Assembly (NCBI GenBank): GCA_038373885.1
Contig: JAWZYV010015814.1
Location: 744,001 to 808,000 of the forward strand
Reading direction: 5' to 3'
DNA length: 64,000 nt
Origin: Cheiracanthium punctorium
Taxonomy: Eukaryota; Arthropoda; Arachnida; Araneae; Cheiracanthiidae
Every line of letters begins with the position of its first letter. Positions within the stretch are counted from its first letter, which is position 1. The translations under genes were made by a program, and so were the position numbers. Positions 1-64,000 of this stretch are shown here, one piece after another. The notes beneath the pieces were generated by a model that worked only from the letters and a program-made list of their open reading frames with translations, did no database searches and was not told the origin of the DNA.

Positions 1-516
1 ATCATTGTTAGGATCGGTCATTCCATCAAACATCAACTGGTTATTCGATGACTGTAAATTTGACTGGGAATTTGATAAATATTGGTTTGGAAAATGGTTC
101 TGCAGATGCAGATCGGTAGAATTTGCATCTGAGGGAATTTTACTTAAAAAGTTGTTATGAAGTACTTTCCCAAGATAGTTATTTTGGTTGAAGTTATTGT
201 TCTGGGGTGCTAATGTCACATGCCCCCTTGAATCTGCAGTCACAATTTCCTGTTGCAAATGAGATGACAACAAACTCCTTGCCCCGACTTGCACATTGCT
301 AAAGCTGTACTGAGAGTTTGAGGCTGAACTTGTGCCACTTGTTGGTGCTCCAGTGTAAGGTGTATGGACAAGTTTCTTTTCTAGGTTCTTAGGAAGACGT
401 TCCTGAGGCAACTGAGAAACAATGGCATTTGCAACACTTGTTGGAACAGATGGTGCTGTTCTGGGTGTCTGAGCCAACATGGATGCTAGCATGGGATTCT
501 GACCAGCTAGATGAGC
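1..516 (-). CDS. tai: tai exon 12 (partial): polar central region
   Basis: The acceptor (TTTTTGCAG) lies at 517-525, and the exon reads in phase 0 from GCTCATCTA for 172 codons to the window edge without a stop. It begins [10 protein letters not shown] and is rich in Asn, Gln, Ser and Leu, ending in [11 protein letters not shown]. No folded domain is visible. In p160 proteins this stretch lies between the receptor boxes and the CBP/p300-binding activation domain, which should begin to the left of the window. A leucine-rich patch [11 protein letters not shown] is the most helix-like part. The downstream donor is not in view. Confidence 0.9.
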
Positions 517-3500
517 CTGCAAAAATATTAGCACTTAATGAAATGCAGTTCAAAATTGTACAAAATATATAAATACATTTTTTTTTAATTTCAACTTTTT
601 CTTTTATCAGATCTTAAATTTTAAAAAGAAATTTACTAATGAGATTGCTATTTTAATGATAAAATTCATTAATTTAGCTGGACGCACTAATGTTTTTTTT
701 TTTTTAGCACAGGGTGCTTATTTTCTCAACCTCAGAATTGGTTTACTTATTTTTGCCTAAGCAATCTGTAGGGATTAATAAAACGTTGAAAGTTGCACAG
801 ATTTTGCAATTTTTGATAATGGATTGCTAAATTTGGTGCCAAAATGCGACAATTTATTATAAACTAGCCGCCCTATACCTTACTGTTCTTTATACTCAGT
901 GCAGTGCTGACTAAATTTCTGGACTCATTTCAGTGAAAATTGTGTTTCTTTGTTTTAAAGGTATTTGTCATTCAATTTTTTTAGATTAGGGTTGCTACAC
1001 ATTTTGGGTGTCATCATAAAAGCCAATGTTGAAACAGCAAATGGATAAAATGTGCTTTAGCCTAATGCATGGGGACATTTTTTAGATGGGCGATTAATGC
1101 ACCAAGTATTGTAAACTCTATATTTTAAAACTGTGAAAAAGTTCAAAAGATCTTGCATTTTTGTGTATCCATTGTTATTTTGTAATCTAGCTACTGTATG
1201 TGATATGTTTGCTCCATTGGAGGTCATTGTACTGTTAATTTGGATTTTTGCACATGCATTGTTATTGCACTAATGTTTACATCTTACAATTTTGGTACCG
1301 CACAAGTTAGCATATTATATAAGTCAATATATTACGAGTATAGTTAAGAAATACCTGGTGAATATTATAAAATAGCTTTAGTAGGCAATTTTAATTGTGA
1401 AGAAGTGTTTTATGCAACAGAGAAGACAAAACCAGTACACTCGTAGATTATGATACACTTTCCAAATGGCATTTATAAAGGTGAAGTATAGTTTGACTAT
1501 GTCTGGCGAAAATTGTTAAACAGCTTTGGTAGGCGATTTTAATATAGATTTCAATTCGGAAGAGGTGTTTTATGGAACAAAGAAGGAAAACACAGCATAC
1601 TCTTGGATTAGGATGCCCATTCCAAACAGTATTTAAAATGGTAGAGGATAGTTGGAATATGCTTGGCAAAGCTTGTAAAGCAGTTTTAGTAGGCGATTTT
1701 AAGATAAGATTTTGATTCCAAAGATGTGTTTTAAAGTACAAGAGAGAGTTGTTTCCTATTTTAACACCCCCACTCTCACCAACCTAAAAAATCACCGCAC
1801 TTTGGCGAGCTTTGCATTCATGGGTCTCTAGGAGTTATGCACAAGTTTCAATGCTCCCAAAAGAACTAGAACAGGAGTGGCAAACCAATGGCACGCGACA
1901 CAATATTTTGGGCACACCACCAATCCAAACGGTTTGCATTTTGATTAAAAATAACAAAGCTCACTATAAAGTATAACGATCAAACAATCACTCAGTCAAA
2001 ATTATTTGATGGTACGTCTATGGCCTCATTAAACATTTCTTTAGAAAAAATGGCACATTGATCCATAAAGGTTCGCCACCCCTGAACTAGAAGAAAATTA
2101 AAGTGAACAAATTAGCAATAAACACACTAATTAAGGAATTTGAAGACAATTTTAAAACTATATTAATTGGCAACCCAAAATGAATGAATAACGGAATGCT
2201 GTACTTAGATGTCTCTCCAAATTGACATTTAAATTCTAAATTACGGTTGACGGATAAATAAAGAAAATCATCAGGGTAACTGCATGTTTAATTATTGCCA
2301 CCTTGGTGAGAGTCGGGGCGTTAAAGTAGGAATCAACCCAAGAAAGACAAATACAGCACACTCATGGATTATGATGCACATTCGATTGTAAAATAGTTTT
2401 AGTAGGCAATTTTTAAGCTAGATTGCGATTCCAAAGATGGGTTTTATGGAACAAGGAAGAAAAATAGGGATGGTGCATAAATTATGATACGCTTATATAG
2501 CACTTTAGTGCATATTTAAAATCTGAAATTTTTTTTCAGATTTTACTTTTTTTTTTTTTTTAAAGTTTGCAGTCCTCTAAAAAAGAGACATGAATGGGTA
2601 CAAGGTTGTAGACACCCTTGTATTCCCCCGAAACACAAAAATATGCAATCAGTTGTTGGCTTTTCATTAAATTAAAATAACAGGTTAATTTGATAAATAT
2701 TCAAAGATATCGCACTGACCAAGTGGAGGTGCCAGTGATTACACATAAACCCTGGTTTCACAAATTTAAAGCAATATATGTATAAACACAAAAATATAAT
2801 TTGGTTAATTATCTAAAGTAATTAATTTTCATTAAAATTTTTTAAAAACTTACATGTTGGGGATTTTGAGAGGGTCTTTTAGGCAATGGTTCATCATTTG
2901 GAGAGTCAGGTGACTTTCTTTTCATCACAGAATTATCAAAACTTAAACTTTTTGCTGGAGTACTATTATCACCCGATACCTATAAAGAGAGATATGAAAG
3001 AATTAAGATACTGATTAAGGGTAGCAATTAAAAAAAAGTTAACAAAATACATTTGTTATGCATGCACTCACATATATGGATATTGAAAAAAGACACAAAT
3101 GAATATGTAAATTAAATATTTTGATTCCTGTTATTTGTTGAAAATTTTTTTGTTTTTACATTACTATTATTGAGATTCTTTTAAAAGAATCTCTCAAAGT
3201 AGGAAGGGAAAAGCTTCAGGAGGAGAAAAAGAACACATTATTTGACATGAAGTATTAAGATAGAAGCTCTAAATGCGAGCAAATACAGAACTTCAGAATA
3301 ATAAGCTATAAGATCAGATGTACAAACACATGGCTATCAACTAGGGATGGAGCTTCACACTGAGCACCATACTAAGGGATGTTATAGTTACATGGGATGA
3401 GGCGTCCTAACAGAGTTTTCACTGGGTGATATAAACCTTCGTTGTGACAATGACCATATACACAGAACATAATTAAAAGGTAAAATATTTGATTATACTA

Positions 3501-6500
3501 CAAACACATAAAATTGATTGAAGAGTAACAGAACTTCCAGCAGCAAAATATAAAATTTCTTTTGTTTTAAAATATAGGACAGTAAAAAAACAAAGTAAGT
3601 GGCCTTACATAAAATGGTAACTTTTCTCAAATAGATATATTTCCAAATCTCATGAATATCTTCTGTTGAACTATTTTATTCAACAGAAACCTCTTTTAGC
3701 AGGGAACCCTCACAACTTCTTTAAAACAGCCTTTTCCCATGAGACAAATAGTTAACTCAAACTGAGTTATAATACAGCTAAAATATGCAGTGGAACCTGC
3801 TAAAGTGACCACCAGTCAATAGTGTATCACTTTTGTAAATTTTCACTTTGCAACCTTTGTAAGGCGACTACCTTTATAAAATGATCAGAGTTCAGAAGGT
3901 GGTGATTAGACAGAATCCACTGTACTTAATAAAATCTTTAGCACCATCCAAACTTAACATAAAAGATGTACTTCCATGTATGAATATTTTTTCCAAATAA
4001 ACTGCATTAATCAAAATTAAATAGGACCTATAAAATTTCACATAAAATTATGTGCATGTTTGATAAGATGAATTTAAAGTGGCATATCAAAAGCAGGTAC
4101 ATTTTGTGAATGTCGAACATCAGAAGGTATGGGGTTGGATGAAAAATCACATACTCATGTGTCTTCAGCAAAATAATACAGGACTGCAAAGTACAAAAGC
4201 TTGAGTCAGGGAGAATGGTGAAGTTGATGACTGTTTGCATACGTAGTTCCTTCAAAAATAAAGTGAACCAGTACAGTACCACCTTCTAGGCACGTAAGCA
4301 GAAAAAAATTTTGAGGGCGGTCAAAAATATGGAAAATTCAAAATTTATCACAAAAGGGTTTGATGAATGACATCCAAACAGCAAAAATTCCAATTTTGGG
4401 AGAGGCCCAGACCCCCTGGCTACATCCCTGCCCCCTCATTATACTGTGCAACGATATACTGCACATTCTGATATTTTGCACTTTTATATCTCCAATTTTT
4501 TTTTCTATTGTTTTTACTTTTTGCTTCAAAAATTCTCCTCAAAAAATTCAATGTGCCAAATAATGATACATAGAAATTGGAAAAAAGATTTCTCAAGATT
4601 TATGAGACTAGGGCATGGAGAAAGAGCGGGGGTGGGAAAACAGGTGTTGGTATATGAGTAGCTTAGATTCTATCGAAATGTAACAGTATGAGAGATGGGT
4701 AGAAAATGAAGGCAAAAAGAAAGTCTATGTATAATCATTTGCACATCTTTGGTTAATCCATGTTGGAAATTTTGTTGTGCTGTCTTATGAAATTTAGTGA
4801 AGGAAAGCAAACTATGAGAGAAAAATCAAAGCTGGTTTTTACAGTATACTGATATGGAAATTTTTTTAAGTGGGAAATAAAAGTGCATTTGCACATAAAT
4901 TTAAAAATATATATTAAATCTCTGTTTATTGTGTAAGTGACTCTTCTTTATTAAAGTATTTACACTATTAATTTCATTATATTTTAAAGTATTTTCATTC
5001 ATAAAAGTAAAATTTTATCATAACATTCCCACTTCAGTATTCATATATTTTTTTGTCTCTAAACAATGAGGGTTACTATACCACTTACTAGGATTATTTT
5101 GAATACTCAGATTTTAAAATTTGTCAAAATCCTTAGTGCTGTGTTAAATTTGGAACTTGTGTCTCATTACCTCTGAACCACAATGCACAATTTAAATGCA
5201 ACTATAACCTTATCTAGAACAGAGTTTTTCTAGCGAAGCTAATTTCATGTTATTCTATCTCTGTCATCATTAGCTTCTCATTTGAAGACACAAGGCTACA
5301 TGGCTATTTGAAGTTTTGAATCAATGGCTTTCACAATGATAAATTTGGCATAGAAGGATTTTAAAATGGGAAGTTTCAAAATAGAAGAACAAAAGCTAAA
5401 TAGCAATTCATAGAGAAAAAACATTCAAAATACTGGTGTTAATAGATAAAAACTTTGTATAAAAAACACACATGCTTTTATTTAATTTTATGTATGTTTT
5501 TCACACAAATTTTATGTATGTGTTTTACAAAAAGTTCTTATTTATTTTATAGAAATTCATAGTTAATAAGTCTATACAAAACTGCTTTACGTTTACAATT
5601 TCTTTCTTTTTAAGAAACAATGTCTTTTAAAAAAGCACAAACCTGATGTTACTTTAAGCTCATAGTTTTAATTCATATTAAATAAAACTAGTATTTCAGG
5701 GTGTCTACCAAATTTCTGAAAGTCAATTTCCTGACTTTTGGGAAGTTCCGGGAAAAAAATTCCCGACCAATGCATTTTACTTTGGGAAATTGCACAGTGC
5801 CCCCTCCCTTGTCTTTATATTTGCATATTTTGTACAACTTCTTGAAATCAATTTTAACTGAAGTATACAGGATTAAGCTTTCATCAATCGAGAAACAGAA
5901 GTAGTCACACTTTCTGATAGAATTAACTAATTGTTCTTGGAAATAAGGACGTATTTAGGGGGAGGTCTAGGGGGGTCCAGGACGCCCCCCCTCCCCCGAA
6001 ATTTTCAGTTTTGTTACTAAAATGATAGTCTTTTTGGGAAAAATTCAGCCTTTTTTACCGTTTGGACTCCCCGAAAATTGTTTTCCTGGATACATGCCTG
6101 CTGGAAATACGGTCTAAGCCATAAGTTACAAAGCAAGCTAATTTGTCTTTTACCCTCCCGTCGCGATTGATGAGCCCCATTTTCCTCTCCTTATACAAAC
6201 ACATCACTTGATGCTTTCCCGGTCCGAAAAATGCATTGCAGTTGCTTTCGGTTTCCAGTCTGACAATTAGAGAGAAAGGGTTAAAAAAAAAAAAAAAGAT
6301 TATTTTGCTGAATTTTCCGGACCTATTATCCAATTTCCAGACTTTTTGGAGCGGTAGACACCCTGTATTTAAAAGTTAAAAGCAATTAAGTAATTGCTAA
6401 ATTATTGTATTGATCAAACAGTTTTTTAAAAAAGCTTACTTTGCCATCTGTCTTTAGAAGTTCTTGTATGAGGTTATCTTGGGTCTTCTTCATAGTTTCA

Positions 6501-6774
6501 TCATTATTTAATAACTAACACAGACAAGGAAAAAAAAAAATCTTAATAGGTTTTATATTTACTAACATTAAACTATAATAAGTGAAAGTGCATAGTATCA
6601 ATTCCACATAATTTTTCTTTAATTTTATTAACTAAGATGGTTTCAATATATCAGGGTGTTAGTAGTAGCATAACATAAAATCATTATCTTGATTGATTTT
6701 TAAATTTGAGTTTAGAAAAATCAAATACTTTCTAAGCAATATCACATCTGACTTATAGGTTATACACATATGCA

Positions 6775-6808
<34 letters not shown>

Positions 6809-9800
6809 ATAATAAATATGTTTCATTAATTAACAAATTAAGTCATTTGCAAATTAAAAAATTATATATGTCGGGTATAAAAATAAGTCACTTTAATTCT
6901 GCATCATCAGAGAGTATGTAGAAAAAATATTGAGTCCAAAATGATTTTTATGTTTGATAGGTGATACACAGTGACCTACATATAGAAAATAGTTGCTTTT
7001 AATCTGTTAATTTTAATTTTCTAATAAACTTGGAAAAGGCCATAGTATTGAAATGCAAAATTTCTTGGATGTAAATAAATTATTTATGTAAATATGGGAT
7101 CATATACGTGGAAACACATTTTTCGATTTTCATCAGTTTTAATGAATACAAGACCCTTAACTGCACTTGTATTAAATTATTTAAGCATACTTATATATAT
7201 TATATATTAGATAACAAAGCAGCAAATTTTATTTTTGTCTATACATAATTTAAATACTCAAAATAGTTAACTGATCTGGTTGTGTTTCAAAACTTTGAGA
7301 AAATTTTGCTCTTCGCATTGACCTTTTACCATAGTTCTAGTGTTTAACTCTTTAAAGCAGTGGTATGAAAAACATACAACATATTCAAGCTTTTATTATG
7401 TCATTACATGCTAATACAATTTCACTACCAATTGATATTTAGCCATTTTACTACTGCATCCGTAAATACTAAAAAAATATTGTTTAATCTTCAATGGCCT
7501 TCTTTGCTTTGTAAAGATGAATAATTTTGTGTTGTGGGAAAAAAAAAAAAAAAAATGTTTCTTGCATCAAAGAATTAAAATGTTTCAGAATTTTGTACCA
7601 AATTTTGAATGGATAATATAAGTAAAATCATGTAATCATTTAATCTATAACGTAAAAACCATTCAAAATATTATTAATGTGCATAGATTAAAAAATATAT
7701 TTTTAATCTGTTTAAACATAATTCTTCAGAAAATTTTCAATTAAGTTATTGTGTTATGATTTCAAAACAATGGAAAAAGGTTTTAAAAAAATTCTTTAAA
7801 TTTGAACTGACAGAGCTTTGAATGTCATTTACAGGGCATTTCACACACCAACTTATCTCTTAAAATTCACATCACATACAATAAAGTATGCTGCTCATAA
7901 ATCTTAAAGGTTCAAACTAAACATTTTGTCTTGATAACATAAAAATAATATTCATAAAAGTTTTGTATAGGTTTGAAACATAAGTTGATAATTTTTTTCA
8001 TGACTATCAAAAGTTTGCTGAAGTCCAATTAATACTTTCAATGATACTGATACAGAAAACACACAGAGGGAGGAGGAAGAAGTAAGTTCAAAATCTGGAA
8101 ATATTAAATTGTTTATTTTGGTTTGATAAATAGCAGATTCATTCTCTAATAAAATGCTTTTATTTAAACTGCTATTTAATTTTCGTATTTAACCTTGAGG
8201 AAAGATTAAAAACTGAAATTTTCTTAAAACTTTATATTGACACATTTTGCATAAATCAGCGCAGAAGTTTGTTTTGACTTTGGTTTTGCATATCAGATCT
8301 AGAATACAATTAATAGATCTACAAGATATTTGTTCAAAATATTTTTAAGTTCAAGCTATCCTAGTTGAAGAACATTTCAACTATTAAATATTTGTAAAAT
8401 ACAACATAAATTTCATGTTCACATTTTTTCTTCTTCAACTGCCTGCCTGTTATTGTAATGTTTAACCTTTTAAGTGTAGAATCCTTTAAAAAAGAAAAAA
8501 AGAGGAAAGGGGGAGGGCAAAATCTTAGAAATAATACTGCATTTAGTGTGAATTACTTTTAACATGAGCTGTTTTCCCTATTCAAATCAAAATGACACAT
8601 TACATATTGTACTTATAGATAGCATGAACAAAATTTTAATAAACCTGGCTTTTTGTGACAATTATTACTAATAACAGTTATCAAAATACATAAAAGATTT
8701 TTATAAATCCACTAGCTCCCAAGAACTTGGTTTTTTAATACATAGGGGGCTTTCACAAATTATGCAATGCTCGAAGGCAAGAGGGAGGTGATTAACCAAA
8801 TGTGACAAGGAGGGGGTCAACAATGATTTTGCATAACACGTGTCTTGTAATGAATTTTCAAATTTTCATATAATTGTTATAACTTGTGTATTGGTCAAAA
8901 CATTTTCACTGTTATAGCAGATTTATATTCCAAACACCCCCATAAAAGACCTAAATCCAAAACTCCAAAATGATTTTGAACAGCATGTTATCCTAATAAG
9001 CAAAGCAAATTAACAAAAGTGTAATGTTGACTACTGTCTGCCTGCCAAAAGAACTACAGGGCTTCTTTTCATGCCGGGAAACAAATCCTCTTTTTTGCAG
9101 AGGGGAGATTCAAACTTGGAGTCAGAGCCAGATCTAGAAGGAGAAGAGTGCAAGCAGGAGTTCCTGCCTCAGGTGGCAACTTCTGGGGGATGGCAAAGTG
9201 TAAAAACTTAAAAGTATGCAAGAAAGGAAGGCAGTTTGTCTTAAATTTTGCCCCATCTCAGAATACTTCTGTCCTGAGTTAAATTCAAGCATAAGTTGGG
9301 TGATTAAGGCAGTTTTATGCTTTTGTCTCAACTCAAAAAAAAAAAAATTAATCCGGCACTGCTTCAGGTTTACATCACATTAATGGAATATATCAAAATT
9401 TTTAAGAAAAAAATTTATGTAATTTATGAAAGTTCCCTTGAGAACCCACTTGATGTTGATATTGTAAGTGTTTTTGGCACAGCTTGGAAATTTGCCATCC
9501 ACGACTACTTTTTCATTCTTTGATTTTTGCACATGAACATAATCGATAATTATGTCCAATTAAGGTTGATATTAATGTTTGTGTTTATAGGCAGATGCAT
9601 GGCAGCTTACACGAGGGGCATCTGCCTATAAGGGGGGTGCCTAGACAGGAGGACATTTTATGCTTGCTATACATTCTAATGCATATCCATGTTACATAGG
9701 GAGAAAAAAGACCAAACTCCAGACTGTTGGATTGATAGCCCAAATGTGGGATCTTCATACTTCAGCCTCCTGCCGTGTTCAGCGTCTTATCTACTCAGCC

Positions 9801-12800
9801 ATGGTGGGGCTTAATTTTGCCATTAAAACAGTTCCCCAGATATTCTTGTGCATAGTCCTAGGCAGATTGGCATATGTAACACCGCAAAATATTTCATCTC
9901 ACCATGGGTGGCAAACATCCCATCCAAGTTGTGCCATGTTTTTATTAGCTTCAAATTTTTTGAAAGAGAATGCAGAAAATTTACCAACAGAGCGAAATAG
10001 TTAACTTTAATGTGACTTTGGAGCCTAGACATTTATGTAAGCCAGCAGGATCTCCAATACTAAATGAAATCATTTTAATTATTGTTTAAGTTGATAAATT
10101 ATCAGGGTTCCCACTCAATTTCTGAAAAAAAATTCCCTGACTTTTCCAGGTTTTCTAACCTGGAAAATAGATAGTCATATGATAGTCATGTGATAAAAAT
10201 CAAGAGTATTTTTTATGCTTATGACATCAACTTTGCATATGTTCTTTAATATTTTTAGCCTTCCAAAGTAAGGTTAAACGTTGTTTGTTCACAAATACTG
10301 ATTTTCCAGTCCAAATTGTATGACTTTCCAGGTTTTGAGCCAAAATTTGCAATTTTCCCCAGACTTTTTTTGCGAAAATGAAATTCCCCGACTTTTCCAG
10401 GTTTTCCCTGACCAGTGGGAACCCTGATTATTATTAAAGTAACATACAAGTTTGCAGTTCTGAATAAAATTGTTTTCAGTTATTCACATAAATTGGTTGA
10501 AAGAGAAAAAAAATATTTACCTTTCTTAACATATTATTATTATTATTTACAGTAGTCCTCTTCTGCCCTGCATCATTTGAACACATTTCTGACGATAAAT
10601 TAACATTACAATTAGAATCACAAGGCAAAGTTTTTGCACTTTCATCCCGCATTTCTTCATCTTCTTGATTCAACAGCTCTCGAAGTATGATGTTCTCATT
10701 CCGAGAAGATACAATGTCCGAGTTATTGCGAGAGGCAAAATTATTTTCTGCCTCCTCTATCTTCTCAGCAGAAGTTTTAGGAACAGAAGAGTCAGCCTCT
10801 TCAATACCATGCGTTAACAAATTGCGCAGTTTCTGAGTAGCACTGTTCGTTGAGTTTTGACAGTCACCACCAATTAAATTACTAATTGGACTCAAACTCG
10901 ACAATTCAACATTACTACCCGAAAGTGAAGGTTCCTCACGCTTTATGAGGTTGGGTGCGGGAGATGAAGTCCTACTCACAGTCTGGTTAGAAACTGGACT
11001 AAATGGAAAAGTGTTCGAGAAAGGGGTCACCCTGCCTGGAGCAGGGCTTCCTGTGGTGCTGAGCTGAGCAGGAGATCGTGTAGATGGTGAGCCCCTGCCA
11101 GATAAGAGTTCCGGGCTGAAGGCACTACCCGAAGGATGTTGTGTTCGTTGTGGAGCACCAGAGTTTATGCTACTTGTACTCATGGGAGTCGATGGAGCTG
11201 CTCCAAGAGATGTCGACAGGTTCGCACTGTCTGCTGTACTCTCCGCACTCTCCTGCACTCCAACGACCAAGCTCTCCCAGCTGGAATTAGGTATGAATTC
11301 CAGTCCCATATCATTGAAATTTATGTCAGGTGACATGGCAGTAAAAGAATATGAATTTCCATTCATATTGCTGCCAATAGAAGGGGCAAGAGAACCACTA
11401 GCAGGTGAAGGATTGCTCCTTTGAGGAACTACCACATTGTTTTCTAAGCAACGGTCACTATCCCTACAATAAGAGCAAAGCACTATACTTAACATACTGC
11501 ATTTCAAGGTCTATACCAGGACTTTTCAACTTTTTAAAGGCAAATTCTGACAGATCCTATTTTAAAATAATTTCACTTGATAACAAAACACAGACAGCAA
11601 TGATATCACATTGATTATAGTGATAAAATAACTGATTTTTTGGTACAAATATTAACTATATATCTTTGACTTAAAATAAAATTCATGATAAAAAATAGCA
11701 AAAATAGATTTCTTCCCAAAGATAATTTATTGCAGCAGAAATATTTGGGCTGCAAGATTATTGTATAGTGTGATGTACACATTCATATAAATTTAATGAA
11801 TTTTTAAGCTTATTTTATTAATATTTAACTTTAGAAACAAATAAAATTGAAGTTTATGTTCTTTATTTCAGAAAACAAAGTATGTTAAATTTATGACTCT
11901 TGAAAAGATTCGAGAAGCCCTGGTACACAAAGCATTTAAAAGCAGGTTAAGGTTTTTTAGGGAAAATAACTTAAAAGCATAAAGCATCAAAAAAGCATAA
12001 AAAGTATAAAACATGAAATGATTAAAGCACTTTTTCAAGCATTTATTTACAGCAATATATACAAAATAAATAAATAAACAAACATGACAACAAAAGCACA
12101 TGCAAATAGGCAAACAATAGATATTGTTGGTAAGATACATACTAAAAATAATAGTTTCAATAAATAAAATTTGAAAATCTACACTCAAATATGTTTAATA
12201 AATTATACAACAATCTTCTTATATATTGAATAAGAATTTAACTGTGAAATATCTGATAAGAATTTAACAGCTTTAAATTAATAATACTTTTAATTTTTTA
12301 CTAAATATTGAAACACTTGAAGTCAGTATCTTGACAGCAAAAATAAAAATTTACAATTTCATTTACAAATGCATGTTAAAAGGCTACATATAATTAATTC
12401 TATCAGCAATCTTCTGGATAGCAATGTAAACATATTAATAATTTTGAATCTATAAGTTTATAGTGTTTCTCTTCTTTCTTAACTATGCTAACATTCCATG
12501 AAATTATTGCAGAAAAACAGTTTCAAATATTTTTTATCCAGATGCTTAAGGACATATTCGAAATTCAAAGGCTAATTTAGGTACATGCAGGGTTAAATTA
12601 TTTAAAATAAAACTTCTTTGGAAAAATAATTGAACTAATTATTAAAACAAATAAATAACTGTACTAAAATGAATTTTTACCTTAAAACAGTGTGGTTAGC
12701 TATAATAACTTCTGGTTCACTGGCCATTGAGGTATATCTTTTACTTTTAGTCTGCACGTGAATAACTTTTTGGTGAGGAAGTTTTAATCTATAAATGCCA

Positions 12801-15800
12801 CTGGTGTTGCTGCCTTGCTGGAGGGCTATAATAAAGAAATAAATTTTATTTTAAAGAAGAAAGAAATGCCAACATGGTTCAATTGACTAATAAAAAAGTA
12901 ATACAAATGAAGATTAATCAAGAGAAAGAGAAAGAAAAAAAGCTTCAAAAATAAAGCTGGGATTATAGATCAGTATAAAAACTGGACAACATTTCTCAAC
13001 GAAAAAAATATAATTCACACAGACTTATTGGATGAACTTAAGCAAATCTAAGGATGCAAGTACACATATTATGCATATACATATATATGTTAGTGTGTGT
13101 ATGTGTATATATGTATATTTATTATAAAGAAAATGTTATTCATATGAAACACGTGGTTTTTTCATTAAATTCATTCAAAGGGGCAAAAAGTGAAAATAAA
13201 AAAATAAAGTCACAGGCACCATGGAATAGTTAAAAGGTAGTCTTTGTGTGGCAGGAGGACAACTTTAATAAAACGTACATGTGAGGAAGTGACTGAGTGT
13301 TTAAAGTCATTTGAGGGGACAACATGCATGTTGCAAGAAAATTTTTGACAACATTTTAAGTTTGTTATAATTTGTTTTGCAACTAAGCAAATGATTCACA
13401 AGCTCAAAAAGTACTTGAATAATTACTACAAGTACAACTAAATATTAAACTTGAACATTTTATAAGGGGGAGGGGGAGCTTCTATGCTTCAATGATATGC
13501 TTAAGTTTTATTATTATCAATGTCTAATGTCCCATTATTCTTTGAAGAAATTTACTTTGCTACATAAATTAGGCATTCAGACCAATTGTTTTCACACAAA
13601 TACATATTTAAAGCCTTTAATAGTGAAATAAGTGACTTGGTTTCTATATACTGTAGTTTTGGCATCCTGAAGACTTACTGACAAGTACTAATTTTAGGGG
13701 ACCAGTAACCTTACTCTTCTTTGCACTGCATTTCTTTATCATTGAACAAGTTGTACTACAATCAAGTGGAATTGTGTGGATAGTAGAATTGTGTATGTAA
13801 TTAAACATACAATATTGGTATAGCATCCATAACATCTAATGTCTTATTTTGTGTAATATATTAGGTAAAAGGAGTGTAATAGGATGTTGTGTCTAGAAGC
13901 TTCAATAATGCCAAAAAACATTTTGGCTGTAAACAGGTTTTCCATTAATAAATAAAGAATACTACTTCGCAGAAATTAACCTATTGTTTTATGACTGCCT
14001 GAGTCTGGAACTGATTAACTGGTGAGTGAGGTCTGACTGTGCACAAAAATGCATACATCTTATCAGCTTTATCAACTATAAACAAAATGAATTATCAACA
14101 ATGCAGATTAAGAATAAATAGTAATGCATTAGCAGAAAGATTTTTTTTAGTGCACACAAGTGCCAGTTATTAAGATTTGCACAAGACAAATATCACACAC
14201 AAACAGCAAGCATAACAGAAAAATTAAAATAGATTTAATATTCATTAACATACTTTCTTTCAAATGATGAGTGACCTTTTGTACATCATCAGGATGACAC
14301 AGTTCAAGAATATTTTGCCCAATAAGATCTTTGTTAATATATTGACTATAATTAGTTGGAACACCACTAAATAATTAGAAAGAATGTAGGAGAAAAGATT
14401 GTCAAACAGTTTTATGGTACTATTATAAAAAAAATTTACAAAACAAAATGTAATTTTTTTCCTTCTTACCTAGTTTCTATTAATGTAATTTTACCATGCA
14501 AATCAAGACGAGTTAAAAAATTTATTAATACAGGTGCATTGATTTTCTCATTAGAGGGTACACGTCGAGCAACACAAACTAAATGGTTTTGAATATCTGA
14601 AAGATACACAAGGACAAAAATTAAAATCAGTATGACTGTAATAAAATGGTGTTAAGTGTCACACTGACACAAAACATTTTAACATTCAGTTAAGGTATAA
14701 GCTTTTGCAATAAAATACAATAAACACAGGTTAAATACATTCTGTTATAAATGTAAATACTGAACGAAGGCATTCAGTATTTAAAATCAGCATGAAAGGG
14801 ATGTTTGGAAAAAAAAATAGCAAGTTAAAATTTTAATTTTTAAATTAAATGCATGTAAAGCTGAAACAGTTTTCTTCGGCATATAGATAAATAAGCCATC
14901 TAAATACAAATCAGATTTTAGCACACTGTAATTATAGTCTAACCTTGTTAACCTTTCACAAGGCAATATTTCCACTGGCAGCATCAAATTAAGCATTTAT
15001 TGAAAAATTTAATTTTATCAATATTGACTTGAAAAAATTAGCAAATATAGTGAAAAGATGACTTGATTTTTTTAAATAGAATTTGCATTTCTATTATTAG
15101 TGTGAAACTAGATAAAAAATCATAATAGCCATTTTCAAAATCTAGTATGTATCTAGAGAGCTATCTTGATACATCCATCTCCTCCTTCAAACTTAATTCA
15201 TATCTTTACTTAAATTTTAAAATAAATCTCCCATTTATTCTTAATATTTTACTTATCATTTAAGCTACCCACAAAAGTATAGCTTCTAAAAATATAGTCA
15301 GAAATGACCAACTTTCCCAATTGGGAACACAGTGAAAATTGGGGAGTACAATTTTTTCCGACATTTCAATGATTAATATCCTTTAACTAATTCATTAGAA
15401 GGCAAAATAGGGAAAAAACTAATTAAAAATATGCCTGGATCTGAATTCAGTTTGTAAAAGGTTAAGACTAAATCAAAGGGGAGCAAAAAGCTTTCTGTAT
15501 AAACCAAAATTTGTATGAATCAATAAAACAGCAAAAAGAATTTAGGATAGATGTTCTTAAAAATAGATCATTAAAACAAAGATATCAAAGAATTTAACAG
15601 ATATCTGTTGAGAAATATTTTATGGTCATTTTAAGTTAATTAGTACTTTTATGCAAAAAGGTACACTTCTAACATAACCAGACAAACATACAAGCCCTTA
15701 CTGACACAGATACACATATGATGGTAGTAGTATATGTACTGTAATATTCTCATCAAAAAATGAGAAAGAAGAAATAAAATGTAAAAAATCACCTCTGTAA

Positions 15801-18800
15801 TTCAGACTTATTTTGCAGGAATTCTTGCATTCTATAATTGTTTAAAAAGAAATCCACTTTTTAAAATGGTCAGAAGTACAATTGGCATTTTTTTGTTGAA
15901 ACAGAAACCACTGAATATTTTTAAAGCCCCTATAAACTTCACTGAAGGACATAGAAGAGATTTTGACTTCTAAATCAGCTTCCATTTTATATTCAAACTC
16001 TTTACACTCCTTTTCAGTTAAAAATAAGGTTGAAACAACTAATTTTTTTTTTTTTTTTTTTTTTGGGGGGGGGGGGGTACAGGCGAAAAATGTAGACGTT
16101 AAATGGGAGACGTTTGTCTCCATGTTTGTATTAAACAGAGCAATTACTGCTGTTTTCCAAATTAACATGATGGGAAAACTGTCCTCCTTTGTTTTAGAGA
16201 AATTTTGTATAAAGCATTTTCATCTTAAGGTTTGACTATATTCAGATATCATTTAGTGAAACTTTTAAATATTAAATTTCTACTGAATAAAAAAAATTAA
16301 ATAACTTAGCATCGAAGAAGTAACAAAAATTATATCCAAAATTGAAATGTTAAAGCAAAAATTGGGAAATCCTTAATAAGGTTTCATACTTCAAGTGCAA
16401 GGAAATACAACTTATGAAGAAATAAAATTTAAAATTCCTAAGAAGGGACTTCATATTTTTTTCTTTTTAATTCAAGGTTTTATGGCATGCACTGTGCCTT
16501 TTGAAAACAGCAATTTAATAAAAAATTTAATGTTTGTCTGGCTGATATCAGGTTTATGCACACATAATATGATACCTGCTTGTCAAAATTAAGCTCAAGT
16601 TATCTTACAGGCAAAATTATCTCACACGTAGTATCCACAATTAATGATACTTTTTCTGCTAATATTTAAAAATATTTCATAATGTTTGTAAAACCAGTTT
16701 TTCAAATTTCAACTGAATATATATATTATTGATAGAAAAAAGAAAAAAAAAAATTCAGAAAAGACATTATATTGTGTCAATAGCCAAACAGTGGGAAAAA
16801 ATTAAACTATTGTGCATATTCTGAGTGAAAAAGCTTTTCTCGTTTCATTTTTCTATTTCTCTTACTGACACAACAGCCCCTGGTGGGTCAAGACCTCCCA
16901 AGAACCTCCTTTAATTCTGATCTCTTCTAAGCTAAGATTTTCCAGTTAGTAACATGTAATAAGTTACTAACTGGTTAGTATGGTATAAGTTAGTATGGAA
17001 GAATAAGATCTCCACATAATTAGTATATATCAGCTTGGGTCTACTTCTTCTTCTGGTTTCTATAGATTTAGCTGAAGATCTTAAAAGTCAAGGATGAGGG
17101 AGTCCATTCGGCGACATGGCCCACAAACCTATCTTGATGAAACTTAATATCCGTTTCCTTGAATAACCTATATAAGATCACAAATGAAGTTTCATCCTTA
17201 ATGTGCAATATTTCCTCAAATGTGAGGACTGCATAAAGTTAAGCTCCTCCTTATAAACTTTTTCTAAAATTCTTCACTGTTAAAAACTCATTAAAGATAG
17301 AAAAACTTTGGTGTATTGGTACCCCCCAGAAATGGCTAACAATCATCGTAAAACCACCTTCTGGTTTAAAAGAATTAACATGCATTTTTGTTATTTGCAC
17401 ACAGAGAAATATAATGCCTGAATTCCCAATTAACTTCGACTGGCAGTTCAGTAACTACCATTCGGAAAATTCAACTGGTCAGTCCAATATTCATATTCAC
17501 CGTTAAACGGGGAGAAAAAGTTACTGAACCTGTGGTAACTCAACCTAAGTTGAAACAGGACTTAGCAACAAGGTTGAAATGGGGCTTGGTTAAGATCAAA
17601 ACGCTCTCTGCTCAAGTGTCCACAAAGCATTGGGAGTTTGCATCAAATGGTAGATATTTATTTCGCGTCTCTCCAAGTGACCTCACAATCGCTCTACTTC
17701 CTCCCCCCCCCCCTCACACATCTCCACATACCTCTTCGTCTGGAAAGGGGATAGTCAGTTCTTGCAAGGGATTGATACGAGGAAGAAAAATTTTCAAGGA
17801 AAAGTCTTAACAGAGCAAGCTTGGTTATTTGAACCTACATTCAAAGCAAGATTGAGTTTTTGTATTTGAATTTAGGTATTATGCTGGGTGAGCTCCTGCC
17901 TGGTCATTGCTGAATACTATTTGAGCATTCGACCGAGAATTTGTTGTAAACTGGCGGTCAAGGTAAACAGTGAATGTCACCATAAATAACTTGAAATCAA
18001 ATTCTGGTCCAGAGTCAAGCCAATTGAGCTACCATTCTTTTTTTAATCAAAAATAAATTATCTTTACCAGCATCTAAATCTTCAGCTTCAGTTCTTTCTC
18101 CCGAAAAAGGCAGTAGTACAGCTGAAATCTGCATTTCTTCATACTGAGATATACGTGTTTGCTTTTCTTCCATAGTTTCCTCCTGATCTTCTGGAGGCTT
18201 GACCAGGAAGCGACAGTTGAAAGAACGGCTTTTACTGACAGATGTGTTGGGGTCAGACCAGCCAAACCCATTACCTTAGAAAAAAAAAAAATATTTTGAA
18301 ATACTTTCATTAAGTTTATCGTTTAACTCAAATCTAGAAGATAAATAATGGAATAAAATACTATCATTCAATTCAAATGAAAATTTTATAAAAGTATACA
18401 AGAGATAGCAAAAACAATGAAAATGCTGCTGTAATCAGTCAAAAATATGTCATGTTTTAAAAAAATATCTATCCAAAATTTGTAATAAAATCATCGGACA
18501 ATATTTTTCATCTATACTTTTGAATTTTATATGCCTCAATCACATTTATGCTTATGTGTGTATGTATGTATAAAAAAATATTCGTTGCTCCTCATTTATG
18601 GTTTTAAATGCTTCAGACATAATACACATTCTTAAGAGTTGAAAGAATACCAAAATTTGAAAAATCGGAAAATCAGAGAAATTAATCTACTTTGTTAAAT
18701 TTTATATACAAATATTTGTAACTTTAAAAATTATATCAAGTCTTTGTATACATTTTCCCTCAAAATTTAACCTGCAAATTTTGAGAACAGTCATTACAAA

Positions 18801-21800
18801 CTATGTCTAAGGGCTATTAAAAATCTTATGTAAAATTTAGTTCTTTGTTCAGAAGTATAATGATCTGATAACTATATAACCTATGTTAATAGCTGCATAA
18901 ATGTGCATTTGAGAGATTAACCGGTGCAGATAATTCATGTATATTTACTACTTCTTGGGGGGGGTGAGGGTGGAGAGGGATGGTTGGAAGAATAAGCAGA
19001 CAGTTTTATATAAATCCCCAGTTTAAAAAGCTTAGTACGAATTTATTTTGTAATTCATAAGATATGACCGAAATATGAACATTTAATAACCAGAAAAAGC
19101 CATAATTCAGATGTGTTGATATTCCAAAACTTTATTTAAAAATGAGAACTTGTCCAGAATTCAAAGTCTTTGCATTCGTGATCCATAATAGGAAAAATTC
19201 AATACCCAGAATCACTGAAGTCAAGACGATTCTGAATTTCCATTGAATTTATCTTTTTGTGCTGTGAATTATGTGCCACCAGCCAGATACATGCATATCT
19301 AGGAATTCATTTTACCCAAACAGTCAATTTTCCAAAGAAATAGAATGAATAATCCCCTTTTAATTGACATCATAACCTTCAATTCTATAAAAACATACAG
19401 CAAGAAATAAGGAGGAACCAATAATGCATTCCCCTCGCCCTCTAACGGAATTGGGAACAGCCATGATGCTAATTGAAAAGTAGGAAAATAAAGAATAATA
19501 CAACCTCTGCTTAGGATAAGTTTTCATAACTTATAGAATTTATGAATACACTTATGTAATATTATCTTTATTTTTTCAATTCACATAGGTATTTGATAAA
19601 AATAACTTATTAAAAAATAATAATACAATCTTATTCTCACCTATTGACATAGGTAACAAGTTGCTGCTAAATCTAGCATGATCTCCTACGTGAATAATGT
19701 TATAAATACTTTTATCAATAAGGCTTTCCTATAAAATAAAAACATTTAAACACACATTTAGTAACGAATTAAATTTAAAAGAATACTAAGTTATCACTAA
19801 TGACAACGAAAAACATAAAACACTGGATTTGATAGTTAAATCATGCTGTTTATTTAGGGGACGAAGGGGGAAACAGATTACTTGAAGAGTGTCGATAACC
19901 TTTAAGAGATTTTGTAATTATTTCCCGGAGCTTTTCTTGTTACAATATCTGAGATAGAAATTAAAATCCTTCATTTATCAATATAATTCTTCATGATAAA
20001 CTTAATATTTTATGCAACATGACAGAAAAAATGCTTTCTTTGCATGATTATGATAATTTCACAAAAATATTTGATGGAAAATTATAACTTTTTATTTTAA
20101 AATGTACAACAATACCATGCAAAGTCTTAAATTCTACAAATTATAGAACATAGTTTGAATGACATTCAAAAACTAAAACTCTAAAATCACTCAAAATATT
20201 TCCGATAAATGAATCCCTATTCATTCTAAGAAGTTGTTTACTTAGGACATTTAGCAGTATTTATAAATTACATGAAAATCCATCTAGATAGTTTTGCAAT
20301 TCTGAAGACTATAGATGACTGGCTACTATTGCTGAATAACATCTTGTAGGGGGGGGGGGGTAAAAAGTTAATATTTGTACAGGTTATCTGTCTTAATGGA
20401 GAATTTACTACTACTTATGTAAACATTGAAATGAGACACTACGTAAAACAATCCATTAAGCAAAATTAGTAAGGTATTTATAAAGTATCAAAGTTTCTCA
20501 ATTATAAATCAATATTTGATAATATAAATTAACCTTCAGGAAATTTAGATAAAATATTAAACTTTAGTATGCATATTTAGTAAAAAATAAAATAAAGGGG
20601 GGAAATGCACATTCTATTAAACTCTGAACAATTAGGGAACATGTTCCAACCCACCCCTTGAGAAAAACAAAAACAATAAACTCAATTATTAATCTTCACA
20701 AATAAAATTGGTTAAAGACATTTACTTACTTGACTATATTTCAAAAACTTTTTTACATTTGCAGTCACAAACTCTATCTTGCCATCTGTGTTTACCATAA
20801 ACAAGAAACCATCTAAAGCCTGAATAATAGAAATAATTCACTATTTATGGTTGAAAATTAAAACATAACTTAATTTTACAATATTAGGTTTCTTTAATAT
20901 ATATATGTATATGTATGCATCAGTGAGATCACATGCAACATTTAAATTTAAACTTAATAATTCATTTTAAAAGCAATGGAATTACAAACATTAGACTTAA
21001 AAATCCTATGTTATGCAATTTTTTGAAAAATAATAGAGGGAATTATAATGATTTTAAGTATGCTGAATCATTTTTATTTAGAAAATTCTTCAATAATTTT
21101 TACTATTTACCTTAAGAATGTATCATTACAATTGAATGAAAATTTTAAATTAATCACACTATAATATAAAAGCATCAGACATAATTTGCCCTGAATTAAA
21201 ATTTTTTTCTTATCTTAATTAAAGAGAAAAACTTAAAAATAGAAACAAATAATAGTTGTTCGAAAACTGCAAATGAAAAATAAGTTTTTTTTATTCTAAC
21301 TCAAAATTTTTTTCCCAAATTTATATGAATCATTTAATATAAAGTTTTAGAAGGACACATAAGAGATAAAATATTTCAAAAAGAAAGAGTGCATTTAAAA
21401 AAAGAAAAAAACATTACTACCCAATAACATAAAAATTCACTTTGATTTGACAGCTTTAAATTAAAATAAACTAAAAACTTTGTGTTCAAACAATTCTTAA
21501 TACCTACAAATCAAAGTAACCGTTGAATTTTTAACAAGTATCAATATCCTACAAATCACCTACCTAGTCATCCACACCTACAAATTTTTAACAAAATTTC
21601 AACTATGCATTCAATGCCTTTTTGTTCTGTATTACAATGCAGTACAAATTAGTATTCTTCAGTACAATACATTTGGTTATAGTAACTTCTCATCTATTTA
21701 TCTTTTAATGATTGATTAATACATTTAATTTACTTCTTCAATAAAACAAAGCATACTTAGCAGTGTCGAGAGAGAGAGAGAGAGAGAAAACTGAAAGTAA

Positions 21801-24800
21801 TTATGCAATGGCACTGTGTGCTATTCTATATATAACCAAAATTGGTTTAAAAAATCCTTATTTAATTTTTGGTAATAAGCACTTAAAGCACTGGATTAGC
21901 AAAAATTTAAAACAGGCCAGAACAACTGCTGTAATGAGTTTAAAATCTGTAACTAGTTGTTACATAGTCATGTAACAGCGTCCCCAGTCTGTTGTTAGAC
22001 TGCTGAGCCATTTGCAGATTGGGGGAGCCCCAGGCTGAATTTTGTTTGGAGATAATTTTATCTCCCGCAACTATGAAGATTTTTTTTGCCTGTAAAATGC
22101 TTCTCATCTGATGTTATCCATATCGTCGTTCTGAGACTTTCCATTTTATTTGTCTTCAAATTGTGTACGGGGATATCTCAATGTTTTTCGGCGTCTTTTA
22201 AAGGGCAACAAAGAAGGCAATGAAGTAAGAAGGCGGTAGATGGTGAATAATCTTCAAAAATGTTGACAGCAGACCCTTGTAAAAAAAAAAAACATTTCAA
22301 TTCCACTACTTGCCTTAACATGAAAAACATGAGCTAAGTGGCTGACGTGATAAAAGGTCTACTACTGAATGAAAACTTTATCTGCAGAGTTTCTTCTTCA
22401 ACTTCATTTTTGATTTTGTTCATGAACGTAAAAAGGAACAAACTGTGGTGTGAAGTGCAACAAAGTTCGTAACTTGCTACTAAACCGTGGTGTAGAGTGC
22501 AACAATGTTCGTGACTTGCTACTTAGCCATTTTCACAGGATGCTGAGGGGCGGCCGTGTTGCCAAGCCAAATTTCTCCGAGTTTAAAATAAGCAAAAGCC
22601 AACGTGGAACTGTCAACGGACTGAACAACGAATGACTGATAGACAATTAACTCCAAGAACTGTGTGAATTCCTAGAACTGTTTAATCTACCAGAACTTTG
22701 CTAAATGATTTAGAAAGAACTAAATATAAAAAAAAACTTAGCATATACAGTGCATGAGAAGCAGAGAGGAAGCAACGATGGGCAGCTGGTAATTATTAAT
22801 TAAATCTTATATTTACAGTAAACATATCAAGTTCCATAACTCCTTTTTCCTTCGTATTTAAACACATATTGACATGTAAAAATTTGAAAAAGTAATTCAA
22901 TTTAATATAAATTTGCTGGGGAACTTCTTCAACATTTTGAATTTTCATATTTGTGATTGATGTTGTATACATTGGATGTTTCATTTTTAGTCCATTAATT
23001 ACTAAACATTTAACATTTTATTTTAATTGGATTTTGCCAGGTTAACATTTGGGACAATTTAAAATGACTTTCAATTGACACAACATTCTGACATGTATTT
23101 TAGTGTTATTGTTGTTTGATGCAAAGGTGTTTAATTTAAATTTGAAATATTGATTTTAAAATTCTAATTTTAAACCCTTCACTTCATTATGAGGTCATTT
23201 GGGCCTAATTGCAGTCTTAAGAAAACAAAATTTGGGTAGTGTTATTGTTCGCTTATAAGCATATATATACATTTATAATCCAGAGTATTTTCATGTTGTA
23301 TTTGTTATGCAAGAGTTTTCAATAAAAGCAAAGTTTAAAGGTTAAGTTGGAATGTTTTCCTGAACTAGTCTCCCTTAGGCAGAGTCATTCCTTTAGCTTG
23401 GAGACAAAATTGGCAATTCTCTCAGGATTTTTCCAGGTGAGTGTTTAAGAAAATTAAAACTCCTTTTTTCAGAGTTATAATGCCTAGTAGGAACTTCGCA
23501 ATGTACAAAATTTTATTTTAACCCTTTTTCAGTGTTTTTGCCTCTCATGGTTATCATTTCTTATCACTAGTTTATAAAAAAAAATTATTGCAATGTTAAA
23601 TATAGTTAACAATATATTACAGTAAAAAGAAAATTACTAATTTAAGATGGATGACACATTCAATTTTCAAAATTTCTTCTCTTTTAAATGTTTTTTTTCC
23701 CTTCTATTTTAGACAACCCAAAATTGCACTTACATATACAAAAAAATACCTGAGTCAGCCATTAAAAGAATAGTAATAGGTAACAATAGCTAGGTTTTTA
23801 TTAATGACTATGTCATTTTTATCTCTCATCCCCTTTATTAAAAATTGTCCGAAAAATGTGTCCCGAAAAAGCGACAAAATTTTACATACATTTAAATACT
23901 ATTAGTTCACAACAGCTTTAATCTATTGTTACAATATTTCGTAAGCTGTAGAATAGGCATCACATGTATTTTTTACACATATTTAAATATTATTAGTTCA
24001 CAACAGCTTTAATCTTTTGTTACAATATTTCGTAAGCTGTATTTTTCTATAAATAGGTTACAATCCTAAAAATTTCAACATAGGGATTACCAGGCGAAAT
24101 ATACGAAAGATGAGAGATAAAATGAGAAAGTCAATTAATATTGTTTTAATATGGCCATAATGAAACTAAAAAATTAGGGGGTTTCAGGGGGTCAACCCTG
24201 ATGAGGCTCAAACAGCTGAGTTTTTTTTTTTTTTTTAAATGCTTTAAATTGCGATTCCATCAGGAGGGGGGGGGGGCGCCAATCAAATGGAAAATCTACT
24301 ATTAGAAATGTCCACCAGAACTTATCAGTATCAATACAAAAGCTGTTTCTTAACTAGCAGGAATGAGTAAATCAGGACAGCTTTCTAATTGGTTGCTGGT
24401 CATTAATACATTCCAAACTTATCGAAGCATCCATAATTTCAGTACTTTCCAGAATCACTTTTATGCAAAATTTAAATTTTTGACAAATCAAGATTACTTG
24501 GAATAAGAGATCGCCATTTTAAAATTAAAACAAGACATTGCATGAAAACTTACTTGGAGCAAAATTGGACCGACAAGATCGTTGCCAAAAAGATTTGGTT
24601 TACTAGATGAAACCTCACTCTTTTGAAGGTCATCACTAGAACCACACTCTTCTATTAGAAAACAAACAAAAACAGATTAATACAAACTAAATTAGAGCTA
24701 AAAAGAAAAAAAAAACTTTAGAATAAATATATCTAATAAAGTATACAGTGGCGAAAGAAAAAAAAAATCATTTTAATTTGGTAAGAATACTGTTGATAGT

Positions 24801-26466
24801 TAAATTGTGTGTAAAAAAGTTATTGCATGTTTTCATGGATGTACAATAGTGGATGATACTGTAATTAGTTTGGAAAGCTGGAAGGTTTTTTGCAATGTAC
24901 AGGGTTGTCAGTGGTCTAGAAAAATTGAAATAGTAAGGAAATCTTACTTTAGGATGTAGTTTGAATGAAAAAAAAACTTGTTTTTGGTCTTGGTACACAG
25001 AAATAAACTAATAGCACCAGGGTCTTGAAAAAATTCAAGATGGTTCTTCACAAGCTGCATGACAAACTGTGATAAGTGAAACAACTGTGCTTTTTCTGAA
25101 ACTCCCACAAAAAATTCTTAAGCATGGAACTGCACTGCAAAATTTTTGTAAGAGTTTTGCAAATTTTTTAATTTTAAGAAAATTTTCTAAAAGTTTGTAA
25201 CCGATACAGGTTTATCGTTTATTTCAACTTATGTACCAAAATTACATAATTTTTTCGAACTACAACTTTAACTGAAAAAGTCAGGGAAATTTGCAAATTT
25301 TAGCTATAAAACTGGAAAATCTTGAAGTGTGGAGTGGAAAATTATTTGAAGTCTGCATTCATAGTTTAATTTTACATTTGCCGTATGTTTAGGAAAAAAT
25401 AAAAATGAATCGATATAGCCCAGAAGCAGAAAGACCTTAAAAGTGTGACATACGTCACAGAACAATTGCAGCCTTTGCAGAATATTTCATTCTTTAAAAG
25501 AAAGAAGAAATAAAAATGATATGATCTGCAGAACAATTAAGCAAAGTGCCCTTTATGCTATGCCTTCTCCCCTTACTTTTTGCACAATTTTTATATCTAT
25601 TTTGCATTTAACTGCAGTCCGCCAGATTTTAACGAAATGCCTACAGAACATTTGCAACTATTTGAGGTCTTGTTGAAGAACACTGACTGGATATGATTCT
25701 GCTCCTGGGTGATATAAATGAGCAAAAGTGATGGATATAGTAGGGTTTTCTTTTTTTTTCCCAAGGAAAGGGGGGGGGGGAGCCTAGTTAAAAAAAGTTA
25801 TTCAACAAACAGAATATACAATAAAGCAAAATGTTAACTAAACCACTATTTTCTTTTTTAAAATAAGCCCTTTTAAAAAAGAAAAAAAATCTGTATCCAC
25901 CATGCCAGTTTTGTGCACCTATATCAAGTCATGTTTAAAATGCTGAACCTCTCAGAATTTCAAAAACCTCTCAGAATTTCAAACTAATAGCATGATAATT
26001 ACCCACACATGCATTTCCATGAAAACAGGCTAGTTTTTCTATTCCTTTTTTTTTTTAAGCCCAACTTAAATGTCAGCTTTATTACTGCTGAATTAAAATG
26101 TAATTTTTTTTTTTTCCCCCGTTGGCATTGTATATAACAAGTTAAACTATTCAGAGCTATTTAGTGAAAAACATCAAAGGTATGAGAGTTTTGGTAACAG
26201 AAATGATGAACACAAACTTGATAAGGATGAATGTTTACTATGCAAGAACCAAAAATTTTATATCGCTCAACTTCATACAAAGAAATAAATGCTTACCAAG
26301 TTTAATTTGACAGATTTTATTGACTGTTTCCTGAAGTATGGCACACTTGTCAGGGTTGACAGAGAGGGAACACATGTCAGAGGCACTAGCAGAGATGTAG
26401 CCTGCTAGCTCATCCAGGTAGTCACTCTGAGACTCCTGGCCTCCTTTTTCATTAAGGCACTTGGGG
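1..26466 (-). CDS. tai: p160/SRC nuclear receptor coactivator (taiman/NCOA family), 12 exons seen, both ends missing
   Basis: Twelve exons joined by GT-AG introns with agreeing phases give 899 uninterrupted codons: HLH, PAS-A, PAS-B, a Ser/Pro-rich region with three LXXLL receptor boxes, then a polar central region. Family knowledge: p160 coactivators bind ligand-loaded nuclear receptors through LXXLL helices and recruit CBP/p300 and methyltransferases in the nucleus; insect taiman partners the ecdysone receptor and, through its PAS domains, the juvenile hormone receptor Met. Diagnostic strings include [10 protein letters not shown] in the HLH, ALDGF and IIHVGDH in [13 protein letters not shown] between the PAS domains, and VQTKSK in PAS-B. 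The N-terminal coding exon was not found, and the CBP-binding and C-terminal glutamine-rich parts lie beyond position 1. Oddities: the basic region of the bHLH is lost and one LXXLL box spans an intron. The family call is very secure. Whether this is the main tai orthologue or a diverged paralogue is open. Confidence 0.95.
1148..1340 (+). repeat. Dispersed repeat R1, copy 1
   Basis: This is similar over about 190 bp to 59554-59790, sharing the run that starts AGATCTTGCATTTTTGTGTA, and in its second half to 56255-56400. Class unknown; it joins directly to the tandem repeat at 1355. Confidence 0.7.
1355..1745 (+). repeat. Tandem repeat, unit about 130-150 bp
   Basis: Units share TTTTAGTAGGCGATTTTAA, then TGGAACAAAGAAG, then ACTCTTGGATTA(T)GATGC and a TTTAAA/GGTGAAGTATAGTT segment. 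Units start near 1375, 1525 and 1680, with a further one at 2338-2500 after an insertion. A reverse-orientation copy lies at 34805-35040. It is satellite-like or the inner repeats of a larger unknown element. Confidence 0.7.
1748..2337. mobile_element. Inverted-repeat DNA element interrupting the tandem repeat
   Basis: About 35-bp inverted ends (left from GTTGTTTCCTATTTTAAC, right from GTTGATTCCTACTTTAAC on the other strand) differ at four positions. The element separates two halves of a repeat unit, with similar CAAGAGA and CCAAGAAA flanks. No coding capacity. A hAT MITE sits inside it, so this insertion is the older one. Confidence 0.7.
1872..2084. mobile_element. hAT-type MITE, 213 bp, 8-bp TSD AACTAGAA
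   Basis: The ends are CAGGAGTGGCAAACC and GGTTCGCCACCCCTG, near-complementary. They are flanked by exact AACTAGAA copies at 1864-1871 and 2085-2092. No ORF. Confidence 0.9.
2338..2500 (+). repeat. Fourth unit of the tandem repeat
   Basis: Resumes after the 590-bp insertion with AGAAAGACAAATACAGCACA, TGGATTATGATGCACATTC and TTTTAGTAGGCAATTTTTAA, matching the units at 1355-1745. Confidence 0.65.
2854..2979 (-). CDS. tai: tai exon 11
   Basis: Exactly 42 codons in phase 0 at both ends. The acceptor TTTATAG directly precedes GTATCGGG, and the donor is AACAT followed by GTAAGT. The product is polar with basic clusters ([16 protein letters not shown]) of the kind found in nuclear localisation signals. 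An exon of whole codons could be skipped without a frameshift, so alternative inclusion is possible. No known domain. Confidence 0.88.
3788..3922. mobile_element. pogo-like MITE, degenerate
   Basis: CAGTGGAACCTGCTAAAGTG at the left and GACAGAATCCACTG at the right form short inverted ends typical in sequence of pogo/Tigger elements. The right flank is TA and the left flank TG, consistent with a decayed TA duplication. It is 135 bp with no ORF. Confidence 0.5.
4287..4430. mobile_element. Degenerate hAT-type MITE
   Basis: The left end TAGGCACGTAAGC and right end GGCTACATCCCTG resemble the CAGGGGCGTAGCC ends of elements further right, with the same G/C-rich inner edge. The flanking 8-mers match only in part, so the limits are approximate. 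Confidence 0.4.
5697..6365. mobile_element. CAGGGT-ended DNA element, 669 bp, 5-bp TSD TATTT
   Basis: Perfect 13-bp inverted ends CAGGGTGTCTACC with TATTT on both outer sides. Subterminal GACTTTT and TTTCTGAAA motifs are shared with 10103-10426. A G/C-tract inner segment around 5945-6010 resembles sequence at 58921-58980 and may be a nested fragment. No transposase. Confidence 0.75.
6440..6514 (-). CDS. tai: tai exon 10: completes third LXXLL box
   Basis: 25 codons, phase 0 at both ends. The acceptor GTCTGTGTTAG precedes TTATTAAATAAT, and the donor is GGCAAA followed by GTAAGC. It starts [10 protein letters not shown] and includes [12 protein letters not shown]. Joined to exon 9, which ends MLRK, it makes LRKLL, a canonical LXXLL receptor box with its two final leucines supplied by this exon. 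The exon is a multiple of three, so skipping would remove this box without a frameshift. Confidence 0.88.
9585..9631. repeat. Short hairpin in intron 9
   Basis: TTATAGGCAGATGC and GCATCTGCCTATAA face each other across about 19 bases. Possibly the ends of a tiny or deleted element; function unknown. Confidence 0.45.
9727..9815 (-). repeat. tRNA-derived SINE fragment
   Basis: The minus strand shows TGGCTGAGTAGATAAGACG (9783-9801), which fits the tRNA Leu/Ser-type A box, followed by a B-box-like GAAGATCC stretch. Related copies are at 37104-37340 (+) and near 48000-48130 (-). Confidence 0.55.
10103..10426. mobile_element. CAGGGT-ended MITE, 324 bp, 5-bp TSD ATTAT
   Basis: The ends are CAGGGTTCCCACT and AGTGGGAACCCTG, and both flanks are ATTAT (10098-10102 and 10427-10431). 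Internal GACTTTTCCAGGTTTT repeats occur near both ends in opposite orientation. Same family as 5697-6365 by ends, TSD length and subterminal motif. Confidence 0.8.
10521..11463 (-). CDS. tai: tai exon 9: Ser/Pro-rich receptor-interaction exon with LXXLL boxes
   Basis: 943 bp. The acceptor is CTTATTGTAG and the donor is AGAAAG followed by GTAAAT. The first G completes an Arg codon from exon 8, and the exon then reads [10 protein letters not shown] onward for 314 codons. The middle is Ser/Thr/Pro-rich and probably unstructured, with several S-P/T-P sites. IKRE (10935-10946) fits the sumoylation consensus. Receptor boxes: LRNLL (within 10815-10832), LRELL (10671-10685), and MLRK at the very end, which becomes LRKLL when joined to exon 10. 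Spacing and an acidic stretch after box 2 (NQEDEEMRD) resemble p160 receptor-interaction regions. This exon explains hormone-receptor binding. Confidence 0.93.
11464..12680 (-). other. Intron 8 of tai
   Basis: The donor is GTAAAA just below 12681 and the acceptor ends at 11464. AT-rich, with no recognisable element or exon. The open frame at 11868-12188 is a chance low-complexity frame. Confidence 0.75.
12681..12825 (-). CDS. tai: tai exon 8: end of PAS-B
   Basis: 145 bp. The acceptor is CTTTATTATAG, and the donor is TTTTAAG followed by GTAAAA. It reads [20 protein letters not shown] then [10 protein letters not shown] and [12 protein letters not shown], matching the last PAS-B strands of p160 proteins (family pattern IYRFSL...AQTKSK). 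Two bases at each end are shared with neighbouring codons. Confidence 0.93.
12826..14253 (-). other. Intron 7 of tai
   Basis: Donor GTATGT at 14248-14253. AT-rich with a short TA/TG microsatellite (13073-13125). No exon or delimitable transposon seen. Confidence 0.75.
14254..14366 (-). CDS. tai: tai exon 7: PAS-B
   Basis: 113 bp, 37 whole codons plus one base at each end. It reads [20 protein letters not shown] then [11 protein letters not shown]. The CHPDD motif is the typical PAS helix-loop turn and strongly supports PAS-B. It is separated from exon 6 by the shortest intron of the gene, 103 bp. Confidence 0.93.
14470..14596 (-). CDS. tai: tai exon 6: PAS-A/PAS-B junction
   Basis: 127 bp. 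The acceptor is ATCTTTCAG and the donor is ACTAG followed by GTAAGA. It reads [17 protein letters not shown], then [16 protein letters not shown]. The LVCVARR string closes PAS-A in the p160 family, and TRLDLHGKI opens PAS-B. Phases of two bases at each end agree with exons 5 and 7. Confidence 0.94.
14597..18067 (-). other. Intron 5 of tai
   Basis: Donor GTAAAG at 18062-18067. It contains half of a dispersed repeat (15025-15310), a T20G13 homopolymer junction (about 16041-16078) and otherwise AT-rich unique-looking sequence. A tract at 17430-17950 is less AT-rich, with an open frame (17532-17810) that shows no domain and no good splice context. Confidence 0.7.
15025..15310 (+). repeat. Dispersed repeat R2, intronic copy
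   Basis: This is collinear over about 290 bp with 54420-54720, sharing AAAAGATGACT, TTGCATTTCTAT, GAAACTAGA and CAAACTTAATTCATATCTT blocks in order. Class unknown. Confidence 0.75.
18068..18274 (-). CDS. tai: tai exon 5: PAS-A
   Basis: 207 bp. The acceptor is TTTTTCTAAG and the donor is GATGCTG followed by GTAAAG. It reads [44 protein letters not shown] and [17 protein letters not shown] and the YEEMQ segment match the family pattern (SHTFNCRML, YE.MQCF). The linker TMEEKQTRI is acidic and variable, as expected. Confidence 0.94.
18275..19640 (-). other. Intron 4 of tai
   Basis: Donor GTGAGA at 19635-19640, acceptor at 18275-18276. Only AT-rich sequence and short G runs (about 18956-18965). 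No exon or transposon delimited. Confidence 0.75.
19641..19728 (-). CDS. tai: tai exon 4: PAS-A
   Basis: 88 bp. The acceptor is TTTATTTTATAG before GAAAGCCTT, and the donor is TCAATAG followed by GTGAGA. It reads [20 protein letters not shown] then [10 protein letters not shown]. The IIHVGDH and NLLP strings are near-invariant in p160 PAS-A. Confidence 0.95.
19729..20729 (-). other. Intron 3 of tai
   Basis: Donor GTAAGT at 20724-20729. AT-rich with a 12-base G run (20349-20360). Nothing else recognised. Confidence 0.75.
20730..20819 (-). CDS. tai: tai exon 3: start of PAS-A
   Basis: Exactly 30 codons, phase 0 at both ends. The acceptor is TATTATTCAG. It reads [20 protein letters not shown] then [15 protein letters not shown](L/F)F.VN..G.I.FV is the family signature of the first PAS-A strands. 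Confidence 0.95.
22446..22530 (+). repeat. Imperfect tandem duplication, unit about 43 bp
   Basis: GTGGTGTGAAGTGCAACAAA and GTGGTGTAGAGTGCAACAAT begin two successive units, both continuing GTTCGT(A/G)ACTTGCTACT. It sits in a GC-richer island within intron 2 and may be part of an unclassified repeat. Confidence 0.6.
23818..24123. mobile_element. Possible inverted-repeat element with internal duplication
   Basis: TTTTATCTCTCATC near 23818 faces GATGAGAGATAAAA near 24110. Between them a roughly 61-bp block (23887-23948) is repeated about 98 bp later, ending both times in TTTCGTAAGCTGTA. No TSD resolved. Confidence 0.45.
24554..24651 (-). CDS. tai: tai exon 2: HLH to PAS-A linker
   Basis: 98 bp. 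The acceptor is TTTTCTAATAG and the donor is CTCCAA followed by GTAAGT. It reads [19 protein letters not shown] then [15 protein letters not shown](D/E)(V/I)SSS and LGP.LL just ahead of the PAS-A start are characteristic of vertebrate and insect p160 proteins. Confidence 0.93.
24652..26296 (-). other. Intron 1 (between the HLH and linker exons)
   Basis: Donor GTAAGC at 26291-26296. AT-rich with a G10 run near 25771. A short direct repeat, CTCTCAGAATTTCAAA, occurs twice near 25950-25983. No exon seen. Confidence 0.75.
26297..26466 (-). CDS. tai: tai HLH exon with degenerate basic region
   Basis: 170 bp. The acceptor AATTATAG precedes CCCCAAGTGC, and the donor is AAACTTG followed by GTAAGC. 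One base, then 56 codons from PKCLNEK, then one base. [16 protein letters not shown] and QIK fix it as the p160 HLH and place it in register. Where the family carries a KRRREQE-type basic stretch, this gene has KGGQESQSD of equal length. Further unusual residues are AGYIS for AELIS, SVNPDK for SVKPDK, and KICQIK for QIRQIK. The reading frame stays open and the flanking splice sites are good. A purine run GAAAAAGGAGG at the change could hide an indel in sequence or assembly. The preceding exon must end with two bases of a split codon and was not located. Confidence 0.93.
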
Positions 26467-27162
26467 CTATAATTATAAAATTTCAAAATAATTCAATTCT
26501 AAGAAGATGTACTAAATATAAATAAGCAAAACCCTGATTTATCAAAATAATTAACATGATTTCCCAGGAAAAATCAAATACCAAGAAAACTAAACACTTT
26601 CTTTAAGTTGGATTAATGCATAATATTACTTCAAGCTGAAAGGGAAATTTAATAAAAACAAGTCAAATTTAAGTTCGATTATTACAGCATTACAGCTTCA
26701 ATTGTCAGTAATTAGTATAGTTTGCGAAATAACTTGCTGTTATAACAAAATATTAATTTTTTAAAACGTAATGCATTCTGGAGTATTTTTTTTCTTGAAT
26801 ATCATTTTATTATTATTAAGGTATATAACATATACTCTAATTAACCCCTCTGACCTGACTGATGTCAGCTTGATGGTCAAATGTTCTTCTGCAGCAATAT
26901 AACATGACATCACTCTGAAGTCATCATGTAAGTTAATGAGCACAGTGGTGACTTTCTGATGACACAGTAAGTAAAGCATCAGAGATGATCCAGCATGGCG
27001 ACGATGCAGTGAAGATACAAGAAAATGAGTGATTCTCTTGAAATGCCCAATTTCACACTTCAAACTTTCATTTTCTCATTTTTTATATAAAGTTAATTTT
27101 GACAGTTTTTAGAAAGTTAAAACTATTTTTCTAAAACTAAACAGTTCATGACAAGGCCATTA

Positions 27163-27435
27163 ACCCTTTGAAGCACAAACATCTTCACATCAATACAGAA
27201 AACTAACCGGAAAGATTGCCCAATGCTGAAAAAGTGCAGCCATTGCCATCTACCTATTTAACTAGAAACAACATGGCAGTCTATCAAATCGTCCATCTGG
27301 CGCCACACAGCTAAAGATGTTTTCTGATACAGCTTGGCAGTGCATGGCTGCACTTTTTCAACATTGGAACCATTTCATTTCTTTTTACAACTAGCAGTAA
27401 AAGCTCTAATATAAGGTGGTTTCGCAGCTTTTTTA
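27163..27435. mobile_element. Foldback/piggyBac-like MITE family FB, copy 1
   Basis: Begins TTAACCCTTTGAAGC. Two inner arms, TGAAAAAGTGCAGCCATTGCC and its inverted partner ATGGCTGCACTTTTTCA, enclose the centre. It shares order and sequence with 52448-52765 and, in part, 39360-39550, 55035-55190 and 57821-58080. It ends near AAGGTGGTTTCGCAGC. No ORF. Confidence 0.7.
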
Positions 27436-27866
27436 TCAACTTAAAAAAAAAAAAAAAAAGAGGAAGTACTATATTTGACGTATACGTATATATTTATGTA
27501 TGTATAGTGATAATTTTTTACCATGTGATCCAATATCCAAAATTCCTTTTTAATTATTAGAAAGGGTTTAGCCTGGGGGTGGTCCCACATTAATTTCACC
27601 ACTTTCTAATAATATTATGGCTCTAAAAATTGGGGGATGGGGGGGGGGGGGGAATGTTTTCAAATCATTGTGTAAATGAAGTGTGCCTGTACAGTGCGAG
27701 TAATAAATGTCAAAAGCCACACAGTTTTGAATTATTAAAAAAAAAAAAAAAAATAGGTTTCCGAAACTGAACAACTTGATGATATCATCTAATTCGTAGA
27801 ACATTAATTTTAGACTGAATTAAACCTTAGAAGATCAGATGTTCTTCCTTTGCAAATTGTAAAACC

Positions 27867-27925
27867 TACCATAACTAAAAATTATGCCCACTATTTTACA
27901 ATGGGCATAATTTTTAGCTATGGTA
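27867..27925. repeat. Compact hairpin, 24-bp arms
   Basis: TACCATAACTAAAAATTATG on the left pairs with the right arm ending ATAATTTTTAGCTATGGTA, with one mismatch and an 11-base loop. It could be the ends of a deleted mariner-type MITE or a small structured RNA. Confidence 0.7.
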
Positions 27926-29159
27926 AATATAATATAAAGTTAGTTTTCTTAAAAAAGAAAAAAAAAACTTGTATAAAATAAGTTAAATGCAAATAGAAAG
28001 GGGGATGACATAGAACTATAATTTTCTGTTTAAAAAAAAAAAAAATTATCAATTCAATTAGAAGATGCTTTTGTTGAAAATTTAACCATTTTGTAAAAAG
28101 AAAAAAGCCAAGTTTCAATGTTTTAGAATAAGCACAATAAAACTAAATGAATCAATAAACAATACAGTATCAATTTGTTATATCGTGATTTTTCTATGTG
28201 TTTTAATTTTAATCCTTTTGTTTCATTACTTTACTTGAAAAAGCTTACATTGATTGAAGTTACAATTTTCAAATGCAAAGTGAAATGCAATTAATTTTAA
28301 CTCAATGATTTTTATTAGAAAGCAAGTTAAAACAGAAAAATCAAAGTAGGAAGCTTTTTCAGATGGAAATCTAAAGAGTATTTGTATGTAAATTTAAAAA
28401 GTTTCATTTAAACTTCTATGCCCATTATTTAAATGATTATCTTTTATTATAATATGCAACTAACTCTCTATTATATTTTAAGTGCATAGGTTTATAAAAG
28501 TAGCATTTTATCATATAACATCCCTCTCTCATCCCCTTGGATGGATACATTGCACTGCGCCCTTGAATATATTGTGCATTTTTCTTGTCTCCTGACAAGC
28601 ATGATATAACAACGGACTACAGTAAAACAAAATAAAGATGGTTGTTGGTTTTCTTATTTCTCTTACATAAATGAAAACAATAGCAATAATAAAATGCACC
28701 AGCTAAGTATTTGAACTGAATCATAATTAGATTTCTTAAATTCATAACATGTAATTTGAAGCTGAGATGGCTTTCCATTACTCGAGAGCAAATGAAATGA
28801 AGTATATAGTAATGAATTGTCAAGAGTTTCACATACTATTGAAACTGTAGCTTAAAATCAGCCTCTTCAATCCTATCCAAATTGACATTTGGAGAAATAT
28901 TCATTTCAAGAAACAACCCAAAAATATAACTTCATTGGCTGGGCCTGGAATAAAGAAAATTGATAATGAACTAAATACATACATAAAAACATTAAGTTAC
29001 ACTACTCCATGAGTTAGTTTTTTGTGAAATTTCTTGTAATAGGTAATGTTTATTATAACAAAATCCATTATAAATTTATATATATTCTTCAAAAGAATAC
29101 AATGAATATTGATACAATTGCATTATAAAGGTACCAATAAAAACAAACACACACACACA

Positions 29160-29400
29160 CAGTGGCAGATCCAAAAAAAGTTTTTGGAAGGGGTTAAATT
29201 TTTAAAAGCTTATTTCACCCAATTAAAATGTACTATAAATCAAAATTTTAGTCTAAAGCAATGTGTATGCTTTTGGGAGGGGCTAAGTTATAAAATATGA
29301 TCATTTTAGATATTTAAAGTGTATAATGCAGAATGTTACCCTTTAGCAATCTTTTGGGGGGTGCTGAAGCCCCCTAGCCCCTCTCCTAGATCCGCTACTG
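29160..29400. mobile_element. hAT-type MITE, 241 bp, TSD CACACACA
   Basis: The ends CAGTGGCAGATCC and GGATCTAGCGG-like (right end TAGATCCGCTACTG) face each other within a CA microsatellite. CACACACA flanks both sides. G-rich and C-rich inner edges. No ORF. Confidence 0.8.
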
Positions 29401-29883
29401 CACACACACAAGAAAAAAATAAATTAATAGTAATTGTCGGCTGTTTAACATCCGAGAAATTTTGGCAGAAATGTTTTCAGTAGTGTGAGTAAGATGTCAA
29501 AACAAAGCTGCCGAAATTTCATGTTAACATAGGAGAAAAATTATTTTGCTAATTTATTTTCTTTGCATGCTTCATTACAGATAACTAACATTTTTTTGTT
29601 TTTCCACTAACTACCTATAAATATTAAGCATAACCAGTTTATAAAATGTCAATTGATTTAATATGTTTCAGAAATGTCAAATTAGCACTAAACTGGATGT
29701 GTGTGTGGGTAATAACATAAATAATCATGGATACAAATGAACAATTTTTTCATAGATAAATGCCTGGATTCCATATCACATTTGTATAATGTTGCCTTAA
29801 GTATTGCAAATTGTAAAGTATATGAACTTCTAAATAAGTAACTACAATTTGCAAAAGTGACATAAAATCTGATCTAATTTTAA

Positions 29884-30400
29884 CCCTTTATCTAATGACC
29901 GTAATTAGAAGCAGCACAAAAATAATAATAAAAAAAAATATTCACTAATTGCAATTATCTCTTTGAAAAATCATAACCAAATACTTCATTTAATCAGTTT
30001 ATATCATGACTACATATTCTATTAAAGTAAGATTGTTTAAAATGGATAGGCTTTCCTCTCACTTCATAATCAAACCAAGGCAACAGAAGATAATAATAAT
30101 ACTAATAATGAGCATCAGTGAATTTTTAGGTGTTGGTTGTATGGCTAAAGGATTAGACTTCCCAAGTGTGTCATTCAAAGTATTATTTGACTTTTTCAAT
30201 TTTGTTCGTACTAGATATATTCTTTGGAAAAGACTTATTAATTGCTTATAAAATCAGATGTATAGCTAGTGTTTATTAATTTTTTTTTCGATTTATGTTG
30301 CATTAATCAGTATTGATTATTCATTGAGTAACTAAATCAAGAGAAAAGAAATAGTTTCAAGTAGATATTCGTGGCAAATCTTAATTTGGTAGGTAAAGGG
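29884..30400. mobile_element. piggyBac-like non-autonomous element, 517 bp
   Basis: TTAA at 29880-29883 and 30401-30404 flank ends CCCTTTATCTA and (other strand) CCCTTTACCTA. TTAA duplications with CCC-starting ends are the piggyBac superfamily hallmark. No transposase frame inside. Confidence 0.6.
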
Positions 30401-32149
30401 TTAAACATAGAACAAATATACCTTGTATCATTTTTATTTGTCTCATATTTTACCTAAAAAAACTAAACCTTTGACTTTTTTCCTCCCTTAAGTAAAAGTT
30501 ACTTTAAATTGTTTGTGTATTTTTGATACAGATCTGAGACAGTTTAATACCAAAAAAATTCTTTAAAAAAATAATAATTAAAAATATAAAAAAAAAATAA
30601 AAACTAACATAATAGTAGTAAAAAAATCTATACATAAATAATTTTTTTCAAGAGATATAATGGTTTTTCTTCCATTAGAAGTAAGTACTCAGCCACCTTC
30701 ACAATAGTAAGACAGTAACCATAAAAATAAGTAATAGAATTCTGTCATTCTGAAAAATAAAAACTGTACTACAACAACAACAGAAAAAAAAAAAAAAAAA
30801 AAAAACCGGGATATGCAAGTTAATTTTGGTTGATGAGCATTTCCTTGCAGATGACAATACTTTCACTGTTTCGAAAATAAAGTTCGGTTAATACTCCCAC
30901 GTTTATTTCGCAAAAATATCAAACAATTTACTAATTGAACTACATAAATGTCTGAGAGGATCAAATTGGTTGACTATAATTTATGAAGGCTCACTGTAAT
31001 AACTTTAAAATGCTTCAAGATACCTTAAATTAAAAAAAATATATCAAAACGTTCAAATTAATCTAAATACTGAAGATTATTTTTTCAAATTAATATCAAA
31101 TAAACATTTTTCTTTGCAGAATTTAAGAAAAGAGTTGCTAAACTGCATCAAATGTTAATTTAAATGTTACTGTCCCATAAATTAAGATAATATACAAAAA
31201 ATAGTAATAAACTGATCTGATGTCAGATGGGGTAAAATAAGTTATGGCTTAAAATGTTTTAGTAGAGATGACCGCTCGTTTCGTAATAGCTGCAGCGAGA
31301 ATGTATTTTCTTAGATTAGAAAAAATAAAGAGGATAAGTTATTCACTAAATTTAAATATAAATCAAAAAATTCAATTAAAAATTTACACAAAATTAAAAA
31401 GTCTATTTCTTCAAAAAACAAAAAAAATCACAAGATTACGGAGCCATGCAAATTCTACAAATCAAAATAAACACATAAAAGTTGAGAAGTTCTTTTCCTT
31501 CAGAAAACAATATGAAATTTGTACATTTTCAAAGATTAATTATTTAAAATACTAATCATATTTCATAATTAGTACCTAACTTATAGAAAAGTAAGTTCAA
31601 TTGTTACACGCAAAAGTGTATCATTTAAATTTCTTTAGCATCCAACATTCATTAGCAGAAACATAAAATTTGGGACAACTTAGTTTCGTTATCAATTAAA
31701 TGTTAAAACGAGGACAATTTAGTTTGGCTAGCAATTAGGCGCTTACTTTCTAATATTAATTGACAGCTGACGGTTTTAACTTGCGTAGTTTTTTTTATAC
31801 TCAAAATTTCTACACGAATAATGAATGTCCTTAACGAGTAAAAGCGCAATAAAAATATTGCAAAATTTAATCGACAAAGAGTATGCTGTTTCAAGTACAC
31901 ATGCAATATTCATATTAAGAATAGTAAGCTTGTATTAAATTAAAAGGCTTGTATTTAATAGATATCACAGTAAAGAAAGATAAGATATTTATAATAAAAT
32001 GTCAACAAAAGCACTAATGACATTAAAACCCACCGTAATTTTTTGATCAAGATTTATATTTTAATATTATTCGAGAGCGCAAAGTTGATACACGACGGAA
32101 TAATGTAATACAAAAGTATAAACAAATTGGATAAAAAAATATTGATTTT

Positions 32150-32870
32150 TCTGCTAAGAGCGGCATCGCTCCCGTCGCAAGTTTGACCTGAGAAATGTCT
32201 ACGTCACGCATGGGGACGTGCCATTGGCGCGAGATCTACATGTACGCAGATTTTACCCCTACACCGATGGGCAATTCGGTGATCTCGGGAACTACAATTC
32301 TGCTGTCAGCTGTTAGTTAAAATCAAAACTTTAGAAGACGTTCAGCAAGGCCTACCTGTAAAAGGCCCAGCGCACGAAAACACCATATCACAGGAACAGA
32401 GCTGTCTTCTTGGATGGCACACGAATAAACACACACATATAGGCAGAAGCAGTAGTGGAAGCAAAATTATCCGACATCCGGGCCACAGCAATCCCGCATT
32501 TCCCGTCGGAATAAGATTCGACGGCAATTCGACGTAATCCGTTCGATCGGTGTGAGTGTGTGCTATGCTGCTTTATTTTTTTTTATCCGAGGAAGATTTA
32601 AAAGGCAAAACAAGGCAGGAGGAATGCGAGCGCAGTGTGTCGAAGAGGAGAACCCTCTGCGACTGCGCACTGTGTGCGAGCACACCAACGGAGTTTGCTG
32701 CTTTGGCTCTTCCCCTCGTTGTTGTTGCGGTAGCCATGATCACGTGGGCCTGTCGTCTTTTACAGGTGCTGCTTCGGTGCTGTTAGCGAGGAGTGCGGCA
32801 CTCCAGAGAGGTGACTGGCCGAAGGAGACACATCGAAAAGAAAATGCGCATATTTTGGAGAGTTGAGGGA
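32150..32870 (-). promoter_or_regulatory. CpG-rich segment, probable tai promoter/5' UTR
   Basis: GC content and CpG frequency rise sharply against AT-rich surroundings, and the segment lies upstream of the first identified coding exon. Visible motifs include an E-box CACGTG at 32741-32746 and CCGTCG/CGAC repeats. The promoter role is inferred from composition and position only. The overlapping open frames on both strands look like a by-product of GC content. Confidence 0.5.
32356..32527 (-). other. Possible non-coding first exon of tai
   Basis: The minus strand reads CCTTTTACAG followed by GTAGGC, an acceptable donor, at the downstream edge of the CpG-rich segment. The open frame it carries (from 32527) is Leu/Cys-rich and unlike any p160 N-terminus, so I read it as 5' UTR. 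The upstream limit is unknown. Confidence 0.3.
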
Positions 32871-33528
32871 ATTATGGATCAGTTTTCGGTTAAATTTTCT
32901 TTGATTATTTAAAAATAAAAATTATGACCGATGATGAGCAGATATAAATTATCAAACAAACTCTTAAATTTTGACCCAGCAATAAGAAATATAAGGTTAA
33001 TTCCTGTTATGTGTATGATACGCTATAAACACTGATTATCTTGTTGATTTGGCGAAAAACTTGAGGATTTTCGAGTAACTATAATGCAAGTCACCGGGTT
33101 TACGGAAGACTTTTTAGAGGGAGGGGGGATTAAAAAACATAGTTTAAAAAAACTAAAAAACACGCTTTAGTGATAAATTGAACTAAGTAAAAAGTGAAAA
33201 ATAATTATTAATATAGAAATAAATTAATGAACGAAAAATAGTATTATTGTGAAAAAAGTGTGGGGCACTTTGTGCTATATTTTTTGTATCATTTTCTACT
33301 AATTGTACCGATCGAATATTCCCAAGAACTGATATATGGAGCACCCCGCGCTTTTTTTACAATACTCGTTCATTAATTTATTTCTATATTAAGAATTATT
33401 TTAACTTTTTAGTTAGTTCAATTTATCACTAAAGCGTGTTTTTTGCGTGTTCAATTTATCACTAAAGGCACTAAGGAACACTAAGTTGCAAGGTACAAAC
33501 TATCAGATAATTTATTTTCACTGTGCAC

Positions 33529-33657
33529 CAAAGGCATTGCCAGGATTTTATTTCAGGGTGGGCTGGGTATCAAATTTAAAGCTAAAGTTCAATTGTAAGC
33601 TAAGTAAAAGATCCCATTTCGGGGGGGGGGCAGCAATCCCCTCTGACTACGCCCCTG
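33529..33657. mobile_element. hAT-type MITE, 129 bp, TSD CTGTGCAC
   Basis: The ends are CAAAGGCATTGCCAGG and GACTACGCCCCTG. Exact CTGTGCAC copies occur at 33521-33528 and 33658-33665. Contains a G10 run. Confidence 0.88.
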
Positions 33658-33882
33658 CTGTGCACCAAAGTATTAACCTGCAGGTAAATGCTACCTTCCT
33701 AAAAATAGGTCTCTAATCAACAAACAAGTTTCATAATGACTACAACAAACACGAACATCCATGTAATAATATAAAATATTGAGATAAGATTTTTAGATTT
33801 GCCATCTGGATTTCAAAAACGTAACTATCCAAACATACCATTGAATACAGTTACAAATAGCGAGAAAGGTTCTACTCCATTG

Positions 33883-34369
33883 CAGGGACTGCTTTAAGGC
33901 AGGGCATTCGGCGCACGTGCCCTGGGCCCCCGATTTCTAGGGGCCCCCAAAACCTACTTTTATGTAATCATAATACTACTAAAATTATCTCTCAAGAGTA
34001 AAATTTCTGATTACTTACTTCATTTCATCACAAATATTCAAAATTTTTTATTTAATGTAACTTGTAATGTTAAAAATTATTCATTTTTTACGCAAATTCG
34101 ATAGAATACCTCAGCATGCTCCTCCTCTTATCGTTTGTAAAGGGTGTGATGACTGTAAATATCCATAAAAACATTTCAAAACTGAAAATTCATAAAAGAG
34201 GTATTTGTTGTGGACATTTTACTGATTTGTAAATGTTTACTATGGTTAACTTGAAATGATAATGGTTTTAACTTAATTTAATTTAGTAATATTCTGCGAA
34301 ATATTTTTGTGCAGGGGGCCCTCCAAAGTGTCTGTGCCTTGGGCCCCCAAGTGTGTAGATCGGTCCCTG
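33883..34369. mobile_element. hAT-type element, 487 bp, TSD CTCCATTG
   Basis: The ends are CAGGGACTG and CGGTCCCTG, with CTCCATTG at 33875-33882 and 34370-34377. Subterminal GCCCTGGGCCCCC and GGGCCCCCAAG blocks face each other. No transposase. Confidence 0.92.
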
Positions 34370-34804
34370 CTCCATTGTGCCGAGCCGAGTGCCGAAATGT
34401 ACGCATGCGTAGACCGCGCGCTTGCTCCATCTCTCTCGATCTCACGCAAAGAAATTACTAATCCTGACGATCCTAATCAGGATAATGGGATAAACTTGTC
34501 AAATTATTGTATTGTCATCGATCCTTGATAAGTCTACAAAGTTTAAATTAAATCCGTTTAAAGTGGGTCAAAATCGAGTTCAAAGGAGTCTGTTACAAAC
34601 AAACACACAGGTGAAACTAATAAAAGTGTGTTAAAAAGGGCCGCTGGTTGAGGGTTTTCGAGTGACTATGCAGTGAATCCGCAGATCTACATTTTATTTA
34701 TTTACTAGCTGTATCTCTTCGCACGGTATTGATATTGTAAAACCAAAAAATACAAATGGAAAATAAATAAATAAATATTAAACATATTTTTAGATTTAAA
34801 CGCC

Positions 34805-35040
34805 TACAAAAACTGTTTTATAATATTCGGTAGGCATATTCTAACTACACTTGATCTTTCTAACTGCTGTTTGGAATGTGATATAATCCGCGAGTGTGTC
34901 GTATTTGTCTTTCTTGCTTCATAAAGTACTTCTTCAAAATCGAGATCTATTTTAAAATCGCCTACTAAAACTGTTTTATGTCCTCGCCACGCATATTTAA
35001 CTATACTTCACCTTTATTTACATGAATAGACACTAGTATT
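34805..35040 (-). repeat. Reverse-orientation copy of the 1355-1745 tandem repeat
   Basis: Reads on the minus strand as TTTTAGTAGGCGATTTTAAA with GAAGAAGTACTTTATGAAGC and a GGATTATATCACATTCCAAA segment, matching the intron 11 units in order. Confidence 0.65.
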
Positions 35041-35086
35041 CCAATTAAATAAACAGTAGGGTTAGGCAATTTCTCGACAAACATGG

Positions 35087-35230
35087 AAGACATCGCTAAG
35101 CTGGCTCCAATTTTGGAAACTTATTTTTTATGCCAAATTTGGCGATAAATCACCAAAAAGCCAAACCTTGGCAAATCAAAATTTGGCAAACCTGGGGGAC
35201 TTTTCATGCCTAACTTGGCAACCCTTGAAA
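35087..35230 (+). repeat. Remnant of the GGCGA palindrome-rich repeat
   Basis: GCCAAATTTGGCGATAAATC, CCAAACCTTGGCAAATC and TTTGGCAAACC resemble the 50516-50770 array. Short and diverged. Confidence 0.4.
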
Positions 35231-35304
35231 CAGTAGCGTAGCCAAGATTTTATTTCGGGGGGGGGGCTGCAGCCCCCTCAGACTGCACTCTGGTTACGCC
35301 CCTG
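35231..35304. mobile_element. Minimal hAT-type MITE, 74 bp, TSD CCTTGAAA
   Basis: CAGTAGCGTAGCCA and TGGTTACGCCCCTG enclose only about 46 bp. CCTTGAAA at 35223-35230 and 35305-35312. Confidence 0.92.
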
Positions 35305-36162
35305 CCTTGAAAAGTCATTTGCCCTTTTACCAGGTAGACAAAAATTTTTGTCCGAAATTAACAGCACTCTGTTGGTGCATAGACTAAGGGGTGTGCCCAG
35401 ATCTCCTAGCCCCTCCCCCCTCCATTACATTACGTCCTCGGTGTTCACACATGTATTCAAGGCTTTTATTTTTTAGTTCTACATTATAGCTTGAATAGTT
35501 CAGATTTTTGCTGATATAAGGAAAAGAATTCGAATTTATATGAAAAGCGTTTCAAGGAACCTTGCTCGTGTTTGACAAATTCTCTACAACGAAAAAGGTC
35601 ATTATTTTAGGTTAAGCAGGAAACCAGTGAATAGAGCGTTTGCATTAAAAAAAAAAAAAAAATCTTTTGCATAATAATAAACGAATAGTAATCACTAATA
35701 TTTGCAAATGGTTTCTAAGCTATCGTTTACAACATATTATGTCTTTCGCCCAACAATGTCATTCTTGCGGTCCGACCACATTCCTACCTTCTGTTTCAAT
35801 TTTATTTCGTGGGAACGGGGAAGTAAAAATTGATAAGTACCACCATACTAACTAAATATTTATTCAAGTATAAAAAGACAAACTTTCACCCAAAGAGTAT
35901 GGGAAACATGAAGAATTCAGCTTTTTTCCAGGTAAAATCGCAGCACATGGTGGTTCAACATTACAATATAATTTTTTTCTAGGATCCTTGATTTGCCCCC
36001 CCCCTTCTCCCCCTCCCCAAACAATCGCATGGACGCGCCCAATCATGCATGAAAAACTGTTTGCTAAATATATTTATTCTTCCTAAAAAGAGCCTAAATC
36101 ATAAGCGTAAAGTTTTCAAAATTATTGGGGGGGCTGGGCCCCACAACCACATATATTCACGT

Positions 36163-36244
36163 CAGTGGCGTATATACATAAATGCGAGTTGCAAAAGTCG
36201 TCACCCCCCCCCTCCCCTATGAAAAATATCTGGCTAGGCCACTG
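36163..36244. mobile_element. Nested hAT-type MITE, 82 bp, TSD ATTCACGT
   Basis: CAGTGGCGTATA and CTAGGCCACTG ends with ATTCACGT at 36155-36162 and 36245-36252, inside the 858-bp element. Confidence 0.92.
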
Positions 36245-36264
36245 ATTCACGTACATATAACTTA

Positions 36265-36438
36265 GTTGCCAGCTACTACGGAATATAATTAACCACTTTT
36301 TCTACATGATTTTTTGGCTTAAAATATAGCAAAATTTTTGTGCTGCGCCCCCGAGGTGGTTGCTATTTTGAAAAAAGTAATTAAAAAATATACTGTTTAC
36401 AAAAAGTGGTTAGTTATATTCCGTAGTAGTTGGCAGCT
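36265..36438. repeat. Inverted repeat, 37-bp arms
   Basis: GTTGCCAGCTACTACGGAAT on the left faces ATTCCGTAGTAGTTGGCAGC on the right, continuing to CCACTTTTT and AAAAAGTGG, across about 99 bases. It may be another small element inside the 858-bp one. Confidence 0.7.
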
Positions 36439-37103
36439 ATCACTTACTATAGATAAGTGTAAATTATTAGAGGGACTCGAACTCTATGGGTCCATAGAAT
36501 TCTACACCAATGTAAGGTAAGCATCCATGTTAGTATCTTCCTACCATGTTATAAGTTAAAAATGGAAGCAAAGTAAAAAATCCAAAGGAGGAAAAAAAAA
36601 AAACATTTTCGATGAGATAGTGCATTTTAGACACATCTGAACTTTTCTTCATTTCATACGTTACATTGCATAATCTGATTTTAATGAACCAGAGTCTGGC
36701 GAGGGCAGCTTCTGGTAACATTGTGTGTTACGTGGCGTCACAATGAATACTAAATCATGATTGAAATCAAAAGAAGAAAATTTTTAAAAGTAAAGGTTTT
36801 TTATAAACGTTTGTAAATAGAGTGAAATACTTTTTTTTGTGTTAGTATAAATTAGTTTTCTGTATTGAGTGATAAATTATTGGGTGGGCTCAGCCCCTAT
36901 TCACAATTTATTGGGGGGGGCTCGAGCCCCACGGGCCCATATAACTCTACGCCTATGGCCTAAATAAAATAATTCAGCGTATACAAAATTTATGTATCCA
37001 CAAGGCAAAGACCTTTAATGCTCGAGTAAAAATCAGACTTTGTAATGCAGTTAAATTTTAGTCAGCTTCTATAACATTTTCTGAAGTTATAGCTCGAATT
37101 CAT

Positions 37104-37340
37104 AAACAGTTGCCGATCATGCCCAAGTGGATAAGACGATGAACATTGGGGAGATGGCTGAAGTGAGAAGATCCAGAGTTCTGGCCTACCGCGAGGCTAT
37201 CGATCAAAAGGTACCGAAACGGTTTTCTCGTAACGTGACTATGCGTTAGAATGCCTTAAAAAGTCGTCTGGCCAAGGCATTCCTGTCCTTGGCAGACAGT
37301 CCTAGTGTGTTAGCAAAACGACATCACCGCCTGAAACAAT
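37104..37340 (+). repeat. tRNA-derived SINE
   Basis: The A-box-like TGCCCAAGTGGATAAGACG stretch (37120-37137) is followed at tRNA-like distance by CCAGAGTTCTGGCC, then a non-tRNA tail (TTGGCAGACAGTCC). Same head type as 9727-9815 and 48000-48130. Not a functional tRNA: no anticodon arm or closed acceptor stem could be drawn. Confidence 0.6.
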
Positions 37341-38404
37341 TTTTTTATTAATTTCGTTTTTCTCCATCGCACAATCACAATCCAAATTGGTTGCTTACTA
37401 CATACAATGACATTACCTTAACTGTTGATAACATGCAATGTTAATAAACAAATATAATTTAATCGTACATTTAAAAAAAAGAGAGAAAGAAAAAGAACAA
37501 CATATATTTGTCAGATGCCTTAGAAGAAACAATGTCAGCCGAACTATAATAAAAAATGATATCGGCTCGCACAGCATAGTGTCATTTTGTAAATGCAGGA
37601 GATATTCATTGCGTATCATATATCATGACACATGTTTCAGATAAGTGAGTCAGTCGTAAATGTAACAGAATCTTATTCAACACCAGATGTTATTTTGTTC
37701 GCGTTTACTTGGGTTGGATTAATAAACGCTTTCTGATTTGAAATCTTTTAATTTTTTAGGCAGGGTGAGAACTGACGGGGGGGGGGGGATGCCGGGGATC
37801 GTCCTAGCCTGAAGAATGTGATATCCCTAGCTAGAGAGACAAATATTAATTAATCCCTGCCAAGTTCACCAGTACCTAACAATTTTAAGTATTGGCATGA
37901 ACCGATTTTTAGAGTTGGGAGTCCAGGGCAGAAGCTTCATTGGAGGCCTCTAACGTAAACTTTTTTTATACAAAGCAGCCAACAGTTTTATTTTTAGTTC
38001 ACAGCCACAGCCAACAACAGTTGTTTTACAAAGCAGCTTTCAGGTCACACCATTCAGAGTTATAACAGCATGAAAATCATTATTGAATCAAGATGCAAAG
38101 TGAGATGGAATAGTTCGATAATAATATTATTATGCAGGATAATAATATTTCAATTCTTAATTCCATTCCATATTTTTCAAGCAACATGTTCCATTTCCTA
38201 ATGCTTATTATATCAGAGCATTCATTTAGAGTGAGATCAGTGGCGGCTCGTGGGATACAGCAAGTACTGCCGGACTGCACTTGAAATTATCAGCACATAC
38301 TTTAAAATAATTTATTCTATAAATTTTCTTAAATTCAGATTAGAATTATGGAATTCCTATGGTAAATTTTAAAAAAATCTTAAAAAAAAAAAAGTATTGT
38401 AGTA

Positions 38405-38580
38405 ACGGCCGGATAGCTCATTCAGAAAAAAAGCTCTTTAATCTTCCCGCAATTCAATTGCGAAAGTCGTCGGTACAGCCCTCAGCGCTGATTAAGGAAT
38501 TGGCAGCACCCATGGTAACGACTACGTAAGCAGTTCCTCCGGCTTCGGATAGCGTAGAGTGTATTTCGCTAAGAGTCAGC
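38405..38580 (+). repeat. Possible second tRNA-derived SINE type
   Basis: GGCCGGATAGCTCATTCAG looks like a tRNA A-box region. It is followed by a GC-richer tail with GGCAGCACCCATGGTAACGA. Weak evidence. Confidence 0.35.
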
Positions 38581-38673
38581 TGAAGAAAGGTTTTTTTAAT
38601 GCGGCTGCACTTGTGAATTCCATAAACTGATTGGCTCGGACGAGAATAAAGACACAGAATATATGTTCTAGCC

Positions 38674-38959
38674 CAGCGTTTCTCAACCTGAGGGGGGCGT
38701 GACTCCCGCAGATCGTTTGCAGGGGGGGGGGCGAGAAAAAACTATAGAGCAAGTAGTGATGCATGTTTTTAAAAAATCATCTTATTTATTCTCAGTTTTA
38801 CTCAAAAATATGACCATTTTCGCTTAAAATGTTCATTATTAAAGATTAAAAAACTCAATGTATGCTGAAAAACTCAATGTATGAGGGGGGGGAGCGCCAC
38901 TGTAAGTTAGCCTTTGTTGGGGGGGGGGGGGCACGACGTTAAAAGGTTGTGAACCGCTG
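38674..38959. mobile_element. hAT (Charlie-like ends) MITE, 286 bp, TSD TTCTAGCC
   Basis: The ends CAGCGTTTCTCAACC and GGTTGTGAACCGCTG resemble Charlie-type hAT termini. TTCTAGCC at 38666-38673 and 38960-38967. Contains several G8-G12 runs and a tandem AAAAACTCAATGTATG. Confidence 0.93.
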
Positions 38960-38985
38960 TTCTAGCCCATTCTAACGGAAACAAT

Positions 38986-39021
<36 letters not shown>

Positions 39022-39080
39022 TCTGGGAAGGTATTTGTTCAGTTTATGTACTTCAATTTTGTATGTTATAAACCCAAAAA

Positions 39081-39267
39081 CAGTATCGTAGCCACGGGAG
39101 GGGGGGGGGGTCCCCACGAGGGGTTACCCCAGTAGCGTACCCACGAGGAATTTTTTAGCCATACAAAATGTAATGTATCTTCATCCCTCTCTCTCTACAT
39201 ATAATATGAGTTGCGGTAGTCGTATCCCCCCCCCCACCCGCATGAAAAATTTCTCGCTACGCCACTG
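39081..39267. mobile_element. hAT-type MITE with doubled left end, TSD CCCAAAAA
   Basis: The outer ends CAGTATCGTAGCCACG and CTCGCTACGCCACTG are flanked by CCCAAAAA at 39073-39080 and 39268-39275. A second left-type end, CAGTAGCGTACCCACGAGG, begins at 39132. Confidence 0.88.
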
Positions 39268-39359
39268 CCCAAAAATATACTTGGTATTCAACTTTAAATC
39301 CCTTCAGAAAGGAATTTATAAGTTGGACGGTTTACTTCACAGAAAATGCCGTTTACACT

Positions 39360-39550
39360 TTTGAAGTGCAGGCATTTTCACGCCAATATTGCAGACCAAA
39401 TGGATAGACTGCCCAACGTTGAAAAAGTTCAGCCGTTGCCATCGATCCATTCAACGACCAACAACACGGCGGTTGCTTGAATCGGCCATCTGGCGGCATA
39501 AAGAAGTTTTCTGACACACCTGACTGTGCGGCCGCGCACTTTTCTTTAAC
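39360..39550. mobile_element. FB family MITE, copy 2 (partial)
   Basis: GGCATTTTCACGCCAATAT, TGGATAGACTGCCCAACG and GAAAAAGTTCAGCCGTTGCC follow in the same order as in 27163-27435 and 52448-52765. Confidence 0.65.
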
Positions 39551-40502
39551 AGAATTTAAAAAAAATCATTCGACTTTCAGATTTATTAATTAAAAGTCCC
39601 AATAAAATTAGTAGTATTGTTATCACATATAGCTGTTATAGTTTCAAAATTTTAAACAACTAACGTTTTGATTTTTATTAAAAAAAGCGAGTATTTATTT
39701 ACGCGGAAATTAGACAGGAAAGTACCTATGATTATTGCTGTTGATATCGAATTATTAACACAGCTATAGATTTTGTAAAACGATTTCTAAGATTTAATTT
39801 TTTACAATTAAGTAAAAAAAAATGTAGAAGATTTTTTTTTGCTGTTGCATATTTCGCAGAAGTTGAAAAATAAATTTACCGTCTTACAAACTTTTCACAA
39901 ATTAAAAATTATTATTTTTCTTCTACCCCCCCCCCCCTAAAAAAAGGACTCTTTTACACTCTTTATTCTGTTCAAGAAAACAAAACAATGTTTCCAGACC
40001 GTAAACAAACAAAAGAAAATATTATTTTTAATTCAATAATTATAGCAAGCTTACAGTATTAAGACGAAAGCTGCATTACTGACATTAGAAGAAAATCGAT
40101 ATTGTCACGCTTTGGCGCCACCGCCGATGATGCATGTCATCTCGACTAGCATCCCTTCCGCCCCACACACACATTCACCAAATGCACACATACCCTAAAC
40201 AGTTCCATATGCGTTTTTCGATTTAGCTGGAACGGATAAATATATTGTGCTGCTCTTCCACTGCAAGAGCAGAGATATGCAAGAAATATCCACTTCGATT
40301 TATTGAAATTGAAAATTTCAAAAGTTCTTTCATAAGAAATACGATCGTATAATGTACCCATGCAATACAGGAGTTAAGCGAGGGGTCCCTCCGCGTGAGT
40401 GCAAAAGGGTATATGTACGACTCTTTGAAACACATAAATTATTTTAGATACTTATAAAAAAACCCTCAAACTGTTTTAAGCCGTTCCCCAACTATATATA
40501 TC

Positions 40503-40901
40503 AGGTTGTAACGAAAGTTTTCCGCCATATCTGCCTGAAAAACTAACTTCTAACTCCTTAGATACCTGTTTTTGAACTTTCGGTACCAAACCTGTACCGT
40601 GTCACATGATACAACACTAGTACTTAAAGCTGTACTCATAATTCGTTGATATTCTGTAGCTGACTTTTTGCAACAGAACTGGAAGTCAAGGATGGTTCTA
40701 ATCCTCTAGAGTGATAGTTCCATTTGAGACACCTTGTTCTTAATGATAACTATATTTTTTACAGATTTCACAACGCAGTGTCATAAAGCAAGTCTCTTTC
40801 TTTCAAATGCCAAAAATCATTTGACAAAATAGGAGCAAATACGCCAACGCGAACTGTGTGCTTCCAATGTTTGCGGTGGCGGGAAACTTTCGTTACAACC
40901 T
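40503..40901. mobile_element. mariner-like MITE, about 400 bp
   Basis: Inverted ends AGGTTGTAACGAAAGTTT(T/C)CCGCC of about 24 bp with one mismatch, in a TATATAT context consistent with TA insertion. No transposase frame. Confidence 0.7.
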
Positions 40902-40999
40902 ATATATTACCATTTCCCACGTAAAGTAATGAATAAACAATGTATTTTAAAAAAATCAATGTAATTCAACACAATACTGCATAGAATTGTAAATGCCCT

Positions 41000-43020
41000 A
41001 AATTTAGGATTAGTAGGAGAGAAAAGTACAGTACAGCAAGCAGTCATAAATAATAAAGTGCAGCACTTTAATAATAATACTGTATTGAGTACCATTTATT
41101 ATTATTGTACTGTACAGAAATAATAATAATACTTACTAAGTATGACACAGTACTGTAATAATAATTATAATTATAACGGCACTGTACAGAATACTATTGT
41201 ACTCTGCGCTTCTTATTATTGACGAAATATCTCGAGTTGTGGGCGGGCGAGGAGTTCGCGTTAGCTCTCTGATAACGTTGCTCGTGCTATATCAAACTCG
41301 CGTAAGACAAATCGCGTTCTAGCACAAGTCCACTGTAATTCCAGTCCTGGTTTTGTAGTGCGGTCCGGAGTAATGTCCTGGTTGTCATCCCATTTTTAAA
41401 CCCACTGTGACGTCACTAATAAATAAAGTTTAATGTTCCAGTAAGGTAGGATAATTTTATTTTTTAAAGTAATTTCTAAAACACTGTAAACTTTTGTTAT
41501 ATAATGAACTAAACTTAAATGAATATTTCAGGTTAAAGAATGAAATATTTTTAATAAAGGAAATCTTTAGAATTAATTAAATAAGTGAAATTTCACTTTA
41601 ACAAATTTTTCAGAATTACAAGTTTAACTTATCCCTCGAAGCTCGCTATAACGAGATTCTACTGAAGTCCTGCCCCCCCCCCCCTCCCACCAAAAAAATA
41701 AATAAATAAATAAGATTTTGTGTTGGGTTGAACTGACCAAAAAAAAAAAAAAAAAAGAAGAAAAGAAAGAAAGCCTAGAAAAGTTTCTGTCTTGTTTTGC
41801 ATAGCAAATGAAAACTTTGTCTCCCCTCCGAAAATCCCTAATGGGAAGTAGGCCTCTCGTCTTGCATAGTAACTGCAAATCTCTGTCTGGTCTACTTCCA
41901 AAAAGGAAACTGTAGTCCCGGCAAACTAAATTAAAAATACCGATAACCTGGGTAAATTTACAAACACGCTTTTTTTTCAGTTGGTTTTTAATCAGTAGTC
42001 ATTGCTGAACAACACATCCAAAATCGGTCGAAATCCGACCCCGGGAATACCCTGAAAATCGGACTTCCAAGATAGCTGAGTAGTTTATCCGCAAATCAAG
42101 ATAAAATCAATGTAATGGGCATTTTTGTGTGGAAATGTAGTTTAATTTTCACATTTTAAACGTATTTAAACAGTGCATTTTAGAGTGCACATCACATACA
42201 AGAACGCATCTACAGTCTACATAGGCACGTAGCTAGAAAAAAAAAAATATGGGGGTTGGGGAGGGGGGGGGGAGAGAGAGAGGCAAAAGATAGAATTTCT
42301 AACAAAATGGCTTTATTATTTGACAGAAACGCGTAATTCAAAGGCAAGTTCAAAGGAGCGTTTTTCTCCAGAGTGAGCAGCTCCCAAAAGGAGCGACAGG
42401 ATATCCCTCCCATTAGTCAAAAAGTCTACTAATTAATCATCAGAACAATGGGCTACATAATAAAAATAATAAAAAATACTTTTGCGCTTAAATAATATAA
42501 AGTATTGATGAAATAAAAAACAACCAGTCAAAATATGCACATACATTTACATCAGAACTAAGCTACTCTAATTAATAATAACAAATTTACTTATACCCTT
42601 TTCAACATTTTATGTAATACTCAAATCTTATGTAATACTCGTGATTTCCTGCTCCTTTATGTCCCTGTGAACTATATTAATAATATAATTCATTTTAACA
42701 GAACATAAATTTATTATTCAATCTGTTTTATTTTCTTTGTACTCTCTTTTTTGATTCAAAATAGGAAAAGAAAACTTTTAAAATTTATGTTAAAAATCTA
42801 AATTGATTTACATAGGCACAGCTCAAACATATATTTAGGATAAAATATTCAATTTTTTTAGATCAATACATCAAAATGATCGAACTTAATTCCTAGTTTT
42901 ATTATGTGAAGATTTTTGAAAACTGTTCATGCTCGCAAACATAGTTGAATATACCTTTATGGTTAATTCTGAATTATGTTAAGTCATTTTTCAAATCCTA
43001 CTATTAGGTCACACTCTCCT
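41000..43020. other. Intergenic stretch without gene
   Basis: TA- and AATAAT-rich sequence, homopolymers, a decayed repeat at 41783-41905 and an isolated MITE-like end CATAGGCACGTAGCTAG at 42220 with no partner found. Confidence 0.6.
41783..41905 (-). repeat. Decayed relative of the 62212-62387 element
   Basis: On the minus strand, CAGACAGAGATTTGCAGTTA, AGACGAGAGG and GACAAAGTTTTC occur in the same order as in the GAGACGAGAC-rich element at 62212-62387. Confidence 0.5.
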
Positions 43021-43045
43021 TATATATATATATATATATATATAT

Positions 43046-43494
43046 CATAGGCGCACCCACGGTGGGGGCTATGGGGGCTGAAGCCCCCCTAAAGGCGGGA
43101 AATTAGAAGTGAAAAGTATTGAAAATCGTCACTAATTAGTTAAATGTTTTCTTTTTAAAAATTGTCTTCAAATTATTTCTAAAATACATTTTACCAGAAA
43201 AAATGTTAGTTTTTAAATCAAAACTTACAGTTAGAGCATGAAACACGGTTAAACTTACATCCCTTACAACTTTTATCAGTGATGTTATACAAGATCACTG
43301 AAAAGATCATATAATTATTTGATTCTAAGATGAGTTGCATTGCTCGTGGGGTTGTGTTCTACGGGCAAGTCGACTGGCACAGAATATTTTGACGTTATAA
43401 GAGAGTTATAACTTTAATTGAGGTCACTATAACGGAGTTCAGCAGTATTTTCAGCTCAGCCCCCCCCTAAACTAAAATCCTGGGTGCGCCACTG
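43046..43494. mobile_element. hAT-type element E1, 449 bp, TSD ATATATAT
   Basis: The ends CATAGGCGCACCCACGG and CTGGGTGCGCCACTG lie in a TA microsatellite with ATATATAT at 43038-43045 and 43495-43502. Collinear, in opposite orientation, with 57386-57815. Confidence 0.9.
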
Positions 43495-44199
43495 ATATAT
43501 ATATAACTAACAAGTAAAACACAAAACATACTACAAATAAGACATATATATATATATATATATATATGTAATGTATAAAAATTTAATTTGGGTTTTACTA
43601 GTTTGGGTATTGTTCAAGCGGGTACTTTCACTGTAAGTTTTGCTTTCCTGTCATACTTGCCACGCGCGCTCTGGAGTTATGTTTTATTTATTTTGTTATT
43701 TCTCAGACATCGGGCCGTCGATTCTGAGTTCTTTAGATGTACACGTGTCCCTACGCCTTTGTAGCCCCGGATGCGGGTCATGTTGGTAAATGTGTGTGGT
43801 TCGATCAGAGATAAGAGAGAGGCGGAGTTATGTCTTCGCAAACCACGTGGTGTGGTAAGCGTAAATACTCCCGCACATCGAAAATCGAGAGACTTCTGCC
43901 ACTGGAACTGCTTAATGAGTCCACGCAGATTCTTGTACCCGCCTCCCCTCCCCTCTTCTCATTCTAAATTGTAACTTAAATGTAATGTTCAATAAACCAT
44001 ATTACCTGCCTTAACTCTGAAACTTTACTTGAAATATCTGACGTCACATATATATATATAAATAAGGACACATGTACCAAACAATACAAATTTTCAATCG
44101 TTAATAAAATACTTTTTTATTCATCCACTCAAGTTCAAATACATTTTTTTAAAACTTGTAGTGGATGACACTGGATGTTAATACAGTTTTGGTCCCAAT

Positions 44200-45110
44200 C
44201 AACTGGATAATTTATCTACAGGACCGCACAAAAGATTCTAAATACATTAAGCTCAGAGCTTATGGGCAGAAATTCATTAAACTCGCATATCTCAAAAACT
44301 ATTAGACGTAGAATATTGAAACTTTATATTCAGGATTGTTGTAAGATCTAGTTGTGCACCCGCCATTTCGGTGCCATTCGACTGGATAGTTTATCTACAG
44401 GGACGCCCAAAAGATATTAAATACATTAAGCTCTATGGGCAGAAATTCATTAAAGCGTATTTTAGAGGTATTAGGCTAGTTCAAACGACTCACAAGTGAT
44501 TTATGCTGTTAAGGATTACAAAATGAATTTGATTGTCTTTATCATTTATAGTGCTGCTACAGGAACACTCAAAAGATTTCTAACACTTTACGGTCAGTGG
44601 CAGTTTTAGGGACATTCATCCATTTCAAGTACAATACCGTCCAACCACATAGTTAGGTAATGGTCCGACCACGGTCACGTGCCTCCCTCAAGAATTACGC
44701 CAAAAGTCGCCAAGCTTAGCGACTTTTGTACGTGTGTATGTATTTTACTCTCAAATCTCAAAAACTATTAGTCGCAGAATGTTGGCATTTGTAGATTGTT
44801 GTAACATCTAGTTGTGCATCTCGATTTTTGGTTCCAATCTACTGGAGAGTTTAAATTACAGGACCATCTAAAAGAATTTCATTACATTAATGTCTATGAA
44901 TCTTCAATATATTACATCTGTAGTCAGTCATTGTTTGGTCCATGCCCAAAACCTCGCCATTTGTCTTCGACCTTGGCGAGTTTTGATGAAATATGACCAA
45001 ATTTGGCGCCAAAAATTATTTCGCATAACTCTAAAACTTTTAACCGTAGAATGTTGAAATTTTGTATTTAGAACTATTCTGACATCTAACTGTGCATCTC
45101 TCTTTTTTTT
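44200..45110 (+). repeat. Tandem-rich element T, copy 1
   Basis: Collinear with about 49880-50870. It carries repeated modules with CATATCTCAAAAACTATTA, AGAATGTTGAAACTT, ACATCTAGTTGTGCA and ACTGGATAGTTTATCTACAG, then AAGTCGCCAAGCTTAGCGACT and one GGCGAGTTTTG unit. Direct orientation relative to copy 2, about 5 kb away. Unclassified; no ORF. Confidence 0.75.
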
Positions 45111-46005
45111 TTTCCAATTCCTACTATTAGGTCACACTCTCCCTATATATATCTTATTCAAATTTTCAGTCGTTAATAAAATACTTTTTATTCATCCACT
45201 CAAATTCAAATAGTTTTTTCAAATGTTAATTCATTAATTAAATGTAATTAATTAAATTTAATAAAAAGTAACTAAAATAAAACTTTTCTTTGTTGACCTA
45301 AGTAGGAATTGACTTTTTTTTTTTTAAATATCTTACTTGTTTATATGTTAAAAGAAGGAAGTTGTGAAAGAAAATTAACATTTGAAATGTCTAACTGAAA
45401 TTTAATCAGATGTCACAAGAAGCATGAGTTATGGATATCACAAACAGCATGTTCTCTTTCCAACATGGACAAAAATTCTAAGGTCTTAAAACTTTTTCAT
45501 TTCATGGAATGCCTTGAAGAATTACCATTTTTACTGGCGGAAAGAAACGGAACCTCATTTTTTAAACACTTTTTTAAAAGTAGAATTTTTATTTAAAAAA
45601 CATTTAACTATTTTAAAAATAGATTAAAAATTTCTCTCGGATCGAAATAATTTTTAGGCATTTCTTGCCACACCTCGCTTTGATTCTGGCTACTTTTTTC
45701 TTTTTTCCGGCAGAGTTGGCAATACTAATCATAACCCTTCTTCAGAACAGTTTGCCATTTGAGTGTGATTTGAAATAAAATAATTAAAACTTAAAAATTT
45801 TATATTTAGTGCGCACATTTTATTATTTTATTTATTTTGTTATTGTGTGTATTTCTGCATTTATTTTATATTTATTTATTTATTTTTATATTTTATTTTT
45901 ATCTACCCCCTATCCCTCCGCCAGAAAATTCCGAGTACTTTAAAGCACCAGTAAGTTAATGTTCTGTATAACAAAAACGCTCAAAATAACTGGTGTTTAA
46001 AAGAT

Positions 46006-46192
46006 AAACTAATAAAAACTTGGTAAAATAACACCATAAAAATTACTTGTTCGAAACAACTGCATGACCGTTCAAGTAACTTTACTTCAAGTAACTTACT
46101 TGAACTGTAACTTTAGTTCAAGTAACTTAATCAAGTAACTTTACTTGAACGGCCTTTTTAAGGTATTATTTTACAAAGTTTTGATTAGTTAA
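46006..46192. repeat. Long palindrome (foldback), about 187 bp
   Basis: AAACTAATAAAAACTTGGTA faces TACAAAGTTTTGATTAGTT, and CCGTTCAAGTAACTTTACTT faces AAGTAACTTTACTTGAACGG. The centre holds further CAAGTAACTT copies in both orientations. Likely a foldback element. Confidence 0.65.
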
Positions 46193-46260
46193 AATGTTCT
46201 GTATGTTTTATATTTATGTTCTAAAAGCTTTAGATGAAAATTGGATAAGAATATGAAATA

Positions 46261-46404
46261 CAGTGAAACCTCCGTAAGTTGGACACCTACGGTTCCCTCA
46301 AAAAGTGACCAACTTTCAGAGGTGTCCAAATTATAGAGGTATATTTCTATATTATGGACATGTTCCGATCACCAGAAAAGTGTCCAACTTGGGAGTTTCC
46401 ACTG
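46261..46404. mobile_element. pogo-like MITE, 144 bp, TA target
   Basis: The ends CAGTGAAACCTCC and (other strand) CAGTGGAAACTCC, with TA on both sides and an inner AAGTTGGACAC motif at each end. The ends match the pogo/Tigger pattern. Confidence 0.75.
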
Positions 46405-48000
46405 TAATAAATAAATAAAAGCAGTTTATGGATATTGTATGATATAATTTGATTTAATAAAAATTCATTCGATATAATTTGATGGTTTGTAAAAGTAACT
46501 GCTTCTGTCTCACTGGGTTGCAATTAAAACTTAAGAAAAAAAAAATAGTTCAAAGTAGAAGTTGAAGAGGAGCGTAAGGGAGATTCCCATTGCACCCCCT
46601 CCCCCACTTCATTCGACAATAAAAATACTGTACCCAAACACAAGACGACTGCAAAAAGTAATCAAAGCCTACTCATCAAAGGAAAGCAGGAAAAAGAGAG
46701 TTGTAGGTGCTCCCCCTTCACCTTCTCTCCATCACATCCTATACTTTTTTCAAACTATTTACTTTTTCCTTTTTATTTTAATCCAACGAGGCAGCAGCAG
46801 ACGAAAAATCAGAGAAACACATTTTTTTGTTGTTGTAATACCGGCAACAAACCAGTTCTTTTTTATTTCTGCTTATTCTTTTTTTCCTAAGGAGGAAACT
46901 GGTTCGTTTGTGCAAATCTTAAGAAGGAAGGAACAAGAGTTAAAAATTAACACCAGCGTAAAAGAGAAAAAGGACAGTAAAATAGAAAAAAAAAAAATCA
47001 AGGTACAGAGTAAGAATAAGACGGGGAGGGAGGGTTTCATAAAAAGAAGAGTGAAAGGGGGGGGGGGAATACACTGAATATTAATGGTCATGTGGGAAAC
47101 TGAGTTCACGGGCAAGTCAGCATGATACGCATACAGGAAGAATGGAAAAAAGTGCACCTGGAAATATATGGGTTACCGGGTAAGAGATTGGATAAATTTT
47201 AAAGCGATATGCTGTAGCGTTGTGAGCACAGGTATGGGGAGGGGCCTGATTAGGTTTGCAGCTTGAGGTTGGGTACTCAATCCCTGTACTGCGGAAGGAG
47301 TAGAGCAGCGCTCTTCCAAACTTCATTCAGCGGAATCTCAGGGTTCAAAGCTAATGCTGTCAATTAAAATTTGAAACAGGACACATGTTTCGTCACTCTG
47401 AAATGAACACCGAGGCCCTAAAATGATTACAAGAATCGTGCGTAGATGACAATTCTTTAACTAGTTGCATTCTGCCGAATTTAAGATTTTTTAAATTGAT
47501 TTTGATATAACAGACAAAGCTACACAAGGGCTACCTGGTTAAAGGAGGAGGATGCCTTGGCGGAGGACTTTCTTGGATGCTCTAACGGGTATTCATGTTA
47601 CATCTGGAAGCAGGAACGTGATTAGTGTTTTCCGGCCCTGGGCAGAACGTATTCCGCGGCTCAAGACAAAGAATAATTCCAGGTCTTTCAAATTTGTCTA
47701 CTTACTAAATAGTGGCTCTTGACCTCCCCCCCCCCCCCCAAGTAAAACCCCATTTTAATCAAGATTTTAATGCAATGCGTATCCATTATGTAAAAGCTGC
47801 ATTCCAGTTACTTCCCATGCTGTAAATTAAAAAAAGAAAGCTACACACGAAATTACAAATTCTGTATTTTTTTCTCGGCTTTGCTTACTGATGTGCAGTT
47901 TTCAGTTGTAGGCCAGGAAGTTTATTTGACTACTTGATATCCATGAATTCAACAGTTTTTTAGCGGCCCTGGGCGGCTGGCCAGTTTGCCACCCACTAAG
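46405..48000. other. Intergenic stretch without supported gene
   Basis: Contains a 171-codon open frame (46562-47077) of low-complexity Lys/Phe/Pro composition that I do not accept as a gene. A G9 run at 47048-47057 and a C13 run near 47727. No delimited transposon. Confidence 0.6.
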
Positions 48001-48130
48001 CACGGCTCTATGTAGAAGAAACCGTCCTATAAACTCCGGACCGTTAGATTGACAGCCAAGTGGTAGGTCAAAACGCCAGACATTTACATTTCGTTCATTG
48101 ACCGTGCTCAACGTCTTATTCGCTCGGCAC
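48000..48130 (-). repeat. tRNA-derived SINE fragment
   Basis: The minus strand reads TGCCGAGCGAATAAGACG, an A-box-like block, at about 48111-48128. It continues to GTTTTGACCTACCA and CAATCTAACGGTCC. Same head family as 9727-9815. Confidence 0.5.
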
Positions 48131-48257
48131 TATTAGAACCAATTGCAATGCTTCAAAGATATGCCGAGAAATATAGAACTAAACTAAGAAGTATTTCTTT
48201 TCTTCATTTGTGTGAGTTGTGAAAATAAACTTTGTCTCGGGTATTTTTTTTTTTTTT

Positions 48258-48348
48258 TTAATTAAGGGAAATCAAAAAGCGTGACTGGTGTTACACAGAA
48301 GAATCTTCTGAGTAACATCAGTCGCGCTTTTTGATTTCCCTTAATTAA
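48258..48348. repeat. Near-perfect 91-bp palindrome
   Basis: Two 45-base arms with three mismatches and a one-base centre. They start TTAATTAAGGGAAATCAAAA and meet at CAGAAGAATCTTCTG. A loop this small fits a palindromic element better than a microRNA precursor. Confidence 0.8.
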
Positions 48349-49265
48349 AAGATTTTTTATATTGAGAAATAATAACAGTATAGTACTTATTTACGATACT
48401 CTTGATGAATTTAAATAAATAAATATATATATTTCAAGCCACTGGTGAATTTCAAAGGTTACAAATGTAGTAAAATTGTAACGTCAGTCACCATGGAATG
48501 ACCCATAATCTTTCCGGTGCGTCTTTTCTTAAGCCGTACTATGTGTATTTTATAACAAACAGTGAGCAATTCCAAGACGAAATTCTTCAGCACGGTATAA
48601 TTTGCTAAGTATCCTGAGCTTCAGAAAATTTTATGATCAATTGGTATTGGTTTACTTCACGGACATATATATATAGTGGGTTTATTAGGTCTGGAAACCC
48701 ACCCCCCTTAGACAAAAACGCTAATTTTGGCCGAATACCCACTTTTTATATTCCTGCCTTAAAAAGTATACGCTAAACATACTTTTAAATTTCATACAAA
48801 ATTTTGAAAATTTTATATTAAATTTATATTAATCTTGTAAGCTCTACAATTTAATGAGTAAGAAAGTAAATTTACGTAAAGAACATAAAAAAAAAAATTA
48901 TAATGTGTAGTTAAAACTTTTTACAAAATATTTAATGTAAAATTTACAGTAAATTTAGTTTATACACCCCCTTCTATGTGAAAGCTATAGCCTACGTCCG
49001 TGGTTTACTGTTTGTTTATTATAGTGCATAGTAACACTCGTGAAGAGAAATCTAAAAGCGTTCCAAGTCTTGGCATAGTTATTTTACTTTAGACCAGCGC
49101 CTCCCAACCACTGGTCTGCGGACCGGCGATGGTACGCCAGACTTACTGACGATTGACGTATATCAAATTTATTTAAAAATCAGCAGCAAATGTCGTTTCA
49201 ACTAAAAACGGATAATTGTGAAGCACCTGATTTCATTAAGTACATGTATGTATAATATTTAATAT

Positions 49266-51130
49266 TACTTTTTACTTCCTTGTACGTAGTATAAGGAAGT
49301 AATGTGATCCCGAAAAATTTTGGGGGCCAAATTTCGACAACAAACAAAAAAAAAACGATTTTGACTATCTCTAAATTTAATTTTAAAAATTTTTTTCGAT
49401 GCATCCTATCGTAGGCTAGCATGCACGATCATATTAACGCGTCTGCAACTCATTTTGACCAGCGGCGAGTCTGCTGTGGCCAGTTTTTCCATGCCGTCTG
49501 TACGTACGTACGTATGTATGTAACTCGCATATCTCAAAAACTATTGGTCGTAGAATGTTGAGATTTGATATTTAGGATTGTTCTATGATCTAGTTGTGCA
49601 CCTCCCCTTTTGGTGGCAATCCAATGGATAGTTTATGTACAGGACCGCCCAAAAGATTCGAAATACATTACGCTCTATGGGCCGAAATTCATTAAACTCG
49701 CCTAACTCGAAAGCTATTAGGCGTAGAATGTCGAAACTTCATATTTTGGATAGTTGTAACATCTAGTTGTGCACCTCTCCTTTTGGTTCCATTCGACTGG
49801 ATAGTTTATCTACAGGACTGCCCAAAACATTCGAAATACATTACGCTCAATGGGCCGAAACTCATTAAACTCGCATATCTCAAAAAAAATTAGGCGTAGA
49901 ATGTTGAAACTTTATATTTAGGATTGCTGTAACATCTAGTTGTGCACCTCCCCTTTCAATTCCATTCGACTGGATAGTTTATCTATAGAAACCGTCCAAA
50001 AGATTCGAAATACATGAAATTCATCAAAGCGTTTTTTAGAGGTATTGGGCTATTTCAAACGACTCAGAAGTGATGTATGCTGTAAAGAGTTAGAAAATGA
50101 ATTTCTCCATTAAAAAAAGTGTCTTTATCATTTGTAGTTCTGCTACAGGAACACTCAAAAGATTTCCAATACATTACGGTCAATGGCAATTTTAGGGGCA
50201 TTCATCCATTTCAAGCACAATACCGACCTACCACATAAGTTAGGTAATGGTCCGACCAGGGTCACGTGCCTCCCTCAAGAACTATGCCAAAAGTCGCCAA
50301 GCTTGGCGACTTTTGGTGTACGTGTGTGCATATTTAACTCTCAAATCTCAAAAACTATTATGAAATTTCATATATAAGAATGTTGTAACATCTAGTTGTG
50401 TATCTCGATTTTTGGTTCCAATCTACTGGAGAGTTTATATACAGGACCACCGAAAAGAATTTTAGTACTTTAATGTCTATGGACATCTTCAATATAATAC
50501 AACTGTAGACAGTCATTGTTTGGTGCATGCCCAAAAACTCGCCGTCTGTCCTCGACCTTGGCGAGTTTTGGCGAAATATCGCCAAATTTGGCGATAGTCA
50601 GTCATTTGGTCCATGCCCAAAGTATCGCCATTTGTCATCGTTCTTGGCGAGTTTTGGCGAAATATCGCCAAATTTGGCGATAATCTGTCATTGTTTGGTT
50701 CATGCTTAAAATCTCGCCAAATTTCGTCGACATTGACGAGTTTCGCCGAAATATCGCCAAATTTGGCGCCAAAAATTATTTCGTATTTTGTATAACACTA
50801 AAACTTTAACCCGTAGATTTTTGAACTTTTGTATTTAGAACTATTGTAATATCTAACTGTTTTCCATATCTTTTTTGACAGCAATCGACTGAGAATTTAT
50901 TTACAGGGTGAGCCAAATGACTTTAAATACATTGAGGTGTATGGATGCATTCAATTCATTGAAAGTCTGTGGTCAATGACTACTTTGGCTATCCCCAAAA
51001 TCTCGCAGACTATCTCAAGTTTGTCGGCTTTTGGTGAAATATCGCCAAATAAAGTGTCAGAAGGAAATATTTCAAATTGAACTCAGCTTGGCGATATCGA
51101 AATATTTGTCTAGAAATCGCTAAACCTTAC
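49266..51130 (+). repeat. Tandem-rich element T, copy 2 (longer)
   Basis: Starts with a small hairpin, ACTTCCTTGTACG...AAGGAAGT. It then has about five modules of 150-175 bp (near 49523, 49697, 49871, 50340, 50785), a perfect palindrome AAGTCGCCAAGCTTGGCGACTT within 50288-50313, and three units of about 86 bp (50516-50770) with TCGCCAAATTTGGCGA. No ORF of note. Class unknown. Confidence 0.75.
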
Positions 51131-51384
51131 TATTATTGATATTTTATCTCTTTCAAACAAATAAGTTTAGAGGAAGTGCGTCGAAAATATTTTTGATCTA
51201 ATGGACGTGCAAGGAAGTCATGTGTTGGACACAGATTTTTTTTTAATAACGAGCGGGCACTTGCAGGTTAAGTTTACGTCACTACAAAGGTCCGAAGGTA
51301 TTGGTCATTCTATTAGAAGGGCACCAAATGGGCAACGAACATTACACCCTATGAAGGGACAGACAAGTCAATCAAACCCAAACT

Positions 51385-51595
51385 TGGGCGCCCATAAGGG
51401 GGCAAGGTAGGGCACTTGCACTCCCTCGCCCCTCCGGTAACCTTTTGTATCGTCTTATGATGCAAATAAAAATGCATTACAAAACAAAATTGGAAATCCA
51501 ATGGTTACAAATGTGAAATTTGCCCCCCAATCCCTGTCTAGATATTTTTTTTTATGTTTGCCCTTCCTTAAAAAATTTCTATGGGCGCCCATGAA
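51385..51595. mobile_element. Possible MITE inside a tRNA-like SINE head
   Basis: TTGGGCGCCCATAAGG and TATGGGCGCCCATG form inverted ends. The right flank continues on the minus strand as GAACCCGGACC-complement, a B-box-like sequence, with TAGTGTAGTGGCTAC (about 51630-51645) as an A-box-like block. The target duplication is not clear. Confidence 0.45.
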
Positions 51596-52447
51596 CCCGG
51601 ACCTAAGATGCGGTAGAATGGTTCTGTAGCCACTACACTACATGGGCGGCTTAATAATATTTATTACTTTTGGCTGACGCTAGTTCTCGAAAAATTTTCC
51701 TATTTTTAAAGAGGAAACGAGTCTTTACGGATATATATATATAGGAATTTTTTTGTTCCAAGCAGTCTTTGAGTTCATTAGGTTAAGCTGTTTTTCGGAT
51801 ATTAGAGAATCGGGTAAATGAAAACTAAACTTCACAAATGGGTACCAGTGCTTTTTTTTTTTGGGGGGGGGGGGGGGTTCAAAATCAAAATTTAAATGCA
51901 CCCCTGAAAGGGTTAATGCGATGCATTCATAAATGTCTGAGTCCAATTCAGGTGTTTTGGCGCGACACTATGAGGCAGTTCTTCCAACCCATCTGTCAAG
52001 ACTTCCGCCGAGCGATTCAGCTGTTACCGTTTCCCGGCAGCTGCCGACTCCTTCAGACCAAAAAAGAAAAAAAAAGAAAGGGGGGGGTGCTGTTTGCCCA
52101 ACAGGCTGCATCTTCCCATGCCGCTCCGTGAAAAAAGGGAAGAGGAGATCTAATAATAAAAATAATATACGCATAAAAGAAATCAGTGGGAAAACTCGTG
52201 TGATCGTTCAGGTAAGTAGCAGCAGCAGCGAAACCGAAGATATTTCGCTGGGGATGGGATGCAAATGGGAAAGCTGCACCGGCGTGGGCAAAACTGTAAA
52301 AAAAAAAAAAAAAAAAAAAAAGTTACCGGCTTATAGTACACTGTTTGTAATAGAGACACATTTCCATACTTTCCGATCCCGAAACGGCCAGAACGCAAGG
52401 AATTCGTCTACTAACACAAAGAGAATTTCAACTACTGACATCTTTTT

Positions 52448-52765
52448 TTAACCCTCTGAAGCGAAAGCATTTTCACATCAATATAGAAGACCCATTGGAT
52501 AGACTGCCCAACACTGATAAAGTGAAGTTGCTGCCATCAATCCATTTAACTACTAACAATGCGGCGGCCAGTAGAAAAAACCAATCTAGCTGCGCCAGAA
52601 TACTTCTTTTGCACCGTTGTCGCCTGATAGACGATCCGATCGACCGCCATGTTGTTGGTAGATAAAAGGATTGATGGCAACGGCTGCATCTTTTCACCTT
52701 TGGGACCATCTCAACCTAATATTTTGCGACTAGCAGCGAAAGCGCTGACATAAGGTGGTTTCACG
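52448..52765. mobile_element. FB family MITE, copy 3
   Basis: Starts TTAACCCTCTGAAGCG at a TTAA, with GCATTTTCACATCAATAT and inner inverted blocks CCATCAATCCATTTA and GGATTGATGGCAACGG. It ends near AAGGTGGTTTCACGGC, parallel to copy 1. Confidence 0.7.
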
Positions 52766-54419
52766 GCACAAGCATCGCGCGCCAAACGGTTATAGTTGAT
52801 AAGTGTTTGCGATTTCGGTCTGACGGTGCTGTAAACAGTGGCGGATACAGGGGAGGGGCTAGGGAATTTCAGCCTTCCTTCAGAAGACACTGCTTACTGG
52901 TAACATTTTGCCTCATTGCACACTTTAAGTCAAATGAACTCTTTTTTATGAATTAGCCCCTCACCAAAAATATTTACCTTGCGCAACTTATGAGCAAGGT
53001 TTCAGACTTTCTATTTCTAATAAAGCAAAAATTAATGTACAACATTCACACAAATAAAAAAAAAGAAAGTAAGAAAAAGAAAATAATAAAGAAAAAAAAA
53101 AGAAAAATGCTGTGAAAGACAATGCGTGTGTATGGAGTTCACAATTATTCTGTTAGAGAAAAGCACAAAAGAATTTCGAGACATTAAGATCTATGAGCAG
53201 TCATTGCTTAGGTAAAATTTAGTGATGCGAATCCATAAAAAAAAAGTCAATATTGCAGAAGTTTATGACAAATCCATGGTAAAAGGACAGAATTAACATT
53301 TTATAACTCTGCAGAACTCTCTCACATACAAAATAAACAAATAAAACAAAATCTAAGAGACCAAATTTTAAGGGAAATGACTGAAAAGAAATTTCTTATT
53401 TAAGATGTTTTATATACTGTAACAGATCCGAAAAATAAAAGCAGGCTTTACTGGGAAGAAATTTCAGGGTAGCAGAGAACGGCTAAATCGTGGCAGCACA
53501 GGACTCGTTTTGGGACCTCAGTACAGTATTTTTTCCCCCCTTTCTTCATCAAGTAAAAGTTTTAATACAGTTGCAACAACAACCATACTAAAAATAAGTG
53601 ACAGAGAGAAAAGAAGATAATTAATAGGTGTGCACATAATTTTTCCGAAAGACGTGAGATAACTCTTTTTCAATTTTAATCTTGAACCCAGAGTTAGACT
53701 TGTTAAGATTAATTTCTGCGCATTGCGTTCTTCTAGAGTAAGGCTGCGTCCTGTAGTGAACCATTCAAAGACACAATCTTGGAAGCAACGCCGAACACAG
53801 GAAAGAATCATAATCCAGAAATTAATTTACGAAGCTGGTTCCCTTTCAAAAAAATTTCTTGTTGTATATTATTAAATTTATAGTTATTAGTAATGCATTT
53901 TTTCTAAACTACACTTGTGTAATAGCATTTATTACATACATTATTATACTCAAATTACTGCAGCAAGTCATATTAAATCATTAGCATCATTTACAAATTT
54001 ATTTTTAATGAATTGGGCAACGCAAGTAGTTTTTTTATATAATCAGTTATTTGAAAAAAATAAATCATATAAAATTAATAAAGAAATTTGTAAAATGACA
54101 TACACAATTAAAAATATTATAGTACGATTGGTGTCGGCTGGTACAGAAGGTCCACCCAGTTTCAACTTTGAGGGGAAAAAAAAAAAAAAAAAACGGCTCC
54201 AACAGTACAGGTGTGCGCCGCCGCGCCACGCCGCCGGGCATTTGTACCATGCCAACGGCGCCGCCGTACAATCGGCTTCAAAAAAAAATTTTTTTTAAAT
54301 TGTACCTAAACTTTCAACTTCTTACTTTTTTCTGGATACTTCTTAACCTTTTACAGGCCAATGTTCCTAATTAAGAAAATCAAATGAAAAATTTACTGAA
54401 AAATAAAATTTAATGGATA
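52766..54419. other. Intergenic stretch without supported gene
   Basis: An isolated hAT-like left end CAGTGGCGGATAC at 52836, A-rich tracts (53050-53105) and a minus-strand frame at 53518-53811 with two hydrophobic stretches but no recognised domain. Confidence 0.55.
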
Positions 54420-54720
54420 TTGACTTGAAAAATGAGCAGATCTAAGTTAAAAGATGACTCGATTTTTTTTGAAATGGAAGTTGCATTTCTATCATTAGTG
54501 GGAAACTAGACAAAAAAAAAAAAACATAAAAACAGCTATTTTTAAATTTTTACAGAGCTTCTTGATACTCCCCCCCCCCCTCCAAACTTAATTCATATCT
54601 TCACCTAAATGTAAAATTAAATCTTTCAGTAATTTTTAATATTTCACTTATTATTCAAACTACCCATCACTATATTCCATTTTTGAAACCAATGTAAAAT
54701 TCTGTCGGAAGTCACTAGTT
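54420..54720 (+). repeat. Dispersed repeat R2, intergenic copy
   Basis: Collinear with 15025-15310. This copy has gained longer A and C homopolymers. Confidence 0.75.
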
Positions 54721-54993
54721 TTCCGTGGTTTCCTTCGAAACTTACCGTAGATACGGGCTAGGACCCCTAAGAAAGACCCCCCAAGGAGGGCACCCCACCG
54801 TTCAGTCTAGAGCCCACATGTAGCTAATTGGCCGTAATCCCCGTAACTACACAACACAAATACATCATACTCAAGACTAGTTTTCAGAGTTAAAAAAGTC
54901 TCATATTAACGCCAATTTACACATTTATAATGCGCCAATACACATATATAATGCGCGTGTGTGTGTTTGTACGCATACACCCGTTTTCATTAT

Positions 54994-55047
54994 GCTCTTT
55001 GTAAAAAAATTTCCCACGCAGCTCTTTGTAAAAAAATTTCCCACGCA
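54994..55047 (+). repeat. Exact 27-bp tandem duplication
   Basis: GCTCTTTGTAAAAAAATTTC followed by CCACGCA occurs twice without a gap or mismatch. Recent, or an assembly artefact. Confidence 0.85.
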
Positions 55048-55190
55048 GCTAGATGAGCTATTCGATCGGCCGCCATGTTTGCTGGTAATTAAAGGGTAAC
55101 GGCTGCATTTTTTCAGCGTTCGGCAGTCTACCCAAAGGGTCGTCTCCCTACACTGACGTGAAAATGCTTGCGCTTAAACTGGTTAACTGA
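55048..55190. mobile_element. FB family MITE, copy 4 (one arm)
   Basis: GGTAACGGCTGCATTTTTTC, CGGCAGTCTACCC and CACTGACGTGAAAATGCTTG run to GGTTAA: the inverse of the left arm of the other copies, ending at a TTAA. Confidence 0.6.
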
Positions 55191-56254
55191 AAATAGGGTC
55201 TGGATAGTTCAAAAATTTAAATAATGATAAAAAAATATGGAATTCCTAGGAAAAACGAATGGGTGTGCCTGCCGAAATGCAAAAATATTTATTTGCATTA
55301 AAAAGTCTTATTAATTATTTTGTCTGATACGCACTCATGAATGGCGCGCATAAAATAACGCGCAGCCTTGTTTATTTTTGGGAAGATGATGATAGGGGTA
55401 CTTATTATGGAAATGGTGTAAAGTGAAGCAGGTGTATGCCATGAAAAAGCCCTTACGCATGGTTTAGTGGAGATTAGAAAGAGCGATAGGCCCGAAAGAG
55501 AAAAAAAAACAATAACTGCCATTCCTTTGAAAATGGAAATCCTATCATCCATTGGTTTCGCCCACATAATGATCACTCGGCATAGAAAGATAAGTAAATA
55601 TTGCAATTATCAGTCGCATAACAAAAGGTAAAGTATATCATTAATATTAACGTAAGACGTGTGCACGAAGATTATCCATAAGGACAATCATCTGCGCTTA
55701 TAAACCTCTAACACAGGTTCTTGATATATAATAATAGCACACCCAATTTATTTAAGATTGGATAAACTTTTAATGAAACAATTCGATTATTTTCTTCATT
55801 CCAATCCGTTGATTCAATTTTATATCGAATTATTATGAACTAGTAAAATATATAAGTTGTAGTGGAAGCAATTACAACGGGGGGCTAGAAAAAACATCCG
55901 ACAAAAATATATCTGCACTCAAAATGTTTAATTTCGTCTTTTCGCATTCGAACGATTTCGTCTTGTGGGAACAGACCCTCTTATATCAATGCTTCATGCA
56001 GAGGGAATCATTTTATTTGCGGAGAAAAAAAAATTAAAATTGATTATCTGGAAAGATGCCTGATAACCGTGACTTCACTATGACGTCAATGTCAATTGCG
56101 ACACCTAATTTTGTCACACAAATGATTACCTTTTTTTTTATTCTCGGAAATAAAATAAAGCTGAAAATAGTGAAAAGTCGCTTAAAAATGAGGGAACGGG
56201 TAGATTTTCAGATTTTTAAAGTAGTACAGATTATTTTCTTTCCTTTTTTTTTTA

Positions 56255-56400
56255 CATATTATGATTTTCGCAAATGCGTTGTTGTTATTTCACTAAAGTT
56301 TACATCTAGCTGTTGCCGTTCGCAGCGTGGAATAGCGTCGATTTTGATACCGCATACGTTAGCGTATTATACTATAAGTAGACAGTCGTTTCATTAAGAT
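56255..56400 (+). repeat. Dispersed repeat R1, copy 2
   Basis: Shares TGTTGCCGTTCGCAGCGTGG-type and ATACCGCATACGTTAGC segments with 59680-59790, and more weakly with 1290-1340. Confidence 0.65.
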
Positions 56401-57385
56401 AAGTTTCAAACGGATCGAGCGAAACGTGTGAATTTTATTACGTTTCTCTTGTTTAACTTTTTAATCTTTTTGCGGTAATGACGGTAAAAGTTTTAATTTG
56501 GAGTGGTAGAACCGGAATTGTAACAGAGCCAATGAATCAGTGAGTCAGGGGTCAGCGTAACTATATAGCAGGATTCTTTTTTCCTTTCTCTAGTAGATAA
56601 CACGGCAAGACAGTTTTCAAGATAATTAAATACCCACATTAAATAGCAGAAGACAAGCTATTATTCATAAATTTATAATGAGCGATACTATAAATGGGTT
56701 AAACACTTAGTACTGAACAAGATAATTATATAAAAGGATACATCATACATTTTTTTTAATGAATAGCCTATCGAGTTTACACACACACACACACACAAAC
56801 AGTTCATATCATAATTATATATACAATTCATCATACTTCGATCTCAGTTTGTTACATCATAATTCATAAAATTGGAAAAATAGACAAAAATAAGGAGAAT
56901 AGATAGTATTGTTCTTTGAATTTCATTCAACAGGCATACATTTTTCTCATAATAGCTATTTGCCACGTTACATTGATTCATTGGATAAATCGCAGTGAAC
57001 TATTACGACAAATTGTGATCAATGCAGTTAAAAATACTTTTAATTAAAATATCTTCCCGGAAAAATTGCGGAAGCGTTCTCGGTAAAAATGAGCGACTCC
57101 CACTCCCAGTTACGTCAACAGGAGTATTTTGGGCTGTTTGCTGTTTAACCCTTTAACGCGCGGTGTCCTCGCCGTGAGGACACCCAACTCTGACGTTTTG
57201 ACTGTTGCCAGGCACGAAGAATAGATTGGATTTCTATAAAAATAGTGGAGAGTGACATAGCTCCACGAGAATCCTTTACTTTTTAGCACGCTCCTTTCCC
57301 AGAAAAAAAGGGTCACGATTCTTTTTAACAGCACTGACATCTGCTGAAAAATAGAAGAACGCGAGAACAGCTGGATAGATGGCCC

Positions 57386-57815
57386 CAGTGGCGCACCCAG
57401 GATTTTAGTTTAGGGTGGGGGGGTGCTGGGCTACAAATACTGCTGAACTCGGTTATAGTGACCTCAATTATAGTTATAACTCACTTATAACGTCAAAATA
57501 TTCTGTGCCAGTCGACTTGCCCGTAGAACATAACCCCACGAGCAATGTAACTCATTTTAGAATCCAATAATTATAGGATCTTTTCAGTGATGTTGTAGCC
57601 AAGTTTAACCGTGTTTCATGCTCTAACTGTAAGTTTTTATTTAAAAACTAACATCTTTTTTTTGGTAAAAAGTATTTTAGAAATAATTTGAAGACAATTT
57701 TTAAAAAGAAAACATTTAACTCATTAGTGACAATTTTCAATACTTTTCACTTCTAATTTCCCACCTTTAGGGGGGGGCTTCAGCCCCCATAGCCCCCTCC
57801 GTGGGTGCGCCTATG
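57386..57815. mobile_element. hAT-type element E1, second copy, 430 bp, TSD GATGGCCC
   Basis: The ends CAGTGGCGCACCCAGG and GTGGGTGCGCCTATG, with GATGGCCC at 57378-57385 and 57816-57823. Collinear and inverted relative to 43046-43494. It interrupts FB-like sequence: TGGATAGATGGCCC on one side and CCCAATGCTGAAAAAAGGG on the other. Confidence 0.93.
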
Positions 57816-57820
57816 GATGG

Positions 57821-58080
57821 CCCAATGCTGAAAAAAGGGCAGCCGTTGCCATCGTTCGACTTAACGACCCTCAAGAGGGCGGACGATCGAAACGTTCATC
57901 GCGTGCCACAGATCGAGAGACCCTTTTTGGACGACAGCTGGCTGTGCGCGAGCTCGTGCGATCGATGAACGTTTCGATCGTCCGCCCTCTTGACGGTCGT
58001 TAAGTCGATCGATGGCAACGGCTGCCCTTTTTTCAGCATTGGGAAAAGGGTTGCGGCCCCAAAGGGATAAAGCGATCGTG
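57821..58080. mobile_element. FB family MITE, copy 5, with 81-bp near-perfect arms
   Basis: 57821-57901 and 57963-58043 are inverted copies with about two mismatches, starting CCCAATGCTGAAAAAAGGGC. The continuation AAAGGG follows the right arm. Its left outer part is displaced by the hAT insertion at 57386-57815. Confidence 0.8.
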
Positions 58081-58169
58081 CAAGCGGGAACCTAAAAGGT
58101 GATTTACACAGGCTGTGTGATTTTACCCGGTGCAGGCAAGAACGTAGCAAAACTTGGAGGAGTTGGAGG

Positions 58170-58920
58170 GAGGGGTCGCAAACCGGGATACCGACTTTCG
58201 AAAATACCGGAATACCGGGCCAAATTTGGGTCTAATTAATACCGGTATTCATTTCCCAAAAACCGGGATATTCGGTATTTTCGGTTTTAGTAAAATAAAT
58301 AAAAAAAAAATACAAATAGAAAAAGTTACGCGCCATTTCATTCAAATTACGCGCGCGCGAGTTCGTTCACCTTACGACAAGACCGAGACAGAGAGAATTT
58401 ATTAATTTTATGTTTTATGAGAATTTATTAATTTTATGAGAATTAATTAGAAGTGCATTTTTTTTTTTGGTTCGTTTTGTTTATGTTGCGACTGTTGTGA
58501 GATGTTTAAGTTTGATAAACATTTTATTTTTAGAACTGATTCCTAGTAGGAATCCTACTTCCTAGTCAAACACTACATTTAATTAAAGTATTTGAACGAG
58601 TTAACCTAAGTTATTTTAATAAAGGAATAAACGGGCATGTAGTATTAGTAAATTATTGCTAAGAACTAACTGTTGGATTACCAACATATCCAATAATAAA
58701 CCTTGTGTCAATGAATATTTTGTTTTATTTAGAAGATAAATTCATTTAGGTGAGGTACCTACTTACTATTCCTCCGCAAACTAACTTTATTATACTAAAT
58801 TGGCTAACTTTAGCTTCATCCCGGAAATATCGAAAATACCGAATTATCGGTATTGGTCTGGTCTGGAGCCAATACCGAAAATACCGGTTTTGCTTAAATG
58901 ATTCGGTATTGCGACCCCTA
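58170..58920. mobile_element. hAT-type element, 751 bp, TSD GTTGGAGG
   Basis: The ends are (G)AGGGGTCGCAA and TTGCGACCCCTA, with GTTGGAGG at 58162-58169 and 58921-58928. Direct repetition extends further, so the exact border is ambiguous by a few bases. Subterminal AATACCG/CGGTATT motifs recur many times at both ends. No transposase. Confidence 0.82.
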
Positions 58921-59553
58921 GTTGGAGGGAGGGGCGCACTCTCGAGTCCTTTGAAACTCGAAATTTTGTTACTAAAATGATAAAGCTCCTTTGGAAGAAA
59001 TTTTTAATTTTCCACATTTTGCCCCATTGAATATATGTAGATCCCCCACCCCACCCCTTGGTTACGTGCAATCTGTATCGTATGGCCAATTTTCAATAGT
59101 CCGGTCTACTATTGCCGCTGTCCCACAGTGGCCTAGGCATTGCGCTCCGTTCCCACGAGAACATGGAAAGTGCAGCAGCACCGGCTTGTACAGTGCTTGG
59201 GAGGGTGAAACCCTTTTTCGGATGGGCTGATGTGGAACCGTGTATGTTAAAGGGTGCAGGTGCACACGTAAAATCTGTCCGTGGCTCCAATGTCCTCCCT
59301 GTTCAAACGATATCTCTAGCGGGTGCTCAAAATGAGAAGACCTCGAGCCCAGTCGTACATCCTTCTAACGGGGCTCTCCTTTCGCCCATCGCCGTCCTAT
59401 ATAGAGGATCGGACATCACTTCGCGATTGCCAGAGGGCATAAAAAGAAGCAACAACAACACTATTGTCGCTACCTACATAAAATCTAATTTTTCGAGAGA
59501 TTATTAAGGATGTTCTCTACGATCATCGCAATGCTTTTCTATGGAGAAAAAAG

Positions 59554-59790
59554 TCCGACAGATCTTGCATTTTTGTGTATCTATTATTGTTATTTTGTAA
59601 TGTAGCTACTGCGTGACATAGGCTTGCTCCATTGGACGTCATTGAACTGTTGATTTGGATTTTCGCGCATGTGTTATTGTCATTGCACTCATGTTGACAT
59701 CTAGCTGTTGTCGTTCGCAGCGTGGAAATAGCGTCGATTTCGATACCGCATACGTCAGCATATCTAATAAGTAGATAGCCATTTAATTAC
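59554..59790 (+). repeat. Dispersed repeat R1, copy 3
   Basis: The longest copy: matches 1148-1340 along its first part and 56255-56400 along its last part, linking the two. Confidence 0.7.
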
Positions 59791-59799
59791 GATACAAAG

Positions 59800-60285
59800 T
59801 TTCTCAAATGCAATTAGATACAGAAGTGGGTACCTCTGGAGGTGTGTCCATTTCAGGTGCTGAGTCTCTCATCTGGAATAGGTTCAAAATTAGAAGACCC
59901 AGAGCCAATCGAGGCATCCACATGAAAACTCTGTATCCGTCAATATTATAGTCTAGTAATAATCATCCATACCCGATTTACGAGCATCCCAAAAACTTTT
60001 GGCAAACATGTGTGACCCTAAAAACAAACCCTATCAGCAATGAAAGAAATCATTGGCTAGAACAACAACTTCACATTATATTCAAAATAATCATTCCCTG
60101 CCACAGCCAAGCAAGATTTTCAAAACAGCAAAACATCAAAAGGACCTTTAGGCATACTATCTAAGAAATTTGTCCGCCAAATTGGCAGGGGACCCTACCA
60201 GCATGGCAGTTACTCTGCCCCAATAATAGTCTGAGTAATCCGCCGCCCCACGACGGGATTAAAACCGTAAGTTGCCCCGTAGGTA

Positions 60286-60342
<57 letters not shown>

Positions 60343-60769
60343 GTGCGTGAGTGGTTTAGGAACAGCACAAACGGCAACGTCCATCTGGATTATTTTATTG
60401 AGGCATATTTACAAATTATATACAGAGGAGTTTGGAAATCTCTCGAAGTCAGGAAGAGTTGCTCTGCGGTAGATGTCTCCTGGTTTTGTTAGTTAAGTTC
60501 ACAGAGTGTCCACTAGGCGGCAGTTCTGTCTGTCCATCATCTAGTTGGTCTACAAAACCATAACAAAATCCTCATTTGTTAAATTAGCAGACATGGGAGG
60601 CGCCTGCTGTCGAGACACCTTTATGATTGACAGGTTCGACCCTCCTAGGCAACAAGTATTGCACCATGTTTTGAAATTGCAATTTATAGTCCAGATGCCC
60701 CCAAAGTGAAAGATGTTTTTAATTAAATGATCGCTTGTATGACATATCCCCCCTTTTTAAGCTTGTATG

Positions 60770-60806
<37 letters not shown>

Positions 60807-61887
60807 AGTGGGTAGGGGGATAATGGTTGAAAAATATTGAATAATTCGTTCTGAAACTTTGAATTTGTAAAGGCAGTTTTCTCCATAGAAAAGCATTGCG
60901 GCAATCCTTTGCCCCGAGAGGATATAGGATCCTATTAGCCCCCTCGTCTCTCCTCCTCCATACGCCTACTGCCCATTACTCCATTGGTAGCTAGTAGGCG
61001 ACATTTTGAACGGCACAACAGCGCAGCTGTCTCAAGAATCGTTTCTCACAAGCATTTTAGAACAGTAGTCTTCCTCACTGCAACGAAAATAAACGAAACA
61101 CGGCTAAAATTTACAGAAAACCACCACCCTGTGTCGTTTCAGTGCGCCCGCTATGTGTAGTCTATTTCCCAACATCACTGCTGATAAAATCCGAGTAACA
61201 AGTGACATTTTGCAACACCGCAGCAACAACTGGCCTGTTCGGAACACATCGGGCCACTTCCCTGGTGCAATCTCAATGGAATAATGGATATCGGTTTAAC
61301 GCCCTCGCCCAAGTAACGTTGCGGGCGTGTGTAAAAAGAAAGGAAAAATCACACAAGTTGGCGGCATGCCATATAATATACCTTGTCTTCGGGAGACAAC
61401 ACTTCTAAAAAAAGAACTCTGGCATTTTAGCCATTTTCTTGTAACATGCCTCCGAAACGGTAGAACAACACATAAATAAACCGAATTGGAAGTGTGCGCA
61501 ATTACTGGTGTAAATTGTTCGCACGTCGTGAAAAAGACAGGTGATGTAGATAAATAAATCTCTTAGTTTTTTAGCGTGTGGACTCAAAAAAAAAAAAAAA
61601 AAAAAAAAAAATGCCTCTATGAAACGACAATGTTTCAGAAGTTTGTTTTTCTGCTGACAGGTTGAAGTTACTGCCAGGAGAGAGAAAATGAGCAGCAGTG
61701 GGACGTTTTTAATACATCCAAACGCACTCCGAATAATTTTTTTTAATGAAAAATTTTATAATTTTTTTAAAAAGGAGATAAAAAAATTAATAAAGCATGT
61801 ATACAAAATGGTAAGGGGAAAAAAAAGAGTGCCTAAGAGTTTTATTTAATGTATTAATGTGTTAATAGAATACAAACACAGAAAATT
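59800..61887. other. Intergenic stretch, locally CpG-richer
   Basis: A TA microsatellite, CA microsatellite and a moderately CpG-rich patch at about 60900-61600 with frames on both strands. No domain, splice pattern or transposon could be assigned. Confidence 0.5.
60283..60340 (+). repeat. TA microsatellite
   Basis: About 28 TA units. Other simple repeats: CA at 56779-56796 and 60773-60792, TA at 43543-43567, TACG/TATG at 49500-49520. Confidence 0.95.
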
Positions 61888-62513
61888 CCGTGTTTACTCG
61901 CGTAATAATCGCACCCCCCCCCCCCCGTTTTGAAGCAGAAAAAAATCACCAGCTGCACTCTTCTCAGAACTAGTACTCATAATGGATTCATCTGACATCT
62001 TCGTAAATGTGATTTGTTATGAATTGTATATTACGTGATCCTTTGTCAAAAATTTCACAAAGATTATTTGAAATTTTATGGCTTTAAGAAAATTGTTCCA
62101 CCATTTTGTGTGTATGCAACTGGACAAAAAGCCTATTTAGTAAACAGAACATGATCTGGAAACATTTGGTAATTTATTAATTTTATTTAATGCATTTTTT
62201 ATGCCAGTAATTAGGGATGGACTGCGAGACAGAAATTTGCGAGACGAGACAGAGATTTGCAGTTATTTTCCGAGACGAGACAGGCACATTTTATATTGTG
62301 ATATAGGGATTTTTGCGAGACGAGACAAAGTTTTCCAGCGATTTTGCGAGACGAGACAGCCGATTTTTCATCTCGCGTCCATCCCTACCAGTAATTTTTT
62401 AGCATTAGAGTGTACAATATTGTGCTGGAGAATTCCCAGCATAATAGTCGCACCTAGACTTATACAGTGAAAAATTGGCGAAAAAACTGCGACTATTACG
62501 CGAGTAAACACGG
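61888..62513. mobile_element. Inverted-repeat DNA element, 626 bp
   Basis: 26-bp ends CCGTGTTTACTCGCGTAATA(A/G)TCGCA are complementary with one mismatch. Such CCGTxTTTACTCG ends are common in animal MITEs. The TSD is not clear. A hAT MITE (62212-62387) is nested inside. Confidence 0.8.
62212..62387. mobile_element. Nested hAT-type MITE, 176 bp, TSD CCAGTAAT
   Basis: The ends TAGGGATGGAC and GTCCATCCCTA, with CCAGTAAT at 62204-62211 and 62388-62395. The interior has four GCGAGACGAGACA-type repeats in one direction. Confidence 0.93.
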
Positions 62514-62931
62514 TAATAATGATAATAACAATAATAATAAATAATAAAAACACAATAGAGACATACAAAACCTATGCTGTACTGCAGTCCAAAAACTTTC
62601 AGTAAAAAAAGAAAGAAAAAAAATGATGACTTTAAATATAAATTGTAAAATTCGTTGCAACGTGACACATTGACCAAACTATCTATTACTTAAAGCAGGA
62701 GTGGCCAACCTTTTGCATGCCATGCGCCATTTTTTTTTTTTTTTTCTACACGAGTTCAGCAGCGCCATACTTTTCAAGCACTTCTTATTGTTTGTTTTTA
62801 CGAGTGGATAGGGCAAAGAAACCAATTTAATATTTTTTCTTAAAGCTGATACTCAAAAAGAATTGTAAACGCACTTTTAATATTGAAATAGTTTTTACAT
62901 CCGATTAATTTTTTGAGGGACGGTACAAATG

Positions 62932-63831
62932 CAGTGGCGGCTCGTGGGTTATTTAAGAGGAGGTTCACAAAACAATTTTCGAAAATTAAATGTGCAGATA
63001 CGAGGCACCTTACAAGTTAAAATAGATTTGCGTTTCCAGCAGTTAATGGAAAACAATGCACGCGAATGAAAGAAAACAAGTCATCTTTGCAGGGCCGTAC
63101 CCAGAAAAAAATTTGGGGGACCAAGAGGTGAAAAAGGCTTCATTATTATTGTTTTGTTAACAAAATTTTAAATTTCGGGTGGGGGGACAAACCCTGGTCT
63201 TCCCCCCCCCCCTCCTAGGTACGGCCTTGCATCTTTGGTGTTACATTTCGTCACCAAGATAAGTTTTAGCAAAGGTACTGTCTTGATTCATTTTATTTCC
63301 ATTTTTTTGGCTCCGAAACATGTCTTTCATTCGCATCTAATTTACTTTACACTAGTTTGTAAAAAAATAATGTAGAGAAAAATGATAGAAATAAAGAAAA
63401 TGAAAAAAAAATTAATTAACTAACCGAACGTAACAAACCATTTGAAAATCCGGAAGCTATACCGCAAAAATTGGAGCTGTGTGCACGATGAAACTGTGCG
63501 AACGGAATGATTTCATCAGTGCCGTACACTTTCTCAGCTGTCTCGGCTTCTCATACAAGAGAGCGGTTCAGGGGAAAATTTTTCAGTTCGCACGTGCGAT
63601 TGATTCAAGACTGCTGTAGTCACCTACACTTCAGTGCGTTAGCTATAATAAGCCTATTTAATAACAGTGGGAGGAGGGGGGGGGAGAGAGTAAAATTCAT
63701 GTTTTAAATTCACATAAATCTAGAAGTGTGCTCAATATTTGTTTTAAATTTAATTTGGTAATGTGTTTATTCTTTAGATTTTCCTTTGGGGGTTCACGTG
63801 CTCATGTGCTCTAATGGAGGAGCCGCCACTG
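62932..63831. mobile_element. hAT-type element, 900 bp, TSD TACAAATG, host of nested MITE
   Basis: The ends CAGTGGCGGCTC and GAGCCGCCACTG (perfect up to a one-base shift) with TACAAATG at 62924-62931 and 63832-63839. An isolated identical left end, CAGTGGCGGCTCGTGGG, occurs at 38238. The interior frame at 63507-63707 has no transposase features. Confidence 0.92.
63090..63229. mobile_element. Nested hAT-type MITE, 140 bp, TSD CATCTTTG
   Basis: CAGGGCCGTACCCAG and CTAGGTACGGCCTTG ends, with CATCTTTG at 63082-63089 and 63230-63237, inside the 900-bp element. Confidence 0.93.
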
Positions 63832-64000
63832 TACAAATGCACGAACCTTTCTCCAGACAAGGCATTTCTAGTGATTTAACGGCATTCAGGTCGGTAAGTG
63901 TACATAACAAAAAAAGCCAAACCTGTGCAATATGCGTGTAAAACATTCACAAACTTTCAATGCTGTACAAAATGCAAATAGGTATTTTCCAAATCAAACT

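Follow-up and report, generated by a model that had tools for sequence, protein, structure and literature searches.

A putative spider p160 coactivator duplicate with a kept HLH half and a replaced basic arm

The window studied here, a stretch of 64,000 nucleotides from the araneomorph spider Cheiracanthium punctorium, probably holds one copy (copy A) of a p160 (taiman/NCOA) coactivator gene whose duplication is ancient. Judging from the sequences, we consider it rather likely that copy A is a retained duplicate that has kept the HLH dimer half and given up the basic, or import, arm, with the arm function being kept by a second copy (copy B), such that the ancestral work would now be divided between them. 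The sequences show that both positive clusters of A (KKRKK and KRRREQEN) have been replaced at equal length and its HLH half, PAS region, NR boxes, and C-terminal motif retained, and that B has kept both clusters together with a far more diverged PAS region. Copy A may act as a nuclear-receptor coactivator that holds its partners through the HLH and PAS domains and that would no longer supply a DNA-contacting or import-directing arm; if B carries that function, the two copies would have undergone subfunctionalization. Nuclear import or partner choice might be altered in A.

The bHLH exon of copy A is located at 26297..26466 on the minus strand and matches the Pfam profile bHLH_NCOA (PF23172) with an E value of 1.7e-13 and 51.3 bits against a cut-off of 27, and its resemblance to this family is thus more than chance. 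Its 170 bases are delimited by the acceptor ...attatAG and the donor G/GTAAGC. The preliminary description had proposed that this exon is a p160 HLH in which KGGQESQSD replaces the basic stretch at equal length, and both the profile match and the codon reading confirm it: KGGQESQSD occupies 26421..26447 on the minus strand, has the same length as the canonical KRRREQENI, and retains 1/4 basics, the KRRREQE-type basic arm of a bHLH protein being absent. Most of the other residue changes that it had listed are common to other A copies. For instance, among the 7 of 8 aligned A copies that have the segment in question, AGYIS is found in 4/7 (its Y in 6/7) and the N of VNPDK in 6/7, and KICQIK is found in the window copy alone, which leaves GGQ, a leading P, and KIC as the only features specific to the latter. 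When its DNA was searched against the assembly, the exon matched itself alone, and a six-frame motif scan found no other p160-type basic exon in the window. None of the 3 matches (E 1.2-1.4) from a PDB sequence search with this exon is a p160 protein.

The remaining exons of copy A in the window are on the same strand. The first coding exon, MNISPNVNLDRIEEADFKLQFQ(Y), lies at 28837..28904 and was placed by tblastn with the N-termini of relatives (E 4e-9 to 2e-6) and by alignment; it encodes 23 residues, as in the canonical exon, with DRIEE in place of KKRKK, and hence the N-terminal p160 cluster is absent in copy A. A coding exon at 24554..24651 is followed by PAS-region exons at 20730..20819 (ending in KYSQ), 19641..19728, 18068..18274 (GNGFGWSDP...DLDA), and 14469..14597 (ending in IET; ends approximate). 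The PAS-B exons, also with approximate ends, are found at 14252..14368 (ending in HLKE) and at 12680..12823 (ending in TVLR). The first of these is the one exon with a PAS_11 match, at 25.8 bits (cut-off 25), and trees place copy A among p160 proteins. The central LXXLL NR boxes are LRNLL and LRELL, in a receptor-interaction exon at 10521..11462 that ends in NNNNMLRK, and a third, MLRK/LLNN, which spans an exon junction and is completed by the exon starting with LLNN at 6437..6514 (tblastn E 3e-7; the ends of both exons are approximate). A possible bipartite import signal is encoded at 2845..2979 (ends approximate), and the exon at 1..507 continues past the window edge, with further exons extending to C10755:715603 outside it. 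The resulting model has about 1,430 residues and stays open to the conserved C-terminal KKSLLQQLLSEPP motif. An internal KRK...KRP pair is still present in copy A and might serve import, which would count against a loss of import.

A profile search of the genome found two bHLH_NCOA matches above the cut-off. Apart from the window exon, the other corresponds to a second, old p160 locus at C5268:217314 (copy B, viewed up to C5268:277000), in which KRRREQEN and the upstream KKRKK are intact. This is the second tai locus for which the preliminary description had proposed to search, and its view that the window gene is a retained diverged duplicate rather than a case of decay is supported by this intact locus, by the reading that is open to the C-terminal motif, and by the spider orthologues. 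Within this genome, A keeps 7/14 of the conserved basic sites vs 14/14 in B, and 127/164 of the conserved PAS sites vs 91/164 in B. A third bHLH_NCOA match, on C9801, reaches 21.1 bits, contains a stop, and has nothing p160-like read around it, and we took it as chance.

Comparison across spiders (P0129 and P0154, fragments without bHLH, were set aside) indicates that the change in the basic segment is old and graded among A copies and that the upstream KKRKK is also gone. Neither point, nor the mirror-image change of PAS in B, had been anticipated by the preliminary description. In fact, EQEN is kept in 0/8 A copies and KKRKK in 0/7 of those with a comparable N-terminus. KRRR is intact in 3 of the 8 (Araneus, Trichonephila, and lgn5), reduced in 1 (Caerostris, with 3/4 basics), and gone or absent in 4, so its loss is not general in A. 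The preliminary description had named in advance a Gly/Gln-rich version shared by close relatives as evidence against its proposal, and the relatives carry differing versions. All 9/9 B copies keep 14/14 basic sites, and Stegodyphus B carries an altered KKRKK (TRKREN). Conserved PAS sites are kept at 69-87% in A and 48-60% in B, and the sequences thus indicate that decay is reciprocal, with A losing basic sites and B losing PAS sites. In 9/9 pairs, whether A/B or d/c, the difference has this direction, with Fisher p between 8e-7 and 1.2e-3. These nine tests represent two histories only, assume independence among sites, and count c1 twice. Mean pairwise identity points the same way, with values of 0.56, 0.90, and 0.77 for the basic segment, HLH, and PAS among six A copies (Oedothorax and lgn5 left out) and 0.97, 0.92, and 0.56 among six B copies. 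In AlphaFold models, Stegodyphus A (P0001) and Stegodyphus B (P0122) both have a pair of helices at the HLH (block pLDDT about 44-76), and a helix is still drawn, at low confidence, through the altered arm of A; the models decide nothing.

With the bHLH excluded and 7 insects and crustaceans left out, tree reconstruction recovers A and B as one clade each at 100/100; the tree with all 37 rows, of about 340 residues each, recovers both clades once more (100/99 and 100/100). For groups defined once the first tree was known, the AU test rejects a single origin of the basic-less copies of spiders and horseshoe crabs (p 2e-20). It does not reject A+B+lgn11 as one clade (p 0.184), as would be expected if A and B were ohnologues from the arachnopulmonate genome duplication, with one duplication on the arachnid stem, yet this clade is absent from the free tree. 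There were no named scorpion proteins among the matches listed. In the wider family, at least 3 of 4 basics are kept in 163/177 p160 proteins with an alignable HLH, a count that leaves out 32/209 without one, including Oedothorax P0020. Of the other 14, which have at most 2 basics, 2 are spider A copies, 5 are from horseshoe crabs, 1 is from a sea spider, and 6 (P0079, P0089, P0164, P0172, P0185, and P0201) were judged to be truncated or odd models.

A different explanation would be that constraint was simply relaxed, so that A, having B beside it, could do without its basic arm, which drifted while the role of A stayed unaltered. We regard this as rather unlikely. The KRRR half is worn differently by lineage (GGQ, LHR, QPR, GRR, or absent), and the tree requires 4 or more changes if loss is scored as 2 or fewer basics and Pycnogonum and the horseshoe crabs are included, as drift would give. 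However, A copies share 0.90 identity in the adjoining HLH and 0.75 in the rewritten N-terminal exon, and the latter, being as well conserved as the NLS exon among B copies, is thus not drifting freely; in addition, it is the opposite domain that has changed in B, and a similar split exists in horseshoe crabs. Isoform choice, in which the arm would come from a different first exon or from an alternative, mutually exclusive exon for the bHLH, is very improbable, even though many isoforms are listed for insect p160 genes: the genome has just two bHLH_NCOA matches over the cut-off, the window scan gave no further one, and no credible canonical KKRKK exon was found among the matches listed for the 134 kb of the A locus that the search covered.

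The purine run at the start of the change had led the preliminary description to consider a compensated indel or base error in a gene that truly encodes KRRREQE. This is highly implausible, and we rejected it, since the residues concerned also vary, with no change in length, in relatives (A copies of Stegodyphus, Uloborus, Caerostris, and Oedothorax are altered at the basic segment too, and the first exon is altered likewise in relatives), the exon is single-copy in the assembly, and three single-base changes, from CGA CGC CGG (ancestral codons inferred) to GGA GGC CAG, suffice without any indel. That the first two coding exons have lost conserved residues could also suggest a decaying pseudogene, but this is barely conceivable for a gene with open coding and a kept C-terminal motif, in which more PAS sites are kept than in copy B and whose Stegodyphus orthologue is 82% identical over residues 1-340, and it was likewise rejected.

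The basic arm of such proteins is thought to aid nuclear entry or DNA contact, and the purpose of the p160 basic region is unsettled. Given that A and B separate this arm from a well-kept PAS half, a comparison of the two would reveal for which function the arm is needed, with import, turnover, DNA contact, and partner choice as candidates. In addition, the pair would exemplify, at the protein level, how duplicates divide functions reciprocally, and horseshoe crabs offer an apparent parallel; no description of such a spider p160 copy was listed in our literature search. More tentatively, it is conceivable, if somewhat doubtful, that the p160 bHLH-PAS module was split between paralogues twice in chelicerates, after separate duplications, with the A-like copy becoming an HLH-PAS coactivator without the DNA/import arm that, Id-like, can hold bHLH-PAS partners (Met, for example) and contributes no DNA half, and the other copy keeping the arm with a changed PAS half. 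If this is true, the basic arm of p160 would represent, in arthropods, a function that is separable and selected.

Like insect Taiman/FISC/SRC and vertebrate NCOA1-3, copy A presents the bHLH, PAS, LXXLL boxes, and C-terminus in the same order, but unlike them, it has neither the KRRREQE segment nor the KKRKK cluster. Horseshoe crab P0007-P0010 and P0170 resemble copy A in that both N-terminal clusters are lost or rewritten and the HLH is kept (one basic-less copy, d3, has a short and still positive N-terminus), and their sister copies P0022 and P0036 have intact clusters. In contrast to copy A, these basic-less copies belong to a separate tree branch and carry the replacements NDRSCQSQES, NDRLQES, and NDRGHPQREA. 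The split resembles that of spider A and B but is milder: the PAS difference between the horseshoe crab copies is modest (137-141 vs 124 of 164 sites), and PAS in the intact copies is no poorer than in ena29 (127) or Pycnogonum (121). Id and Extramacrochaetae proteins have an HLH without the DNA-contacting basic arm and are small, with no PAS or NR boxes. Copy A is like them in keeping the HLH without a basic arm, but it differs from a small protein without other domains in the length of its model and in its PAS region and NR boxes.

Judged from its sequence, the minus-strand p160/NCOA (taiman) gene in the window (copy A) is an old, retained duplicate. Its charged arm at the N-terminus has been rewritten, and the sister gene (copy B) has kept this arm. 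The preliminary description proposed that the basic stretch of a p160 HLH exon had been replaced, and this was borne out: the exon (26466..26297, minus strand, flanked by AG and GT, both strands read) matches Pfam bHLH_NCOA with 51.3 bits (cut-off 27) and carries KGGQESQSD instead of the canonical KRRREQENI. This correctly recognized loss of the basic region is part of a wider history involving both copies.

Thirteen coding stretches of copy A were placed within the window, all on the minus strand, including the first coding exon (28904-28837), the PAS exons, a receptor-interaction exon that carries LRNLL and LRELL, the short exon (6514-6437) in which MLRK/LLNN is completed, an exon with a KRK...KRP pair (2845..2979) and a last placed exon extending past the window edge. 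Only in the first exons were the splice junctions inspected by eye; the remaining exons are open frames placed by similarity. More open stretches continue beyond the window, ending in KKSLLQQLLSEPP at C10755:715603-715677, so the gene spans about 57 kb. Upstream of it, a block (44187-45106 and 49503-50940) recurs 5.2-5.6 kb apart, its pieces being 61-95% identical; it includes tandem arrays whose units are 173 bp (49522-50015) and 86 bp long (50510-50768). Another interspersed repeat family has copies 67-78% identical (39352-39490, 52447-52585 and 57832-57900; 52626-52694 and 57964-58032).

A bHLH_NCOA search of the same 2.53 Gb assembly gave three matches, two of them above the cut-off. One is the window exon, with 51 bits; the other, C5268:217314-217463, scores 63.5 bits and belongs to copy B, the second tai locus that the preliminary description had suggested looking for. 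Its bHLH exon is preceded by the exon MSLAPHAGSKKRKKSDSKPHSQI, and the locus was read as far as C5268:277000. Nine exon pieces of copy A match copy B at 25-67% identity, which marks the duplication as old; the DNA of the window bHLH exon matched nothing in the assembly other than itself. The loop reads SNPHKQDK in this copy B (C5268:217314-217463) and in the protein lgn121, and SLSCKPDK in the 7 other B copies.

The first coding exon of copy A keeps its canonical 23-residue length, with DRIEE in place of the positive cluster KKRKK; taken together, this exon and the basic segment have a net charge of -2, versus +7 in copy B. Alignment with relatives, also suggested earlier, revealed differing basic segments among A copies. 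Among the best 120 of 1,302 matches in a first protein search, the top relatives were Stegodyphus dumicola (82%; KLHRESSND), Uloborus (LQPRESITD), Araneus (KRRRESTQD), Trichonephila (KRRRESTHD), the protein lgn5 (KRRRQCEIR) and Caerostris (KGRRESTQG), with Oedothorax lower; the predicted protein of Oedothorax gibbosus copy A (P0020) is without the basic segment and the first helix. Among the matches listed, EQEN is kept in none of eight A copies, the window copy included, and KKRKK in none of the seven with a comparable N-terminus (that of lgn5 is short), while KRRR is whole in three of eight, three-quarters retained in one and gone or absent in four. A second search, with copy B as query, gave 8 B proteins with a bHLH among the best 120 of 756 matches, and all 14 basic-segment sites are retained in 9/9 B copies listed, that of C. 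punctorium included; Stegodyphus B has TRKREN at the KKRKK position. A third search (66 matches) gave a Caerostris A fragment without the bHLH and a basic-less Limulus fragment. The HLH was alignable in 177 of the 209 p160 proteins collected from the matches listed, and 163 of these 177 retain at least three of the four basics; the other 14 comprise 2 spider A copies, 5 horseshoe crab proteins, 1 sea spider protein and 6 judged truncated or odd models. The sea spider protein, from Pycnogonum litorale (P0041, predicted NCOA2), has no basic segment (GGSRDHCFEELAELIS) and retains the upstream KKRK; this would be either a third such loss or a fault of the gene model.

The consensus of 12 outgroup rows served as the reference for conserved sites. 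Of these, the window copy retains 7/14 in the basic segment, 29/38 in the HLH and 127/164 in the PAS region, and its sister 14/14, 27/38 and 91/164. Across all rows, A copies retain 113-143 of the 164 PAS sites and B copies 79-98; the unduplicated-looking lgn11, ena29 and Pycnogonum rows retain 133, 127 and 121, and the difference is mild in horseshoe crabs (137-141 in basic-less copies, 124 in intact ones). The basic/PAS contrast has the same direction in 9/9 pairs of A with B, or of basic-less with intact horseshoe crab copies (Fisher p 8e-7 to 1.2e-3), which represent two histories, include two pairs mixing species of one genus and rest on an arbitrary pairing in horseshoe crabs. In the 37-row tree described below, the PAS stem below the lgn rows has a length of 0.91 in B and 0.17 in A. 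Mean pairwise identity in the basic segment, HLH and PAS is 0.56, 0.90 and 0.77 among six A copies, 0.97, 0.92 and 0.56 among B copies of the same genera, and 0.52, 0.93 and 0.85 among basic-less horseshoe crab copies. Within A, 7/10 basic-segment columns vary versus 9/38 in the HLH (p 0.010). First-exon identity is 0.75 among both A and B copies, so this rewritten exon seems to be maintained in A, not left to drift.

If spiders and horseshoe crabs shared a single loss, A should group with the basic-less copies of horseshoe crabs, but forcing this grouping lowers the log-likelihood by 58 units (AU p 2e-20). With the bHLH left out, a tree of 30 rows (1,541 columns) recovers A (8 rows), B (9), basic-less (4) and intact (2) horseshoe crab copies, each at 100/100, and unites all six horseshoe crab rows at 100/100; these groups return in a 37-row tree of about 340 residues, where horseshoe crabs have 100/97. 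The data favour separate losses in the two lineages. The intact-arm protein lgn11 groups with B (100/99 and 83/91, respectively), and a constraint that unites A and B with lgn11 is not rejected (p 0.184). A and B likely derive from the arachnopulmonate genome duplication (PMC5535294), and three duplication rounds have been reported in horseshoe crabs (PMC7815833); the main texts of these papers mention neither taiman nor a coactivator. Full-text searches of a library with few subscription papers or preprints, judged from titles and the starts of abstracts, gave no description of duplicated p160 genes in spiders or horseshoe crabs, nor of a p160 that lacks the basic region.

Sequence evidence carries the evolutionary account, and what it means for function is inferred with the help of reports on other p160s. 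One passage of a review describes NCoA proteins as not binding DNA (PMC4553631), and purified MET-TAI complexes are reported to bind response-element DNA (PMC8683598). If chelicerate p160s did both jobs, the duplicates may have divided them, copy A retaining the PAS and receptor-binding half and copy B the arm; an HLH and PAS protein without the arm could hold a bHLH-PAS partner while adding no DNA-binding half. Import into the nucleus may also be affected. Copy A could use its KRK...KRP pair as an import signal; comparable pairs are present in the other A copies that extend to this exon, in horseshoe crabs and ticks, and in several of the B copies. According to a review, the bHLH-PAS region of SRCs contains a bipartite nuclear localization signal (PMC13368381), and NCOA3 is reported to need two signals within its bHLH for import, with K17 and R18 linked to turnover (PMC7689448); these two residues would be the counterpart of the KKRKK exon.
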